Of a DNA stretch of 64,000 bases, positions 1 through 64,000 are shown in pieces. This DNA comes from Mesorhizobium terrae (GTDB lineage Bacteria > Pseudomonadota > Alphaproteobacteria > Rhizobiales > Rhizobiaceae), in contig NZ_CP044218.1 of NCBI RefSeq assembly GCF_008727715.1, forward strand, positions 2,683,501-2,747,500, in the 5' to 3' direction. Within the stretch, counting starts at the first letter, position 1, and every line of letters begins with the position of its first letter. Position numbers and translations under genes: made by a program. A model generated the notes under the pieces. That model was not told where the DNA came from. It saw only the letters and a list, made by a program, of their open reading frames with translations, and did no database searches.

Positions 1-202
1 TCGAGATGACGCCGGTGTAGAGTTCGGACTTGCGGCTGTTATAGGGGCGGAAGGTGCAGGTGACGCCCTTGTTCGAGGCGATGATGTAGGACTGACCGCC
101 ATCGATGACGCAATCGAGGACGCCGAGTTCCAGCTTGCCGGCATGAGCCGGGGCCGCGAAGGCGAGCGTTGCCAGTGCGGCGGAAATGACGAGCTTTTTC
201 AT
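1..202 (-). CDS. DUF992 family secreted protein (3' end missing)
   Basis: Reading from an ATG at 202 toward the left edge gives about 67 residues: a signal peptide (MKKLVISAALATLAFAAPAHA), then a mature start GKLELGVLDCVIDGG and a FRPYNSRKSELYTG stretch. This is the N-terminal half of DUF992 proteins, small exported proteins common in Rhizobiales whose role is unknown. The gene runs off the window. No partner is visible; the next gene (TPR lipoprotein) is on the same strand 148 bases upstream. The family call rests on the sequence pattern and signal peptide. Confidence 0.75.
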   Translation of the reverse strand, partial: MKKLVISAALATLAFAAPAHAGKLELGVLDCVIDGGQSYIIASNKGVTCTFRPYNSRKSELYTGVIS

Positions 203-315
203 GGGGACGGGTCCTTCCAATGTTCCATGCCGGATAACGGTCCAGCGCGCGCAGCGTTCCAGAAAACCATGGCGCGACAGCGGCAAGGTCGGAGCGTGGT
301 CAAAATAGGAGATGG

Positions 316-335
316 CCGTTGCTCATCGGCAACGG
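316..335 (-). terminator. Hairpin after the TPR lipoprotein gene
   Basis: Arms CCGTTGC (316-322) and GCAACGG (329-335) pair perfectly around a 6-base loop, 15 bases past the stop of the TPR gene. On the minus strand a short T-rich stretch (ATTTTG) follows about 12 bases later, so termination is plausible but weak. Confidence 0.4.
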
Positions 336-350
336 TGAAACAGCAACGGC

Positions 351-1166
351 TCAGCCGGCGCTGCTCACTCTGGAGAGGCCGTCCTTGGCCGGCTGGTAGG
401 TTGGCGCCAGTCGCGCCGCCTCGCGATAGGACTTGGCGGCCTTGGCCTTGTCGCCGCGCCGTTCATAGATCAGGCCCTGGTTGGTCCAGGCTTCGGCGTT
501 CTTGCCGTCGAGCTTGATGGCCATGTTGAAGTCGGCGAAGGCGTTGTCGTCCTGGTTGAGCGCCAGGTAGGAGAGGCCACGACCGTTATAGGGCTCGGAA
601 GCGTCCGGCGACAGCGAGATGGCGGTCGAGAAATCCTCGATCGCGAGATTGTGCTGGCCCTGGGTCTGATAGATCAGGCCGCGATTGTGATAGGCGCGCG
701 CGTCGGTGGTATCGAGCTGGATCGCCTTCTGGAAATCGTTGAAGGCGTCCTGCGTGCGGTTGGCCTTGCGGTAGAGGTTGCCGCGGCCGATATAGGCGGC
801 GTCGTAGTTCGCGTTGATCTGGATGGCACGATTGTAGTCGGCAAGCGCCTTCTGCTGGTCGCCGATGAAACGGTAGATCAGCGCGCGGTTTGAATAGGCC
901 TGGTAGAAATCGGGCTTCAGCTGGATCGCCGTGTCGAAGTCCTTCAGCGCGGCCTGGTATTTGCCGCCGCGGCCGAGCGCCGAGCCACGCACATTATAGG
1001 CTTCCGGGTCGCGCGGGTTGCGGTCGACGACTGACGACAGCGAGGAGATGTTCTCGCTCGATCCCTGCGCCTGGTCGATGGAGCCGAGCTCGCCGGTCGG
1101 GGTCGACTGGCATCCCGCGAGCGCCAGGCCCGACAGCAAGGCTGCTGTCAGAACGAGCCTGTTCAC
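351..1166 (-). CDS. TPR-repeat lipoprotein (NrfG-like)
   Basis: The product of about 271 residues starts with a lipoprotein signal: LVLTAALLSGLALAGC, with the lipobox LAGC and Cys near residue 19. Six tetratricopeptide repeats follow in tandem (recognisable pieces: AYSNRALIYR, AYIGRGNLYR, AYHNRGLIYQ, AWTNQGLIYE). It is probably a periplasmic, membrane-anchored protein-interaction scaffold; the partner is unknown. I chose a GTG start at 1166 because it sits immediately before the signal peptide; an in-frame ATG at 1199 would add 11 residues. The reading frame stays open much further upstream, but that part overlaps rpsU and its terminator and looks non-coding. Family call is firm, function is not. 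Confidence 0.8.
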   Translation of the reverse strand: MNRLVLTAALLSGLALAGCQSTPTGELGSIDQAQGSSENISSLSSVVDRNPRDPEAYNVRGSALGRGGKYQAALKDFDTAIQLKPDFYQAYSNRALIYRFIGDQQKALADYNRAIQINANYDAAYIGRGNLYRKANRTQDAFNDFQKAIQLDTTDARAYHNRGLIYQTQGQHNLAIEDFSTAISLSPDASEPYNGRGLSYLALNQDDNAFADFNMAIKLDGKNAEAWTNQGLIYERRGDKAKAAKSYREAARLAPTYQPAKDGLSRVSSAG

Positions 1167-1295
1167 GGAGTTTCCACGCTCTGCGGTCAAAACATGCATC
1201 GGCTGCCGTATCCTCAATATCCGACGCCCGGCATTCCGGATCATCGCACCGGCCCCTATCCCGCAGTCCTGCGTATACAAATACCGGCTTGCGTC

Positions 1296-1333
1296 AAACA
1301 AAAAGGTGGCGGCGATTTCCATCGCGCCACCTT
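1296..1333 (-). terminator. Rho-independent terminator of rpsU
   Basis: AAGGTGGCG and CGCCACCTT arms, extended inward by GCGAT/ATCGC with one bulge and a TTCC loop, form a long hairpin (1303-1333). On the minus strand it is followed directly by TTTTTGTTTG. It lies 36 bases past the rpsU stop. Confidence 0.8.
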
Positions 1334-1368
1334 GGCTATCCTTCGAAAAGGACGAAAACTTGGCAGGA

Positions 1369-1629
1369 TCAGCGCGGAGCGCGCGCTGCACCGGCGCCAG
1401 CAGGAGCCGGACGCGGGGTCGAGGGCAACAGGCCTTCGCGCTGAGCGCGCTTACGGGCCAGCTTGCGGGCGCGGCGCACGGCCTCGGCCTTCTCGCGAGC
1501 ACGCTTCTCGGACGGCTTCTCATAGTGACCGCGCATCTTCATTTCACGGAAGATGCCTTCGCGCTGCATTTTCTTCTTGAGCGCGCGAAGCGCCTGATCA
1601 ACGTTGTTGTCGCGGACGAGTACCTGCAC
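1369..1629 (-). CDS. rpsU: 30S ribosomal protein S21
   Basis: The 86-residue protein begins [20 protein letters not shown] and continues with [20 protein letters not shown], the standard bS21 core, followed by a very basic helix ([19 protein letters not shown]) and an Ala/Pro-rich tail typical of alphaproteobacterial S21. It binds the 30S platform near the anti-Shine-Dalgarno. The start codon is GTG at 1629; an AGGA stretch lies about 7 bases before it. A hairpin (GGGCTAT/ATAGCCC, 1661-1679) sits in the likely leader. The gene is monocistronic, closed by a strong terminator. Confidence 0.95.
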
Positions 1630-1660
1630 GGGCGATCCTGTCTTTCAATTTGAAATCATT

Positions 1661-1679
1661 GGGCTATCGGCAATAGCCC
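1661..1679 (-). promoter_or_regulatory. Leader hairpin upstream of rpsU
   Basis: Arms GGGCTAT and ATAGCCC enclose a 5-base loop (CGGCA), 32 bases upstream of the rpsU GTG start. It would lie in the 5' untranslated region if transcription starts further upstream. Function unknown; no known riboswitch fold was recognised. Confidence 0.35.
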
Positions 1680-1768
1680 TAAGCTTCCGCAGCGGCTTCC
1701 ACCGCGAATTCTGGCGGCTGATAGCAGAATCGGGATGGAATGTCCACAGTTCAAGCGGAAAACTTGGT

Positions 1769-1802
1769 GCTTTCCGTGCGCCACGCCGGACACACGGAAA
1801 GC
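1769..1802 (-). terminator. Hairpin after the PepSY gene
   Basis: A 10-base perfect stem, GCTTTCCGTG (1769-1778) with CACGGAAAGC (1793-1802), lies 20 bases past the stop of the PepSY gene. On the minus strand it is followed by ACCAAGTTTT, a short T run, so it is a probable transcription end. Confidence 0.5.
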
Positions 1803-1821
1803 CGTTCCTCTTCTTATCCTG

Positions 1822-3177
1822 TTATCCGACCGCGCGCCACCGCCTCGTTAGGATCATGTCGAAGATGAGAACGAAAATCAGCGATGCGCCGACAAGCGGA
1901 TAGATGGCGCCGCCAATGGCGAGGATGGTGACGACGCCGGCGAGCTTCCTGCGGTCGCCGGGCAGCGGCGGAACGCCGAGCCGCCCTATCGGCCGGCGTT
2001 TCCACCACATGATGGCCGCGCTGACCGCCAAAATCACGATGGCGATGCAGGCGGCAAGCAGCACATATTGATTGAGGGCGCCATATTGCTGGCCGAGATG
2101 CACATTGATGCCCCATTCCATTGCCTTCGCGCCCGGCCCGTAATCGGCATAGCTCAAATCGATCAATGGCTTGCCGCTATACTGGTCGAGGTGGACAACG
2201 CGCTGCTTGTCGAGATCGTCGGGGTAGACGGAGCCGGTATAGACGCCTTCGGCGGTCGTCGGGATGTTGACGGCGTAGCCTGGCGCCAGCCCAAGCCGAT
2301 CGAAGGTCTTCATCGCTTGGTCGACGGAGATAGCAGCGGTTCCGGACACCGAGGATAGCGGGACTTCCGCCTGCTGGAGCGACCAGCTGGTCTGGCCGAG
2401 ATGGTTCATGTGCTCGTCGGACATTGGCACATTGACCCTCAGGCCGGTGGGGTAGCCGAAATTGCTGCCATTGGCCCACTCGTTCACCTTGTCTCCCCAG
2501 AAGACGGACCAAGGCATGCCGGTGATGGCGAGGAACAGGATTACCGCGCCGACGAAAATGCCGGTCACGGCATGGAGGTCGCGCCAGAAGATGCGCTGGC
2601 TGGGTGCGCCGCGTACGCTGACCACGCCGCCGCGGCCCTTGCGAGGCCACCACAGATAGATGCCGGTCGCCACAAGGAGGATTGCCCAGCCGCCCGCTAT
2701 CTCGATGGCGGTCCGGCCGATGGTTCCGAAAAAGCTCAAGCTGTGAAGATCGCGGACGAAGGTCATGATCGTGCCCTTGTCCGGCAAGGTACCAAGCACC
2801 GCGCCCGAATAAGGGTTCACATAGACCGCCAGCTTTTCGCCGTCGGTCTTCTTCACGGTTATCTCGGCCGATGAGGTTGGGGTGGCCGGTGTCGTGAATT
2901 TCACCGCTGTGCCCGGAACGCGCGCGATGGCGGCTTCGATCATCGCCGACGGGGTCGCCGTGGTCGCGGCGACCTCGACACGCTTCAGATCGGCGTGGAC
3001 GAGGGCATCGATCTCATCGCGGAAGAGATAGAGCGCGCCGGTGACGGCGAGCGTGATCAAAAAGGGCAGCACAAGCAGCCCCGCATAGAAATGCCAGCGC
3101 CAAACAGCGCGGTAGAGGTCGGATGCATTGGTAGGGCTGGCCGGACGCGCCGCCTGCCTGAGAGCAAGATCAGTCAT
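1822..3177 (-). CDS. PepSY-associated transmembrane protein
   Basis: The 451-residue membrane protein begins with a cytoplasmic lead and WRWHFYAGLLVLPFLITLAVTG as TM1 (about residues 28-50). It has a large external loop with a PepSY-like stretch (VTVKKTDGEKLAVYVNPYSG), then TM helices near residues 160, 205 and 375 and a C-terminal pair ending in a short basic tail. Proteins of this class (PepSY_TM, 'iron-regulated membrane protein') often sit beside siderophore or copper uptake genes and are thought to act in reductive metal release. The next gene upstream (3267-3665) is a small cysteine-containing exported protein on the same strand, 89 bases away. No TonB receptor is present here. The molecular role is inferred from the family. 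Confidence 0.85.
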   Translation of the reverse strand: MTDLALRQAARPASPTNASDLYRAVWRWHFYAGLLVLPFLITLAVTGALYLFRDEIDALVHADLKRVEVAATTATPSAMIEAAIARVPGTAVKFTTPATPTSSAEITVKKTDGEKLAVYVNPYSGAVLGTLPDKGTIMTFVRDLHSLSFFGTIGRTAIEIAGGWAILLVATGIYLWWPRKGRGGVVSVRGAPSQRIFWRDLHAVTGIFVGAVILFLAITGMPWSVFWGDKVNEWANGSNFGYPTGLRVNVPMSDEHMNHLGQTSWSLQQAEVPLSSVSGTAAISVDQAMKTFDRLGLAPGYAVNIPTTAEGVYTGSVYPDDLDKQRVVHLDQYSGKPLIDLSYADYGPGAKAMEWGINVHLGQQYGALNQYVLLAACIAIVILAVSAAIMWWKRRPIGRLGVPPLPGDRRKLAGVVTILAIGGAIYPLVGASLIFVLIFDMILTRRWRAVG

Positions 3178-3266
3178 GGTCTTTCACCGAAATGGAGGAA
3201 TGGTTCGACGGTCCCGCACCGGCACGTCAAAAGACGCGGCGACCGCGGAACTGTCGTTGGTTCTCG

Positions 3267-3665
3267 TCAGTGAAAGGGTGCGGGCGGTCCCCGGGCGTCG
3301 AACGCAAGGTCGCGAACGGAAGGCAGACGGCCGTCTTCATTCGGGACATTGAAGTGGAGATCGCGATATGCTGGCGGCGGCGCAAGCAGCGATGCCGGTG
3401 TGGTCGTGGGGACCGCGATCAGCCCCGCCGATATCTGGCACAGGCTTCCACAGGGACAAAGGTTCTTCTGGTGGGTATTGGATGGGTTTGGCGGTGCATC
3501 GCCCGACGGCGCGCAGATGACAAAGCCGGCATCGTCGAACGCCGCCGCCATCGCCCCGGAGGAAAAGCCGGAGACCAATGCCTGGATGACGATGAAATAG
3601 ACGAAGAGCGCGGCAACGATGTTCCGCGTCAGCCTGTCTTTCAGAGCGCCCCTCATCTCCTCCAT
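3267..3665 (-). CDS. Small Cys-containing membrane protein, DUF2946-like
   Basis: The 132-residue protein has one hydrophobic N-terminal segment (NIVAALFVYFIVIQALVSGF), likely a signal anchor, then a Cys-rich middle (ICAPSG, with CPCGSLCQ about 20 residues later) and a Pro/Ala-rich C-terminus. The layout resembles DUF2946 proteins, small exported proteins with a conserved Cys/His cluster often found with copper or TonB-dependent uptake genes. It precedes the PepSY gene, supporting a shared metal-handling role. The ATG at 3665 has no good ribosome binding site; an ATG at 3656 is preceded directly by GGAGGAG. The family assignment is tentative. Confidence 0.6.
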   Translation of the reverse strand: MEEMRGALKDRLTRNIVAALFVYFIVIQALVSGFSSGAMAAAFDDAGFVICAPSGDAPPNPSNTHQKNLCPCGSLCQISAGLIAVPTTTPASLLAPPPAYRDLHFNVPNEDGRLPSVRDLAFDARGPPAPFH

Positions 3666-3693
3666 GGACGAGGTGAATAGCGGGAGACGCCGC

Positions 3694-3712
3694 GCCTGTC
3701 ACCGCGACAGGC
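3694..3712. promoter_or_regulatory. Inverted repeat upstream of the DUF2946-like gene
   Basis: GCCTGTC and GACAGGC flank a 5-base spacer (ACCGC), about 30 bases before the start at 3665. The position suits an operator or a leader hairpin. It does not obviously match a Fur or Irr box. Confidence 0.3.
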
Positions 3713-3775
3713 TGTAGCTGGCACGGGCTGGGTGCATGGCCTCTCTTGTCCGGCGAAAATATCTCGAAGTCTCAC

Positions 3776-3803
3776 CCCTTCTCCAGCATTGGCCGGAGAA
3801 GGG
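3776..3803 (-). terminator. Hairpin downstream of the SDR gene
   Basis: CCCTTCTCC (3776-3784) pairs perfectly with GGAGAAGGG (3795-3803) around a 10-base loop, 32 bases past the SDR stop. There is no clean T tract. The sequence style resembles short extragenic palindromes scattered in rhizobial genomes, so it may be a repeat element that also terminates. Confidence 0.4.
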
Positions 3804-3835
3804 ATGAATTCAGGGAAATTGAGATCGATTGGAGC

Positions 3836-4594
3836 TCAGGTGCGGTTGATGGAGACGCCGCCGTCGGCGAACAAAGCCGTGCCGGTGGTGAAGGACGATG
3901 CGTCCGAAGCGAGATAAAGCGCCGAGCGGGCGATCTCTTCGGGGCGGGCGATGCGCTTCAGCGCATGCAACCCCTCGACGAAAGCACGTTCATCGGCGGT
4001 CTTGAAGGTCGCCGCCGGCGTGTCGGTACCGCCCGGCAGCAATGCATTCACGCGGATGCCTTCGCGTCCGTATTCGGCGGCGAGCACCTGGGTCAGGCCG
4101 ACCAGGCCGGCCTTGGCGGCGGCGTAGGCGGCCATGCCTGGCATGCCGGCGGTGACGCCGACAAAACTCGAGGTGAAGATCAGCGAGCCGCCACCACGCG
4201 CCAGCAGCGCGGGGATCTGATGCTTGGCGGCGAGGAAGGCACTGGTCAGATTGGTGTCGAGGACGTCTTCCCAGGTTTTGCGCGGCATATCGGATACCGG
4301 GCCCATCGGGCCGACGGCGCCGGCATTGTTGAAGGCGACATCCAGTCCGCCGAAGCGGGCCTGCGCCAGTTCAACCAGAGCCTTGGCATGGGTTTCGTCA
4401 TTGACGTCGCCGGCAAGGGCGACGGCCTCGCCACCTTCCTCGGCGATTTCGGCGACGAGCGCATCGAGCTCGGCCTGCCGGCGGCCGGCGACGATGAGCT
4501 TGGCGCCTTCGCGGGCAAAGAGCAGCGCGGTGGCGCGGCCGATGCCTGAAGACGCGCCGGTGACGATGGCGACCTTGTTGGTCAATGCGAGCAT
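3836..4594 (-). CDS. Short-chain dehydrogenase/reductase
   Basis: The 252-residue classical SDR has the NAD(P)-binding motif TGASSGIG near residue 12, the structural NNAG motif (AFNNAGAVGP), a serine-rich active-site strand (IFTSSFVGV) and the catalytic YAAAK. It ends in SFTTGTALFADGGVSINRT, the usual C-terminal substrate-side loop. ATG at 4594 was chosen because AAGGACC precedes it at correct spacing and the NAD motif follows directly; the open frame upstream has no SDR features. It stands alone, divergent from the HEAT-like gene at 4753. Substrate cannot be read from the sequence. Confidence 0.88.
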   Translation of the reverse strand: MLALTNKVAIVTGASSGIGRATALLFAREGAKLIVAGRRQAELDALVAEIAEEGGEAVALAGDVNDETHAKALVELAQARFGGLDVAFNNAGAVGPMGPVSDMPRKTWEDVLDTNLTSAFLAAKHQIPALLARGGGSLIFTSSFVGVTAGMPGMAAYAAAKAGLVGLTQVLAAEYGREGIRVNALLPGGTDTPAATFKTADERAFVEGLHALKRIARPEEIARSALYLASDASSFTTGTALFADGGVSINRT

Positions 4595-4752
4595 ATGCTT
4601 GGTCCTTTCCAGAAGTGGATGGCGCTTGCTCGCAGATCGATGGAAGGCGAACCACCCGAAACGCGCCGGATCTGATGCCCCTTGCTGCCGAATGAAAGTC
4701 AGGTTATCGAAAACCTCTGAAAACATGCGGGTGGACGCGCCACCCTTTTCAA

Positions 4753-5466
4753 ATGACTCCCCAAAAAATGATCGAGAGGTTGCTCGAACCCGAGTTCGAG
4801 GACGTGAGCAAATTAATCTGGGATGTCTACGGCCAATTCTACGACGGATTTCCGATTGCGAACCTTCGGCCCTTGATTACTTCGCCGTCTGAGGAGGTGC
4901 TGCGGCGAGGCGCTTTTCTAGCCAATGAACTTGGTTGGAAGGTGAGGGCGCTGACGCAGGAAATAGCTGCGCTTCTGGATTGTTCCAATTCAGGCATTCG
5001 CTTTTATGCGATTGGGGCTCTAACTGCTTGTACTACGCCAGAAGATGGTGAGGTTTTGGGAAAGCTACTTCAGCATCTCGAAGACCCCGACAGTGGTGTC
5101 CGATGGCGTATGGTTGAGTTTGTTCGCTTGGCTGGTTCCAAACAATTTTCAGCAGCGATCAAAAATGCGGCATTGCAGCGGCCTGACTCGATTTATACTG
5201 AAATCAGCAAAGTCATCAGATGGTCTATGCCTGTGTCGGAGGCTCAAGTTCGAGGGTTGGCAAACCACTCAGATCCAGGGGTCCGTTTACTTGCGGCAGG
5301 TATCGCCTTGAGACCGCGCAAGATCATAGATGAAAAGTTCGCCGAGATTGTCTTGGAAGCCGGTGAGCCCGAACTAAGTGATCTGATTTCGCGAGCGTTT
5401 CAACACCACGCGATACCTATCGACGCCGAATTCGGGCGAGTTGAGAAATCCAGGCTAAAAGACTGA
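4753..5466 (+). CDS. HEAT-repeat-like protein of unknown function
   Basis: The 237-residue soluble protein has no signal peptide or membrane segment. Its middle reads as paired amphipathic helices with HEAT character, for example SGIRFYAIGALTACTTPEDG, then SGVRWRMVEFVRLAG and DPGVRLLAAGIALRP. Such repeats form protein-binding superhelices. The coding sequence is visibly richer in A/T than its neighbours, with codons such as TTG, CTT and ACT that the flanking genes avoid, which suggests recent acquisition. No Shine-Dalgarno is evident before the ATG; M6 at 4768 is an alternative. It stands alone between a divergent SDR and the sarcosine oxidase operon. Orphan immunity-type proteins can look like this, but nothing proves it. 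Confidence 0.7.
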   Translation: MTPQKMIERLLEPEFEDVSKLIWDVYGQFYDGFPIANLRPLITSPSEEVLRRGAFLANELGWKVRALTQEIAALLDCSNSGIRFYAIGALTACTTPEDGEVLGKLLQHLEDPDSGVRWRMVEFVRLAGSKQFSAAIKNAALQRPDSIYTEISKVIRWSMPVSEAQVRGLANHSDPGVRLLAAGIALRPRKIIDEKFAEIVLEAGEPELSDLISRAFQHHAIPIDAEFGRVEKSRLKD

Positions 5467-5524
5467 AGTAGTCATGTCTCTTGCATCGTTCGTGTTGGAT
5501 TTTCGAGTGAAGGCACGGCACAAA

Positions 5525-5538
5525 ACGGCAATTGCCGT
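5525..5538. promoter_or_regulatory. Palindrome upstream of the sarcosine oxidase operon
   Basis: ACGGCAATTGCCGT is a perfect 14-base palindrome about 90 bases before the soxB start. Its position fits an operator for a dimeric regulator of the operon. No regulator gene is adjacent. A second inverted repeat (CCTCGCG at 5583, CGCGAGG at 5614) lies closer to the start. Confidence 0.4.
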
Positions 5539-5628
5539 CGCAAACAGCGCTGGGATGGCAGCCATGTTTCGCTAGTGATACACCTCGCGCGTCGGACGCC
5601 CGATTGCCCATACGCGAGGCTAGGTAAC

Positions 5629-6882
5629 GTGAAAAAATATTCGGTATTCGCCATCGCCCGCGAGGCCATGCGCGGCCACAAGGGCTGGGAGGAGCAATGG
5701 CCCTCGCCGGAGCCGAAAAAGAGCTATGACATCATCATCGTCGGTGCCGGCGGGCATGGGTTGGCCACTGCCTATTATCTGGCCAAGGAACATGGCCTGA
5801 CCAACATCGCGGTGCTGGAAAAGGGCTGGCTCGGCGGCGGCAACACTGGCCGCAACACCACCATCATCCGCTCCAACTATCTCTATGACGAGAGCGCCGG
5901 CATCTACGACCATGCCGTGAAGCTGTGGGACGGCCTGTCACAGGACCTCAACTACAACGTCATGTATTCGGCGCGCGGCGTGATGATGCTGGCGCACAAC
6001 GTGCACGACGTCCAGGTACTGAAGCGCCACGTCCATGCCAACCGCCTGAACGGTATCGACAATGAATGGCTGACGCCGGAAGAGGCGAAGGCCTACTGCC
6101 CGCCGCTCAACATTTCGCGCAACGCGCGCTATCCGGTGGTGGGCGCCACCCTGCAGCGCCGGGGCGGCACCGCCCGTCACGATGCAGTCGCCTGGGGTTA
6201 TGCCCGTGGCGCGGCGGCGCGCGGCGTCGACATCATCCAGAATTGCGAGGTTACCGGCATCCGGCGTGGCGCCGACGGCGCGGTAACCGGCGTCGATACC
6301 TCGAAAGGCTTCATCGGCGCGCGCAAGGTTGGCGTCGTCGCAGCTGGCCATTCCTCGGTCATCATGCAGATGGCCGACGTGCGCATGCCGCTGGAAAGCT
6401 ACCCGCTGCAGGCGCTGGTGTCGGAACCGGTCAAGCCGGTTTTCCCCTGCGTGGTCATGTCCAATACGGTGCATGCCTATATCTCGCAGTCCGACAAGGG
6501 CGAACTGGTGATCGGCGCCGGCACCGACCAGTATGTCTCCTATTCGCAGACCGGAGGCCTGCACATCCTCACCCATACGCTGGATGCCATCTGCGAGATG
6601 TTCCCCATGTTCACGCGCATGAAGATGCTGCGGTCCTGGGGCGGCATCGTCGACGTCACGCCGGATCGCTCGCCGATCCTGGCCAAGACGCCGGTCAAGG
6701 GGCTCTATGTCAATTGCGGCTGGGGTACGGGCGGTTTCAAGGCGACGCCGGGTTCGGGGCACGTCTTTGCGCACACCATCGCGCGCGACGAGCCGCATCC
6801 CATCAACGCGCCTTTCACCATCGAACGGTTCCGCACCGGCCGCCTGATCGACGAGGCGGCGGCCGCCGCCGTCGCGCACTGA
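5629..6882 (+). CDS. soxB: Sarcosine oxidase subunit beta
   Basis: The 417-residue FAD protein begins [14 protein letters not shown], the usual N-terminus of heterotetrameric sarcosine oxidase beta. The dinucleotide-binding stretch [19 protein letters not shown] is near residue 35, and [20 protein letters not shown] is the family's covalent-flavin region. [15 protein letters not shown] and [16 protein letters not shown] lie near the C-terminus. The subunit oxidises sarcosine to glycine and formaldehyde equivalents with FAD/FMN, feeding tetrahydrofolate through the alpha subunit. The GTG at 5629 gives the normal family length; a weak AGG lies before it. First gene of the operon. Confidence 0.95.
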
Positions 6883-7307
6883 TGCAGACGCTGGCGGCGA
6901 CGATGGCTGTGGCTGCGCCCTTCGTGTTGACCGGCGAGAAGGGGATGTTCCACCTTCCGCAAGCCAGCGAGGTTCGGCTGCAGGAGATCAATCGCGTCGC
7001 TCACGAGGATGACTGGCCGTTTTCGGTGCCGTCCGGTTTTCTCGCCTGTGTCTGGAGCGGTGGTCGTAAGACCGTTAGTTTCGTGGAAAAGCGGGAACAC
7101 GACGGGGATGACACGCCAGCACTGCGCACCGTCATCATCTCCACGGACCCCTTTCAGGTCACCCTGTTGAACATGGCAAACCGCGACCTCTTCCAGCCGA
7201 TGGATTCGGTAGAAACACTGATCAAGCGCGTGGCGCCCTTCGAAGCGCTCGGACAACGGCTTTGCGACCAGCCGCAAGGCGCGCGCATCGGCGACGGTGA
7301 ATTATAG
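6882..7307 (+). CDS. Uncharacterised small protein inside the sarcosine oxidase operon
   Basis: An ATG overlaps the soxB stop (TGATG at 6880-6884) and opens a 141-residue frame that ends 11 bases before soxD. The protein begins [21 protein letters not shown] and contains DWPFSVPSGFLACVWSGG, KREHDGDDTPALRTVIISTD and PFEALGQRLCDQPQG. There is no credible signal peptide or membrane helix and I recognise no domain. Translational coupling and the position between beta and delta subunits support a real gene with a role linked to sarcosine metabolism, perhaps assembly or regulation. Standard sox operons run soxB-soxD directly, so this insertion is unusual. Confidence 0.65.
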   Translation: MQTLAATMAVAAPFVLTGEKGMFHLPQASEVRLQEINRVAHEDDWPFSVPSGFLACVWSGGRKTVSFVEKREHDGDDTPALRTVIISTDPFQVTLLNMANRDLFQPMDSVETLIKRVAPFEALGQRLCDQPQGARIGDGEL

Positions 7308-7317
7308 GAAACAGACA

Positions 7318-7614
7318 ATGCTTCTCATCCGCTGCCCCTATTGCGAGGAAGAGCGTCCGGAACTCGAATTCCGTAACGCCGGCGAAGCGCATATCGCGCG
7401 ATCGTCCGACATCGCCGCCGTCAGCGACGACGATTTCGAGAAGTTCTTCTTCATCCGCTCGAACACCAAGGGCATCATCTATGAGCGCTGGCGGCATGTG
7501 TATGGCTGCGCGCGCTTCTTCAACGCGGTGCGCGACACCGTCACCGACAAGTTCGTGATGACCTACAAGGCCGGCGAGCCGAAGCCTTCGAAACTGCCCG
7601 GAGTTTCCAAATGA
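7318..7614 (+). CDS. soxD: Sarcosine oxidase subunit delta
   Basis: The 98-residue protein begins MLLIRCPYCEEERPELEF, the zinc-binding CxxC head of delta subunits. It continues with RSNTKGIIYERWRHVYGCARFFNAVRDT, where the late Cys and His complete the metal site of the family. The delta subunit caps the alpha/beta complex structurally. Start at 7318 follows AGGAAACAGACA. The stop overlaps the soxA start as ATGA (7611-7614), so the two are translationally coupled. Confidence 0.95.
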   Translation: MLLIRCPYCEEERPELEFRNAGEAHIARSSDIAAVSDDDFEKFFFIRSNTKGIIYERWRHVYGCARFFNAVRDTVTDKFVMTYKAGEPKPSKLPGVSK

Positions 7615-10601
7615 GCGGCGCTTTCCGCATCAGCAATGCCGGCCGCCTAACGCCGGCCAAGACCGCCCGCTTCACCTTCGACGGCAAGGCTTTCACCGGC
7701 GTCGAGGGCGATACGCTGGCCTCGGCGCTTTTGGCCAATGGCGTTCATCTAGTCGGCCGCTCGTTCAAATATCATCGCCCGCGCGGTTTCCTGTCCGCGG
7801 GCGCGGAAGAGCCGAATGCGCTGGTCGAGATCGCCCGCGACGGCGCGCGCAAGACACCCAATGTGCGCGCCACCGTGCAGGAACTCTATGACGGGCTTGT
7901 CGCCAAGTCGCAGAACCGTTGGCCGTCATTGTCCTTCGACGTCGGCGCGGTCAACAACCTTGCCTCGCCCATGTTCTCGGCCGGCTTCTACTACAAGACC
8001 TTCATGTGGCCGAAGTCGGCCTGGAAGAATTTCTACGAGCCGAATATCCGTTCCGCCGCCGGCCTCGGCGTGGCGCCGGACCAGCCGGATCCCGACCACT
8101 ACGCGTCCCGCTTCGCACATTGCGACGTGCTGGTGCTGGGCGGCGGCGCGGCGGGCCTTGCCGCCGCCTTGGCTGCGGCCGAGACGGGCGCGCGGGTCAT
8201 CGTTGCCGACGAACAGGCGGAATTCGGCGGTGCGCTGCGCTTCGAAAGCGGCGCGCGTATCGAAGGTCAGGCCGGCTGGGCCTGGGCCCAGGGCGCCGTC
8301 GCCCGGCTGAAGGCCATGGACAATGTGCGGGTTCTGTCGCGCACGACCGCCTTCGGCTATTACGCGCAGAATTTCGTCGGCTTGGTGGAACGCGCCGGCG
8401 ACCATCTCGCCAATCCTGGTCACGACCTGCCGCGCGAGCGGCTGTGGCAGATGCGCGCCAAGCGTGTCGTGCTCGCCACCGGCGCGATCGAGCGGCACAT
8501 GGTGTTCGCCGACAATGACCGTCCGGGCGTGATGCTGGCTTCCGCCGCGCGCACCTATCTCAATCACTACGGCGTTGCGGTGGGCCGTAATGTCGGCGTC
8601 TACACCGCCAACGATTCCGCCTATGCGGCGGCGATCGACCTGAAGAAGGCCGGCGTTAATGTTGCCGCCATCGTCGACCTGCGCGATAACCCGTCTGGCG
8701 CCTTGATCGACCAGGCGCGGGCGGCTGGCATCGAGATCCACGACGGCCGTGCCGTCGTGCGCGTCGGCGGCAAGCTGCGCGTTTCGTCGATGACCGTGCA
8801 GCCGAAGAATGGCGGCGGCGAGCGCGCCATCGCCATCGACGCGCTGCTGATGTCGGCGGGCTGGACACCGTCGGTGCATCTTTTCTCGCAGTCGCGCGGC
8901 AAGGTCGCCTTCAACGAGGACAAGCGTTTCGTGCCCGGCACCTATGCGCAGGATTGCGTGTCGGTCGGTGCCTGCAACGGCACCGACGGCCTGGCCGCCT
9001 CGGTGGACGAGGGTTACGCAGCCGGCGTCAAGGCCGCGAAGGAAGCGGGCGGCAAGGCCGCCAAGGCAGCGAAACCCAAGGTCGAGGTTGGAGAGACATG
9101 GTCGCGCGGCATGCTCGGCTCGGCGCCCGGCGCCGGCCCGGACACCACGGTGAAGGCCTTCGTCGACTTCCAGAACGACGTTACCGCCAAGGACATCCGC
9201 CAAGCGGTGCGCGAAGGCATGCGCTCGATCGAGCATGTCAAGCGTTTCACCACCAACGGCATGGCCACAGACCAGGGCAAGACTTCCAACATGCATGGTC
9301 TGGCGATCGCCGCCGACATGCTGGGTAAGCCGATCCCCGAGGTCGGCCTGACCACGTTCCGCGCGCCTTATACGCCGGTGACTTTCGGCGCCATCGTCAA
9401 CCACGCGCGCGGGCCGCTGTTCGACCCGACACGGCGCACGCCGATGCATGGCTGGGCCGAGAAGCACGGCGCTGTGTTCGAGGATGTCGGCCAGTGGAAA
9501 CGTGCCTGGTATTTCCCGCGCGCCGGCGAGGACATGCATGCCGCCGTCGACCGCGAATGCGTGACCGTGCGCAAGACCGCCGGCCTGTTCGATGCTTCGA
9601 CGCTCGGCAAGATCGAAGTGGTCGGGCCGGACGCGGCGAAATTCATGGAGCTGCTCTACACCAATCCGTGGGAGAAGCTGGAGCCAGGCCGCTGCCGCTA
9701 TGGCATCATGCTGCGCGAGGACGGTTTCATCTATGACGACGGTGTCGTCGGGCGCTTGGCGCCGGACCGCTTCCATGTGACGACGACCACCGGCGGTGCC
9801 GCTCGCGTCATGAACATGATGGAGGACTACCTCCAGACCGAATTCCCGCATCTCAATGTCTGGCTGACCTCGATTTCCGAGCAATGGGCGGTCATCGCGG
9901 TGCAGGGGCCGAAGTCGCGCGACATCATCGCTCCGCTGGTCGAAGGCATCGATATGTCGGACGAGGCGCTGCCGCATATGTCGGTGCGCGAAGGCAAGAT
10001 CTGCGGCGTGCCGACCCGGCTGTTCCGTATGTCGTTCACCGGCGACCGCGGCTTCGAGGTCAACGTGCCGGCCGATTACGGCCAGGCGGTTTGGGAAGCG
10101 TTGTGGGCCGAAGGCCAGAAGCACGGCGCCTCGGCCTATGGCACCGAGGCCATGCATGTGCTGCGCGCCGAGAAGGGTTACATCATCGTCGGCCAGGACA
10201 CCGACGGGACCGTGACGCCGAACGACGCCGGCCTCGACTGGGCGGTCGGCAAGAAGAAGGCCGATTTCGTCGGCATTCGCGGTATGATGCGGCCAGACCT
10301 CGTTGCCAAGGGCCGCAAGCAGCTTGTCGGCCTCAAGACCAAGGATCCGAAAGTGGTTTTGGAAGAGGGCGCGCAGATCGTCGACAATCCGAACCAGCCT
10401 GTGCCGATGAAGATGCTGGGTCACGTCACCTCGAGCTACTGGTCGCAGAATTGCGGACGCTCGATCGCACTGGCGCTTGTCGCCGGCGGGCGCGATCGCA
10501 TGGGCGAAACGCTCTATGTGCCGATGCCCGACCGTGTGATTGAAGTCGAAGTCACCGGTATGGTGTTCTTCGACGAGAAGGGGGAACGCCTCAATGGCTA
10601 A
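7611..10601 (+). CDS. soxA: Sarcosine oxidase subunit alpha
   Basis: The 996-residue protein has three parts. The N-terminus (about 1-90) is a Fer2-like region with FTGVEGDTLASALLANGVHLVGRSF. The middle (about 170-480) is a pyridine-nucleotide-disulfide oxidoreductase fold with DVLVLGGGAAGLAAALAAAE, binding NAD. The C-terminal 400 residues are a GCV_T/aminomethyltransferase-like domain binding tetrahydrofolate, with GIMLREDGFIYDDGVVGRL and SFTGDRGFEVNVPADYG. It accepts the methylene group from sarcosine to form 5,10-methylene-THF. Length and order are standard. It overlaps soxD by 4 bases and soxG by 8. Confidence 0.96.
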   Translation: MSGAFRISNAGRLTPAKTARFTFDGKAFTGVEGDTLASALLANGVHLVGRSFKYHRPRGFLSAGAEEPNALVEIARDGARKTPNVRATVQELYDGLVAKSQNRWPSLSFDVGAVNNLASPMFSAGFYYKTFMWPKSAWKNFYEPNIRSAAGLGVAPDQPDPDHYASRFAHCDVLVLGGGAAGLAAALAAAETGARVIVADEQAEFGGALRFESGARIEGQAGWAWAQGAVARLKAMDNVRVLSRTTAFGYYAQNFVGLVERAGDHLANPGHDLPRERLWQMRAKRVVLATGAIERHMVFADNDRPGVMLASAARTYLNHYGVAVGRNVGVYTANDSAYAAAIDLKKAGVNVAAIVDLRDNPSGALIDQARAAGIEIHDGRAVVRVGGKLRVSSMTVQPKNGGGERAIAIDALLMSAGWTPSVHLFSQSRGKVAFNEDKRFVPGTYAQDCVSVGACNGTDGLAASVDEGYAAGVKAAKEAGGKAAKAAKPKVEVGETWSRGMLGSAPGAGPDTTVKAFVDFQNDVTAKDIRQAVREGMRSIEHVKRFTTNGMATDQGKTSNMHGLAIAADMLGKPIPEVGLTTFRAPYTPVTFGAIVNHARGPLFDPTRRTPMHGWAEKHGAVFEDVGQWKRAWYFPRAGEDMHAAVDRECVTVRKTAGLFDASTLGKIEVVGPDAAKFMELLYTNPWEKLEPGRCRYGIMLREDGFIYDDGVVGRLAPDRFHVTTTTGGAARVMNMMEDYLQTEFPHLNVWLTSISEQWAVIAVQGPKSRDIIAPLVEGIDMSDEALPHMSVREGKICGVPTRLFRMSFTGDRGFEVNVPADYGQAVWEALWAEGQKHGASAYGTEAMHVLRAEKGYIIVGQDTDGTVTPNDAGLDWAVGKKKADFVGIRGMMRPDLVAKGRKQLVGLKTKDPKVVLEEGAQIVDNPNQPVPMKMLGHVTSSYWSQNCGRSIALALVAGGRDRMGETLYVPMPDRVIEVEVTGMVFFDEKGERLNG

Positions 10602-11166
10602 GGCTGCCCAGAAAACCACAACCGCTCTGGCCGAACGGCATCCGGCACTTGCCGGCCGCAATGCCTCGGCGGCCCACGTCACGCTGACTGCGCTGGAGCC
10701 GGCCGAACGCATCTCGCTGCGCGCGCCGGAAGCCTCGCTGGCGGCGCTGTCCAAGGCGCTCGGGCTGACATTGCCGAAGAAGCCAAAGACCTCTGCCGCC
10801 AAGGATGGCCGCTTCGCGCTGTGGCTCGGGCCGGACGAATGGCTGGTCATCGACGAGACCGGGGCTGATCCGCTGGCCGATTGCGCCAAGGTCAAGCAGT
10901 TGCATTCCGCGGTCGGCGTCTCGCACCGCAATGTGGCGATCGCGGTCGCCGGTCCGGGCGCCGAGGCGACGCTGAACGCCGGCTGCCCACAGGACCTGTC
11001 GCTCGCTGCATTCCCGGTCGGCGCATGTTCCCGTACCATCCTCGGCAAGGTCGAGATCGTGCTTTACCGCACGGCCGAAGAAACCTTCCGCGTCGAGTGC
11101 TGGCGCTCCTTCTCGGATTATGTTTTCACTTTCCTGTCCGAGGCAGCACGCGACGCGGCAGCATAG
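10594..11166 (+). CDS. soxG: Sarcosine oxidase subunit gamma
   Basis: The 190-residue protein begins MAKAAQKTTTALAERHPALAGR and contains LWLGPDEWLVID, followed by VGVSHRNVAIAVAGPGAEATLNAGCPQDLSL and EVECWRSF-type residues near the end, the signature of gamma subunits, a small GcvT-related fold that stabilises the complex. ATG at 10594 lies inside the end of soxA (8-base overlap), with GGGGGAA upstream. It is the last sox gene; downstream folate genes seen in some sox operons are absent here. Confidence 0.92.
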   Translation: MAKAAQKTTTALAERHPALAGRNASAAHVTLTALEPAERISLRAPEASLAALSKALGLTLPKKPKTSAAKDGRFALWLGPDEWLVIDETGADPLADCAKVKQLHSAVGVSHRNVAIAVAGPGAEATLNAGCPQDLSLAAFPVGACSRTILGKVEIVLYRTAEETFRVECWRSFSDYVFTFLSEAARDAAA

Positions 11167-11223
11167 GAACCATTGCCGGGCGGCGCCGTTCTGTCCCCAG
11201 AGCCCGTCATGGGCTTTGGATAG

Positions 11224-11436
<213 letters not shown>

Positions 11437-11510
11437 CACCTGATGACGCCATGGTTGGCGCAAGGCTGCGGCGGTCGTCAACGGCGCGTGCCTACGGTTT
11501 TCGACATGCA

Positions 11511-11544
11511 AAAAGGGCGGCTGGTTTAATCAGCCGCCCTTTTT
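11511..11544. terminator. Bidirectional Rho-independent terminator
   Basis: AAAAGGGCGGCTG (11511-11523) pairs with CAGCCGCCCTTTTT (11531-11544) around a 7-base loop. It has T tracts on both strands, so it ends the plus-strand small gene and the minus-strand gene at 11579. Confidence 0.9.
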
Positions 11545-11578
11545 GTTTGCCGTTCTCAACCAGACGGTTGGGGGAACC

Positions 11579-11815
11579 TTACTGGGAGATCGGCATGACC
11601 CACGGGCTGACGTCGATGCCGAGGCGCGGGCCGGCGGTGCCAGCCTTCGAGCCTGCCTTGTCGACCGAGCCGGTGGTGGCATAGTCGAGCTTGCCCTTCA
11701 CGGTGGTTTCGGCGTGGGTGGCGGGAGCCTTGATCTGCTTGGTGGTGGCCTGGCCAGCGAAGGCGGTACCCGACAGGGCAACGAGGGTGGCGAGGGCAAG
11801 AGCTGTCGTTTTCAT
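11579..11815 (-). CDS. Small secreted protein of unknown function
   Basis: The 78-residue product starts with a clear signal peptide, MKTTALALATLVALSGTAFA with AFA cleavage. The mature part is about 58 residues (GQATTKQIKAPATHAETTVK, later GPRLGIDVSPWVMPISQ). No Cys and no recognisable domain. GGAGAAAGT precedes the ATG at 11815. Two CGTAC-type palindromes lie upstream, suggesting regulated expression. Probably periplasmic. Confidence 0.75.
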   Translation of the reverse strand: MKTTALALATLVALSGTAFAGQATTKQIKAPATHAETTVKGKLDYATTGSVDKAGSKAGTAGPRLGIDVSPWVMPISQ

Positions 11816-11851
11816 CGACTTTCTCCGGTTCAATATCTGAATTTCTATTTC

Positions 11852-11863
11852 CGTACATGTACG
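11852..11863. promoter_or_regulatory. Palindrome CGTACATGTACG (operator candidate)
   Basis: This perfect 12-base palindrome lies 37 bases upstream of the small secreted protein start. A sister site with the same CGTAC-NN-GTACG form lies at 11911-11922. The pair suggests a dimeric repressor or activator. Confidence 0.45.
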
Positions 11864-11910
11864 TTGCATCGTCCATGTATGCCCCTCTCAGCGGGATTTC
11901 AATGAAAAAT

Positions 11911-11922
11911 CGTACGCGTACG
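11911..11922. promoter_or_regulatory. Palindrome CGTACGCGTACG (operator candidate)
   Basis: Second perfect 12-base palindrome, 59 bases from the first (centre to centre), in an otherwise A/T-rich stretch. The remaining bases to 12159 hold no convincing gene or structure; this 344-base gap (11816-12159) therefore contains only the two palindromes. Confidence 0.45.
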
Positions 11923-12159
11923 GAAAATTTTTTGGACGCGACTTCTGGCGCGAACCAACCTTGCCGGCTTGCCTGGCTTCAACACATTGAAAGGGCTGGG
12001 TAAAAAATGGCGCTCGTCAAAATCGTGTCGGCGGGCTCGGTTTGTCGCAGGGCGGCAATTTCCGGCGACTAACGCCGATGCGTCAAAAAACAGACGCGGA
12101 AACGGGCAGTTTGCGGATTTCTCCGGCAGCCGGCTTGGCGTTGCTGCCTGCTTCCTGTC

Positions 12160-12831
12160 TCAGCAGGGCTTGGCCGGCTGGTCGCTTAACGCTTTGACTT
12201 CATCGCTGCTCAGTGCGGCGAGACTGAAGTCGCACATGCGCTTCACGAATGCCTGATGGTCGCCAAACGGGTAGAAGGGGTGGGTCACCAGCAGCGAGAT
12301 GGTGCCGTGGCCGACAGCCCAAAGCATGGTTGCGATGGCATGCGGGTCGCCCTTCAGCCGGCCAGCAGCAACGCAGGCCTCGACACGGCTGATCAGCACG
12401 GCCATCGCCGGATTGTTGTTCTCCATTTCCTCGAATGTACGGCCGGCCGGCGGCTTCACCTTCTCGGTCATGAAGACGGTGCGGTATTCGTTGGGGTTGC
12501 CGAGGCCAAAGGCGGCATATTCGGTCATCACCGCGCGCAGCGCATCCATCGGATCGTCGGGCGCGTTCTGCTCGATGCGCTTGGCCAGCGTCTGGAAAGC
12601 GTCTTCGGCGAGCGCGAACAGGATGTCCTGCTTGTCAGCGAAATAGGAATAGACCGACATCGGCGCATAGCCGACCATCTTGGCCAGCTTGCGGATGGTC
12701 AGGCCTTCATAGCCTTCTTGCTGCACCAGCTTATGGGCTGCGGCCACAAGTTCGGATCGCAAGGTCGCTTTTTGTTGTTCGCGACGTGTTTGCGCAGTTT
12801 GCGGCAATCCTGTTGCCTTTCTCGCTCCCAT
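12160..12831 (-). CDS. TetR/AcrR family transcriptional regulator
   Basis: The 223-residue protein has the TetR helix-turn-helix near residues 28-72: LVAAAHKLVQQEGYEGLTIR, then LAKMVGYAPMSVYSYFADKQ. The ligand-binding half contains DDPMDALRAVMTEYAAFGLGNPNEYRTVFM, typical of the WHG-type C-terminal domain. Such proteins usually repress acyl-CoA or efflux genes. It lies upstream of nothing on its own strand but next to the SDR-phosphotransferase-MaoC operon, which it may control. AGTATATACT (12846-12855), a perfect palindrome just before its start, is a candidate autoregulatory site. Confidence 0.88.
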   Translation of the reverse strand: MGARKATGLPQTAQTRREQQKATLRSELVAAAHKLVQQEGYEGLTIRKLAKMVGYAPMSVYSYFADKQDILFALAEDAFQTLAKRIEQNAPDDPMDALRAVMTEYAAFGLGNPNEYRTVFMTEKVKPPAGRTFEEMENNNPAMAVLISRVEACVAAGRLKGDPHAIATMLWAVGHGTISLLVTHPFYPFGDHQAFVKRMCDFSLAALSSDEVKALSDQPAKPC

Positions 12832-12845
12832 TTCCCCTCTTTTTC

Positions 12846-12855
12846 AGTATATACT
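12846..12855. promoter_or_regulatory. Palindrome before the TetR gene
   Basis: AGTATATACT is a perfect 10-base palindrome 15 bases upstream of the TetR start, followed by CAGTAC. It sits where the promoter must be, between the TetR start and the stop of the next upstream gene, and could be a repressor site. Confidence 0.35.
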
Positions 12856-12907
12856 CAGTACGGTCATCCGCAAGTTATCGTTGGGGAATTACCGGCCGGG
12901 GTCTTTC

Positions 12908-13684
12908 TCAAATCGCGCCGACGCCACCGTCGACGGCGAGCGTGTGGCCCGTCATAAAGGTATTTTTGGGATCGGCCGCGAACAGCATCGCTTCGACGAT
13001 CTCCGGGACTTCGCCCACCCGCTTCATCGGTACGCCGCGTGTCAGTTCCGACAGCGCCAGATCCTGCGGGGCGCCTGAGATCTTGACGAAATCGTCGACC
13101 ATCTTCGTGCGGGTGTGGGCCGGGCAGATCGCGTTCACACGCACGCCTTTGGTGGCATATTCCGCCGCTGCCGATTTGGTCAGGCCGACCACGCCGTGTT
13201 TGGCTGCGGCATAGACGGACAGTTTCGGCGCACCGACCAGTCCGGCTACTGAGGCGATGTTGACGACCGTGCCACCCTTGCCGCGAGCCTTGAATTGCCG
13301 TTCCATCTGCGGCAGCTGATGTTTCATCGCGTAGAAGACGCCGAGCAGGTCGATCTCGAGGATGCGGCGCGCCTCGTCGGAGGGAACCTGCGGCAGGCGC
13401 ACGAAGCTCTGGGCGATGCCGGCATTGTTGACGGCGATGTCCAGCCGGCCGAAGCGGTCGACGGCCAGTTTCACCAGCGCTTCGGAAAGGTCTTCGTCGG
13501 CAATATTGCCGGCAAGCGTGGCCGTCTCCGTGCCGAGCGTCGCGGCAAAGCGTTCCAGCGCGGCCCTATCGATATCAGACAGGATCAGCTTGGCGCCCTC
13601 GGCCGCGAAGCCTTTGGCTGCCCCCTGGCCAAGCCCACCGGTGGCGCCGGTGATCAGCACGGCAGCACCATCGAAACGGCCCAT
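12908..13684 (-). CDS. Short-chain dehydrogenase/reductase (acyl-CoA locus)
   Basis: The 258-residue SDR has TGATGGLG for cofactor binding, DIAVNNAGIAQ, an active-site IASVAGLVG serine and VYAAAKHGVVGL as the catalytic Tyr/Lys. It ends TFMTGHTLAVDGG. AAGGAGAG sits 9 bases before ATG at 13684. It lies 2 bases after the phosphotransferase gene, so the two share a message. In this context it may oxidise a hydroxyacyl intermediate. An open frame extends far upstream of the ATG but overlaps the phosphotransferase and lacks SDR features. Confidence 0.88.
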   Translation of the reverse strand: MGRFDGAAVLITGATGGLGQGAAKGFAAEGAKLILSDIDRAALERFAATLGTETATLAGNIADEDLSEALVKLAVDRFGRLDIAVNNAGIAQSFVRLPQVPSDEARRILEIDLLGVFYAMKHQLPQMERQFKARGKGGTVVNIASVAGLVGAPKLSVYAAAKHGVVGLTKSAAAEYATKGVRVNAICPAHTRTKMVDDFVKISGAPQDLALSELTRGVPMKRVGEVPEIVEAMLFAADPKNTFMTGHTLAVDGGVGAI

Positions 13685-13686
13685 GA

Positions 13687-14718
13687 TCACTTCTCTCCTT
13701 CGATCAGTCGCGCTGCCAGATGCGTCAGCAGTTTCACGGCGTCGGCATAGACCTTGGCCTTGGCAGGATTGGAGGCATTGCCGTCCAGCGCGCGCTTGTA
13801 GACACCCTGACAGATCGCCGCGAGCCGGAAGAAGGAGAAGGCAAGCAGGAAGGTCCAGTTGGCGATGCCGCCGAGTCCGCGCCGACGGCAATAGGCGGCG
13901 ACATAGTCTTCTTCCGAAGGCAGGCCGACTGCCGCGCGGTCGATGCCGCCAAGGCCTTTGAAGCCGGACTGGTGCGGCAGGCGCCATTGCATGCACTGAT
14001 AGGCGATGTCGGCGAAGGGGTGGCCGAGCGTCGACAGCTCCCAGTCGAGCAGCGCAATCACCTCAGCCTGGTCCTTGGCGAAGATCATATTGTCCAGCCG
14101 GTAGTCGCCATGCACAAGCGAGAGCCGGCCGTCATCGGCGGGCTGGTTCGCCTCCAGCCAGGCGATCAGCGCGTCCATCTCGCCATTGGTTTCGGTTTCG
14201 GAAGCGCGGTACTGGCTGGTCCAGCGTGCGAGCTGGCGCTCGAAATAGTTGCCGGGCCGGCCGTAATCGCCGAGGCCGACGGCCTCGACGTCGACATCGT
14301 GCAGGATTGCCAGTGTCGCGTTCATCGCGTCGTAGACCGCCGCTCGCTCACTGCTGGATGCTTCCGGCAAAGCCGGGTCCCAGAAGATGCGTCCGTCGAC
14401 GAAGGCCATCAGATAGAACATGCGCCCGATCGGCGAATTCTCGTCCGAGAGATGCAACATCTGCGGCACCGGCACGCCGGTCCCGGCAAGGGCCTTCATG
14501 ACGCGGAATTCGCGGTCGACCTGATGCGCCGATTTCAGCAACTGTCCCGGCGGCTTGGCGCGCAGCACGTAGCGGCCGCTTTTCGCGGTCAACAGATAGG
14601 TCGGGTTGGACTGGCCGGACTTGAACTTCTCGATCGCTCCCAGCCCTGAAAAGCCTGGAACTTCGCGCTCCAGATAAGGAGCCAGAAGGGCGGGATCGAG
14701 CGTGTTCGGATCGGTCAT
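13687..14718 (-). CDS. Phosphotransferase family protein (APH fold, ACAD10/LvaA-like)
   Basis: The 343-residue kinase-like protein carries the Brenner motif LVHGDYRLDNMIF (catalytic Asp) and the metal-binding DWELSTLGHP. Its N-terminal half holds SGQSNPTYLL and YVLRAKPPG for nucleotide binding. These variants match the phosphotransferases that travel with acyl-CoA dehydrogenases, as in ACAD10/ACAD11 and LvaA, which phosphorylate 4-hydroxyacyl-CoA, rather than aminoglycoside kinases. It overlaps the MaoC gene by four bases (ATGA), and a dedicated acyl-CoA dehydrogenase of the matching type is encoded at 16848. Substrate is inferred. Confidence 0.87.
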   Translation of the reverse strand: MTDPNTLDPALLAPYLEREVPGFSGLGAIEKFKSGQSNPTYLLTAKSGRYVLRAKPPGQLLKSAHQVDREFRVMKALAGTGVPVPQMLHLSDENSPIGRMFYLMAFVDGRIFWDPALPEASSSERAAVYDAMNATLAILHDVDVEAVGLGDYGRPGNYFERQLARWTSQYRASETETNGEMDALIAWLEANQPADDGRLSLVHGDYRLDNMIFAKDQAEVIALLDWELSTLGHPFADIAYQCMQWRLPHQSGFKGLGGIDRAAVGLPSEEDYVAAYCRRRGLGGIANWTFLLAFSFFRLAAICQGVYKRALDGNASNPAKAKVYADAVKLLTHLAARLIEGEK

Positions 14719-15200
14719 GCGTCCTGCGTTTCGGGTTCCACGAAGGTGAGTGTCAGCCAGCGCGCGGTCAATGCCGGCTTCAGCGAGCCTTCGATCTCGA
14801 TGGTGACGTCATGGGAGGCCTGCACCCAGCCCGACGGGCGCGCCTTCACTTCGGCCAGCACGAAGCGGGTGCGGATGCGCGCGCCGGTCTTGACCGGGGC
14901 CAGGAAGCGGAGCTCGTCGAAGCCATGGTTGACGCCCATCTTGCCTTTGGCCAGCGGGGGCAAGGTCTCGAATGTCATCGCCGACAGCAGCGACAGGGTG
15001 AGGAAGCCGTGCGCGATGGTGCCGCCGAAGGGGGCTTCGGCCGCGGCCCGCGCGGGATCGCAATGGATGAACTGATGGTCGTCGGTGGCGTCGGCGAACT
15101 GGTCGATCATCGTCTGGGTGACGACGCGCCAGGGCGAAAGGCCGACTTCCTTGCCGACGCTGGCGAGCAATGTTTCGAGACTGATGGGTTGCACGGGCAT
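14715..15200 (-). CDS. MaoC family (R)-hydratase/dehydratase
   Basis: The 161-residue hot-dog protein includes the hydratase motif: DATDDHQFIHCDPARA, then FGGTIAHGFLTLSL, with the catalytic Asp and His. It hydrates or dehydrates enoyl-CoA. The AGGAG before the start abuts the ATG at 15200 directly, with a GTG two codons later at ideal spacing, so the real start may be 15194. The stop overlaps the phosphotransferase start. Operon order is SDR (15222), MaoC, phosphotransferase, SDR (12908). Confidence 0.9.
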   Translation of the reverse strand: MPVQPISLETLLASVGKEVGLSPWRVVTQTMIDQFADATDDHQFIHCDPARAAAEAPFGGTIAHGFLTLSLLSAMTFETLPPLAKGKMGVNHGFDELRFLAPVKTGARIRTRFVLAEVKARPSGWVQASHDVTIEIEGSLKPALTARWLTLTFVEPETQDA

Positions 15201-15221
15201 CTCCTGGTGGCGGCGCGGCCG

Positions 15222-16037
15222 TCATTCCTTGAATAGGGTCAGGCCGTGCTGCACCGATTGTCCGCCATCGATCGGCAGGATCGCGCCGGTGACATAGCTG
15301 CCAGCCCGGCTGCACAAATAGAGCGTGGCGCCGCCAATGTCATCCGGCTCGCCGATGCGACCGATGGGAACATGGCCACCGACATGTTTCGCCTTCTCCT
15401 CGGTGCCGGTGGCGAACGCCGTCATGCGGCTCTGGAAGGGGCCTGGCGCAAAGGCGTTGACGGTGATGCGCCGCGCCGCCAGCTCGATAGCCAGCGTGCG
15501 GGTGAGGTGGTGAACGGCGGCCTTGGAGGCGGTGTAGGAATAGGCGTCATCGGCCAGCGGTTGCGTGCCCATCACCGAGCCCAGATTGATGACGCGCGCC
15601 GGATCGGCATCGGAGGCGGCCTTCTCAAGCAGCGGCAGCAGGTCGCGTGTCAGCTGGAACACCGCCGTCACGTTGACGCCGAACACCTTGGCCCAGGCAT
15701 GATACGGGAAGGTCTCCAGCGGTGCGCCCCAGGAAATGCCGGCATTGTTGATCAATATGTGCAGCCGATCGGTGCGTGCCTTGACCGCTTCGACAAGGGC
15801 GGCAATACCGGCTTCGGAGGAGACATCGCCGGCAAAACCCTCTGCTTTGCCGAGTGCGCCAACTGCATTCAGCTCATCGGCGACCTTGGTGCAATCTTCG
15901 CCCTTGCGCGAGGCGATCATGACGGTGGCGCCGGCGCGAACGAGCGCGGTGGCGGCCATGCGGCCAATGCCGGTGGCGGCGCCGGTGACCAGGGCGATCT
16001 TGCCGGTTACCGAGAACATGTCGTCGAGGTAGCTCAT
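15222..16037 (-). CDS. Short-chain dehydrogenase/reductase (FabG/RhlG-like)
   Basis: The 271-residue SDR has TGAATGIG, ILINNAGISWG, LGSVMGTQPL with the active Ser, and SYTASKAAVHHL with Tyr/Lys. The C-terminus SYVTGAILPIDGGQSVQHG is conserved in RhlG/3-oxoacyl reductases. GGGAGGGCCG precedes ATG at 16037. It is the first gene of the minus-strand acyl operon, divergent from the TetR gene at 16168; a 22-base dyad in between probably controls both. Confidence 0.9.
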   Translation of the reverse strand: MSYLDDMFSVTGKIALVTGAATGIGRMAATALVRAGATVMIASRKGEDCTKVADELNAVGALGKAEGFAGDVSSEAGIAALVEAVKARTDRLHILINNAGISWGAPLETFPYHAWAKVFGVNVTAVFQLTRDLLPLLEKAASDADPARVINLGSVMGTQPLADDAYSYTASKAAVHHLTRTLAIELAARRITVNAFAPGPFQSRMTAFATGTEEKAKHVGGHVPIGRIGEPDDIGGATLYLCSRAGSYVTGAILPIDGGQSVQHGLTLFKE

Positions 16038-16108
16038 CGGCCCTCCCTACAATCAGTCCGCTCGTCGCCGATGCTTCTATGAGTATCGAAAATCGGCATT
16101 CGGATTGA

Positions 16109-16130
16109 CAACATACCGAGTAGTATGTTG
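16109..16130. promoter_or_regulatory. TetR operator candidate between SDR and TetR genes
   Basis: CAACATAC and GTATGTTG form perfect 8-base arms around a 6-base spacer (CGAGTA). TTGACA overlaps its left edge (16105-16110), so a bound repressor would block a promoter toward the TetR gene. Spacing and symmetry fit a TetR dimer site. Confidence 0.65.
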
Positions 16131-16167
16131 AACTTCGCATGTTGTAAAGCCGGCAAATCGAGGGGCA

Positions 16168-16848
16168 ATGGCAGCGAGACCGCACTTGGCGGAGCGGGAA
16201 GAGGAGGCCGGAGCCGTCGGTGGCACCATCGCCGCCGACGGCTCCCGCGCCGCGATCCTCGACGCTGCTGCCGCCTGTTTCATGGCGCGGGGCTATGCTG
16301 CCAGCTCCATCGACGATGTCGCCCGCAGCCTCGGCTCGACCAAGGGCCGCATCTATCATCACTATCCATCCAAGGGCGATCTGTTCGCGGACGTGTTTCG
16401 CACCGGCATGGCGATGAACTATGCCGCGATCGAGCCGGCGCGCCGCCTTGCCGGCACGGCGGTGGAACAATGGCGGCATATGGCGACGATCCATACGCGC
16501 CAGATGATCGTGACACGCAGCTATCAGCGCGTGGTGTGGGAAGGCGTCGAGCTTTATCTGCGCGGTGCGACCACGCCGGAGCAACGCGAGGAATTCGCGC
16601 GGCTGATGCAGGTTCGCAACGACTATGGCGCGATCTTCCGGCAGGTGATCGTGGCGGCGCGCCAGGCGGGCGCCATGCGCTTCGACGATCCCGGCATCAC
16701 CGAACAGCTCATGTTCGTGTCGCTCAATTCTCCGCTGTTCTGGTACACGCCGCGCCCCGGCGAAACCAAGGATGACATCGAGGCGATCGTGGCGCAGGTC
16801 GTCCATTTCACCGCGCGTGGACTGGGCGTCGGGGAAGGGAACCTGTGA
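16168..16848 (+). CDS. TetR/AcrR family transcriptional regulator
   Basis: The 226-residue protein has the TetR DNA-binding domain near residues 25-75: ILDAAAACFMARGYAASSID, then DVARSLGSTKGRIYHHYPSK. The C-terminal half is a helical ligand domain with a conserved MTEQ-type region. AGGGGC precedes ATG at 16168, and the stop overlaps the acyl-CoA dehydrogenase start, so regulator and enzyme are coupled. It probably senses an acyl-CoA and represses both divergent operons through the dyad at 16109-16130. Confidence 0.9.
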   Translation: MAARPHLAEREEEAGAVGGTIAADGSRAAILDAAAACFMARGYAASSIDDVARSLGSTKGRIYHHYPSKGDLFADVFRTGMAMNYAAIEPARRLAGTAVEQWRHMATIHTRQMIVTRSYQRVVWEGVELYLRGATTPEQREEFARLMQVRNDYGAIFRQVIVAARQAGAMRFDDPGITEQLMFVSLNSPLFWYTPRPGETKDDIEAIVAQVVHFTARGLGVGEGNL

Positions 16849-18089
16849 TGGCCGACATGAATCTCGGCATGACCGAAAAGCTGAAGCCGATCCACGCCCA
16901 GGTCGCTGCCATGGTGCGCGACGAGGTGATGCCGCTCGACGAGGAGTTCCTGGCGGAGGTCGGCAAGGCCGGTGACCGCTGGGCCTATTCGAAACGTCAG
17001 ACCGAAATCCTCGAAGGGCTCAAGGCCAAGGCGCGTGAGCGCGGCCTGTGGAACTTCTGGTTGACCGGCTCCGATCGCGGCTACGGGCTGACCACGGTCG
17101 AATATGCCTATCTGGCCGAGGAGATGGGCAAGGCGCATCTGGGTGCGGAGACCTTCAACTGCTCGGCGCCCGACACCGGCAACATGGAGGTGCTGGAACG
17201 CTACGGTTCGGCCGAACACAAGAAGGCGTGGCTGGGTCCCTTGCTCGAAGGCAAAATTCGCTCGGCCTATCTGATGACCGAGCCGGATGTGGCCTCCTCG
17301 GACGCGACCAACATTTCCATGCGTTGCGGGCGCGACGGCGGCGACTATGTGCTGAATGGCGAGAAATGGTGGGCTTCCGGCGCCGGCGATCCGCGCTGCG
17401 CGATCTATATCGTCATGGTGAAAACCGGCGGCGCCGGCGAGCCGAAGCACAAGCAGCACTCGATGATCCTGGTGCCGGCGGATACGAAAGGCGTCACCAA
17501 AATTCGCGCCATGCAGGTCTATGGCGATGACGATGCGCCGCATGGGCATATGCATCTGCGCTTCGACAATGTCCGCGTGCCGGCCACGAACATGATCTTG
17601 GGCGAGGGCAGGGGCTTCGAGATCGCGCAGGGCCGGCTTGGCCCCGGCCGCATCCATCACTGCATGCGCGCCATCGGTCAGGCCGAGATGGCGCTGGAAT
17701 TGCTGTCGCGCCGCTCGGTGCGGCGTGAAGCGTTCGGCCAGCCGCTGGCCAGGCTCGGCGCCAATTTCGACATCATCGCCGAGTGCCGCATGGAGATCGA
17801 GATGGCCAGGCTGCTCTGCCTCAAGGCAGCCTGGATGATCGACCGGGGCGACGCGCGCGCGGCAGCTCCATGGATCAGCCAGATCAAGGTTGTGGCGCCG
17901 CGCGTGGCGCTGAAGGTGGTCGACGAGGCCGTGCAGATGCACGGCGCGCAAGGCATCAGCCAGGATACGCCGCTGGCGCGAGCCTGGACGCACCTGCGCA
18001 CGCTGAGACTCGCCGATGGGCCCGACGCGGTGCATCGCCGCCAGGTGGCGCGCGAGGAACTGAAGAAATACACGCAGGAAAAGCTGTAA
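16848..18089 (+). CDS. Acyl-CoA dehydrogenase, ACAD10/ACAD11-like
   Basis: The 413-residue flavoenzyme has FNCSAPDTGNMEVLERYG, RSAYLMTEPDVASSDATN, NGEKWWASGAGDPRC, HKQHSMILVPADT and GEGRGFEIAQGRLGPGRIHH, which together mark the ACAD10/ACAD11 subfamily rather than a short-chain acyl-CoA dehydrogenase. The C-terminus holds QMHGAQGISQDTPLARAW and RLADGPDAVH. In ACAD11 the kinase domain is fused; here it is a separate gene (13687). ATG at 16848 overlaps the TetR stop; a GTG at 16845 is an alternative. Known relatives remove a phosphate from 4-phosphoacyl-CoA; substrate here is inferred. Confidence 0.92.
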   Translation: MADMNLGMTEKLKPIHAQVAAMVRDEVMPLDEEFLAEVGKAGDRWAYSKRQTEILEGLKAKARERGLWNFWLTGSDRGYGLTTVEYAYLAEEMGKAHLGAETFNCSAPDTGNMEVLERYGSAEHKKAWLGPLLEGKIRSAYLMTEPDVASSDATNISMRCGRDGGDYVLNGEKWWASGAGDPRCAIYIVMVKTGGAGEPKHKQHSMILVPADTKGVTKIRAMQVYGDDDAPHGHMHLRFDNVRVPATNMILGEGRGFEIAQGRLGPGRIHHCMRAIGQAEMALELLSRRSVRREAFGQPLARLGANFDIIAECRMEIEMARLLCLKAAWMIDRGDARAAAPWISQIKVVAPRVALKVVDEAVQMHGAQGISQDTPLARAWTHLRTLRLADGPDAVHRRQVAREELKKYTQEKL

Positions 18090-18129
18090 GGTCCGTTCAG
18101 GGCAAAATGCTCGATCCGGGAGGAGAGAC

Positions 18130-19098
18130 ATGAAAGCCGTCATCGCTCGTGCCTTCGCGCCGCTCGATCAGCTCGCCTATGGCGATTGGCCGGAGCCGGA
18201 AGCGAAAGGCGATGGCGTGGTGATCGCCGCCGAGGCGATCGGCGTCAACTATCCCGATGGCCTGCTGGTCCAGGGCCTCTATCAGATGAAGCCTCCGGTG
18301 CCGTTCGTGCCGGGCATGGAAGTGGCCGGGCGGGTGATCGCGGCCGGTTCGAAAGTGCAAAGCATCAAAGTCGGCGACCGGGTCGCCGCGCTGACCGTCA
18401 TCGGCGGCTATGCGGAGAAGGTCGCGTTTCCCGAGACGATGGCGATGAAGCTGCCGGATGCGATGAGCGCGGCGGACGCCTGTGCGCTGATTTGCGGCTA
18501 TGGCACATCCCATCATGCGCTCAAGCAGCGCGGCCAGCTCGAACAAGGCGAAACGCTGTGCGTTCTGGGTGCGGCCGGTGCCACCGGCGTTGCCGCCGTG
18601 CAGATCGGCAAGGCGATGGGCGCCAAGGTCATCGGTGTCGCCTCGTCGCCGCAAAAGCAGCGCATCGCCGCCGAGGCCGGCGCCGACATCGTGCTCGGCT
18701 ACGACAATTTGAAGGACGCGCTCAAGGAAATCACCGGCGGCAAGGGCGTCGATGTCGGCTTCGATCCGGTTGGCGGCGATGCCTTCGAGGCACTGGCGCG
18801 CGCCATGGGCTGGAACGGACGGCTGCTCGTCATCGGCTTCGCGTCGGGCACCATCCCGAAACTGGCGGTCAACCTGACACTGGTGAAAGGTTTCTCCGTC
18901 GTCGGTGTTTATTGGGGCGATTTCACCGTTCGCGAGCCGCAGACCTATGCCGGCAACATGCGCGAACTGGTCGATTGGTATCTCGCCGGAAAGGTCAAGC
19001 CGGTAATCGAGGGCGTCTACCCGCTGGCCGATGCGGCCAGCGTTCTGAAACGCGTGCTGGGGCGCGGCGCGTCCGGCAAGTTGATCCTCAAACCCTAA
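18130..19098 (+). CDS. NADPH:quinone oxidoreductase family (MDR)
   Basis: The 322-residue MDR protein has NYPDGLLVQGLYQMKPPVPF and VPGMEVAGRVIAAGS at the N-terminus, then GAAGATGVAAVQIGKAMGA as the cofactor site and FDPVGGDAFE. It lacks the zinc-binding Cys/His cluster, as expected for quinone reductase-type MDRs, so it likely reduces a conjugated ketone or enoyl compound with NADPH. GGGAGGAGAGAC precedes the ATG. It follows the acyl-CoA dehydrogenase by 40 bases. Confidence 0.88.
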   Translation: MKAVIARAFAPLDQLAYGDWPEPEAKGDGVVIAAEAIGVNYPDGLLVQGLYQMKPPVPFVPGMEVAGRVIAAGSKVQSIKVGDRVAALTVIGGYAEKVAFPETMAMKLPDAMSAADACALICGYGTSHHALKQRGQLEQGETLCVLGAAGATGVAAVQIGKAMGAKVIGVASSPQKQRIAAEAGADIVLGYDNLKDALKEITGGKGVDVGFDPVGGDAFEALARAMGWNGRLLVIGFASGTIPKLAVNLTLVKGFSVVGVYWGDFTVREPQTYAGNMRELVDWYLAGKVKPVIEGVYPLADAASVLKRVLGRGASGKLILKP

Positions 19099-19123
19099 CC
19101 ACCCCTGGGCAAGGAGCATTGCG

Positions 19124-20161
19124 ATGACCATTGCATCCGAAATGAAGGCGCTACTCCTGGTCGGCGACGGCTACGCCCGACAGCCGAGCGGAAGCGCACT
19201 GGAAGCCATGGAGCCTTATGTGCGTCCGGGCGTGATCGGCGTGCCGGTGCCTGAAGCAACGCAGGTGCTCATCAAGGTGAGCCTGGCTTCGATCAACCCG
19301 TCCGACGTGATGTTCGTGAAGGGCCTCTATGGCCAACCGCGCGTGCAGGGGCAGCCGGCCGGCTTCGAAGGGGTTGGCACGGTGGTCGCCGCCGGCGACG
19401 ATGCCTATGCGCAGAGCCTTGTTGGCAAGCGCATTGCCTTCGCCACGGGCCTGACCAATTGGGGCGCCTGGGCCGACTATGCTCTGGCCGAGGCGCTCGC
19501 CTGCATTCCGCTGATCGATGCGGTCCGCGACGAGGATGCGGCCGCGATGATCGTCAACCCGCTGACCGCCATTGCCATGTACGGCATCGTCAAGGACGAG
19601 GGGCACAAGGCCTTCGTGATGACAGCCGGCGCCAGCCAACTCTGCAAACTGATCATCGGCCTGGCCAAGGAGGACGGCTATCATCCGATCGTGACCGTGC
19701 GTCGCGACGACCAGATCCCGCTGCTGAAGGAACTGGGGGCCGCCCATGTGCTCAACGAGAAGGCGCCGGATTTCGTGCAGACGCTGCGCGAGGTGATGAA
19801 GGTCGAACAGCCTCGCATCTTTCTCGACGCGGTCACCGGTCCGCTGGCTTCGCTGGTGTTCGACGCCATGCCCAAGCGCTCGCGCTGGATCATCTATGGC
19901 CGGCTCGACCCGTCTGACACGATGATCCGCGAGCCCGGCCAGCTCATCTTCCAGCAGAAGCATGTCGAGGGTTTCTGGCTGACCGACTGGATGCGTCGCA
20001 ACAAGGATCGCCGCGGCCCGGCGGCGCTTGAGGCGCAGAGGCGCTTTGCCGACGGCCGCTGGTCCACTGACGTCACGGCGGTGGTGCCGCTGGCCGAGGC
20101 GATGGCGCGCCTACCCGAAGAACTGGCCAAACCCAACGGCAAGGTCTTCATCCGGCCCTGA
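19124..20161 (+). CDS. MDR family alcohol dehydrogenase/enoyl reductase
   Basis: The 345-residue protein has INPSDVMFVKGLYGQPRVQG and GQPAGFEGVGTVVAAG, a typical GroES-like start. A weaker cofactor region follows (TAGASQLCKLIIGLAK replaces the GxGxxG loop) with DAVTGPLASLVF later. No zinc ligands are evident. It may be a 2-enoyl reductase or quinone reductase. AAGGAGCATTGCG precedes the ATG at 19124, 25 bases after the previous gene, so it is the last gene of the acyl operon. Confidence 0.85.
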   Translation: MTIASEMKALLLVGDGYARQPSGSALEAMEPYVRPGVIGVPVPEATQVLIKVSLASINPSDVMFVKGLYGQPRVQGQPAGFEGVGTVVAAGDDAYAQSLVGKRIAFATGLTNWGAWADYALAEALACIPLIDAVRDEDAAAMIVNPLTAIAMYGIVKDEGHKAFVMTAGASQLCKLIIGLAKEDGYHPIVTVRRDDQIPLLKELGAAHVLNEKAPDFVQTLREVMKVEQPRIFLDAVTGPLASLVFDAMPKRSRWIIYGRLDPSDTMIREPGQLIFQQKHVEGFWLTDWMRRNKDRRGPAALEAQRRFADGRWSTDVTAVVPLAEAMARLPEELAKPNGKVFIRP

Positions 20162-20174
20162 TCGCAATTCCCGC

Positions 20175-20334
20175 GCAATGTTGGGCCCATAGACACCGGA
20201 CCCGAAAAGACGCTCGTCGTGGAGCGTTCCCGGTTCGCGGGCTGTACCGAACAGCCTTGGCCATGATATGCCCGCGCCCTGATAAAAGGCGGCTCAGGTT
20301 CATCGGAAGCCGCCGGCATTGGGCAATGTTGGGC
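20175..20334. repeat. Pair of 12-base direct repeats before the GT87 gene
   Basis: GCAATGTTGGGC occurs at 20175-20186 and again at 20323-20334, ending just before the ATG at 20336. The rest of this 174-base gap holds nothing I recognise. The second copy replaces any Shine-Dalgarno. Confidence 0.4.
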
Positions 20335-20335
20335 A

Positions 20336-21502
20336 ATGGCAAAATCTAGACAGGCTTGGGATTGGGGCGGCCTGGCACTTTGGCTTGGCGGGTTCGCGGC
20401 GATCCTTATTATATCCGGCATGGCGCCAGACCATCGGTCCGTGATGCGCAGCTACCGCACGGCCAGCGAGTTGTTCCTCGACGGCAAGCCGCTCTACAAT
20501 CTCGATATCGCCATGGGCTATCTCTATTCACCGGCCTTCGCGGTGCTCTATGTGCCGTTCACGAAGCTTGGCCCCGTGGTCGGCGACGGCTTGTGGCGGA
20601 TAGTTGGCTTTGCTGTTCTGACCTATGCCGCGTGGCGGCAGGTCCGCACGATCGATCCGGCCAACCGGCTCTGGATGTTGTCCTATGCACTTTTCCTGGC
20701 GGTGCCGATCACGGCCGGAGCCTTGCGCAACGGCCAGGCGACCATCCTGCTCGCGGGTGCCTGCTGGCTGCTGGTTCTGTCGGCGCTCGAAGGCCGACGT
20801 GTCGAAACCTTCCTGTGGGCGACGGTGGCAGTGATTGCCAAGCCGACCGCCATCATCGTTTTGCTCCTTGTCGGAGCGCTGCGGCTGCGGCTGATCCCGG
20901 TGCTGTTAGCGTTGCTGCTTTTTGTGCTGGCTATCCCCTACGCCTTTGCCCCGGCTGACTATGTCACCCAGCTTTATCGTGATTTCGCCACGCTGATGAC
21001 CTCGATGTCGGTCGACAAGGCCGTCGTTTTCGAAACGGCCGATTTCACCGCGCCGTTCACCGCCTTAGGCATGCCGATCTCCAGCGAGGCAGCGACACTG
21101 GTGCGGATTGCCGTGGCGCTGCCGACGCTCGGGCTGGTGCTGTGGTACGATCGCAATCTCGACCGGCGCCTGGCGGGCCTCGCCATTTTCCTGACCGCCG
21201 CGTTCTACATGAGCCTGCTCAACCCGCGCGTCGAGTATAACACCTTCGCCGTGTTAGCGATGCCGGCTGGCATGGCACTGGCGGTGATGTGGGACAATGA
21301 GGAGGGTGGCATTCTGCCCTCCGTGCTCGCCATCGCCTTGTTCGCGACGGGGCTGACGGGCATCAATTCGCATCTTCACGAGGCCCTGCGGCTCTGGTTC
21401 CGGCCCATCGCCATGACCGTGATCGTCCTGCCGGTATTGTGGTGGTTCTGGTCGGTTGCGCATGGCAGGTTCAAACGGATCGGAGCACAAGCGCATGCCT
21501 GA
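20336..21502 (+). CDS. GT87 family glycosyltransferase (DUF2029)
   Basis: The 388-residue polytopic protein has about nine hydrophobic segments. The first external region contains RSYRTASELFLDGKPLYNLD and YLYSPAFAVLYVP, with the Asp and YSP motif typical of GT87 mannosyl/arabinosyl transferases that use polyprenyl-phosphate sugars. It probably adds a sugar from a lipid donor made by the next gene. No clear Shine-Dalgarno precedes the ATG; the upstream bases are a repeat. Its stop overlaps the GT2 start by 8 bases. Confidence 0.8.
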   Translation: MAKSRQAWDWGGLALWLGGFAAILIISGMAPDHRSVMRSYRTASELFLDGKPLYNLDIAMGYLYSPAFAVLYVPFTKLGPVVGDGLWRIVGFAVLTYAAWRQVRTIDPANRLWMLSYALFLAVPITAGALRNGQATILLAGACWLLVLSALEGRRVETFLWATVAVIAKPTAIIVLLLVGALRLRLIPVLLALLLFVLAIPYAFAPADYVTQLYRDFATLMTSMSVDKAVVFETADFTAPFTALGMPISSEAATLVRIAVALPTLGLVLWYDRNLDRRLAGLAIFLTAAFYMSLLNPRVEYNTFAVLAMPAGMALAVMWDNEEGGILPSVLAIALFATGLTGINSHLHEALRLWFRPIAMTVIVLPVLWWFWSVAHGRFKRIGAQAHA

Positions 21503-22466
21503 GCGCCAGCCCACGCTCGACATTGTCACGCCGTTCTGGAACGAGGCGGCCTCGGCGGAAGGTTTCGCCCGGCTTTTGTTGGAACTGGAGACCGAGGTTT
21601 CCCGTCGCTTCGGTTTCGCCACGCGCAAGATCCTGATCGATGACGGCAGCGTCGACGACAGCGCCGCGCGCTTTGCCGAGGCACTGGGCGGCGAATGGGA
21701 AATCGTCCGGCTCAGCCGCAATTTCGGCAAGGAAGTGGCCGTGCTGGCCGGTCTCGACAGGACATGCGGCGACATGGTTTTGATCATGGATGCCGACCTG
21801 CAGCACTCGCTGGAGGTGAGCCTGAAGTTGATCGGCGAACTGGTCGAGAACCCGGACGTCGACGTGGTCTATGCCCGCACCAATCGCGAAGGTGCGAGCT
21901 GGAAGCGCAGCCAGTCGGCCAAGCTGTTCTACAGTCTGATCAATTCGAGCCAGCGCTTCGATATTCCTGAAAATGCCGGCGACTTCCGCGTCATGCGCGG
22001 GACGGTGGCGCGCGCGTTGACTAAGCTTCGCGACAAGCGGCGTTTCAACAAGGGGCTCTATGCCTGGGCGGGGTTCCGGCACAAGGCGGTGACCTACACG
22101 CCGGGGCAGCGCGTCAGCGGCACGAGCAAATGGAGCCGGCTCAACCTGTTGGCCTTTTCGATGGAAGGCTTTGCCTCCTTCTCGGTGCTGCCGCTGCGCA
22201 TCCTCAGCCTGTCGGGTCTTGCGGTTGCGCTGGCTGGCGGCATCTACGGCCTCAAGGTCTTCTTTGAAGTGTTTTTCTACGGCATCGCCGTGCCCGGTTA
22301 TCCTTCCCTGCTTGTCGCCATTGTCGTGCTCGGCGGTTTCAACCTCGCCCTGCTCGGCCTGATCGGCGAATATGTCTGGGTGGCGCTCAGCGAGAGCAAG
22401 GACCGTCCTGTCTACATCGTGCGCGATATCGTCAGCGGCGCGGGTGAGCAGAAGCCGGACGCATGA
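21495..22466 (+). CDS. GT2 family glycosyltransferase, polyprenyl-phosphate type
   Basis: The 323-residue protein begins TLDIVTPFWNEAASAEGFAR and carries the nucleotide site IDDGSVDDSA, DMVLIMDADLQHSLEV (metal DxD region) and SGTSKWSRLNLLAFSMEGF. Two C-terminal TM helices (about residues 230-255 and 270-295) match DPM1/GtrB/ArnC-type enzymes that transfer sugar from NDP-sugar to polyprenyl phosphate. ATG at 21495 overlaps the GT87 stop; ATGs further upstream lie deep in that gene. It overlaps the deacetylase start by 4 bases. Confidence 0.9.
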   Translation: MPERQPTLDIVTPFWNEAASAEGFARLLLELETEVSRRFGFATRKILIDDGSVDDSAARFAEALGGEWEIVRLSRNFGKEVAVLAGLDRTCGDMVLIMDADLQHSLEVSLKLIGELVENPDVDVVYARTNREGASWKRSQSAKLFYSLINSSQRFDIPENAGDFRVMRGTVARALTKLRDKRRFNKGLYAWAGFRHKAVTYTPGQRVSGTSKWSRLNLLAFSMEGFASFSVLPLRILSLSGLAVALAGGIYGLKVFFEVFFYGIAVPGYPSLLVAIVVLGGFNLALLGLIGEYVWVALSESKDRPVYIVRDIVSGAGEQKPDA

Positions 22467-23284
22467 CCCGCTCTATCCGCCTGATCGCCGACGACTACGG
22501 CCTATCGCCCGGCGTGTCGGACGCGATCCTTGACCTGATCGGGCGCGGACGATTGACCGGTACGAGCTGCATGACCGGCTTCCCGGAATGGGAACAGGCC
22601 GCCGAAAGGATCAAGCCGTTCGTCGGCCGTGCCGCGATCGGCCTGCATCTCACGCTGACCGACCAGCCGGCGCTGACGGCGCCTTCGGGCCTTGCGCCGC
22701 AAGGGCAATTGCCCTCACTCGGCGAACTGGCGTCGCCGCTCAAGCGTCGGCGCTTCGGCACCATCGACATCCACACTGAGCTCGACGCGCAGCATCGTCG
22801 TTTCGTCGAGGCGCTCGGCCGTGAGCCCGATTCCATCGACGGACATCAACATGTGCATTTCCTGCCTGTGGTGCGGGATTGGCTGAAGATGCGTTTCGCC
22901 GGCTCTCAAAGGCCGATGTTGCGCGGCGCGCCCGTTTTGTCGCGGGGCGTCGGCGTGACGGCACTCAAGGTGGCCACCATCGCGGCGCTGGCGCGCGGGT
23001 TCGACCGATCGATGCAAGCAGCCGGATTTTCCGCGATGAAGCCGCTCGCAGGCATCTATGACTGGCGCCGGCCGTCGGATTTCGCGCCGACCGTGCGCCG
23101 CGCTGTCGAAGGTTTGCCGGAAGGGGGCGTGTTCATGTGCCATCCGGGCCATGTCGATGCCATTCTGGCCACACGCGACCCGATGCAGGCGGTGCGGCGG
23201 GCCGAATACGACTTCCTGGCTTCGGAAGAATTCGGCACCATGCTTGACGCAGCTGGCGTCAGCATCCAAGGCGGCACTCGATGA
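22463..23284 (+). CDS. ChbG/HpnK family deacetylase (YdjC-like)
   Basis: The 273-residue protein starts with LIADDYGLSPGVSDAI, whose Asp-Asp pair is the metal site, and has IGLHLTLTDQ and DGHQHVHFLPVV (metal His residues) plus FMCHPGHVDA. The family removes acetyl groups from amino sugars or glycolipids; HpnK acts in hopanoid head-group biosynthesis. Both ends overlap neighbouring genes by four bases (ATGA), so it is tightly coupled to the glycosyltransferases and GtrA. Substrate is probably a lipid-linked N-acetyl sugar, by context. Confidence 0.88.
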   Translation: MTRSIRLIADDYGLSPGVSDAILDLIGRGRLTGTSCMTGFPEWEQAAERIKPFVGRAAIGLHLTLTDQPALTAPSGLAPQGQLPSLGELASPLKRRRFGTIDIHTELDAQHRRFVEALGREPDSIDGHQHVHFLPVVRDWLKMRFAGSQRPMLRGAPVLSRGVGVTALKVATIAALARGFDRSMQAAGFSAMKPLAGIYDWRRPSDFAPTVRRAVEGLPEGGVFMCHPGHVDAILATRDPMQAVRRAEYDFLASEEFGTMLDAAGVSIQGGTR

Positions 23285-23685
23285 GCGACGATCCTGGCCG
23301 CACGCTTGGCAGCAAGATGGGGCGCTTCGCCGTGGTCGGCGTGGCGAATACGGTCATCGACCTCGCAGCCTTCTCTGCCCTGCTGTGGGTTGCCGTGCCG
23401 CCGCTGGCCGCCAATGTCGGGGCCTGGCTCGTTGCCGTCGCTTTCTCCTTCACGGCCAACCGCTTCTGGTCGTTCGAACGCGACCGTTCGATCCCGCTTG
23501 GCCGTTCGGTTTTCCGTTTTGTCTCGCTGGGCGCATTGATCTCGCTCGGCGTGTCCAGCTTGTTCATCGCCGCACTCGCCGGCTGGACCGGTGTGTGGCC
23601 GGCCAAGATTGCCGGCATCGTGGTCGCTGCCGTCCTTAACTTCCTGGCGGCGCGCTGGTCGATCGAAGGGCGGTTGGTCCGGTGA
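23281..23685 (+). CDS. GtrA family membrane protein
   Basis: The 134-residue protein has four membrane helices: the first holds FAVVGVANTVIDLAAFSALL, then VAFSFTANRFWSF, LGALISLGVSSLFIAAL and KIAGIVVAAVLNFLAARW. The FVGxxNTxID-type start and NRFWSF/NF motifs define GtrA, a probable flippase for polyprenyl-linked sugars made by GT2 partners. It is the last gene of the four-gene cluster. Confidence 0.88.
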   Translation: MSDDPGRTLGSKMGRFAVVGVANTVIDLAAFSALLWVAVPPLAANVGAWLVAVAFSFTANRFWSFERDRSIPLGRSVFRFVSLGALISLGVSSLFIAALAGWTGVWPAKIAGIVVAAVLNFLAARWSIEGRLVR

Positions 23686-23695
23686 GGGGTTGGCG

Positions 23696-24553
23696 CTAGC
23701 GCAGCCCTTCCATTTCGCGGATGCGCCTGGCGCTTTCCGGTTCCATCTGGCGGGTAACGGCGCCGATCAGTGTTTCGGCCACCACGAACAGCGCCGCCGA
23801 CGAATCCCAGGGCGAGGGGACTGCTGTGCGCCCGGCAATCACATGGCGGGCGAAACGCGCGATGGGCGACAGCCACTGGTCGGTGAAAAGCACGATCTGC
23901 ACGCCGCGCTGATGCGCCTTCTCGGCGAAGCGGATGAGGCTGTCCTGGTAGCGGCGGATGTCGAAGATGACCAGTACGTCGCGCTTGCCCATGTCGATCA
24001 GCCGGTCGCGCCACATGCTTTCCTGGCCGACGAGGTGGAAGACGTTGGGACGGATGATGGCGAGGTGGGCGGCCATGTAGCGCGCCAGCGGGTCGGTGAA
24101 ACGGCCGCCGATCAGGAACATGTGGCCGCGGTGGTCGGCCATCTTCTCGGCGATCTCGTTCAATTGCCGGTCCGAGAGGTGGCGGAATGTCTCGCGCAGA
24201 TTGTCGAGCGTCGCCTCGATCATCGGCGAGGCGGCATCGCTGCGGCTCGGCGCCGTGGCGGCGCGCGAGGCCGGCGACTGCAATTGCGCGGCGAGTTCGT
24301 CCTGCAGCGCCGACTGGAATTCCGGGTAGTTCTGGAAGCCGAGGCGGGCGACGAAACGCAGGATGGTGGGAGACGAAACGCCCGCCTGCTGGGAGAAGTC
24401 GGCCACGGTCTTCAAGCCGATCACCGGGTAGTTGGCGACCAGCGTTTGCGCCGCCCTGCGCTCGCCCGCTGGCATCGCGTCGATGCGGTCGGCGATCAGT
24501 TCGGCGATGGAAGTGGTTGTCGTCTGCGTTTCCAACCCGGCACCCCCAAGCAT
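23696..24553 (-). CDS. MurR/RpiR family transcriptional regulator
   Basis: The protein of about 285 residues has the RpiR HTH near residues 45-80 (TVADFSQQAGVSSPTILRFV) and a C-terminal SIS domain with MFLIGGRFTDPLARYMAAHL and VIFDIRRYQDSLIRFAEKAH. SIS domains usually bind phosphosugars, but RpiR members beside amine or amino acid genes also occur in rhizobia. I used ATG at 24553; a TTG at 24574 would add seven residues, and neither has a strong ribosome site. It is divergent from the N-formylglutamate amidohydrolase gene, so it probably controls the nitrogen locus to the right. Confidence 0.88.
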   Translation of the reverse strand: MLGGAGLETQTTTTSIAELIADRIDAMPAGERRAAQTLVANYPVIGLKTVADFSQQAGVSSPTILRFVARLGFQNYPEFQSALQDELAAQLQSPASRAATAPSRSDAASPMIEATLDNLRETFRHLSDRQLNEIAEKMADHRGHMFLIGGRFTDPLARYMAAHLAIIRPNVFHLVGQESMWRDRLIDMGKRDVLVIFDIRRYQDSLIRFAEKAHQRGVQIVLFTDQWLSPIARFARHVIAGRTAVPSPWDSSAALFVVAETLIGAVTRQMEPESARRIREMEGLR

Positions 24554-24602
24554 TTCGGAAAAGGCGTTTGACAAAGTTCGGCAAACTGTATGAAATCATC
24601 CA

Positions 24603-24647
24603 TGGGAGCGCAATGACACAAAATACGTAACATACGATACGCTCCCA
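24603..24647. promoter_or_regulatory. Inverted repeat between RpiR and amidohydrolase genes
   Basis: TGGGAGCG (24603-24610) and CGCTCCCA (24640-24647) are perfect arms around a 29-base A/T-rich spacer. The spacing suits two helical turns between protein half-sites. It lies 15 bases before the amidohydrolase start. Confidence 0.4.
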
Positions 24648-24662
24648 GGGGACGGCGGATCG

Positions 24663-25481
24663 ATGGAGACGACAAGCCGGGGAAAGCTTGCGACGGCGGA
24701 TTCCGTGAGGGTGACGAACCCGGACGGAAACGGCGCCTATGTCTTTACCTGCGACCACGCCTCCAACTTCCTGCCCGCCGAATATGGAACGCTCGGCCTC
24801 GCGGCCCCAGAGCTCACCCGCCACATTGCCTGGGACCCCGGCGCCCTGCCGGTGGCGCAGATATTGAGCGAACGGCTTGGCGCGCCGCTGGTCGAGACCT
24901 GCATTTCGCGCCTGGTGCTCGACTGCAACCGCCCGCTCGATGCGCCGGACCTGATCTCGCCCGTCAGCGAGACAACTGCCATCCCCGGCAATGAAGGCCT
25001 GTCCGCCGCAGACCGGCAGGCACGTATCGACCGTTGCTGGAAACCGTTCCACGAAACGATCGACAGGCTGATCGAGACGCGCGCGGCACGCGGACTGGAG
25101 ACGCGGCTGGTCTCCGTGCATTCGTTCACGCCCGTTTACAAGGGTGTCGACCGCCCTTGGCACATCGGCATCATTCATGACGATGACGCCCGGTTGTCGG
25201 CCCCGCTGATTGCCGCCCTGCAACAGCAGGGTGGCTTCACCGTTGGCGCCAACCAGCCTTACTCGCCTGCCGACCGGGTCTACTTCACCCTGGAGCGGCA
25301 CGCGCGCTCGCGTGGCCTGTTGTGCGCAATGATTGAAATTCGCAACGATGAGATCCGGGACAAAGCCGGACAGAAAAAATGGGGAGAACGACTGGCGGGC
25401 ATCTTTACCGGTCTTGAGCCGGCGCGGCTGCCAAAGCCGCCGCCGTTCCGGCCGCTCCACTCGATTGAAGGCACCATCTGA
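24663..25481 (+). CDS. N-formylglutamate amidohydrolase family protein
   Basis: The 272-residue protein contains YVFTCDHASNFLPAEYGTLG, HIAWDPGALPVAQILSERLG, LVLDCNRPLDAPDLI and HSFTPVYKGVDRPWHIGII, the motifs of the FGase/HutG2 metal-dependent amidase family. The family hydrolyses N-formyl-L-glutamate, but no other hut genes are here. Surrounded by a glutamine synthetase-like ligase and two dehydrogenases, it could instead hydrolyse a gamma-glutamyl amide. It is the first gene right of the RpiR regulator; the permease follows 24 bases later. Confidence 0.88.
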   Translation: METTSRGKLATADSVRVTNPDGNGAYVFTCDHASNFLPAEYGTLGLAAPELTRHIAWDPGALPVAQILSERLGAPLVETCISRLVLDCNRPLDAPDLISPVSETTAIPGNEGLSAADRQARIDRCWKPFHETIDRLIETRAARGLETRLVSVHSFTPVYKGVDRPWHIGIIHDDDARLSAPLIAALQQQGGFTVGANQPYSPADRVYFTLERHARSRGLLCAMIEIRNDEIRDKAGQKKWGERLAGIFTGLEPARLPKPPPFRPLHSIEGTI

Positions 25482-25505
25482 AGGTATAAAAAAGGGAACA
25501 CTCTC

Positions 25506-27053
25506 ATGGCAGCGCCTGGTAATGTCGAACACAATAGTGAGGACGTGAAGGTCCTCCATTCTATGGGCTACGCGCAAGAATTGGCGCGTCGCATGAGTGG
25601 CTTTTCAAATTTCGCGATCTCCTTCTCGATTATCTGCATTTTGGCGGGTGGCATCACGTCTTTTCCGCTAGCGATGGCTACCGGGGCTGGCTTTGAGGCT
25701 ACCATCGGTTGGGTTATCGGCGGCTTGTTCGCGTTGGTTGTTGCCGCGTCGCTTGGTCAAATTGGCTCGGCCTATCCAACTGCGGGCGGCCTCTATCACT
25801 GGTCGTCGATCCTAGGAGGTCGAGGCTGGGGTTGGGCAACGGCCTGGATCAATCTACTTGGCCTCATTTTCGTCGTCGCATCGGTCAATGTCGGTGTTTT
25901 CCTGTTGTTCAGGGACCTAGTATGGGCCGGTGTGTTCGGCCACGACGTGTCGCAATGGGGTTATCAGGAGCAGGTAATCGGTGTCGCGCTGATCACCCTG
26001 ACCCAAGCCCTCTTCAACCATTTCGGCATCAGAATCACGACGGCGCTGACGGATTTCTCCGGTTATCTGATCTTGGTCGTCGCCGTGGTTCTTACAGCTA
26101 TGTTCCTAATCTGGGGCGCGAGTTGGGACTTCTCGCGGCTGACCACCTTCGTCAACAACACTGGCGAAGCGGGTGGCGGCTATGTGCCGGAGGCAAGAAC
26201 GGCGCTGGTCGCCTTCCTGATTGGCCTACTCTATCCGCTCTATACGATCACCGGTTTCGACGCTTCCGCACATACTTCGGAAGAGACCCACAACGCGCGC
26301 GTTGCCGTTCCGCGCGGCATGATTCATTCCGTGTTGTGGTCGCTGGTCTTCGGCTTCGTGATGGCGGTTTCGTTCATCCTTGCGAGCCCGGATCTCGCGG
26401 CTACAGCCAAGGACGGCGCCAACGCATGGTTCAATCTGTTCAATAATTTGCCGGCACCAGGCTGGTTGAAGGACATCATCGCCATTGCAATCGTGCTGGC
26501 CAACTACATCTGCGCGCTGGCCGGTCTCACTTCCACTTCGCGCATGATTTTCGCTTTCGCGCGCGACGGCGGCCTGCCGGGCTCCTCGATGTGGAAGTCG
26601 GTCAGCCCGACATGGCGTACGCCCGTACCGGCTATTTGGCTGGGTGCGGTGCTTTCGGTTGCGGCGACACTCTACTCGCCGGCGTTCGCGGCGCTCGCGG
26701 CAGGTTGTGCGCTGTTCCTCTACGTGTCCTACGCGATGCCGGTAGCAGCGGGCTTCCTGGCGGAAGGTAAAACCTGGACCGAATTCGGGCCTTTCCGTCT
26801 AGGCGTCTGGTCCAAGCCGTTCGCCGGCATCACCGTGCTCGGTGTTCTGATCCTGATGTATGCCGGCATCCAGCCGCCCTTCGACATCCTGATCAACTAC
26901 GCCATCGGCTTGCTCATCCTGTTGGTGGTGCTCTGGTTTGGTATCGAGCGCCGCCGCTTCCAGGGTCCGCCGATCGGTGACGAGGTGGCCAAGCGTGCCG
27001 CCGAGATCGCCGCCGCGGAACGCGCCGTCGGCGAGACGGCTGGCGGCCACTAA
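25506..27053 (+). CDS. APC family amino acid/amine permease
   Basis: The 515-residue protein has about 12 membrane helices. FANFAIS-type start (MSGFSNFAISFSIICILAGG), GQIGSAYPTAGGLYHWSSIL and TGFDASAHTSEETHNARVAV are APC superfamily landmarks seen in GABA, choline and amino acid permeases. AAAGGGAAC precedes the ATG. Its first 1 kb uses more A/T-ending codons than its neighbours. It likely imports the amine or amino alcohol handled by the following enzymes. Confidence 0.9.
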   Translation: MAAPGNVEHNSEDVKVLHSMGYAQELARRMSGFSNFAISFSIICILAGGITSFPLAMATGAGFEATIGWVIGGLFALVVAASLGQIGSAYPTAGGLYHWSSILGGRGWGWATAWINLLGLIFVVASVNVGVFLLFRDLVWAGVFGHDVSQWGYQEQVIGVALITLTQALFNHFGIRITTALTDFSGYLILVVAVVLTAMFLIWGASWDFSRLTTFVNNTGEAGGGYVPEARTALVAFLIGLLYPLYTITGFDASAHTSEETHNARVAVPRGMIHSVLWSLVFGFVMAVSFILASPDLAATAKDGANAWFNLFNNLPAPGWLKDIIAIAIVLANYICALAGLTSTSRMIFAFARDGGLPGSSMWKSVSPTWRTPVPAIWLGAVLSVAATLYSPAFAALAAGCALFLYVSYAMPVAAGFLAEGKTWTEFGPFRLGVWSKPFAGITVLGVLILMYAGIQPPFDILINYAIGLLILLVVLWFGIERRRFQGPPIGDEVAKRAAEIAAAERAVGETAGGH

Positions 27054-27065
27054 GTCCCAAAAACA

Positions 27066-27097
27066 CGACCATGGCCGGCGGTCGCCGGCCATGGTCG
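27066..27097. repeat. 32-base perfect hairpin between permease and ligase genes
   Basis: CGACCATGGCCGGCG and CGCCGGCCATGGTCG are 15-base perfect arms separated by GT. No T tract follows, so it may stabilise or separate the two transcripts instead of terminating. Confidence 0.6.
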
Positions 27098-27147
27098 CCC
27101 TTCCATCAAATCCGTTCCTAAAAAATGAAAACCGGAGTGCTCTAAGA

Positions 27148-28518
27148 ATGGCAGGCAACCTTTCGTTCGATCAGTTGAAGAAGGCGGTGCAGGCAGGGGA
27201 GATCGACACCGTTCTCGCCTGTGCCGTCGACATGCAGGGTCGCCTCGTCGGCAAGCGTTTCCTGGCTCAGTATTTCGTCGAGTCCGCGCATGACGAGACG
27301 CATGGCTGCAACTATCTGCTGGCGGACGACATCGATATGGAGCCGGTGCCCGGCTACAAGGCGGCGAGCTGGTCGAAGGGTTATGGCGACTTCGTCATGA
27401 AGCCGGACCTCGCAACGCTGCGGCAGGTGCCGTGGCTCGAAAAGACCGCGTTGGTGCTGTGCGACCTGCTCGACCACCACAGCCATGAAGACCTCGCCCA
27501 TTCGCCGCGCGCCATCCTGCGCAAGCAGGTCAAGCGGCTGACCGAACGCGGCTATATCGGCTATTTCGCCTCCGAACTCGAATTCTACCTGTTCAGCGAA
27601 GGCTATGACGCCGCCCGCAAGAAGCACTGGCAAGGCATCGAGACCGCGTCGCCCTATATCGGCGACTACCAGATCGGCATCACCACCAAGGAAGAAGGCA
27701 TCATGCGCCGCCTGCGCAACGAGATGCAGGCCGCCGGCATTCCGATCGAGAATTCCAAGGGCGAGTGGGGCCCGGGCCAGGAAGAGATCAATGTGCGCTA
27801 CGCCGAAGCGCTGGAGATGGCCGACCGCCACGTTATCCTCAAGAACGGCGCCAAGGAGATCGCCGATTCCGAAGGCAAGGCGATCACCTTCATGGCCAAG
27901 TACAATTACGGCCTGGCCGGTAATTCCAGCCATATCCACAATTCGCTGTGGAGCGCCGACGGCAAGACGCCGCTGTTCTTCGACAAAAAGGGCCCGTGGA
28001 CGCTGTCCAGCCTCGGCCAGCAATGGTCCGCGGGCCAGCTCAAATATGCCAAGGAATTCACCTGGTTCCTGGCGCCCTACATCAATTCCTACAAGCGCTT
28101 CCAGTCTGGTACCTTCGCACCGACCAAGATCATGTGGTCGGAAGACAACCGCACGGCGGGCTTCCGCCTGTGCGGCGAGGGCACCAAGGGCATCCGCATG
28201 GAATGCCGCATCGGCGGCGCCGACCTGAACCCCTATCTCGCCTTCGCGGCGCTGATCGCCGCCGGTCTTGCCGGCATCGACGAGAAGTTGGAACTACAGA
28301 AGCCGTTCGTGGGTGATGCCTACCAGGCTTCGCGCCTGCCGGAGATACCGAAGACGCTGCGCGAGGCGACCGAGACCATGGCCAAGTCAAAGATGCTCAA
28401 GGCCGCTTTCGGCGAGGACGTCATCGACCATTACGTGCACACGGCGCGCTGGGAGCAGTTCGAATACGACCGACGCATCACCGATTGGGAACTGCACCGG
28501 GGGTTCGAGCGATATTGA
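27148..28518 (+). CDS. Glutamine synthetase-like gamma-glutamyl ligase
   Basis: The 456-residue protein has the GS fold: VDMQGRLVGKRFLAQYF near residue 25, SELEFYLF for metal ligands, GEWGPGQEEINVRY, GLAGNSSHIHNSLWS with the catalytic loop His, and RMECRIGGADLNPYLAFAAL. It lacks the adenylylation region of GlnA and matches the GlnT/PuuA-like group that glutamylates amines such as putrescine or ethanolamine. TAAGA precedes the ATG; the frame is open far upstream but overlaps the permease gene. Flanking amidase, alcohol and aldehyde dehydrogenases support a gamma-glutamylation pathway. Confidence 0.88.
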   Translation: MAGNLSFDQLKKAVQAGEIDTVLACAVDMQGRLVGKRFLAQYFVESAHDETHGCNYLLADDIDMEPVPGYKAASWSKGYGDFVMKPDLATLRQVPWLEKTALVLCDLLDHHSHEDLAHSPRAILRKQVKRLTERGYIGYFASELEFYLFSEGYDAARKKHWQGIETASPYIGDYQIGITTKEEGIMRRLRNEMQAAGIPIENSKGEWGPGQEEINVRYAEALEMADRHVILKNGAKEIADSEGKAITFMAKYNYGLAGNSSHIHNSLWSADGKTPLFFDKKGPWTLSSLGQQWSAGQLKYAKEFTWFLAPYINSYKRFQSGTFAPTKIMWSEDNRTAGFRLCGEGTKGIRMECRIGGADLNPYLAFAALIAAGLAGIDEKLELQKPFVGDAYQASRLPEIPKTLREATETMAKSKMLKAAFGEDVIDHYVHTARWEQFEYDRRITDWELHRGFERY

Positions 28519-28534
28519 GGAGGGAGCCGGCCTT

Positions 28535-28557
28535 CCCTCTTGTGGGAGGGCGCGGTG
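28535..28557. repeat. Short extragenic hairpin after the ligase gene
   Basis: CTTCCCTCTTGTGGGAGGGC forms a small imperfect stem and is followed by GCGGTGACC. A similar block, CTTCCATCCTTAGTGGGATG then GGGCGGTG, lies at 35521. Both resemble decayed copies of one extragenic repeat family. Confidence 0.35.
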
Positions 28558-28702
28558 ACCGGATATCGCAAGGCGAAGTTGGTGAGACGGGGCAGGGCGA
28601 ACAGGGTTCGGTCTGCCCTTTCGCCCGCGCCACGACAAGACGTTAGCGGACCGGCCTTTGCCGAGATGGCGGGCTAGGACGCGCAATGAGGAAAAACGAA
28701 GC

Positions 28703-30091
28703 ATGACTGAAACCGTAAAGCTTACTTCCCCCATCGATGGCTCGATCTATGTCGAACGGCCGATCGCCAGCGATCAGGCGGTTAACGCCGCCGTTGAGCG
28801 CGCCCGCGCGGCGCAGGCCGACTGGGCGAAGGTGCCCGTCGCCGAGCGCGCCAAATACATGCTGAAGATGCTGGAAGCGCTGGTTGCCATGAGCGACGAG
28901 ATCGTTCCGGAACTGGCATGGCAGATGGGGCGTCCGGTGCGCTACGGCGGCGAATTCGGCGGCGTCAAGGAACGCACGCAATACATGGTCGAGATCGCCG
29001 AGCGCGCACTGGCGCCGGTGCCAGCCTCCAATCCGAAGGACGGTTTCCGCCGCTATGTGAAGAAGGACCCGCTCGGCGTGGTCATGGTGATCGCGCCGTG
29101 GAACTACCCGTACCTCACGTCCGTCAACACCATCGTGCCGGCGCTGATCGCGGGCTCGACCGTCATCCTCAAGCACGCCGCGCAGACGCTGCTGGTCGGC
29201 GAGCGCTTCGCCAAGGCCTTCGAGGCGGCCGGCCTGCCGAAACATGTCTTCCAGAACATGGTGCTCAACCACGCCCAGACGGAAAAGCTGCTCGGCTCGG
29301 GCAAGATCGACCACGTTAACTTCACCGGCTCGGTCGCCGGTGGTCGCGCCATCGAAAAGGCCGCGGCCGGCACCTTCATGACGCTGGGTCTCGAACTCGG
29401 CGGCAAGGATCCCGCCTATGTGTTGCCCGACGCCAAGCTCGACCATGCGGTGGCCAATCTCGTCGAAGGTGCCTTCTTCAATTCCGGCCAGTGCTGCTGC
29501 GGCATCGAGCGCGTCTACGTGCACGAGAAGATCTATGACGATTTCGTCGAGGGCTTCATCGCCGAGACGAAGAGCTATGTTCTCGGCAATCCGCTCGACC
29601 AGGCAACGACGATGGGCCCGATGGCGCAGGCGCGTTTTGCCGACTTCATTCGCGAGCAGAAGGCCGAAGCGCTGCGCAAGGGCGCGACGGCTCACATGAA
29701 CACCAGGGACGCGGCCGACAAGGCTGGTTCGCCCTATCTGCCGGCCGAGGTGCTGACCAATGTCGACCACCAGATGTCGGTCATGCGCGAGGAGAGCTTT
29801 GGCCCGATCGTCGGCATCATGAAGGTGCGCAACGACGAGGAGGCGGTCGCCCTTATGAACGACAGCCCCTATGGCCTCACCGCCTCGATCTGGACCGCCG
29901 ACACCGAGCGCGCCGTGGCCATCGGCGACCGCGTCGAGACCGGCACCGTGTTCATGAACCGCTGCGATTACCTCGATCCCGCGCTTGTCTGGACCGGCGT
30001 CAAGGACACCGGCAAGGGCGCGGCGCTTTCGCAGATCGGCTACGACAATCTGACCCGGCCGAAGTCGTATCACCTGCGCGAGAAGATCTAG
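28703..30091 (+). CDS. Aldehyde dehydrogenase
   Basis: The 462-residue ALDH has VIAPWNYPYLTSVNTIVPAL, NFTGSVAGGRAI for NAD, LELGGKDPAYV with the general-base Glu and NSGQCCCGIERVYVHEK with the catalytic Cys. EESFGPIVGIMKV and MNRCDYLDPALVWTGVKDTG follow. ATG at 28703 is preceded by GAGGAAAAACG. It probably oxidises an aldehyde generated by the next gene's alcohol dehydrogenase. It sits 184 bases after the ligase gene and 27 before the alcohol dehydrogenase. Confidence 0.92.
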   Translation: MTETVKLTSPIDGSIYVERPIASDQAVNAAVERARAAQADWAKVPVAERAKYMLKMLEALVAMSDEIVPELAWQMGRPVRYGGEFGGVKERTQYMVEIAERALAPVPASNPKDGFRRYVKKDPLGVVMVIAPWNYPYLTSVNTIVPALIAGSTVILKHAAQTLLVGERFAKAFEAAGLPKHVFQNMVLNHAQTEKLLGSGKIDHVNFTGSVAGGRAIEKAAAGTFMTLGLELGGKDPAYVLPDAKLDHAVANLVEGAFFNSGQCCCGIERVYVHEKIYDDFVEGFIAETKSYVLGNPLDQATTMGPMAQARFADFIREQKAEALRKGATAHMNTRDAADKAGSPYLPAEVLTNVDHQMSVMREESFGPIVGIMKVRNDEEAVALMNDSPYGLTASIWTADTERAVAIGDRVETGTVFMNRCDYLDPALVWTGVKDTGKGAALSQIGYDNLTRPKSYHLREKI

Positions 30092-30118
30092 TTAGCCGCC
30101 CATTCCAAGGAAAACTGC

Positions 30119-31291
30119 ATGTCCAAGCTCGTCTCCAAATGGAACTACCCGACCACCATCCGCTTCGGCGCCGGCCGCATTTCCGAATTGCCGGACGCGC
30201 TGGCCGCGACTGGCATCAAGCGTCCGTTGTTCGTCACTGATCCCGGTCTCGCAAAGCTGCCGGTGGTGGCCTCGACGTTGAAAATCCTCGACGATGCGAA
30301 GATCCCCTACGGCGTCTTTTCCGATGTCCGCCCGAACCCGGTGGAATCGAACCTCACCGCTGGCATCGCCGTCTTCAAGAAGGGCAAGCATGACGGCGTC
30401 ATCGCCTTCGGCGGCGGCTCGGCGCTCGATCTCGGCAAGCTGATCGCCTTCCAGGCCGGCCAGACCCGCCCGGTCTGGGATTTCGAGGATATCGGCGACT
30501 GGTGGACGCGCGCCGACAGCAACGCCATCGCCCCGATCGTCGCCGTTCCGACGACCGCCGGCACCGGCTCGGAGGTTGGCCGCGCCAGCGTGCTGACCCA
30601 CGAGGCGACGCACACCAAGAAGGTCATCTTCCATCCGAAGATCCTTCCCGCCATCGTCATCGCCGATCCCGCGCTGTCGGTCGGCATGCCGCAATTCATC
30701 ACCGCCGGTACCGGCATGGACGCGCTGGCGCACTGCCTCGAAGCTTATTGCGCGCCGGGCTATCACCCGATGGCCGACGGCATCGCGGTCGAAGGCGTAC
30801 GGCTGGTGTTCGAGAACCTGCCCAAAGCCTATGCCAACGGCAAGGACCTGACCGCCCGCGCGCATATGATGAGCGCCGCTGCGATGGGCGCCACCGCCTT
30901 CCAGAAGGGGCTCGGCGCCATCCACTCGCTGTCGCATCCGATCGGCGGCCTCTATGACACCCATCACGGCATGACCAATGCCGTGTTCATGCCTTATGTG
31001 CTGGCCTTCAACCGCGACGTCATCGAGGGCAAGATCGAGCGCCTCGCAGCCTATTGCGGCATCAAGGGCGGCTTCGACGGTTTCGCCAAGGCGATCACCA
31101 AGCTGCGCAAGGAACTGAAGGTTCCGCACACGCTCGGCGGCCTCATCAAGGACCTCGACATGGACAAGAAGCGCAAGGGCCTGATCGCCGACATGGCAAT
31201 CGTCGATCCGACTGCCGGCGGCAATCCGGTGAAGCTGACTAAGAAAGCGGCGCTGTCGCTCTTGGAAAACTCTTTGTCGGGAACGGTATAA
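30119..31291 (+). CDS. Iron-containing alcohol dehydrogenase
   Basis: The 390-residue type III ADH has GGGSALDLGKL (NAD binding), PTTAGTGSEVGRASVLTH, GTGMDALAHCLEAY (Asp/His ligands) and HSLSHPIGGLYDTHHGMTNA with the remaining His ligands for iron. It converts an alcohol to an aldehyde with NAD. In this cluster the substrate could be a gamma-glutamylated amino alcohol. AAGGAAAACTGC precedes the ATG. A 256-base gap with a weak hairpin (31405-31424) follows before the ABC genes. Confidence 0.92.
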   Translation: MSKLVSKWNYPTTIRFGAGRISELPDALAATGIKRPLFVTDPGLAKLPVVASTLKILDDAKIPYGVFSDVRPNPVESNLTAGIAVFKKGKHDGVIAFGGGSALDLGKLIAFQAGQTRPVWDFEDIGDWWTRADSNAIAPIVAVPTTAGTGSEVGRASVLTHEATHTKKVIFHPKILPAIVIADPALSVGMPQFITAGTGMDALAHCLEAYCAPGYHPMADGIAVEGVRLVFENLPKAYANGKDLTARAHMMSAAAMGATAFQKGLGAIHSLSHPIGGLYDTHHGMTNAVFMPYVLAFNRDVIEGKIERLAAYCGIKGGFDGFAKAITKLRKELKVPHTLGGLIKDLDMDKKRKGLIADMAIVDPTAGGNPVKLTKKAALSLLENSLSGTV

Positions 31292-31547
31292 GAGACGCGC
31301 GAGGCAGGTGCGACTGTCTTTCGCGAACTTGCGAAAAATAAAAAAAGCAAGGGGAACGAAAGGGCTGGGAGGAGGCGCCAGAAAGTTTAGCCGGAAAACG
31401 AACGGGCACCCGATTGCGGGTGTCCGGCAAAAGTAGTTAACTTTCCGTGCCTTTCGGGGCGCGGGGCGGTCCGCCTTCATCGGACTGTCATATAACGGGG
31501 ATACCGCATCGCAGGCGTCCCTCGGCGTCAGTTCAACGGAGAGAAAA

Positions 31548-32654
31548 ATGTTCAGATTCACGGGAAAAGTGCTTTCCCTTACGGCAGTCGCCCTGATGGC
31601 CTCTTCCGCTTTCGCTTCGGCCTCGTCGCTGGACGAGCTGGCAGCTGCGGCCAAGAAGGAAGGCCAGCTCACCACGATCGCGCTGCCGCATGACTGGTGC
31701 GGCTACGGCGCCGTCATCGATGGCTTCAAGAAGAAGTACCCGGAAATCAAGATCAACGAACTCAATCCCGACGCCGGTTCGGGCGACGAGATCGAGGCGA
31801 TCAAGGCCAACAAGGACAACAAGGGCCCGCAGGCTCCCGACGTCATCGACGTTGGTCTCTCCTTCGGCCCGTCCGCCAAGGCCGACGGCCTGATCCAGCC
31901 CTACAAGGTCTCGACCTGGGATTCGATCCCCGACAGCGCCAAGGATGCCGACGGCTTCTGGTACGGCGACTATTACGGCGTTCTCTCGTTCATGGTGAAC
32001 AAGGACCTGGTCAAGAACGCCCCGACCGACTGGGCCGATCTCTTGAAGCCGGAATACGCCAACTCGATCGCGCTTGCCGGTGACCCGCGTGCGTCCAACC
32101 AGGCCATCCAGGCTGTCTATGCCTCGGGTCTGTCGGGCGGCGCCGCTGCTGGTGAAGCCGCTGGCAAGGCCGGCCTCGAATACTTCAAGAAGCTCAATGC
32201 CGCCGGCAATTTCGTTCCGGTGATCGGCAAGCCGGCAACGCTCGCCCAGGGCCAGACGCCGATCCTGATCAACTGGGACTACAATGCGCTCGCCGGTCGC
32301 GACACGCTGAAGGACAATCCTCCGGTTGAGGTCGTCGTGCCGAAGACCGGTGTCGTCGCCGGCGTCTACGTTCAGGCGATCAGCGCCTACGCGCCGCACC
32401 CGAACGCAGCCAAGCTCTGGATGGAGTATCTCTATTCCGACGAAGGTCAGCTCGGCTGGCTGAAGGGCTACTGCCACCCGATCCGCTTCAACGATCTCGC
32501 CAAGAAGGGCGCGATTCCGAAGGAGCTGCTCGCGAAGATGCCGCCGGCCGCTGCCTATGAAAAAGCCGCGTTCCCGACGCTCGACGAGCAGAAGGTGTCG
32601 AAGGAAGCGATCACCAAGAACTGGGATTCGATGGTCGGCGCCAACGTCAAGTAA
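31548..32654 (+). CDS. ABC transporter substrate-binding protein
   Basis: The 368-residue periplasmic protein has a signal peptide (MFRFTGKVLSLTAVALMASS, cleaved after AFASA) and a mature start SSLDELAAAAKKEGQLTTIA. This is the SBP_bac_6/8 type found in iron(III), spermidine/putrescine and 2-aminoethylphosphonate importers. The pocket region includes DVIDVGLSFGPSAKADGLI and WYGDYYGVLSFMVNK. GGAGAGAAAA precedes the ATG. Ligand is unknown; amine genes upstream hint at an amine. A hairpin after it may raise its expression over the permeases. Confidence 0.9.
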   Translation: MFRFTGKVLSLTAVALMASSAFASASSLDELAAAAKKEGQLTTIALPHDWCGYGAVIDGFKKKYPEIKINELNPDAGSGDEIEAIKANKDNKGPQAPDVIDVGLSFGPSAKADGLIQPYKVSTWDSIPDSAKDADGFWYGDYYGVLSFMVNKDLVKNAPTDWADLLKPEYANSIALAGDPRASNQAIQAVYASGLSGGAAAGEAAGKAGLEYFKKLNAAGNFVPVIGKPATLAQGQTPILINWDYNALAGRDTLKDNPPVEVVVPKTGVVAGVYVQAISAYAPHPNAAKLWMEYLYSDEGQLGWLKGYCHPIRFNDLAKKGAIPKELLAKMPPAAAYEKAAFPTLDEQKVSKEAITKNWDSMVGANVK

Positions 32655-32667
32655 GTTCACGACAATT

Positions 32668-32694
32668 GTCCGGGCGGCTCCACGCCGCCCGGAC
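32668..32694 (+). terminator. Attenuating hairpin between binding protein and permeases
   Basis: GTCCGGGCGGC and GCCGCCCGGAC form an 11-base perfect stem with a 5-base loop, followed by TTTATCT. The position after an ABC binding-protein gene suits partial termination or 3' protection. Confidence 0.7.
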
Positions 32695-32718
32695 TTTATC
32701 TAACGAAGACAGGCCGGC

Positions 32719-33630
32719 ATGACCGATATCAGTCTTTCAGGACCGGCTGCTGCCGGAAAGATCGTACCGCCAGCACAGGCGCGGGCCATGCGGCTGCCCA
32801 CGCAATGGTTGGGCGTGGCGCCGTTCATCATCTTCGCGCTGATGTTCCTGATCCTGCCGACGCTGTATCTCATCCTCGGCGCGTTCCAGAACAGTGACGG
32901 TGCCGTCACGCTGGAAAACATCATCGAGCTGGCGCAACCGTCCATCGTCGCCGCCTATCTGATCTCCATCAAGGTTTCCGTTGCCTCGGCGCTTCTCGGG
33001 GCGTTTATCGGCCTTGCCATCGCGATCGCCATCGTGCGCGGCGGCCTGCCCAACTGGACGCGCTCGGCAACGCTCACCTTTTCCGGCGTGGCCTCGCAGT
33101 TCGCCGGCGTGCCGTTGGCCTTTGCCTTCCTGGCGACGCTCGGCCGGCTCGGCCTTGTCACCGTTTTCCTGCGCGCGCTTGGCTTCGACCCCTACCAGCA
33201 CGGCTTCAACGTCCTGTCCTTCTGGGGCCTGACGCTCACCTATCTCTATTTCCAGATTCCGCTGATGGTGGTCATCATCACGCCGGCCATCGATGGCCTG
33301 AAGAAGGAATGGGGCGAGGCTGCCGCGACCTTGGGTGCCACGCAGTGGCAGTACTGGCGCATGGTGGTGATCCCGGTGATCTGGCCGAGCTTCCTCGGCA
33401 CCGTGATCCTGCTCTTCGCCAATGCCTTCGGCGCCATTGCCACCGCCTATGCGCTGACCGGTTCGTCGCTCAATATCGTGCCGATCCTGCTCTATGCGCA
33501 GATCCGTGGCGACGTGCTGCACAATCCACATCTCGGCTATGCCATCGCTTTCGGCATGATCTTCATCACGGGCCTCGCCAATGTCTTCTACATCTGGTTC
33601 CGGACCCGTTCGGAAAGGTGGCTGAAATGA
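32719..33630 (+). CDS. ABC transporter permease
   Basis: The 303-residue protein has six membrane helices and the EAA loop EWGEAAATLGATQWQYWRMV, where the ATPase docks. LPTLYLILGAFQNSDG follows TM1. It is the first permease of the importer at 31548-35504 and overlaps the second permease by 4 bases (ATGA at 33627). Confidence 0.92.
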   Translation: MTDISLSGPAAAGKIVPPAQARAMRLPTQWLGVAPFIIFALMFLILPTLYLILGAFQNSDGAVTLENIIELAQPSIVAAYLISIKVSVASALLGAFIGLAIAIAIVRGGLPNWTRSATLTFSGVASQFAGVPLAFAFLATLGRLGLVTVFLRALGFDPYQHGFNVLSFWGLTLTYLYFQIPLMVVIITPAIDGLKKEWGEAAATLGATQWQYWRMVVIPVIWPSFLGTVILLFANAFGAIATAYALTGSSLNIVPILLYAQIRGDVLHNPHLGYAIAFGMIFITGLANVFYIWFRTRSERWLK

Positions 33631-34418
33631 AGTCGGGCAGATTCTGGGCCTGGGTCACTTTTATCCTCGGCGCCGCCTATTTCTTCATTCCGCTGATCGC
33701 GACCATGGAATTCTCCATGCGTATGCGGCGCGGCACCTATTCCTTCGACGCCTACAAGGTGGTTCTGGGCGACGAGCGCTTCCAGGCAACGTTCACCTTC
33801 TCGGTGCTAGCCGCGGTCTTCACCATCATCCTCGGTGTGCTGCTGGTCGTGCCAACCGCCTACTGGATCAGGCTACGCCTGCCGCAGCTCCGGCCGGTCG
33901 TCGAGTTCGTGACACTTCTGCCGCTGGTCATCCCGGCCATCGTCATCGTCTTCGGCTACATCCGCATGTATGGCTCGAACTCGCCGCTGCCGTTCCTGTC
34001 GAGCGACATGGGCACCAACGCGCTTCTGGTCATCGGCTATGCGACGCTGGCGCTGCCCTATATGTACCGCGCCGTCGACACCGGCCTCAGGACCATCGAC
34101 GTGCGCACGCTGACCGAGGCGGCGCAGATCCTCGGCGCCGGCTGGACCACCATCATCGGCCGCGTCATCCTGCCCAACGTGCTGATCGCGGTGCTGTCGG
34201 GCGCATTCCTGACCTTCGCCATCGTCATCGGTGAGTTCACCATGGCCAGCCTGCTCAACCGTCCGGCCTTCGGCCCGTATCTTCAGAACATCGGCGCCAA
34301 CCGCGCCTATGAGCCGGCGGCGCTTGCCATCATCGCCTTCGTCATCACCTGGGGCTGCATGTCGGTCATCCAGGTTCTGTCCCGTTTCGCGCCGAAATCG
34401 GCGAATCGCCCGAATTGA
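33627..34418 (+). CDS. ABC transporter permease
   Basis: The 263-residue protein begins MKSGRFWAWVTFILGAAYFF and has six TM helices with the EAA loop LTEAAQILGAGWTTIIGRV. It pairs with the upstream permease to form the channel. ATG overlaps the previous stop; the open frame continues far upstream but is only the alternative frame of the previous gene. The ATPase starts 21 bases later. Confidence 0.92.
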   Translation: MKSGRFWAWVTFILGAAYFFIPLIATMEFSMRMRRGTYSFDAYKVVLGDERFQATFTFSVLAAVFTIILGVLLVVPTAYWIRLRLPQLRPVVEFVTLLPLVIPAIVIVFGYIRMYGSNSPLPFLSSDMGTNALLVIGYATLALPYMYRAVDTGLRTIDVRTLTEAAQILGAGWTTIIGRVILPNVLIAVLSGAFLTFAIVIGEFTMASLLNRPAFGPYLQNIGANRAYEPAALAIIAFVITWGCMSVIQVLSRFAPKSANRPN

Positions 34419-34439
34419 GCCCGAGAAAGTCCTGAACCC

Positions 34440-35504
34440 ATGGCTGATCCGTTCCTTTCCATCCAGCATGTGAAGAAAGCCTTCGGCGCCACCACCGTGG
34501 TCGAGGACTTCAACCTCGATATCGCACGCGGCGAGTTTGTCTCGTTCCTCGGGCCTTCGGGCTGCGGCAAGACGACGGTGCTGCGCATGGTCGCCGGCTT
34601 CGAGGAGCCGACGGCCGGCCAGATCATCGTCGGCGGCAAGGATGTCACCCGGCTGAAGCCGAACCAGCGCAATGTCGGCATGGTGTTCCAGGCCTATGCG
34701 CTGTTCCCGAATCTTACCGTGGCGCAGAACGTCGCCTTCGGTCTCAAGGTCGCCGGCATACCGAAGGCTGACAGCGACAAGCGCGTCGCCGAAATGCTCG
34801 ACCTGATCAAGCTGCCGCAACTCGGCGACCGCTATCCCTACCAGCTTTCCGGCGGCCAGCAGCAGCGCGTGGCGCTTGCTCGTGCATTGGCGCCGAAGCC
34901 GAAACTGCTTCTGCTCGACGAGCCGCTGTCGGCACTCGACGCCAAGGTGCGCGTGTCGCTGCGCGACGAAATCCGCGCCATTCAAAAAGAGCTCGGCATC
35001 ACCACCATCTTCGTCACGCATGACCAGGAAGAAGCGCTGTCGATCTCCGACCGCATCGCGGTCATGTATGGCGGCAAGGCCGAGCAGGTCGGCGCGCCCT
35101 TCGAGATCTACAACCGTCCGGCCACCAAATTCGTCGCCAATTTCGTCGGTACCCTCAATGTGCTGGAAGGCGTGGTCAGCGATGCCGGTTCCGGCCGGGT
35201 GCGCATCAATGCCGAGGAAATCGGGCTTAAAGGTAAGTTGAACGGTTCCAAGACCGGTGACACGCTGTCGCTGGCGCTGCGCCCCGAGGCGATCGCGCTC
35301 GGCGAACGTCCCGGCAACGACGCCAAGCTCACCGGCGAAATCTCCGACGTGCATTTCCTGGGCTCGGTGATCCGGGTGCGGGTTGGCATCGGCCAGTCCA
35401 AGATTTCGCTCGACACCTTCAACAATTCCTCGACGCCGCCGCCGAATGTCGGCGACAAGGCCGAGATTTCATTCTCCTCCGGCGACGTGCTGGTTCTGCA
35501 CTAG
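34440..35504 (+). CDS. ABC transporter ATP-binding protein
   Basis: The 354-residue ATPase has Walker A GPSGCGKTT, Q-loop VFQAYALFPNLTV, signature LSGGQQQRVALARAL, Walker B LLLLDEPLSALD and H-loop THDQEEA. A C-terminal TOBE domain (about residues 260-354) is present, as in PotA/FbpC-type importers. It powers the permeases just upstream. No Shine-Dalgarno of note. Confidence 0.95.
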   Translation: MADPFLSIQHVKKAFGATTVVEDFNLDIARGEFVSFLGPSGCGKTTVLRMVAGFEEPTAGQIIVGGKDVTRLKPNQRNVGMVFQAYALFPNLTVAQNVAFGLKVAGIPKADSDKRVAEMLDLIKLPQLGDRYPYQLSGGQQQRVALARALAPKPKLLLLDEPLSALDAKVRVSLRDEIRAIQKELGITTIFVTHDQEEALSISDRIAVMYGGKAEQVGAPFEIYNRPATKFVANFVGTLNVLEGVVSDAGSGRVRINAEEIGLKGKLNGSKTGDTLSLALRPEAIALGERPGNDAKLTGEISDVHFLGSVIRVRVGIGQSKISLDTFNNSSTPPPNVGDKAEISFSSGDVLVLH

Positions 35505-35836
35505 GGCTGAAACGCCGCCGCTTCCATCCTTAGTGGGATGGGGCGGTGCGCACGGCGCAAAGACCAATTGTTTGGCTGTTTTGAATGCCACGCGCCCAGA
35601 GCCTGCGCAGGGCAGGCGTAGCTTTACGCGCCGTGTTTCGCCTTTATCTCAATCGATGGTGGGAAGCGACGGATCGCCATCGGCGGGTTCCTGGTCCAAG
35701 AATCCAGGCCTTGCCTGCCCATTGCCCGGCCTCTCGCGGCGGGTTATGCCTTCAATGAACCTAAGCCGGGTAACAGATTGCCGGCAAATCGGTTCTTCGA
35801 AGTGGGCACCATTTTCACGGCCGATCACGACACGCA
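35505..35836. other. 332-base intergenic region with no recognised gene
   Basis: It starts with a hairpin-like CTTCCATCC/GGATGG block (35521-35542) resembling the one at 28535, possibly a decayed extragenic repeat. The rest shows no gene, terminator tract or operator that I can defend. A 62-codon minus-strand frame divergent from the EamA gene exists but has no supporting features. Confidence 0.5.
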
Positions 35837-36682
35837 ATGAGCCTTCTGGTCTTCCTGGCGGTGCTGTCCGCCGCCGCCATGCATGCCACCTGGAACGCCA
35901 TGGTCAAGGTTCATCTCGACCGCTTCCTGTCGGTGACGGTGCTGACGCTTGGCATGGCGTCGATGGCGCTGGTGGCGGTGCCCTTCGTCGAATTTCCTCG
36001 GGCCGAGGTCTGGCCCTGGATCTTCGCCTCGACGCTCTTCCACATGGGCTACAAACTCTGCCTGATCGGCGCCTACAAGGCCGGCGATCTGGCCCAGACC
36101 TACCCGCTGGCGCGCGGTACCGCGCCCTTGCTGGCGGCCATTGGTGGCATCTTCGTTGTTTCGGAAATCCCGGGCACTTTGTCGATCGTCGGCATCGTGC
36201 TGCTCTGTGGCGGCACGCTGCTGATGTCCTTCCGCGGCGGCGCGCATCTGGAAAAGCTCAATCTGCGCGCGGTCGGTTTCGCGCTGGCGACGTCGGTGTT
36301 CATCGCCAGCTACACGCTGTCCGACGGCAGTGGCGCGCGCCTTGCCGCGACCGCGTCGAGCTATGCCGTCTATCTGTTCCTCTGCGACGGCATCTGGTCG
36401 CTGATCCTGTGCCTTCTGGTGCGCGGGCGGCAATCGCTGCCGGCGATGGCGCGCGACTGGAAGGCGGGCATCATCACCGGCTGTCTGAGCGGCACGGCCT
36501 ACTGGATCGTCATGTGGGCGATGACCAAGGCGCCGATCGCCTCGGTGGCGTCATTGCGCGAAAGCTCGATCCTGTTCGCCATGATGATCTCGGTCTTCGC
36601 GCTCGGCGAAAAGATGACGGCCTGGCGCGGCGCCGCGGCCTTGTCCATCGTGGCCGGCGTCATCGCGCTGCGCATGGGCTAG
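35837..36682 (+). CDS. EamA/DMT family transporter
   Basis: The 281-residue protein has ten membrane helices in two EamA repeats (about residues 1-135 and 145-281), with HATWNAMVKVHLDRF in the first loop and YPLARGTAPLLAAIGGIFV at the end of helix 4. DMT proteins export or exchange small metabolites. The N-terminal HAxWN motif resembles DMT members linked with phosphonate genes, but no such genes are here. It stands 332 bases after the ABC operon and converges with the Dabb gene. Confidence 0.85.
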   Translation: MSLLVFLAVLSAAAMHATWNAMVKVHLDRFLSVTVLTLGMASMALVAVPFVEFPRAEVWPWIFASTLFHMGYKLCLIGAYKAGDLAQTYPLARGTAPLLAAIGGIFVVSEIPGTLSIVGIVLLCGGTLLMSFRGGAHLEKLNLRAVGFALATSVFIASYTLSDGSGARLAATASSYAVYLFLCDGIWSLILCLLVRGRQSLPAMARDWKAGIITGCLSGTAYWIVMWAMTKAPIASVASLRESSILFAMMISVFALGEKMTAWRGAAALSIVAGVIALRMG

Positions 36683-36717
36683 TGCGCCGATCCGGACCGC
36701 TCTGAACATCTGCAGGC

Positions 36718-37035
36718 TCAGGCGCCGGCAGTCTCCAGATCGAACACCATCAGCCCGTCCGTGCCGCCGTCGAGCGCGGCGACCAGCCTCGCGCCGGCTT
36801 TCTGGTGCGCCTCATGCACCAGATAGGCGTCGCGGGCGGCGGCATCGCCGAAGTCGATGGTGAAGCCATGCGTGAAGCCGCGCGCGAAAGGCTCCGGACT
36901 GACATTGGCGCTGAAATGCACGGCGCCCATGCCATCGATCAGGCCGCGCAAAGCCGACAGGTCGGCATGGATCGCGGCGCGCTCCGTCGTCGATACGTCG
37001 GCACGGAATTTCACGAAGACGCAGTGGCGGATCAT
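36718..37035 (-). CDS. Dabb (stress-responsive alpha-beta barrel) protein
   Basis: The 105-residue protein begins MIRHCVFVKFRADVSTTER and has FTHGFTIDFGDAAARDAYLVHEAHQK, the Dabb ferredoxin-like fold. Such dimers can act as small enzymes or stress proteins, and often end catabolic operons. The start at 37035 follows the GMC gene by 13 bases. It is the last gene of the long LacI-type cluster. Confidence 0.85.
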   Translation of the reverse strand: MIRHCVFVKFRADVSTTERAAIHADLSALRGLIDGMGAVHFSANVSPEPFARGFTHGFTIDFGDAAARDAYLVHEAHQKAGARLVAALDGGTDGLMVFDLETAGA

Positions 37036-37048
37036 GGCTGTTTTTCCT

Positions 37049-38677
37049 TCACGCCGCGCGGTTGCCGGCAAAGACGGCCGGCGGCAGCGGCTCACGGCCG
37101 AGGATGATGTCGCCGCCTTTTTCACCAACCATGATGGTCGGTGCATTGGTGTTGGAAGAAGGCACGCGCGGCATGATCGAGGCGTCGCAGACGCGCAACC
37201 CCTCGATGCCGCGCACTTTCAGTTCCGGTGTCACCACCGCCATCGCATCATGGCCCATGCGGCAGGTGCCGACCGGATGATGATCGGTCTTGGCCGCACG
37301 GCAGGCATAGTCGGCAAGTTCGTCGTCGCTGGCGAGTGATGGGCCTGGCAGAACCTCCCGCAGCACATAGGGCTTCAGCGCGTTCTGGCGCATGATTTCG
37401 CGGGCAAGCCGCAGGCCCTTGATCGACATCTCGCGATCGTACGGGTCGGCCCAATAGTTGGGGTCGATCAGCGGCATGGCGGCCGGGTCGGCGCTGCCCA
37501 GTCTCACCGTGCCGCGCGAGCGTGGGCGCAGGAAAGCGGAATTCAGCGTCACACCCGGATTGTTCAGCTTCTCCACGCCGGCCTCGATGCCGGATCCCAG
37601 GCCGAGATGGAACTGGATGTCGGGATGGGACGCGGTCGGGTCGGCATACCAGAAGCCGCCTGTCTCGAAGAGGCTGGAGGCGACGGGTCCCTTCTTCAAC
37701 AGCACATATTGCAATCCGGCCCAGAGGGTGCGGTGGAATTTGGCGTAATTGTCATAGGTGTGATCGCCGGTACATTCGGCGATCACGAAGAGATCGAGGT
37801 GGTCCTGCATGTTGGAGCCGACGCCGGGCAGGTCGTGTAGCGGCGTGACGCCGACCGATTTCAGATGGTCGGCCGGGCCGATGCCCGATTGCATCAGCAG
37901 TTTCGGCGAACCGATGGCGCCAGAAGACACGATCACCTCGCGCTCAGCCCGCAGGATCTGCGGTTGGCCGCCGGGCTTGTCGACCACCTCGACGCCAACG
38001 GCGCGGCTGCCTTCCAGAACGATGCGCGTCACCAAAACGTCGGTGCGCACGGTGAGGTTCTTGCGGTCGCGGATCGGCTTCAGATAGGCGACCGAGGCGG
38101 AGGAGCGGCGCGCATCCTTCTGGGTCAGCTGGTAGTAGCCGACACCATCCTGCGCGGCGCCGTTGAAGTCGGGATTGAACGGGATGCCCATTTCCTGCGC
38201 GGCGCGGAAATAGGCCTCGCAGATCGGCAATGGCGAGATCGGATTGGAGACGCCGAGCGGGCCCTGGTCGCCGTGATAGTCGTTGGCATAACGCTGGTTG
38301 TTCTCGGCGCGCTTGAAATAGGGCAGCACGTCGCGATACCCCCAGCCGGCCAGCCCTTCCTCCTTTTCCCAGGCGTCGTAATCGCGGGCATTGCCGCGCG
38401 TGTAGATCTGCGCGTTGATGGAGGAGCCGCCGCCGATAACCTTGGCTTGGGTGTACCAGAACACGCGGTCCTTCATGTGTTTCTGCGGCACGGTCGACCA
38501 ACCCCAGGAAGCGATGCCCTTGGTCATCTTGGCGAAGCCCGCCGGCATGTGGATCAGCGGATGCCAGTCCTTGCCGCCGGCTTCCAGGAGCAGCACGGAA
38601 TTCGCCGGGTCTTCCGACAACCGGTTGGCGAGCACGCAGCCTGCAGGGCCGGCGCCGACGATGATGAAGTCGGTCAT
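37049..38677 (-). CDS. GMC oxidoreductase (choline dehydrogenase-like)
   Basis: The 542-residue flavoenzyme starts FIIVGAGPAGCVLANRLSED (FAD site), has VIGGGSSINAQIYTRGNARD and the GMC signature SSGAIGSPKLLMQSGIGP, and ends with HHPVGTCRMG and SNTNAPTIMVGEKGG, the catalytic His/Asn region. It oxidises an alcohol group, substrate unknown. It is preceded by the SDR (12-base gap). In this operon it may act on a sugar alcohol or glycoside taken up by the CUT1 importer. Confidence 0.9.
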   Translation of the reverse strand: MTDFIIVGAGPAGCVLANRLSEDPANSVLLLEAGGKDWHPLIHMPAGFAKMTKGIASWGWSTVPQKHMKDRVFWYTQAKVIGGGSSINAQIYTRGNARDYDAWEKEEGLAGWGYRDVLPYFKRAENNQRYANDYHGDQGPLGVSNPISPLPICEAYFRAAQEMGIPFNPDFNGAAQDGVGYYQLTQKDARRSSASVAYLKPIRDRKNLTVRTDVLVTRIVLEGSRAVGVEVVDKPGGQPQILRAEREVIVSSGAIGSPKLLMQSGIGPADHLKSVGVTPLHDLPGVGSNMQDHLDLFVIAECTGDHTYDNYAKFHRTLWAGLQYVLLKKGPVASSLFETGGFWYADPTASHPDIQFHLGLGSGIEAGVEKLNNPGVTLNSAFLRPRSRGTVRLGSADPAAMPLIDPNYWADPYDREMSIKGLRLAREIMRQNALKPYVLREVLPGPSLASDDELADYACRAAKTDHHPVGTCRMGHDAMAVVTPELKVRGIEGLRVCDASIMPRVPSSNTNAPTIMVGEKGGDIILGREPLPPAVFAGNRAA

Positions 38678-38689
38678 GGGATCATCCGT

Positions 38690-39451
38690 TCATAGTCTGG
38701 GCACCGACAGCGCACCGTCGACACGGATCACCGAGCCGGTGGCGAAGCCGAGCCTGCCACCCGCAAGAGCAGCGACCGCGGCGCCGATGTCGGCGGCCTC
38801 GCCCCAGCGCTTGGCCGGCACCAGCCCGCCCTCGATCAAGGCATCGTATTTGGAGGCCACGCCGGCGGTCATTTCCGTTCGGATGATGCCGGGGCGCACC
38901 TCGAACACGCCGATATTCTCCGGCGCCAACCGTAGCGCCAGCGTCTTTACCCACATGGCGAGGCCCGCTTTGGAGACGCAGTAATCCGCACGTTCGGGCG
39001 AGGCCATTTCGGCACTCACGGAGGTGACGGTGACGATCGATCTCGGATGATGCGGCGGCTGCGCCAGCATCGCCTTGGCGACGGCCTGGGTGAAGAAGAC
39101 CGTGCCGCGCAGGTTGACGTCGATCACCCGGTCGAAGTTTTCGGGCTTCAGCTCCAGCAGATCGCCGCGTACCACGGCGCCGATGCCGGCATTATTGACG
39201 AGGCAGTCGATGTGGCCGAAGGCGTCGAGCGCGGTCTCGATCACCGCCGGGTGGTTGGCGAGATTGGCGATGTCGCAGCGGCGATAGGCAAGCCGCGCGC
39301 CGCGTAAGCCGACGCTTGCGGCCAGTTCCGGGCTTGGCTCGGGGGTGAGGTCGGCGGCGGCGATGTCGAAGCCAGTTTCGGCAAGCGCGTTGGCGCAGGC
39401 GAGGCCAATGCCGCGATTGGCGCCGGTGACGATGGCGACGGGACGGGTCAT
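38690..39451 (-). CDS. Short-chain dehydrogenase/reductase
   Basis: The 253-residue SDR has TGANRGIG, CLVNNAGIGAV, VTSVSAEMAS and the catalytic DYCVSKAGLAM, ending TGSVIRVDGALSVPRL. It resembles 3-oxoacyl/3-ketosugar reductases often found beside GMC enzymes. ATG at 39451 overlaps the stop of the upstream GMC gene, so the two are co-translated. Confidence 0.9.
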   Translation of the reverse strand: MTRPVAIVTGANRGIGLACANALAETGFDIAAADLTPEPSPELAASVGLRGARLAYRRCDIANLANHPAVIETALDAFGHIDCLVNNAGIGAVVRGDLLELKPENFDRVIDVNLRGTVFFTQAVAKAMLAQPPHHPRSIVTVTSVSAEMASPERADYCVSKAGLAMWVKTLALRLAPENIGVFEVRPGIIRTEMTAGVASKYDALIEGGLVPAKRWGEAADIGAAVAALAGGRLGFATGSVIRVDGALSVPRL

Positions 39452-40947
39452 GCCTTCAACTCCGTCTTGCGAATATGGTCTGCTACCCTCAGCGCCTGCG
39501 CGGCGATGGTCAATGCCGGGTTGACGGCGGCGGAAGTCGGCAGGAAACCGCCGTCGACGACGAACAGGTTGCCGTGATCCCAGGCACGGCAGAAGGTATC
39601 GAGCGGGGACGTGGCCGGGTCGCTGCCCATGCGGACCGTGCCGCACTGGTGCGAGGGCGTGCGCTTGTCGAATGGCCTGGACAGCACGATCGGATAGCCG
39701 CAGGCGCGAAAATGCTCGCGCATCACCTGGGTCAGCCGGTCGAGCGCTTGCATGTTGCTGCGGCGCCATTGCAGGACGATGTCGTTGCCGTCGACCATGA
39801 CGCGGCTTTCGGGATCCGGCAGGTCTTCGCACATCAGGTACCAGTCGACCGCATGGCTGGCCATGAAATCGAGCGCGAATTTTGGCGCTAGGCGGACATT
39901 GGCCTTCAGCATGGTGCCGTCGATCTTGCCCAGAAGCTGGACATTGCCGAGCGGCTTTCCGCCCTTGCCGTCGGAGAGGTAGTAGTCGTTCAGCATCAGC
40001 GTCTTCTGGTAGACGCTGTCGTTTCTGCGGCGCGGATCGATCGCCAGCATGGCGGCCGAATTGTGGTTCATGAAATTGCGTCCGACCTGGTCGGAACGGT
40101 TGGCGATGCTCTTGCCGCCGGGCGCCGGTGAACGCAGCAGGATGACAGCGGAGTTGATGGCGCCGGCCGACAGGACGACCAGTTTCGGCGTGACGCGCTT
40201 GGCCTCGCCGTTGCGGTGATAGTGTACGGCGGCGACCGTCTTGCCGCCGGGCGTCAGTTCGAGATGGTCGACAGCGGCTCCCGTTTCGAGGCAGATGTTG
40301 TTGTCGGCCAGCGCGACCGGAAGCGGGCCGGTCTCGGCATCGATCTTGCCGATGCCAGTGTTCGGGAAAGCGTCCCACGGCGTCTTTCCATCCCGCAGCC
40401 AGGCATCGATATCGACGCCGAGCGGCAGCGACGCGGGATTGAGGCTGATGCCCTTCAACTCGGCGCGGGCGCGCGCGATTGCCGGCTCGTCCGGCACCGG
40501 CGGGAAGGCGTAGGGTACGGAATGAAAAGGCTCTGTCGGGTCCTCGCCGAGCCTGCCGCGCACGCGGAACAGTTGCTCGGCTTTCGAATACCAGGGTTCC
40601 AGTTCTTCATAGCCGAAGGGCCAGGCTGGCGAGATGCCGCCGAAATGCTCCATCGCCGCGAAGTCTTCGCGCCGGTAGCGGATCAGCACCGCGCCATAGA
40701 ATTTCGAATTGCCGCCGACATAGTAGTAGTTGCCGGGGTTGAAGGGCTGGCCACCGGCCTCTCGCCACATCTCCTTCGGCCGGTAGTGGCCGTCGACGAA
40801 GATCGAGCGGCTGTCGCGTGCATGCGCGGTCGCAGGCAACTTCTCTCCGCGCTCGAGGATCAGCACCGAGGCGCCGCTTCCGGCCAAACCGGAGGCGATC
40901 GTGGCGCCGCCGATGCCGGAGCCGATGATGACGATATCGGGAGACAT
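39448..40947 (-). CDS. GMC family oxidoreductase
   Basis: The 499-residue FAD protein starts DIVIIGSGIGGATIASGLAG, has YYYVGGNSKFYGAVLIRYR (covering the flavin) and ends VDGGFLPTSAAVNPALTIAA. It is closer to glucose/cellobiose-type periplasm-independent GMC enzymes than to choline dehydrogenase. RTPSHQCGTVRMG contributes the active-site His. It overlaps the SDR and lies 9 bases after the ATPase gene, so it could oxidise the imported sugar. Confidence 0.9.
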   Translation of the reverse strand: MSPDIVIIGSGIGGATIASGLAGSGASVLILERGEKLPATAHARDSRSIFVDGHYRPKEMWREAGGQPFNPGNYYYVGGNSKFYGAVLIRYRREDFAAMEHFGGISPAWPFGYEELEPWYSKAEQLFRVRGRLGEDPTEPFHSVPYAFPPVPDEPAIARARAELKGISLNPASLPLGVDIDAWLRDGKTPWDAFPNTGIGKIDAETGPLPVALADNNICLETGAAVDHLELTPGGKTVAAVHYHRNGEAKRVTPKLVVLSAGAINSAVILLRSPAPGGKSIANRSDQVGRNFMNHNSAAMLAIDPRRRNDSVYQKTLMLNDYYLSDGKGGKPLGNVQLLGKIDGTMLKANVRLAPKFALDFMASHAVDWYLMCEDLPDPESRVMVDGNDIVLQWRRSNMQALDRLTQVMREHFRACGYPIVLSRPFDKRTPSHQCGTVRMGSDPATSPLDTFCRAWDHGNLFVVDGGFLPTSAAVNPALTIAAQALRVADHIRKTELKA

Positions 40948-40956
40948 GGTTGCCCG

Positions 40957-42072
40957 CTACGCAATCCGTTCCTGGGTCGCCGGATCGAAAAACACCGCCT
41001 TGGTCAGATTGAAGGTCAGCGGCGCGGTGGTGCCCGGCTTGATGCGCGCGTCGGCGCGCAACCGCGCCACCACGCCCTTGCCGCCCAGATTGGTCACCGC
41101 GAAAGTATCGGAGCCGGCCGGCTCCACCACCTCGATGTGACAGTCCGCCGTCACCAGATGGGTGGCGTTGCGGTCGGCGCCGTCCGGATCGGTCAGCGCT
41201 TCGGGGCGGATGCCGAACATCACCTGCTTGCCACGATAGGCCGACAGCCCTTGCGGCGCGCCGTTCAGCGCAAGAGACACCGGTGCCGAACCGTTGCGGG
41301 CAAGCTCGACGCTGAGCTGGTTGCCGGTTTCCCCAATGGTGGCCGGCACCAGGTTCATGGCCGGCGAGCCCATGAAGTCGGCAACGAACATGTTGACCGG
41401 GTTGTTGTAGATCTCCTCCGGAGTACCGAACTGCTGCAGGATGCCGTCCTTCAACACTGCGATCTTGGTCGCCAGCGTCATCGCCTCGATCTGGTCGTGG
41501 GTGACGTAGACGATGGTCGTCTTCATGCGGTGGTGCAGGCGCTTGATCTCGGTGCGCATGTCGATGCGCAGCTTGGCGTCGAGATTGGACAGCGGTTCGT
41601 CGAACAGGAAGACCTGCGGCTTGCGCACCAGGGCGCGGCCCATGGCGACGCGCTGGCGCTGGCCGCCGGAAAGCTGGCTCGGCTTGCGGTCGAGCAGGTG
41701 GCCGATCTGCAGCAATTGCGACACATCGGCGATCGCCTTGTCGCGTTCCGCCTTGGCGATGCCGCGGATTTCCATGCCGAAGCCGATATTCTCGCCCACG
41801 GTCATGTTGGGATAGAGCGCGTAGGACTGGAACACCATCGCGATGTCGCGCTTCGACGGGTGCAGGTCGTTAACCCTTTTGCCGGCGATGCGGATTTCGC
41901 CGCCGGTGATCTGCTCCAGCCCGGCTATGGTGTTGAGCAGAGTGGACTTGCCGCAGCCGGACGGGCCGACCAGCACCAGGAAGCCACCTTCCTCGATGCC
42001 GAGCGTCACCCCTTTGAGGATTTTGGTGGCGCCGAAGGACTTTTCGAGATTGTCGATCTCAAGAAAGGGCAT
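40957..42072 (-). CDS. Sugar ABC transporter ATP-binding protein (UgpC/MsmK-type)
   Basis: The 371-residue ATPase has GPSGCGKST, VFQSYALYPNMTV, LSGGQRQRVAMGRALVRKP, FLFDEPLSNLD and VTHDQIEAMTL. The C-terminal OB/TOBE region (about 235-371) is that of CUT1 carbohydrate importers. It overlaps nothing but lies 6 bases after the permease gene. Confidence 0.95.
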   Translation of the reverse strand: MPFLEIDNLEKSFGATKILKGVTLGIEEGGFLVLVGPSGCGKSTLLNTIAGLEQITGGEIRIAGKRVNDLHPSKRDIAMVFQSYALYPNMTVGENIGFGMEIRGIAKAERDKAIADVSQLLQIGHLLDRKPSQLSGGQRQRVAMGRALVRKPQVFLFDEPLSNLDAKLRIDMRTEIKRLHHRMKTTIVYVTHDQIEAMTLATKIAVLKDGILQQFGTPEEIYNNPVNMFVADFMGSPAMNLVPATIGETGNQLSVELARNGSAPVSLALNGAPQGLSAYRGKQVMFGIRPEALTDPDGADRNATHLVTADCHIEVVEPAGSDTFAVTNLGGKGVVARLRADARIKPGTTAPLTFNLTKAVFFDPATQERIA

Positions 42073-42078
42073 TGTATC

Positions 42079-42960
42079 TCAGCCTTTCACGGCGCCGGCC
42101 ATCAGGCCACGCACGAAATAGCGTCCGGAGACGATGTAGACGATGAGGGTAGGGAGCGCCGCCAGGATCGCCCCGGCGAAGTGGACGTTGTATTCCTTCA
42201 CGCCCGTCGAGGAGTTGACCAGATTGTTCAGCGCCACGGTGATGGGAATGGAATCGACGCTGGAGAAGGACGAACCGAACAGGAAGTCGTTCCAGATGTT
42301 GGTGAATTGCCAGATCACGGTAACCACGATGATCGGTCCCGACGACGGCAGGAGGATGCGCCGGAAGATCTGGAAGAAGGATGCGCCGTCGATCTGCGCC
42401 GCCCGCACCAATTCGGTCGGGAAGGCCTCGTAGTAGTTGCGGAAGAACAGCGTGGTAAAGCCGAGGCCGTAGATGGCGTGGATCAGGATCAGGCCCGGCA
42501 CCGTTCCGGCGAGGCCGAGCAGGCCGAGGATGCGGGCCGACGGAATCAGCACGATCTGGAAGGGGATGAAACAGGCCAGAAGCATCATGCCGAAAACGAT
42601 GTTGTCGCCCTTGAAGCGCCATTTGGTCAGCACGTAGCCATTCAATGCACCGAGGATGGTCGAGATCGCCACCGCGGGCACCACCATCATCACCGAGTTC
42701 AGGAAATAGGGTTTCAGCCCGGTCGGCGAGACGCCGATTTGCGCCGTCGACCAGGCCGACAGCCATGGCGCGATCGTCCATTGCTGCGGCAGCGCCAGCA
42801 TGTTGCCCTGGCGGATCTCCTCCAGCGGCTTCAGCGAGTTTACCAGCATTACGTAGAGCGGCAAAAGATAGTAGACCGCGAAGACGATCAGCAGGGCGTA
42901 GATCAGGGCACGGACAAAAATGCCGTTGCGGGTGGCGACGTCCTGGGAGGGGGCGCTCAT
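42079..42960 (-). CDS. Carbohydrate ABC transporter permease
   Basis: The 293-residue MalG-type permease has six TM helices and the EAA loop ELVRAAQIDGASFFQIFRRI. The N-terminus (RALIYALLIVFAVYYLLPLY) is typical. Its start overlaps the upstream permease stop (ATGA, 42957-42960). Confidence 0.95.
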   Translation of the reverse strand: MSAPSQDVATRNGIFVRALIYALLIVFAVYYLLPLYVMLVNSLKPLEEIRQGNMLALPQQWTIAPWLSAWSTAQIGVSPTGLKPYFLNSVMMVVPAVAISTILGALNGYVLTKWRFKGDNIVFGMMLLACFIPFQIVLIPSARILGLLGLAGTVPGLILIHAIYGLGFTTLFFRNYYEAFPTELVRAAQIDGASFFQIFRRILLPSSGPIIVVTVIWQFTNIWNDFLFGSSFSSVDSIPITVALNNLVNSSTGVKEYNVHFAGAILAALPTLIVYIVSGRYFVRGLMAGAVKG

Positions 42961-43874
42961 TTCTTCTTCCCCCCGAGTTCGGAGTAGAGATAGGGCACGA
43001 TGATGGCGAAGATCATCATCATCATGATGATCGCCGAGGCCGCGCCCATGCCCATCTCGTTGCGGCCGAAGGTGAATTTCTGCATGAACAGCGCCGGCGT
43101 CCAGGTGGCTGTACCCGGGCCGCCATCGGTCATCGCCACCACGAGGTCATAGGACTTGATGGCAAGGTGGGCGAGCACCACGAAGGCCGACAGGAAGACC
43201 GGGCGCATCAGCGGAATGATGATGCGGCGGTAGATGGTCATGGTCGAGGCGCCGTCGATCTGGGCGGCCTTGATGATCTCGTTGTCGACGCCGCGCAGGC
43301 CGGCGAGGAACATCGCCATGACAAAGCCGGACGACTGCCAGACGGCAGCAATCACGATGGTGTAGATCGCCATCTTGCCGTCCTTGATCCAGCGGAACGA
43401 AAAGCTTTCCCAGCCGATCGACTGCATGACGTGCTCGAGGCCGATGCCGGGGTCGAGGAACCATTTCCAGGCGACGCCGGTGACGATGAAGGACAGCGCC
43501 ATGGGGTAAAGATAGATGGGGCGCAGCAGGCCTTCGCCGCGGATTTTCTGGTCGAGGAAGATGGCAAGCGCCAGGCCGATCACCGAGCAGACGACGATGT
43601 AGAGGATCGAGAAGATCGCCAGGTTCTGCAGCGCCGTGATCCAGTTGGGATGGTTGAACAGGCGCACATAGTTATTGAGCCCGACCCAGGTCGAGAAATC
43701 CGGCAGGAGCTTCGAACCCGAGAAAGAGAGCACGGCCGTGAAGGCGATGAAGCCGTAAACGAAGATGAGGATCACGGCGAAGCTCGGCGCCAGCACGATC
43801 TTCGGCAAGAGGTCTTGCAAGGTGGCGCGCGGATTCGCTGCAGCAGCACGCGCGGTCATGGTGGCGTCGGCCAT
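42957..43874 (-). CDS. Sugar ABC transporter permease
   Basis: The 305-residue MalF-type permease has six TM helices and the EAA loop EIIKAAQIDGASTMTIYRRI. A short basic N-terminus precedes TM1 (KIVLAPSFAVILIFVYGF). It follows the binding-protein gene by 69 bases containing a hairpin. Confidence 0.95.
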   Translation of the reverse strand: MADATMTARAAAANPRATLQDLLPKIVLAPSFAVILIFVYGFIAFTAVLSFSGSKLLPDFSTWVGLNNYVRLFNHPNWITALQNLAIFSILYIVVCSVIGLALAIFLDQKIRGEGLLRPIYLYPMALSFIVTGVAWKWFLDPGIGLEHVMQSIGWESFSFRWIKDGKMAIYTIVIAAVWQSSGFVMAMFLAGLRGVDNEIIKAAQIDGASTMTIYRRIIIPLMRPVFLSAFVVLAHLAIKSYDLVVAMTDGGPGTATWTPALFMQKFTFGRNEMGMGAASAIIMMMMIFAIIVPYLYSELGGKKK

Positions 43875-43903
43875 GGGTTCAGCCCCGGTTTATTAAAGAG
43901 TGG

Positions 43904-43927
43904 GTGCCTCGACCGGAGCCGAGGCAC
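43904..43927 (-). terminator. Hairpin between binding protein and permease
   Basis: GTGCCTCG (43904-43911) pairs with CGAGGCAC (43920-43927) around an 8-base loop, 16 bases past the binding-protein stop. No long T tract. As at 32668, it probably lowers expression of the permeases relative to the binding protein. Confidence 0.5.
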
Positions 43928-43943
43928 TGCGTTTCAGACGCTA

Positions 43944-45203
43944 TCAGCCCTTCGCGGCGGCAACTGCTTCAGCCAGTGCCTTGGCGGCGGCCTTGGAGTC
44001 CAGCTCGCCGTTGAAGTGGCGGGTGATGACGTCATACATGGCGTTCTTCACCGCCGCCGGCACTGCATAGCCGTGAGCCATGGAGCCGAACAGCTTGCCC
44101 GAGGAGTTGGCTTCCGCCAGGTCCTTGATGCCCTTCTTGCCGCAATCGTCGAAGGCGGTGTCCGGCACGTCGGTGCGCGCCGGCACCGAGCCCTTGACCA
44201 CGTTGAAGGACGACTGGAAGTCCGGGCTCTCGATGTCGGATGCCATCGTGAGCTGCCCGGCCTTCTTGTCGTCGCCGACCTTGAACATCATGAACATGTC
44301 GGAGTTGAAGGTGACGGCGCCTTGCGTGCCCGGGAAGCGGATGCAGACGAAGTCGGTACCAGGCTTCTGCTTGGCCTTGAGGAACTCGCCCTTGGCCCAG
44401 TCGCCCATCATCTGCATGCCGGCCTTGCCTTCGATGACCATGGCCGAGGCAAGGTTCCAGTCGCGGCCGGAGAAGTCCTTGTCGACATAGCTCTTCAGCT
44501 TGGCCATGCGGTCGAAAGCCTCGACCATCTTGTCGCCGCCAAGAGCCTTGGGATCGTTGTCGATAAACGCGGCCTTGTAGAAGTCGGTGCCGAGCGAGAG
44601 CACGACTGCGTCGAAGATGGTGGCGTCCTGCCAGGCCTGGCCGCCATGGGCGAGCGGGGTGATGCCGTTGGCCTTCATCTTGTCGAGCACGGCGATCAGT
44701 TCGTCCCAGTTCTCCGGCACCTTGCCGCCAGCGGCATCGAGTGCCTTCTTGGAGATCCAGACCCAGTTGGTCGAGTGCACGTTGACGGGTGCCGCGATCC
44801 ACTTGCCGTCGTGCTTAGCGAAGTTCTGAAGGGCCGTCGGGATGACCTTGTCCCAGCCTTCCTTGTTGGCCACATCGCCGAGATCGCCGACCACGCCCTG
44901 CTTGGCCCAGTCAGTGATGTCGAAGCCTAGCGCCTGCACGGCGGTCGGCGGGTCACCAGCGGTGACACGGGCGCGCAGCGCGGTCATGGCGGCTTCGCCG
45001 CCGCCACCGGCCACGGGCATGTCCTTCCAGGTGATACCCTGGCTTTCCAGCTTCTTCTTCAAGACGTCGAGCGCGGCGGCCTCGCCGCCCGAGGTCCACC
45101 AGTGCAGCACTTCGACCGAGCCGCCAGCGGCATAGGTCGATGCGGTATAGCCGACGGTAAGCGCCGAGCCGAGCATCGTTCCGATTAGCAGTTTGCGCAA
45201 CAT
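43944..45203 (-). CDS. Sugar ABC transporter substrate-binding protein
   Basis: The 419-residue SBP_bac_1 protein has a signal peptide ([20 protein letters not shown], cleaved near YAA) and the mature motif [20 protein letters not shown]. This resembles glucose/mannose-type binding proteins (GtsA, AraN-like) of CUT1 systems. GGGAGGTAGTAC precedes the ATG. The ligand is likely a mono- or disaccharide or sugar derivative; identity is unknown. Confidence 0.92.
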
Positions 45204-45258
45204 GTACTACCTCCCTTGTTGCAGTCACACGACCGGCTATCGCCGGCTACCTCCCAAC

Positions 45259-46773
45259 TCAGCTCGCCCACCACCCGGTGCGCGGGCCGCGATGAAACTG
45301 GATCGTTTTTTCCTCGGTGTAATCCTCGACGGCGCGCCTGCCCAATTCGCGCCCAAGCCCGGATTGCTTGTATCCACCGAAAGGCAATTCCGGATAGCCT
45401 TCCATGAATGTGTTGACCCAAACGGTGCCCGAACGCACGCCGCGCGCCACCGACATGCAGGTATCGATATCGGCGCTCCAGACGCCCGCAGAAAGACCAT
45501 AGGGCGTGTTGTTGGCGATATGCAATGCCCTTTCAATCGTTTCAAAAGTCAGCACCGAAAGCACCGGTCCGAACACTTCCTCGCGGGCGATGGCCATGTC
45601 TTCCCTGACGCCGCTGACGATGGTCGGCGCCAGATAATCGCCGGCGCTGGAGGCGAGCTTCACACCACCTGTGGCCAACTTGGCGCCTTCGCTGGAGGCG
45701 GCGCCGACATAGGCGGTGACCTTGCCGAGATGGTCCGGCGAGATCATCGCGCCGACCTTGGTGCGGTCGTCGAGCGGATCGCCGACGGTGACCTTGGCGG
45801 TCAGCGATTTCACGGCTTCGAGGAAGTCGTTGGCGATCGCTTCATGGACGATCAGGCGCGAGCCGGCGTTGCAGCATTCGCCCGCATTGAAGAAGCCGCC
45901 GAACACGGCAGCATCCGCCGCGGCCTCGAGATCGGCATCGGGGAAGACGATCTGGCCGTTCTTGCCGCCGAGTTCCATCGACACCTTCTTCAGCGAATTG
46001 GCGGCGGCCGCCATGGTCATCTTGCCGACGCGGGTCGAGCCGGTGAAGGAGACCATCTCGGCCAGCGGGTGCGAAACCATCGGCGCGCCGACATCGGCGC
46101 CGAGGCCGGCAAGGATATTGACGCCGCCGTCCGGCAGGCCGGCCTCCATCAGCAGGTCGCCGAGCAAAAGGGTCGAGGCCGAGGTCATTTCGCTGGGCTT
46201 GACCACCGCGGTGCAACCGGCGGCGAGCGCGAAGGGCAGTTTCTGGCTGACGATGAGGAAAGGGAAGTTCCAGGGCGTGATGATGGAAACGACGCCGACC
46301 GGCTCGCGTAGCACGACGCCCAGCATGGCGTCGCCCAGATTGGCGTAGGACTCGCCGGAAAGCGTGCGGGCAAGGGCTGCCGAATAACGCCAGATGTCGG
46401 CCGCGCCGGCGATCTCGCCGCGCGCCTGGGCGATCGGCTTGCCGGATTCCAGCGCTTCGAGCCTGGCGATGTCTTCCAGCCGGGAGTCGATGAGGTTGGC
46501 GGTCTTCAAAAGCAGGGCAGCGCGCTCGGCCGCCTTCATGCGTGGCCACGGCCCGCTCTCGAAAGCCTTGTGGGCAGCCAACATCGCTGCCTCGACCTCG
46601 GCCTCGCCGGCCTGCGCATACCGCGAAACGACAAAGCCGTGGCCGGGCGAGCGACGCTCCAGCGTGCGGCCGTCGCGTGCATCGACATGTTTGCCGCCGA
46701 TCAGCAGCTTGTAACCCTTCGGCGCGACCGAGGCCTCAGAGGGCATTTTGATGTTCAGCGGGGCATTCATCAT
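45259..46773 (-). CDS. Aldehyde dehydrogenase
   Basis: The 504-residue ALDH has SIITPWNFPFLIVSQKLPFA, SFTGSTRVGKMT, MELGGKNGQIVFPDADL with the general-base Glu and NAGECCNAGSRLIVHEA with the catalytic Cys. The C-terminus PFGGYKQSGLGRELGRRAVE is typical of betaine-aldehyde-like ALDHs. Two ATGs stand in tandem (46773 and 46770); AGGACGACA favours the first. It lies 7 bases after the enoyl-CoA hydratase gene. Confidence 0.92.
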   Translation of the reverse strand: MMNAPLNIKMPSEASVAPKGYKLLIGGKHVDARDGRTLERRSPGHGFVVSRYAQAGEAEVEAAMLAAHKAFESGPWPRMKAAERAALLLKTANLIDSRLEDIARLEALESGKPIAQARGEIAGAADIWRYSAALARTLSGESYANLGDAMLGVVLREPVGVVSIITPWNFPFLIVSQKLPFALAAGCTAVVKPSEMTSASTLLLGDLLMEAGLPDGGVNILAGLGADVGAPMVSHPLAEMVSFTGSTRVGKMTMAAAANSLKKVSMELGGKNGQIVFPDADLEAAADAAVFGGFFNAGECCNAGSRLIVHEAIANDFLEAVKSLTAKVTVGDPLDDRTKVGAMISPDHLGKVTAYVGAASSEGAKLATGGVKLASSAGDYLAPTIVSGVREDMAIAREEVFGPVLSVLTFETIERALHIANNTPYGLSAGVWSADIDTCMSVARGVRSGTVWVNTFMEGYPELPFGGYKQSGLGRELGRRAVEDYTEEKTIQFHRGPRTGWWAS

Positions 46774-46780
46774 TGTCGTC

Positions 46781-47546
46781 CTAGCTCCGCGAAAAAGCGG
46801 GCTTCTGTTTGGTTCGGAAGGCGGAGACACCGGCCTTCAGGTCTTTAGTCAGCGCGATGAAGCCGCTGGCCAGCGCCTCGGTCGCGGCGGCGGTTTCCTC
46901 GCCTTCGGCAACGGCGATCATCAGCTTGGCGGCCTCGGTGGCCAGCGGTCCGCGCTCGGCGATCTTTGCGGCCCAGTTTTTAGCTTCTGCCAATGCCTCG
47001 CCGGTAGCTGCCACGCGGTCGACAATGCCGAGCGCAAGCGCGTCGGTCGCCGCAAAGACCTCGCCACCCAGCGCCATGCGCCGCACTGCCTGGGCGCCGA
47101 AGCGGCGCACGGCGCGCTGCGTGCCGGACCAGCCGGGCACGACGCCGATCGAGGTCTCGGGAAAACCGAGCTTCGCTTGCGTTTCCGCGACACGGAAATC
47201 GCACGCGGCGGCAAGTTCCAACCCGCCGCCCAGCGCATGACCGGACAACACCGCGATGGTGGGCTGCCTGAGGCGCGCCAGTCGGTCGAAGACACGATGG
47301 CCATAGCGCACCCACTGAACCTGGAAATCGGCGGCGCTCATCGCCGCCCAGGCATCGACGTCGCCGCCGGCGCAGAAACCCTTGCCTTCACCGCACAGGA
47401 GCACGACGCGCACGCTTTCGGCAGCCTCAGCTTCGTCCAGCGCTTTTTCCAGCGCCCGCAGCATCGGGATATCGAGCGCATTGAATTTTTCGGGCCGCCT
47501 CAGCGTGACAATGCCGATCGCGCCTTCAGCCTGGAATGTGACGAGT

Positions 47547-47554
<8 letters not shown>
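46781..47554 (-). CDS. Enoyl-CoA hydratase/isomerase
   Basis: The 257-residue crotonase-family protein has the oxyanion-hole stretches LLCGEGKGFCAGGDVDAW and VLSGHALGGGLELAAACD, and FPETSIGVVPGWSGTQRAVR with the catalytic Glu. It overlaps the CoA-transferase stop by 8 bases and likely hydrates an enoyl-CoA from the pathway. An open frame upstream of the ATG lies inside the transferase and is not used. Confidence 0.92.
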
Positions 47555-51273
<3,719 letters not shown>

Positions 51274-51422
51274 CACAATCGATCGGAGGCGTCAATCGGA
51301 ATTGTTCATGGAGTATGATGAATATGGAAACCCAAGGCAGTATGCGGATATACGACTTAATTCGTTGTGCGTCGCAGCAAAATTTTGTGCGCTGCCACGA
51401 ATCGTAAATCTTCTTGATTTAT

Positions 51423-51434
51423 TGGAACGTTCCA
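51423..51434. promoter_or_regulatory. LacI operator candidate 2
   Basis: TGGAACGTTCCA is a perfect palindrome 31 bases upstream of the DUF993 start (51465), about 163 bases from site 1. It lies where a repressor would block the divergent promoter. Confidence 0.75.
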
Positions 51435-51464
51435 TTTATGGCGAAACTCAAGGGAGCGAGCATC

Positions 51465-52619
51465 ATGGACATCATCTTGCCAGTGGAGGATGGTCGCCGG
51501 GCGTCATACCGCCTTATTGGTCGGCCGGTCGAAGCCGTGGCGGGCGCGCGATTTCCGCGCATCGCCTATGCCGCCGCCCATGTCGTCGCCGACCCGCTCG
51601 CGATGTCCGATCCCTGGTCGAAACCGGTCGTCGACTGGGACCGCACGATGGCGTTCCGCCATCATCTGTGGCGTCTCGGCTTCCGCATCGCCGAGGCGAT
51701 GGACACATCCCAGCGCGGCATGGGTTTCGACTGGAGCAGTGCCAGGGAATTGATCCGCCGCTCGATCGTGGAAGCGCGCACGGTGGAGGGTGCCGATCTC
51801 GCCTCGGGCGCTGGCACGGATCATCTCGAGGTCCGCGCAGGGCTGACGTTGGACGACATCATTGCTGCCTATGAGGAGCAGTTCGGCTTCATCGAGGGCG
51901 AGGGTGGCAAGGCGATCATGATGGCCAGCCGTGCGCTGGCGGCAACTGCAAGAAGCGCGGACGATTACGCAAAAGTTTACGACCGTGTTCTCTCGCAGGC
52001 CTCCGGCAAGGTCATCCTGCATTGGCTGGGCGACATGTTCGACCCGGCGCTGAAGGGCTATTGGGGCGCGGACAACTTCGAAAACGCGCTAGATACGGTT
52101 GTCGCCATCATCGAGCGCCATGCCCACAAGGTCGAAGGCATCAAGATCTCGCTGCTTGACGCCGACAAGGAGGTCGCGCTGCGCAACCGTCTGCCGGACG
52201 GGGTCGTCATGTTCACCGGCGACGATTTCAACTATCCCGAACTGATTGCGGGCGACGGCCACCGTCATTCGCATGCGCTGCTCGGCATCTTCGACGCGAT
52301 CGCGCCGGTCGCCAATTCAGCGCTTGCCAGATTGGCCGCCGGCGACCGCGCCGGCTATGACGCGCTGATGGCGCCGACGGTGCCTTTGTCGCGCAAGATC
52401 TTCGAGGCACCGACCGAATATTACAAGGCCGGCATCGTCTTCATGGCCTGGCTGAACGGTCATCAGGACCATTTCACCATGGTCGGCGGCATGCAGTCGG
52501 CGCGCGGCATCTGCCATTATGCCGAGGTGTTCCGGCTGGCCGACCAGGCCGGGCTGCTGGCTGATCCCGATCTTGCTGTCTCGCGCATGAAAAGTCTGTG
52601 CGCAGTGGCCGGTATCTGA
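51465..52619 (+). CDS. DUF993 family protein, DHDPS-like aldolase
   Basis: The 384-residue protein has the class I aldolase-like TIM barrel of DUF993, which belongs with dihydrodipicolinate synthase. HKVEGIKISLLDADKEV contains the probable Schiff-base Lys (K227), followed by MFTGDDFNYPELIAGDGHRH and SHALLGIFDAIAPVANSALA. It probably cleaves or condenses a keto-sugar acid, as in rare-sugar catabolic clusters. ATG at 51465 has AAGGGAGCGAG before it; ATG at 51438 lacks one. It is the only plus-strand gene of the regulon. Confidence 0.85.
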   Translation: MDIILPVEDGRRASYRLIGRPVEAVAGARFPRIAYAAAHVVADPLAMSDPWSKPVVDWDRTMAFRHHLWRLGFRIAEAMDTSQRGMGFDWSSARELIRRSIVEARTVEGADLASGAGTDHLEVRAGLTLDDIIAAYEEQFGFIEGEGGKAIMMASRALAATARSADDYAKVYDRVLSQASGKVILHWLGDMFDPALKGYWGADNFENALDTVVAIIERHAHKVEGIKISLLDADKEVALRNRLPDGVVMFTGDDFNYPELIAGDGHRHSHALLGIFDAIAPVANSALARLAAGDRAGYDALMAPTVPLSRKIFEAPTEYYKAGIVFMAWLNGHQDHFTMVGGMQSARGICHYAEVFRLADQAGLLADPDLAVSRMKSLCAVAGI

Positions 52620-52791
52620 GCGGACACGGCTCCATCCCGGTTCGAAATATTCGGGTTGCGGCCGGCGCTGAGGACGGAAAAATCTTTCATCCGATCTTCC
52701 GTTGTGGCGAAATACGCCTTCATCCTGCCCTAATCGCGCAAGAACAAGAAGGTGAGGGGGACTTTTGTTTAAATATCGAATGGAGGATAAC

Positions 52792-53013
52792 ATGCTTCGT
52801 AGGGTTGTTTTGGCGACCGCAGCCGTCGCCGTGTTCAGCATGCCAGCTTTTGCCGCGACCGAATTCTGGGTGGCCAAGTCTGCCGCGACCAAGAAGTGCG
52901 AAATCGTCGACAAGAAGCCGGACGGCACCAAGATGATGGACATGGGCAAGAAGTCCTATGCCACCAAGGGCAACGCCGAAAAGGCGCTGAAAGAACTCAA
53001 GGACTGCAAGTGA
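52792..53013 (+). CDS. Small secreted protein of unknown function
   Basis: The 73-residue product has a signal peptide (MLRRVVLATAAVAVFSMPAF, cleaved after AFA) and a mature part TEFWVAKSAATKKCEIVDKK with later EKALKELKDCK; the two Cys residues may form a disulfide. GGAGGATAAC precedes ATG at 52792. Similar small periplasmic proteins are common in rhizobia. A terminator follows. Confidence 0.75.
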   Translation: MLRRVVLATAAVAVFSMPAFAATEFWVAKSAATKKCEIVDKKPDGTKMMDMGKKSYATKGNAEKALKELKDCK

Positions 53014-53044
53014 TCTGACGGAAACTTCGCGTTCCTCGGTCCAC

Positions 53045-53075
53045 AGCCCGTCCCGATCTTTCGGGGCGGGCTTTT
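53045..53075 (+). terminator. Rho-independent terminator
   Basis: AGCCCGTCCCGA pairs with TCGGGGCGGGCT (one G-T wobble) around TCTT and is followed by TTTCATTT. It ends the small secreted-protein gene at 52792. Confidence 0.85.
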
Positions 53076-53134
53076 CATTTGTGCTGTTTGGGCTATCAGC
53101 CGGCCCGTGTATGCTGGCGATCCGGAGGTTGCCC

Positions 53135-53332
53135 ATGGCGTTTTTCGACATCGACCAGCAGGAACGGCTGAAAACCGCCAAGGGCAAGGAGATGCTGGAT
53201 ACGGTTCCGGTCCATGACGTTGTGCCGACGCATGTCGCGCCGCCGCCGACTGATCTCGGCGGCAAGGTGGAAATCAGCCTTGGCAAGGACGGCAAGGTGA
53301 TCGCCAAAATCAAGGATCCGACACTGCGCTGA
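53135..53332 (+). CDS. Small conserved protein of unknown function
   Basis: The 65-residue protein begins MAFFDIDQQERLKTAKGKEM and has HVAPPPTDLGGKVEISLGKD; it has no signal peptide. GGAGGTTGCCC precedes the ATG at 53135. Nothing indicates its role. It is the last gene before the tRNA remnant. Confidence 0.65.
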   Translation: MAFFDIDQQERLKTAKGKEMLDTVPVHDVVPTHVAPPPTDLGGKVEISLGKDGKVIAKIKDPTLR

Positions 53333-53466
53333 CATGCGCGGGGCCATCCTGGCAAACTCCAGGCGCGATTGTCCCGCGCGGCGCTTCCAGGCGCGCCCCG
53401 GATGGCGGCTGGCCGAACGAGGCGACAAGGCGCTCGTCGGCAGTATCTAAAATTGTCAGGATCGAA

Positions 53467-53511
53467 TGGTGGGCGTGACAGGGATTGAACCTGTGACCCC
53501 TACGATGTCAA
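53467..53511 (-). other. 3' half of tRNA-Val(GAC) with CCA: attachment-site remnant
   Basis: On the minus strand this reads from the anticodon loop TTGACAT (anticodon GAC) through CGTAG, the variable loop, a perfect T-arm (ACAGG-TTCAATC-CCTGT) and the acceptor CACGCCC plus ACCA. That is tRNA positions 32-76, 45 bases. No D-arm or 5' acceptor strand lies upstream, so it is not a whole tRNA. Such half-tRNAs with CCA mark the site where a tyrosine recombinase integrated an element. Confidence 0.85.
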
Positions 53512-53587
53512 CGCCGCCGAAGACGGGTAAAAACAAGGGCAAAAAGTAGCAAAGTGTTGCAAAGTCATTGCCAGAAAAATCAATGAG

Positions 53588-54499
53588 TTAGCGGGATGTG
53601 CGTGTCACTTGCGTGCCATGGCAGCGACGCTGCAGCACCCGCAAGTCTCGATAGTATCGCGTATTACCTGAAATGACGGGCGTGGACTCGTTTCGCCAGA
53701 ACTGGGCTTCACAGTCCCAACTCGACCTCGCATCGTTCAACCAGCAGCCCATCATCGGCATAGGTATCCAGCTCAGAGGTTTCGCCACACCTCCAAGAAG
53801 CCGAAAATGATTCCCACCCGGCATCGTGACCGTCGTCGTGACACGGGTTACGGGTAATCCCTTCTCGGAAATCTTCTCCTCACGCCGCGATACGCTCACC
53901 AAGGGAAGACTTGGCTGCTCCGGCATGGAGAGGGCACAGAAGCGGCTTTCCATCTTCATTCCGTCGACGGTGTCTCCGTCGTGAAATCCGAATGTATGCA
54001 CAAAGGCGGCCCTCGATGCTGGTGTTGCGACCTTGGCGCAGGTGGTGGCATCCATCATCCGATGGGACAGATATCCTTGAGGAAAGTTGGAATTGGCTGA
54101 GTATGCCACGGGCAAGGCATAGTTTTGCGTGAGCCAGGCACCAGATTGATCGTCATTGCTGAAGGCCAGGGACTGTCGCGTGGCCTCGAATGGGATCGCC
54201 ACCCGCGCGTTGGCAGCATCATATACGCTCGAAAGCGAACGCAGCGCGATGTGGTCGTGTACGGTCGTTGCCAGATAGCTGCCGTAGAATATCAACGGCA
54301 ACAAGATCCACCACCGCGCTACGCGACCGGTCGCGACCTCGAACGCGACTCCGATCATTCCTGCATTGATCAGGAATACGGACCAGAACATAGCCAGCGC
54401 GAACATCAAGAAGATGCCCGTGAATGGAATAGCCTGAAGCACGAAAACGGCTGCAGTCACGACAAAGAAGATGAGCGAAACTGGCAATGACGAGCGCAT
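53588..54499 (-). CDS. Membrane protein of unknown function
   Basis: The 303-residue protein begins with three or four hydrophobic segments: LPVSLIFFVVTAAVFVLQAI, FTGIFLMFALAMFWSVFLIN and WWILLPLIFYGSYLATTVHD (about residues 5-85). The long C-terminal part (about 90-303), with SHRMMDATTCAKVATPASRA and CWLNDARSSWDCEAQFWRNE, is probably outside the membrane. I recognise no family. It is the first gene inside the island; an inverted repeat lies just upstream. Confidence 0.6.
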   Translation of the reverse strand: MRSSLPVSLIFFVVTAAVFVLQAIPFTGIFLMFALAMFWSVFLINAGMIGVAFEVATGRVARWWILLPLIFYGSYLATTVHDHIALRSLSSVYDAANARVAIPFEATRQSLAFSNDDQSGAWLTQNYALPVAYSANSNFPQGYLSHRMMDATTCAKVATPASRAAFVHTFGFHDGDTVDGMKMESRFCALSMPEQPSLPLVSVSRREEKISEKGLPVTRVTTTVTMPGGNHFRLLGGVAKPLSWIPMPMMGCWLNDARSSWDCEAQFWRNESTPVISGNTRYYRDLRVLQRRCHGTQVTRTSR

Positions 54500-54528
54500 C
54501 CAGCATATATGCCAGTCGTGCTTAAATA

Positions 54529-54560
54529 ATTTGTACCTTCCGGTGGTGAGAGGTACAAAT
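54529..54560. repeat. 10-base inverted repeat between membrane and integrase genes
   Basis: ATTTGTACCT (54529-54538) and AGGTACAAAT (54551-54560) are perfect arms around a 12-base loop, 29 bases upstream of the membrane-protein start. It could be an operator or a hairpin in the leader. Confidence 0.5.
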
Positions 54561-54728
54561 CGCCACAGTTGATTAGAAAATCAACCGACGGCGGCGAAGA
54601 TCCATTCTGTCTCGGCGAATGTAGCGGCTTGACTGCAAGCGAGATAATGCAGCGTAGGGGTTGCGGATGTTTTGCTCGACACCTCGTCCTTCTCTGCCCA
54701 GAACTTGTATGTCGCTGTCATTTGCGGC

Positions 54729-54908
54729 GCTCGCAAAAACAGAACACATGCGCTCCGCCGTACCAAGGCAGCCCTGATCTACAAGGCTACCGGCAATCTT
54801 CGAGTTGTTCAGATCTTGCTTGGGCACACCAAGATCGAAAATACCGTTAGATACCTCGGCGTTGATATCGATGATGCGCTTACGCTTACCGAGACAACGG
54901 AAATCTGA
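54729..54908 (+). pseudogene. Tyrosine recombinase (integrase) C-terminal fragment
   Basis: About 60 residues remain: HALRRTKAALIYKATGNLRV, then VQILLGHTKIENTVRYLGVD. These carry box II (HxLR), the LGH motif and the nucleophile Tyr in VRYLG. The N-terminal 250 or so residues of a normal integrase are absent, and the upstream bases do not read as integrase in any frame I checked. The remnant probably belongs to the recombinase that placed an element at this tRNA. Confidence 0.75.
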
Positions 54909-55040
54909 CCCGCGGCCTCGCTGAACATAGCGGGACCGCGTTCGGCAACGCGCCGTCATTTCGGTCATTCGGACCGTCGGAATCTTCCGACGAAAGCGGA
55001 CTGCTCGCCGCCTCCGCATCCTTGGACAGAAGGTTCGAAA

Positions 55041-55097
55041 CGCTAAGAACGATTTCTTGACTAGACATTGCCGATAGTAAAGTATTCGTTCTTAGCG
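55041..55097. promoter_or_regulatory. 12-base inverted repeat upstream of the Fic gene
   Basis: CGCTAAGAACGA (55041-55052) and TCGTTCTTAGCG (55086-55097) are perfect arms separated by 33 bases, 66 bases before the Fic start. Spacing fits a dimer or two dimers binding about four turns apart. The Fic protein's C-terminal winged helix is the obvious candidate binder. Confidence 0.65.
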
Positions 55098-55162
55098 AGT
55101 TCGACAGGGAACGCTGTCATGCCTTTGCGTTTCCAGATCGTCTCTTCATGTAGGGTTGCCAC

Positions 55163-56338
55163 ATGCCAACGCGTGAGACGGGTCAATATGAAAGCGTGAC
55201 CGCTGGCGGAGAGAAGGTTGACGCGTTCATTCCCTTTGATCTGCCGCCCGCGCGCCCGGCGCTGTTAATCAACGACACGCTCGAACATCGTCTTCGCGAG
55301 GCTGAGCAGGCGCTCGTTCGCCTTGACCTTGCAGGAGCGATGGTGCCGTCCCTCGATTGGTTCATCTACGCCTTCGTACGCAAGGAGGCCGTGATTTCGT
55401 CGCAGATCGAAGGCACGCAAGCGTCGCTAATCGACCTTCTCGCCTTCGAGGCGGAAGAACATCCGGCTCCCAACGCGGATGTCGAGGAGGTCACGAATTA
55501 TCTTGAGGCACTGGCCTACGCGCGAGGCCAACTCGCGGCAAAGCGAGGTCTCCCCATATCGATGAGGCTCCTGAATGAGGCTCACAAGCGGTTGATGCGT
55601 GGCGTGCGTGACTCGAACAAGCAACCTGGCGAGATTCGCCGTAGCCAAAATTGGATTGGGGGAAGTCGACCGGGAAATGCGGCCTACGTGCCACCGGCTC
55701 CTGATAAGCTCCCTCTGCTTCTTGGCGCGCTTGAGAAGTACATTCACACTGACGAAAAGCTGCCGGCGCTGGTGCGCACCGGGCTGTTGCATGTGCAGTT
55801 CGAAACCATCCATCCGTATCTCGACGGCAATGGTCGGATCGGGCGACTGTTGATTGCGCTGCTGTTGGAACATTGGCAACTGTTAAGAGCTCCGCTTCTC
55901 TACCTCAGCCTGTTCTTCAAGCGCCACCGCGAAGAGTATTATCGCCGGCTCAATCGCGTGCGGCTGGCAGGAGATTGGGAGGGCTGGACAGACTTTTTTC
56001 TGGATGGGGTAGCGACGATTGCGGATGAAGCAGTCGCATCGGCGCGCGAGTTGTTCAATCTCGTTGGTGCGGACCGAGCTCAGCTATTAAATGCGGCCTC
56101 CGCTTCCGTCTCGGCGCTGAGATTATTTGAACAACTTCCCCGCCATCCAATCGTAACGGTCGTTGCCGCGATGAAACTGATCGATGCCAGCAAGCCAACG
56201 GCGACCCGCGCGATCGAAGTGCTGGTAGAGGCCGGCATTCTCGTGGAAACGACAGGCAAGAAACGTGACCGGAGCTTTGCCTACCGAGCCTATATGGAAT
56301 GTCTGCGGGTCGGAACGGATTTGTCTCATCGCGAATGA
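55163..56338 (+). CDS. Fic family AMP-transferase with C-terminal winged helix
   Basis: The 391-residue protein has the Fic motif HPYLDGNGRIGR (H217 catalytic) and an N-terminal inhibitory motif SSQIEG (S79-E83-G84), the class II arrangement where the enzyme is self-inhibited. The last 80 residues (PIVTVVAAMKLIDASKPTAT and ILVETTGKKRDRSFAYRAYM) form a winged helix, probably DNA-binding for autoregulation. It transfers AMP to a target protein hydroxyl. It is divergent from the restriction-modification operon's far end and may act as a defence or toxin-like module. Confidence 0.92.
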   Translation: MPTRETGQYESVTAGGEKVDAFIPFDLPPARPALLINDTLEHRLREAEQALVRLDLAGAMVPSLDWFIYAFVRKEAVISSQIEGTQASLIDLLAFEAEEHPAPNADVEEVTNYLEALAYARGQLAAKRGLPISMRLLNEAHKRLMRGVRDSNKQPGEIRRSQNWIGGSRPGNAAYVPPAPDKLPLLLGALEKYIHTDEKLPALVRTGLLHVQFETIHPYLDGNGRIGRLLIALLLEHWQLLRAPLLYLSLFFKRHREEYYRRLNRVRLAGDWEGWTDFFLDGVATIADEAVASARELFNLVGADRAQLLNAASASVSALRLFEQLPRHPIVTVVAAMKLIDASKPTATRAIEVLVEAGILVETTGKKRDRSFAYRAYMECLRVGTDLSHRE

Positions 56339-56481
56339 AGCAAACGGCAAGCCGGAAAAACGGACCTTCCGATTCGCGCCTTTATTCCGGTCGTTCGAAC
56401 TTCTTGCGCTTCACACCGAAAGCGGACATCTGGTCCAGAGCCGAGACATAAGAATGGCTGCGTCTAGCAAGTTCGACATTT

Positions 56482-57969
56482 CTATTGCTCGACGCCGCGA
56501 ACCAGCATCAGCAACCTTTGGAACTCTGCGTTGTCGCTATCGCCCTTCCAGAAGTTGATGAACTGGCAGACCACCTGGAGATTGCCCACCTCGTAGTGCC
56601 CTGCGCTGTCGACGCGATCGAGCGAGGGCAAGAGGTTCTTGTCGGCCTCAGGGCCGAGAAACTGGAAAGGGATGCCGGTCAGGGCGCATCGATTGTCCTG
56701 AAGATCGAGCAGCGAAGCGATCAGCTTCTCCAACTCAGCCGTGGTCATCCGCAGTTCCTTGTTCTTCAAGATGCGCTGAACGACTTGTCCGTTCGAATTC
56801 TTGACGGTGTTGTCGACCGAAAGGCGCATGGCGATGATAGATTTCTCGCGCCCTCCAAGGATGCGGCCCTCGTCCTTGCCGCCCGTCGCTTTGGTGATCG
56901 AGCCTTCCGCTTCCAGCTTCAGCAGCGTCGTGAAAATCCAGCAGAGGGAATGAGCATCGACGAGGCGAATGTTATTTAGGCCGGCGTGCGCTTCGATCAG
57001 CGGGCGCATTGCAGCGAGGGTCTGATTGTAGGTCGAATAATTCTCCCAACTACATTGGCGCAGAGTAGAGAAATCGATGCCTAGCGCACGAAAGGCGCGG
57101 TCGAAGCCGGTCGGCTGGATCGGCACGAACCGATCCATGTCCTTTAGGAAATAGAAATACGCAAGGAGCGGATACTTGCCGCCCGTCAACTGGCTCAAAC
57201 GATCGAACGTTGAGCCCTCATCGGCGCCACCGCGAAAGAGGCCAAACAGAAGCCCCTCAAGTTCGCGACGCAGCTTTGGGTTGGATGTCGCCTCCAGCAG
57301 TGCGCGGTGATCGCGGTTGGCATGGCCAAAGCGGTTCTGCCAGAAGACAAGATTGTTGGTGAGGTTGCTCCGACTGTCCTGAATCTCGATCGCGTCGATC
57401 ATGCGGCTCAGGATCGCGCCCGAACCGATATCGGCTTCCGACCATTCGCTTGCGCGAAGCAGGCCGAGCGCGTGGTCGCGCAGGCGAGGCTTGTACTTCT
57501 CCCAGTCGGCAGCAAGCCCTTCGTGGAAGCTGGTGAAGGCGTGGCCGGACCTTGCCGTGATGAGCGCTTGGAAGCGCGCGAAGGCTTCGCGGAAAACGCG
57601 CGGATCGATGACGGCAGCAGCGGTGATGGCGCGGGGCGCGCTGCCGGAACCGGCATACCATCCCATAAACCTGTTCAGAGCGCGGGGACTATCGATTTCG
57701 ACGCGCAGCGTTGTAGGCGCGCGAAGCGGCAAAAGTGGCCCGTTGATGTTCGAGTTTCCATTCGAGGCGTTATCCAGCAGCCGCACGCCGTCGAGAGTCG
57801 GCGGCGCAGGCGGCTGGAACCAGATGCGCGTCTCGGCGGCTTCGCGATGAATCGCGAGAACCTTGCCCTCTGGTGTCTTGAAGCCGACCACGTAGTCGGT
57901 GGGCGGCTTGGCCGGTTCGCCAAACTTCGATCTGAGTATCTTTTCCGCTTGGGAGACGTTGAGCGCCAT
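56482..57969 (-). CDS. HNH-type nuclease-like protein downstream of hsdS
   Basis: The 495-residue protein has a large N-terminal part without a family I recognise, with RALNRFMGWYAGSGSAPRAI and FTSFHEGLAADWEKYKPRLR. Its C-terminal 70 residues read as an HNH domain: CALTGIPFQF (428 on), then LLPSLDRVDSAGHYEVGNLQ and VVCQFINFWKG, with the S-L-D-R-x-D metal site and the NLQVVC strand. It lies 20 bases past hsdS on the same strand. A nuclease effector coupled to the restriction system is likely, unproven. Confidence 0.7.
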   Translation of the reverse strand: MALNVSQAEKILRSKFGEPAKPPTDYVVGFKTPEGKVLAIHREAAETRIWFQPPAPPTLDGVRLLDNASNGNSNINGPLLPLRAPTTLRVEIDSPRALNRFMGWYAGSGSAPRAITAAAVIDPRVFREAFARFQALITARSGHAFTSFHEGLAADWEKYKPRLRDHALGLLRASEWSEADIGSGAILSRMIDAIEIQDSRSNLTNNLVFWQNRFGHANRDHRALLEATSNPKLRRELEGLLFGLFRGGADEGSTFDRLSQLTGGKYPLLAYFYFLKDMDRFVPIQPTGFDRAFRALGIDFSTLRQCSWENYSTYNQTLAAMRPLIEAHAGLNNIRLVDAHSLCWIFTTLLKLEAEGSITKATGGKDEGRILGGREKSIIAMRLSVDNTVKNSNGQVVQRILKNKELRMTTAELEKLIASLLDLQDNRCALTGIPFQFLGPEADKNLLPSLDRVDSAGHYEVGNLQVVCQFINFWKGDSDNAEFQRLLMLVRGVEQ

Positions 57970-57989
57970 TCCGGAATCTCACAAGTGGC

Positions 57990-60374
57990 TTAATTGAACA
58001 GTGCTTTCTGATACGGACCATGAACGAATTTACCCGTACCTTTAGGAACGATCCCCTCAAGCCTAAGCTTGGCGAGGGCAGCAAAGAACTCACCAGCAGG
58101 CAATTTCAGCTTGTCAGGATGCCAGTCGTCGCGTGCTGCGCATACGATCTCTGTGTCAGTCGGCGCCTTGCCTTCAATCAGTAGATTATTCCAAGCGGAA
58201 TAGACTGTTGCAAATATTTCTGCCTGCCTCGTGTCCATGGGAACAAGAATGTCAATAAGTCTAGTGGCAATCGCCCGCGTGTGCGGGTCAGGGCCATGCT
58301 CCGTCTTCAGCGACTTATCAAAATTGGATAGCTGTCGAAGCAGATAGCCGGCTCCGTTGGTTTCGAATACGAAACGTTCATGCCCGCGAGCCCACTGCTC
58401 TACGGCAAGCATATGTTTGAAGTCGTTCGGGCCAGCAGCATCACGTATAGGCGCGCGCCCAAGATCGAACCCTGCCTCCGCTTCCACGAGATGGAGAATC
58501 TTCTGGGCTTTGACATGCCCGAACGTTCGTTCCCTCCGGGCAAAGCGATGACGTTCATACGCAAGCGACAGGATATAGGCTGACCTCTCTGCGAAAATGA
58601 CCTTCTCCGGGTCACCACTAACCGTTGCGACGGTTTGTCGATCGCTTACGCCGGACAGACTGGCATCAGCCGGCGCCAAGGCCTCGGCGAGAAGCGCATC
58701 GAGAAGGCGGCGGCGGGTGGCGACGGTGGCGGTCAGGCTCGCCTCCAGCCGGTCGCACAACGCCATCAGCGCACCGACCTTAGCGACGATGCGGTGTTGC
58801 TCGGCAAGGGGTGGGAGGGGCGCGAGGAAGTTCCGAAGCGGCCGAAGCCCGATCGTCGGCTGCGCAGTCCCGGTAATGCTGTTCGTCGCTTGATCGTAGA
58901 TGAGCGGTGACGCAAGCAGGGTCATTAAGAACCGCACGCTCATTGCTTCGACGGGCTTCAGGATTGCTATGTGCCGCTGAACACAGAAGGGCCGCTCCGT
59001 CTCAACCAGTGCAGGCCGACCGTAGGTAGCGCCAACAACCGTGTAGAGAATGTCACTTTTGGCGGGCGTTCGGTAAGGCGCGAGCGACTTGAAATAGGCT
59101 TCCGGAACCAGCCGACAGCCAGTGAAGTCAAGCCGCCCGGATGTGATATTTCCGATCGTCAGAAACGCCACCCCCGTGTCCGCTTTCGGCGGCGGCTGAT
59201 GATCGCCATCGGTGATGACCTTGAACAGGGTGCTGAGGCGAGTCCATTCCCAACCGGTCGGGGCAGCGAATGGCAGTTTCTCATCCGCAATCAGATCAGT
59301 CTGTACTGTCCCAATGCAGTTGGCTTCGCCATAAGTAGCAATCTCCGTCGCGATCAGCTTCAGCAGCTCCGACCCGGGCTCGTCGTTCGGATCCTGTGGC
59401 ACGAGTTTGCCGCGCACGGCGAGGTTGAGGATAGTCCGGCGCAAGTCCTTGATTTGATCGGGGCGCGTGGTCAGCGCCGGCAGCGCATCGAGGGCGAAGC
59501 GGGCGTCGTTGCGGAAGGTTTCGGGATCGGGCGCGTTGAAGCGAGCGAGATTCGCCGCCGCCAGCCGGTCGCGCACCGCCTCGCGGCCCGCCCGCGCCGT
59601 CTCCAGCCGTTCGCACAGGTCCATCAATTCATCGACCTTGGCGACGATGCGATGCTGCTCGGCGAGCGGTGGGAGTGGAAATGGTACCGCCGCAACGACC
59701 TTGCCAGAAACTTCCTTGAACGTAGTCCCCGGCGCTTTGGCGTCGATTTCGGGCGCGAAAGCCTTCATCGCCGTGGCGATGAAGCGCGAGCAGTCCGCGA
59801 CATAGGGAACGATCGACTTGAAGCCCTGATTCGTCGAAATCGGGTTGGCAGCTATCGCGACATAGCCAATTGGCGCGCGGCTCGTGAACAATACCGTGCC
59901 CTTCGGCATCAAGGTTGCCGAAGACGTTCGCGCGCCCGTTTCGGATAGGTCGCGCGAACCACGCGAAATGTAGAGTTTCGAATATCCACCAAGGTCGGCA
60001 GGCGTAAGCCATGGCACGCCCTCTCCGGGTTCCGCAAAGTTGTACGCATCACTCGCGGATGGCGTGCCACCGCCGACAATTGCGCCGACTCCATCGAGCC
60101 GTACCCATCGCCATGTCGAGGGGATCGAGTAAGCCTTATTAACGTCGCCGCCGCTATCGAGGTCGCGCGGCTTGCGCAGTTCGCCCGCCTTGACGAGCCG
60201 CGCCTTCGCCTTCTCGATGCGCGTCAGCAATTCCGACGCAGGTTCGTCCTTTGCATCTTGCGGTACGAGCTTGCCGCGTACGGCCAGATCGAGAACGAAG
60301 CGGCGCAGACGGGCAATGGCCTCGGGCGCGTCGGCGATCTTCTCGTAATGCTGCAACAAGCGTTCAGCGTTCAT
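57990..60374 (-). CDS. hsdS: Type I restriction-modification specificity subunit with C-terminal extension
   Basis: The 794-residue HsdS has two target-recognition halves, each closed by a conserved repeat: LPPLAEQHRIVAKVDELMDL and LPPLAEQHRIVAKVGALMAL. Each half opens with an LAVRGKLVPQD-type repeat. Two TRDs between these set the bipartite DNA sequence. After about residue 584 there is a 210-residue extension (FGHVKAQKILHLVEAEAGFD and HGPYQKALFN) absent from ordinary HsdS. The start overlaps the hsdM stop (ATGA). See findings for the extension. Confidence 0.92.
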   Translation of the reverse strand: MNAERLLQHYEKIADAPEAIARLRRFVLDLAVRGKLVPQDAKDEPASELLTRIEKAKARLVKAGELRKPRDLDSGGDVNKAYSIPSTWRWVRLDGVGAIVGGGTPSASDAYNFAEPGEGVPWLTPADLGGYSKLYISRGSRDLSETGARTSSATLMPKGTVLFTSRAPIGYVAIAANPISTNQGFKSIVPYVADCSRFIATAMKAFAPEIDAKAPGTTFKEVSGKVVAAVPFPLPPLAEQHRIVAKVDELMDLCERLETARAGREAVRDRLAAANLARFNAPDPETFRNDARFALDALPALTTRPDQIKDLRRTILNLAVRGKLVPQDPNDEPGSELLKLIATEIATYGEANCIGTVQTDLIADEKLPFAAPTGWEWTRLSTLFKVITDGDHQPPPKADTGVAFLTIGNITSGRLDFTGCRLVPEAYFKSLAPYRTPAKSDILYTVVGATYGRPALVETERPFCVQRHIAILKPVEAMSVRFLMTLLASPLIYDQATNSITGTAQPTIGLRPLRNFLAPLPPLAEQHRIVAKVGALMALCDRLEASLTATVATRRRLLDALLAEALAPADASLSGVSDRQTVATVSGDPEKVIFAERSAYILSLAYERHRFARRERTFGHVKAQKILHLVEAEAGFDLGRAPIRDAAGPNDFKHMLAVEQWARGHERFVFETNGAGYLLRQLSNFDKSLKTEHGPDPHTRAIATRLIDILVPMDTRQAEIFATVYSAWNNLLIEGKAPTDTEIVCAARDDWHPDKLKLPAGEFFAALAKLRLEGIVPKGTGKFVHGPYQKALFN

Positions 60375-61825
60375 CGGGCCAGCGCCTCGGCCAGGATCGC
60401 CTTCAGCTGGTCGCGGTAGCTTGCGGTCTCGGCCTCAGCTGCGACGAGCTCGGCGAGCAGCGTTTCCGGGTCGCCGTGATCGTCCGCAACGCTGTGCGGG
60501 TTCTTGATGTCAAGATTGTAGCCGCGGGCCTTCACCTCCTCGGCGCTCACCTTCCATGCCTGCGGCGTCTCTTCGCGGCCTTTCCGCTCCTTGCCGCCCC
60601 ACCAGTCGATGCAGCCTGCAAAATGCTCCAGCCGGATCGGCTTGGTCATCGAATAGGCTTTCTGGCCTTCCGGTACGCGGTGGTCGTAGAACCAGATGTC
60701 TTTCGTCGGCGTGCCCTTCTCGAAGAACAGCAGATTGGTGCCGATCGAGGCATAGGGCTTGAACACAGAATTCGGCAGCCGAACGATAGTGTGGAGGTTG
60801 CACTCCTCCATCAGATGTTCCTTGAGTCGCGTTTTGATGCCCTCGCCGAACAGAGTGCCGTCCGGCAGCACCACCGCGGCTCGGCCGTCTTGCTTCAAGA
60901 GGCGCACGATCAGTGCCAGGAACAGGTCGGCGGTTTCTTTGGTACGGAAGGTCGGGAAATTGTTTTCGATGCCGTCTTCCTCCTTACCACCGAAGGGCGG
61001 ATTGGTGACGACGATATCGACGCGCTCGTCCTTGCTCCATGAAATCAGCGGCCGGGCCAGCGTATTGTCATGGCGCACAAAGCTCGGGTCCTCGATGCCG
61101 TGCAGCAGCATGTTGGTGACGCACAGCATGTGGGGAAGCTGCTTCTTCTCCACCGCGAGCAGAGCGCCCTGCATCGTCTCGCGCTGTTTCGGCGTGCGGA
61201 CGTAGTTCGCCTCCATGTGATTGATTGCGCAGGACAGAAAGCCGCCCGTGCCGCAGGCCGGATCGAACAGGATTTCGCCCGGATGCGGATCGATGCGATC
61301 GACCAAAAAGGCGGTCACGGCGCGCGGCGTATAGAACTCGCCCGCGTTGCCGGCCGACTGCAGACTGTTGAGCAGTTGCTCATAGAACTCACCGAAGTGC
61401 CGGCGTTCGTCTAGGTTATTGAAGTCGATTTCGTCGATCTTGTTGATGACTTGGCGGATCAGGTGCCCTGACTTCATGTAGTTGAAGGCGTCCTCGAACA
61501 GATCGCGCACCACACGGCGGCGGTCGCCTGGTTGCCCAGTCAGCTGAAGGCTTTTCAGTGCGGGAAACAGCTCCCCGTTGACGAAGGCCAATAGCGCGTC
61601 GCCAGTCATGCCTTCGAGGTCCGCTGCCCAACTCCGCCACTGGAATTTCTCCGGAATCGGCGAGCGATAGCCGCTCCTCGTCAGTTCAAGTTCCTGGTCC
61701 TGATCGTCGATGATCTTGAGGAAAAACATCCAGCACAACTGGCTGATGCGTTGCGCATCGCCATCGACGCCAGAATCCTGGCGCATGATGTCCTGAATGG
61801 ATTTTACGGTGGTGCGGACGATCAT
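60371..61825 (-). CDS. hsdM: Type I restriction-modification DNA methyltransferase subunit
   Basis: The 484-residue HsdM has an N-terminal helical domain (about 1-150), the SAM motif FDPACGTGGFL (D188-G195) and the catalytic NPPF (275-278), an N6-adenine methyltransferase type. With HsdS it methylates the recognition site. Its stop overlaps the hsdS start, and its start overlaps the small OGG-like gene stop, so three genes are tightly coupled. Confidence 0.96.
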   Translation of the reverse strand: MIVRTTVKSIQDIMRQDSGVDGDAQRISQLCWMFFLKIIDDQDQELELTRSGYRSPIPEKFQWRSWAADLEGMTGDALLAFVNGELFPALKSLQLTGQPGDRRRVVRDLFEDAFNYMKSGHLIRQVINKIDEIDFNNLDERRHFGEFYEQLLNSLQSAGNAGEFYTPRAVTAFLVDRIDPHPGEILFDPACGTGGFLSCAINHMEANYVRTPKQRETMQGALLAVEKKQLPHMLCVTNMLLHGIEDPSFVRHDNTLARPLISWSKDERVDIVVTNPPFGGKEEDGIENNFPTFRTKETADLFLALIVRLLKQDGRAAVVLPDGTLFGEGIKTRLKEHLMEECNLHTIVRLPNSVFKPYASIGTNLLFFEKGTPTKDIWFYDHRVPEGQKAYSMTKPIRLEHFAGCIDWWGGKERKGREETPQAWKVSAEEVKARGYNLDIKNPHSVADDHGDPETLLAELVAAEAETASYRDQLKAILAEALAR

Positions 61826-62403
61826 GCTTCCAGATTTCCCATGTCAGCGTAGAACGCGGCTTCAATATCCGCGATATACCATGCGCCGTCCGGACGCACA
61901 GGGTTGCCAATGCCAGCCGCAGCCAAATGCTCAGCAGCGTGCTGGCAAGCTTTTATGAGTAGACCATAGCCGGCAGCAGTTAAACTGAACCCGGTTTGCT
62001 CGCTAATGATCCGATCAAAAATCGGTGCTTGGTGTGGCGAAAGGAACCGGATGAACTTGGAGGCGAAGGAGGGACGGGAAAGGCCGTGAAGTGCGTTGAT
62101 CTGTTCAAGGGCGCCCATAGGATCTGACTGCGAAATCATTTGCCAGGCACCAGTGAGAGCCTGGCATATTGCTCCGGGTTGATTGTTCTGCTGGACCCTA
62201 GCGGCAATGCCGTAATATCCGCCCCATCGGCAGACCTGACGGAGAAATCTCAAGGAGGCACCTTGCGGAAACGCGGTGGCAGCAAGCTGCGCGGCGATGA
62301 CCTCCAGCAGATCGGTGTCAGGATACTCAAGTCGATGCTTTCGGATGCAGTCTGGAAAAAGGTGGTCCGCAAGCTCGTATGTTCCGAGATTCACCATCGT
62401 CAC
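61822..62403 (-). CDS. Small protein between hsdR and hsdM, OGG-like
   Basis: The 193-residue protein contains FASKFIRFLSPHQAPIFDRI, LRFLRQVCRWGGYYGIAARV and AAFYADMGNLEA. The FLSP-x-APIFD block resembles the 8-oxoguanine-glycosylase-fold (OGG) proteins of defence loci, where a helical fold sits around that strand. I see no clear catalytic Lys/Asp pair, so enzymatic activity is uncertain. It overlaps both neighbours by a few bases and belongs to the operon. Confidence 0.5.
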   Translation of the reverse strand: MTMVNLGTYELADHLFPDCIRKHRLEYPDTDLLEVIAAQLAATAFPQGASLRFLRQVCRWGGYYGIAARVQQNNQPGAICQALTGAWQMISQSDPMGALEQINALHGLSRPSFASKFIRFLSPHQAPIFDRIISEQTGFSLTAAGYGLLIKACQHAAEHLAAAGIGNPVRPDGAWYIADIEAAFYADMGNLEA

Positions 62404-64000
62404 GCTGTCTCCTGATAGAGCGCGTCCTGCATTTCGCGGACCGCCGCCTCAAAACCCTCCTTGCCGCCGAACGCCTTGATGAGTTGCACGACGCTGCCCA
62501 TCGTAGTGAACGGCGTCACCTTCAGCACATTGGCGTCGTCCAGATTAAGCACGCCCTCATCGCGATACTTCTCCAGGAGTGCATCGAGCACAGCCCGGGC
62601 CTGCGGCCCGTATTTGGTGAACACGTCGCGCTTGCTGACATTCTCTGCCCGCTCACGGCGTGTGAGCGGCTTCTTGTCGAAGGCGACGTGGCAGATCAGA
62701 TCGAAGGGATCGAGGTTCTTGCCGAGTTCGTCCGAGACGACGTCGAGCGCCAACCCCTCGGCCTCCAGTTCCTCGATGATCGCCTGTTTGCGCTCGGCGG
62801 ATTTCCAACGTTTGAGGAAATCGTCGAGGCTGGCGAAGCACTTCCTGAGCGTCGTCTTGGTGAAATCGCGCAGGGATTCGGTGACAAGCTTACCGTTCTC
62901 GTCGAGATATTCGACGCGCTCGGCGAGTATGCGGGCGCCCACGCCGTCGACATAAATCTTACGGATGGTGCCACTGGGAGACGTGACAGGGCCTGGTTCA
63001 TCGACGAGGGTTTCGTCCTCTCGAGGCTCGTAGCGCGTCTGCTCATTTTCCCCGAACCCATCGGGCATTTCGTCTGGCGGGCTGATCGGGTCGCCGTCGT
63101 CCGCCTCGTAAATCTGCACGGGGTCACCGTCGAACTCAGGGTCGGCAAAATGGCTGGTCGCGCCACGAAAATCGATCAGAGTGAAGAAGAATTTCTTGGT
63201 GTCCTCATGAACGCGCGTGCCGCGCCCGACGATCTGCTTGAACTCGGTCATCGAGCCCACCGCGCGATCGAGCACAATCAGCCGGCACGTCTGCGCATCG
63301 ACGCCCGTCGAAAGCAGCCGCGAGGTCGTGACCAGTACGGGATATTTCGCTTCGGGGTCAATGAAATTACCGAGCTGTTCCTGGCCATCCTTGTCGCTGC
63401 CGGTGATGCGCATGACGTAACGCCGGTTCTCGGCTACCAGATCGGCATTCTCGTTGACGAGCGCCTGACGCATCCGCGCTGCGTGCTCCTCATCGACGCA
63501 AAACACGATAGTTTTCTGGAATCGGTCGCCACTCACTTTGAGGAATTCAGTGACCTTCTTCGCGGTCAGTACCGTGCGATCGTCGAGTACAAGGTTTCGG
63601 TCAAAATCCTTGGTATTGTAGATGCGGTCCTCGACCTCGTTGCCGTCCCGGTCGAGCTGGCCGGGTTCCGGGCGGTAGCCTTCCACGTCTCGGTCGATGT
63701 GAACCTTGATGACTTTATAAGGGGCCAGGAAGCCGTCGCTGATGCCTTGCTTCAACGAATAGGTGAAGACCGGCTCGCCGAAATAGTCGGTGTTGGAAAC
63801 GTATTCGGTTTCCTTCGGCGTGGCGGTGAGTCCGATCTGCGTCGCGCTAGAAAAATGCGTCAGGATCTCACGCCAGGCAGAATCTGCGGCCACGCTGCCG
63901 CGATGGCACTCATCGATCACGATTAGGTCGAAGAAGCCAGGCGAGAACTCGCGATAGAGCTTGTGGCGTTCCTCCGGGCCGGTGATCGCTTGATACAGCC
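62400..64000 (-). CDS. hsdR: Type I restriction enzyme R subunit (N-terminus missing)
   Basis: The visible 533 residues are the C-terminal part of an EcoEI/EcoKI-type HsdR helicase-translocase: VIDECHRGS (DECH box), QIGLTATPKET (motif III), TTSRLLSTGVDAQTCRLIVL and TEFKQIVGRGTR (motif VI). The nuclease domain and Walker A must lie beyond the right edge. The stop at 62400 overlaps the next gene. With HsdM and HsdS it forms the restriction complex. Confidence 0.93.
   Translation of the reverse strand, partial: LYQAITGPEERHKLYREFSPGFFDLIVIDECHRGSVAADSAWREILTHFSSATQIGLTATPKETEYVSNTDYFGEPVFTYSLKQGISDGFLAPYKVIKVHIDRDVEGYRPEPGQLDRDGNEVEDRIYNTKDFDRNLVLDDRTVLTAKKVTEFLKVSGDRFQKTIVFCVDEEHAARMRQALVNENADLVAENRRYVMRITGSDKDGQEQLGNFIDPEAKYPVLVTTSRLLSTGVDAQTCRLIVLDRAVGSMTEFKQIVGRGTRVHEDTKKFFFTLIDFRGATSHFADPEFDGDPVQIYEADDGDPISPPDEMPDGFGENEQTRYEPREDETLVDEPGPVTSPSGTIRKIYVDGVGARILAERVEYLDENGKLVTESLRDFTKTTLRKCFASLDDFLKRWKSAERKQAIIEELEAEGLALDVVSDELGKNLDPFDLICHVAFDKKPLTRRERAENVSKRDVFTKYGPQARAVLDALLEKYRDEGVLNLDDANVLKVTPFTTMGSVVQLIKAFGGKEGFEAAVREMQDALYQETA

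Follow-up and report, generated by a model that had tools for sequence, protein, structure and literature searches.

The window, a 64,000-nt stretch of the Mesorhizobium terrae genome (assembly GCF_008727715.1, NZ_CP044218.1; coordinates 2,683,501 to 2,747,500), was found to contain a run of 13 minus-strand genes at 36718–51225, or 14 genes when a divergent DUF993 gene is included (coordinates here are positions within the window). After correction of the starts, neighbouring minus-strand genes overlap by 4–8 bases or are separated by gaps of 6–69 bases, in agreement with the first-pass annotation, which had described genes overlapping or less than 70 bases apart. The gene families named there were all identified by clear profile matches, including a four-gene CUT1-type ABC importer, and the plus-strand DUF993 gene was confirmed beside lacI (PF06187, 605 bits). 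The features are:

36718..37035, minus strand: Dabb (stress-responsive A/B barrel) small protein, 105 aa (PF07876, 64.7 bits)
37049..38677, minus strand: GMC1, choline-dehydrogenase-like FAD alcohol dehydrogenase (PF00732/PF05199)
38690..39451, minus strand: SDR oxidoreductase (NF009386, PRK12745, 359.7 bits, cut-off 250)
39448..40947, minus strand: GMC2, FAD sugar dehydrogenase-like (PDB relatives and motifs)
40957..42072, minus strand: ABC importer ATPase (PF00005, OB_MalK and TOBE_2)
42079..42960, minus strand: ABC importer permease 2 (PF00528)
42957..43874, minus strand: ABC importer permease 1 (PF00528)
43944..45203, minus strand: monosaccharide-binding protein, glucose/galactose-binding type (73% identity to 4r2b)
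45259..46773, minus strand: aldehyde dehydrogenase, ALDH (PF00171, 543.8 bits)
46781..47554, minus strand: enoyl-CoA hydratase/hydroxyacyl-CoA dehydratase (PF00378)
47547..49157, minus strand: YdiF-type CoA-transferase, alpha-beta fused (372 bits to YdiF 2ahu)
49154..50170, minus strand: predicted 1,5-anhydro-D-fructose reductase (AFR) ortholog, Gfo/Idh/MocA family (2glx/4koa matches)
50167..51225, minus strand: LacI-family regulator (PF00356 and PF13377)
51260..51271, no strand assigned: predicted LacI-type operator upstream of lacI, TGGAACGTTCTA, conserved in relatives
51423..51434, no strand assigned: predicted LacI-type operator upstream of DUF993, TGGAACGTTCCA, conserved in relatives
51465..52619, plus strand: DUF993 protein (PF06187, 605.4 bits)

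The ATG at 51465 is more likely than the TTG at 51414 to be the start of the DUF993 gene, because in 29 of the 32 main copies from the same genus the alignment to the longer frame begins only at its residue 12–18, and the operator at 51423–51434 lies inside the extra stretch. Counting exact matches only, TGGAACGTTCYA occurs just twice in the 6.02-Mb genome, both times in the gap between lacI and the DUF993 gene. In relatives, all 118 distinct gaps between the divergent genes carried this operator or a near variant, against none of 11,800 shuffled control gaps. A scan of the window allowing up to two mismatches found four operator-like sites against 2.06 expected; the weaker sites elsewhere in the window, at 4976 and 20220, were set aside as being at chance level. 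The pattern is that of a LacI-type regulator with palindromic operators predicted at its own and at the divergent promoter.

The proposal that the locus is one LacI-controlled unit for sugar uptake and oxidation with CoA-type enzymes was supported. Separate operons for unrelated compounds are disfavoured, since the gene order is conserved across many genera, the genome of the window has a single operator pair, and the gaps are no larger than 69 bases.

Predicted functions of the encoded proteins

The Gfo/Idh protein matched 2glx with 482.7 bits and 4koa with 470.7 bits, with the next other kind of Gfo/Idh protein scoring 113, and 229 of 330 aligned residues (69.4%) are identical to 2glx. Its motifs EKPLA (from residue 94) and VHDADT (from residue 180) are also identical to those of 2glx, and the EKP lysine and VHD histidine motifs presumably hold the catalytic residues. 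On sequence grounds this protein is an ortholog of the characterised AFR, a name that one public record already carries for it; SMc04400 is presumably AFR as well. Assignment as an inositol or xylose dehydrogenase was rejected, the NCBIfam scores being 144–145 bits against cut-offs of 350–355, compared with 483 for AFR.

The binding protein shares 73% identity with 4r2b, which was solved with bound glucose, and the ligands of its nearest solved relatives are glucose or galactose, with no anhydrosugar among them. A glucose-type monosaccharide importer is thus predicted. The ortholog of the binding protein is presumably smc04396. In one published account, smc04396 was reported as dextrin-induced, an observation given no weight here.

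GMC1 scored 601.5 bits with NF002550 (choline dehydrogenase subfamily), slightly below the cut-off of 605. The best PDB relatives of GMC2, which carries the motifs HQCGTVRMG (from residue 433) and NPALT (from residue 476), are FAD glucose dehydrogenase (110 bits), fructose dehydrogenase and pyranose oxidases. The hydratase has 3-hydroxypropionyl-CoA dehydratase 5zai as best PDB relative, and its GGGLE and PE glutamates, which are presumably catalytic, both align with 5zai and 9qwv. The match of the CoA-transferase to YdiF 2ahu extends over residues 5–525, and the glutamate of its 'EQGAVGG' motif, taken to be the active-site residue, aligns with that of 'EtGpiGG' in YdiF. Polyethylene-glycol-type degradation uses GMC and ALDH enzymes, and was rejected because the sugar importer is not compatible with it.

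A relative of the DUF993 protein was solved as SMc04132 (structure 4dnh, titled hypothetical protein), and no paper was found in the open-licence PMC literature for DUF993 by name or 4DNH by id. In a protein search, identities were 84–100% among the matches listed (n = 120), which added no information. Lysine K227 of the GIK motif was invariant in 13 of 13 sequences. The first structural match of the predicted model was 4dnh, followed mostly by DHDPS/NAL enzymes, though the model is poor (pLDDT 59.5), too poor for the active site to be read from it. A profile match to DHDPS was weak (E 0.056, probability about 1%), and Pfam DHDPS (PF00701) gave no match at E up to 0.001, PF06187 being the only family matched. 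The protein is probably a DHDPS/NAL-like TIM barrel, on weak evidence, and the aldolase-like character first assigned to it is weakly supported.

Conservation and linkage across genomes

From the 32 Mesorhizobium genomes that carry a main DUF993 copy, 29 clusters were fetched. Twelve of the 14 genes were present in all 29, whereas AFR was found in 27 and Dabb in 26; in L062, one of the three clusters in which Dabb was missed, the contig comes to an end. The genes of the set co-occur far more often than by chance, and the same gene order recurs in other families and in one genome from a different class of the same phylum.

The AFR gene adjoins the CoA-transferase gene in 30 of the 31 AFR places fetched within the family; these are 31 of 33 rows, and the remaining two, the window's AFR and the main copy of G012, are also clustered. 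Outside the family, the two genes adjoin in six of nine fetched CoA-transferase loci, including L211 from another class, and in L204 as well. No AFR was found at E 1e-30 in the four Mesorhizobium genomes without DUF993, and DUF993 is in turn lacking from the three genomes whose AFR lies outside the cluster, G279, G548 (83% complete) and G549. Exceptions were also seen. AFR genes stand outside the cluster in L205, L206 (on a 3.3-kb contig) and L207 (a 47% relative). The genomes G363 and G786 have no DUF993, and in G127 and G888 it is unlinked. The two Mesorhizobium clusters without AFR, L051 (with a deletion remnant) and L062, are otherwise largely complete, and no AFR was found elsewhere in either genome at E 1e-30. 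AFR is also absent from the cluster stretches L217, L209 and L210, likewise largely complete in other respects, and in the latter two no SDR gene was seen.

Importers are exchanged or doubled from cluster to cluster, and in the L183 stretch the ALDH and importer genes are missing and a replacement sugar importer was not identified. A glycerate kinase gene is located downstream in six of the 31 family loci and in Peteryoungia, as well as in L208, a related DUF993/CoA-transferase/hydratase cluster. It was present in only two of the 12 family stretches reaching at least 1.8 kb beyond GMC1, and the window's own cluster has none. An AFR paralog (48%, L192) is accompanied by other genes.

A candidate route for 1,5-anhydrosugars and its alternatives

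The substrate had been left unspecified, which is too general, as orthology to AFR and the glucose type of the binding protein together point to a substrate class. It is rather likely that the cluster acts on an anhydrosugar of the 1,5-anhydro-D-fructose (AF) or 1,5-anhydro-D-glucitol (AG) type, relatives of glucose with a ring that does not open readily; in the best explanation the substrates are AF and probably AG. That this class is correct and that the cluster also constitutes a single pathway is evenly balanced.

In the proposed route, GMC2 would oxidise C2 of the pyranose to convert AG to AF, and AFR, predicted to be NADPH-dependent, would reduce AF to 1,5-anhydro-D-mannitol. GMC1 and ALDH would convert the C6 primary alcohol to the acid, from which the CoA-transferase would form a C6 thioester, leaving the C4 hydroxyl in the beta position. 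Elimination of this hydroxyl by the hydratase would give a 4,5-enol ether, and its hydration would open the ring to 2-keto-3-deoxy-D-gluconate (KDG), so that CoA activation would take the ring-opening role of the missing anomeric hydroxyl. DUF993, as a 2-keto-3-deoxy-acid aldolase, would then cleave KDG to pyruvate and D-glyceraldehyde, the latter entering glycolysis as D-glycerate via glycerate kinase. In stereochemical terms, the manno product alone yields D-KDG and D-glyceraldehyde, the gluco product yielding the L-threo acid. However, GMC2 is kept in all five AFR-less clusters (L051, L062, L217, L209 and L210) and is thus not tied to AFR as the first two steps suggest. The scheme makes use of neither the SDR nor the Dabb protein. 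The CoA, elimination and KDG scheme is put forward tentatively as possible in outline, and the full aerobic AG/AF route, with C6 oxidation, CoA loading, ring opening to 2-keto-3-deoxygluconate by a beta-oxidation-type dehydratase and a DUF993 aldolase, is doubtful.

Uronate-lyase and alginate routes proceed from a 4,5-unsaturated uronate via DEH to KDG, and share with the proposed route a C4–C5 beta-elimination beside a C6 carboxyl leading to a 2-keto-3-deoxy acid. In the proposed route, a CoA thioester acted on by a crotonase-type hydratase would provide the acidity, and C1 lacks an anomeric hydroxyl. In oxidative deoxyribonate catabolism an oxidised sugar acid likewise enters CoA metabolism, but with the beta-keto-acid cleavage enzyme DUF849, a family that none of the 14 cluster genes matched in Pfam. 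The anaerobic gut pathway for AG and anhydromannitol, as described in a 2025 review, involves the same kind of substrate with a ring ether that must be broken, but uses PTS phosphorylation, phosphorylated intermediates and the oxygen-sensitive glycyl-radical enzyme YbiW/PflD. PFL-like enzymes were found in none of 32 AFR genomes, including that of the window, in a search whose control was positive in three of 14 known genomes, indicating that this route is unavailable to them.

No described pathway with this exact enzyme set was found in the open-licence PMC literature, as had been stated, although the first step, from AF to anhydromannitol in Rhizobiaceae, is already described in a review passage. 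A review (2025) states, in the passage concerned, that no analogous oxidative AG pathway has been described. If correct, the proposed route would supply genes for a pathway of which, as far as the open-licence literature shows, only the first enzyme (reported in 2006) is known, a way in which a sugar ring that has no free anomeric carbon can be opened, in effect a 'beta-oxidation of a sugar ring', and a function for DUF993, whose structure 4dnh is titled hypothetical. AG is itself the precursor of the toxic metabolite that neutrophils accumulate in both glycogen storage disease Ib and G6PC3 deficiency.

The AF catabolism of Sinorhizobium morelense (Kuhn, Yu and Giffhorn 2006) shares with this locus an orthologous reductase, a Rhizobiaceae-type host and the first step from AF to 1,5-anhydromannitol, but there the step that follows, as published, hydroxylates C1 to give mannose, which a review passage citing that work attributes in Rhizobiaceae to an unidentified P450-like enzyme. 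AFR could act as published, followed by an oxygenase encoded elsewhere in the genome, while GMC1, GMC2, ALDH, the CoA-transferase, the hydratase and DUF993 break down another sugar derivative, with AFR carried along as a passenger or responding to the same inducer. The clusters without AFR and the separate AFR gene in L205 are consistent with this, as are P450 genes in all 32 AFR genomes checked, though such uniform occurrence does not discriminate. It is nevertheless unlikely, as the AFR gene is inside the operon with a 4-base overlap with each neighbour, adjoins the CoA-transferase gene in nearly all family loci and in another class, neither the window nor any of the fetched AFR stretches contains a P450 match, and the C1 oxygenase is unidentified in that review passage.

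The AFR-less clusters, including those in which SDR was also not seen, would also fit a wider range of substrates, blocked pyranosides or glucose derivatives such as glycosides or C-glycosides, degraded by the same CoA-dependent elimination, with AFR only converting 2-keto to manno sugars and AF one of several substrates. Swapped or doubled importers and the resemblance of GMC2 to several sugar oxidases argue in the same direction. However, no glycoside hydrolase was found among the cluster-adjoining genes (by product names in three annotated records), and the nearest solved relatives of the importer bind monosaccharides, making this reading distinctly unlikely. DUF993 could also act not as a KDG-type aldolase but on a cyclic 2-keto-3-deoxy compound from a dehydratase, in which case the cluster might degrade a cyclitol-like ring. 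DUF993 occurs in Erwinia, Paracoccus yeei, Paraburkholderia and L052–L056 with a Gfo/Idh and/or xylose-isomerase-like (AP_endonuc_2) protein and without the window's importer type, and the Paraburkholderia set has an extra shikimate-dehydrogenase-like protein. This explanation is very unlikely for the window, where the importer is of the sugar type. As the DUF993 proteins of those loci are 56–62% identical to that of the window, and the stretches around them showed neither an AFR nor a GMC2 ortholog, they probably belong to other pathways.

Gene content and substrate class

The gene families assigned in the first-pass annotation were all borne out by Pfam and NCBIfam scans, as was the close packing it had described on the minus strand, where 13 genes run from 51225 down to 36718 with overlaps of 4–8 bases and gaps of 6–69 bases (corrected starts). 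DUF993 is transcribed divergently from these genes, with 51465 as its most probable start. The genome (6.02 Mb in two contigs) is that of a Mesorhizobium, and the closest named DUF993 relatives are also from this genus. A plus-strand ABC system (permease 33309–34418, ATPase 34440–35504) stops just short of the cluster, its ATPase gene followed by a 440-residue reading frame with no Pfam family (region 33309–36705), and a gene for a Fic-domain protein (55163–56338) lies downstream of DUF993.

The Gfo/Idh family assignment stood, but the identity of the protein (gene 49154–50170) had been overlooked. It scored 483 bits against 2glx and 471 against 4koa, both structures of 1,5-anhydro-D-fructose reductase (AFR), compared with 113 bits for the next kind of protein, and 229 of 330 aligned residues were identical to 2glx. 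The substrate, 1,5-anhydro-D-fructose (AF), is a relative of glucose without the anomeric hydroxyl. The closest solved relative of the importer's binding protein (43944–45203) is 4r2b (73% identity; title 'with bound glucose'), and the next five named structures are also glucose-binding proteins, some with galactose. The regulon, previously linked only to some sugar derivative, can thus be given a narrower substrate class, anhydrosugars, and on sequence grounds is a candidate aerobic anhydrosugar catabolic operon, its steps known only as family membership.

A passage of a 2025 review (PMC12441222) describes reduction of AF to anhydromannitol in aerobic Rhizobiaceae, then conversion to mannose via an unidentified P450-like enzyme, states that no comparable oxidative pathway has been described for anhydroglucitol, and notes that the known anaerobic anhydrosugar route requires a glycyl-radical enzyme. 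A PFL-like protein was found in none of the 32 AFR genomes.

Conservation, exchange and regulation

Thirty-two Mesorhizobium genomes have a main DUF993 copy; in the loci of 29 of them, all those examined, 12 of the 14 cluster genes were found in every locus, AFR in 27 and Dabb in 26, and gene order is kept in Rhizobium sp. within reach of the stretches. An AFR search (E <= 1e-80) of 151 Rhizobiaceae genomes gave 33 places in 32 genomes. In the 31 places examined, which include two short contigs (L164, L190) and a 48% paralog elsewhere (L192), the CoA-transferase is present and adjoins AFR in 30; of the other genes, hydratase is present in 29, ALDH in 29, the choline-dehydrogenase-like GMC1 (37049–38677 in the window) in 29 and DUF993 in 28. 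A class-level sample of 385 genomes added four AFR places, one in the cluster (L204), one outside it (L205), one on a 3.3-kb contig (L206) and one a 47% relative in a different gene setting (L207). The CoA-transferase as query against 398 genomes of the phylum found 10 places outside Rhizobiaceae; AFR is adjacent in six of the nine examined (L211–L216) and not in L208–L210. In L218 (~3900–4040; the same genome place as L051), N-terminal AFR residues are joined directly to C-terminal ones, an internal deletion in an otherwise complete cluster.

The window's binding protein and permeases (42079–45203) are 84–94% identical to those of three loci from other genera (L163, L168, L172) and only 59–66% identical to those of the 29 Mesorhizobium clusters, the enzymes of which share 72–92% with the window's. 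These importer genes therefore look exchanged, judging from the identities. The CoA-transferase is 74–76% identical to Mesorhizobium sequences and 88–90% to L150 and L164. Two non-Rhizobiaceae clusters carry a second importer immediately upstream of AFR, of ribose type in L214 (3568–8326) and SBP_bac_1/8 type in L212 (3104–7900).

Candidate LacI-type operators in the lacI/DUF993 gap
51260–51271, TGGAACGTTCTA
51423–51434, TGGAACGTTCCA

Exact TGGAACGTTCYA had no copies outside this gap in the whole 6.02-Mb genome. In 118 distinct divergent lacI/DUF993 gaps of relatives, window excluded (86 Mesorhizobium-type loci, 32 others), a TTGGAWCGWTCYWW-form site occurred at least once in all 118 and at least twice in 111, and in 0 of 11,800 base-shuffled gaps. 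The simplest reading is one dedicated local regulon.

A possible route and its misfits

An anhydrohexitol does not undergo spontaneous ring opening. GMC1 and ALDH could oxidise it to the C6 acid, in whose CoA thioester the C4 hydroxyl would be in the beta position and therefore removable by a 3-hydroxyacyl-CoA dehydratase, giving an enol ether. The hydratase, with 3-hydroxypropionyl-CoA dehydratase as nearest relative, keeps both glutamates, and the CoA-transferase keeps the YdiF glutamate. Hydration and opening of the enol ether would yield a 2-keto-3-deoxyhexonate, and by Fischer-formula bookkeeping anhydromannitol leads to exactly D-2-keto-3-deoxygluconate (D-KDG) and anhydroglucitol to the L-threo isomer. 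As only the manno form yields D-KDG, this would explain why the operon carries a manno-epimer-forming reductase, a fit that chance alone would give one time in two. This scheme is contradicted by the published mannose step, unless mannose arises as a by-product.

KDG cleavage would then fall to DUF993. The relative with a solved structure is SMc04132 (4dnh), after which a poor model of DUF993 matched mostly DHDPS and NAL enzymes and some sugar isomerases, and there is a weak alignment between its invariant GIK lysine and the DHDPS Schiff-base region. The D-glyceraldehyde would be converted to D-glycerate. Downstream of the cluster, 6 of 31 Rhizobiaceae loci have a gene for glycerate kinase, but only 2 of the 12 stretches reaching at least 1.8 kb past GMC1 do; the gene also occurs in a Peteryoungia cluster (MOFRL and DUF4147 domains) and in L208, and the window's genome has one MOFRL gene, outside the cluster.

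DUF993 is absent from two genomes (G363, G786) and unlinked in two others (G127, G888). As a rescue argument, cells could do without it provided that the intermediate is KDG, because other enzymes can use KDG. The FAD sugar-dehydrogenase-like GMC2 (39448–40947) is not simply a partner of AFR, since five clusters without AFR retain it (L051, L062, L209, L210, L217); no SDR was seen in the L209 and L210 stretches, which also miss AFR. The scheme gives no role to SDR or Dabb.

Elsewhere, Erwinia and Paracoccus yeei have DUF993 together with Gfo/Idh and xylose-isomerase-like proteins and close to a gene for glycerate kinase; it occurs with xylose-isomerase-like and shikimate-dehydrogenase-like proteins, an MFS importer and a CoA-transferase (41%) in Paraburkholderia; and with CoA-transferase, hydratase, GMC1, ALDH, acyl-CoA dehydrogenase and a xylose-isomerase-like protein in Sagittula and L058/L059. 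A common theme, conjectural at present, would be a dehydrating module producing a 2-keto-3-deoxy unit that DUF993 cleaves. In L207 (6814–12400) the 47% AFR-like gene lies near DHDPS-family, ALDH-like and GMC-like genes, which may represent a parallel pathway where a standard aldolase replaces DUF993.
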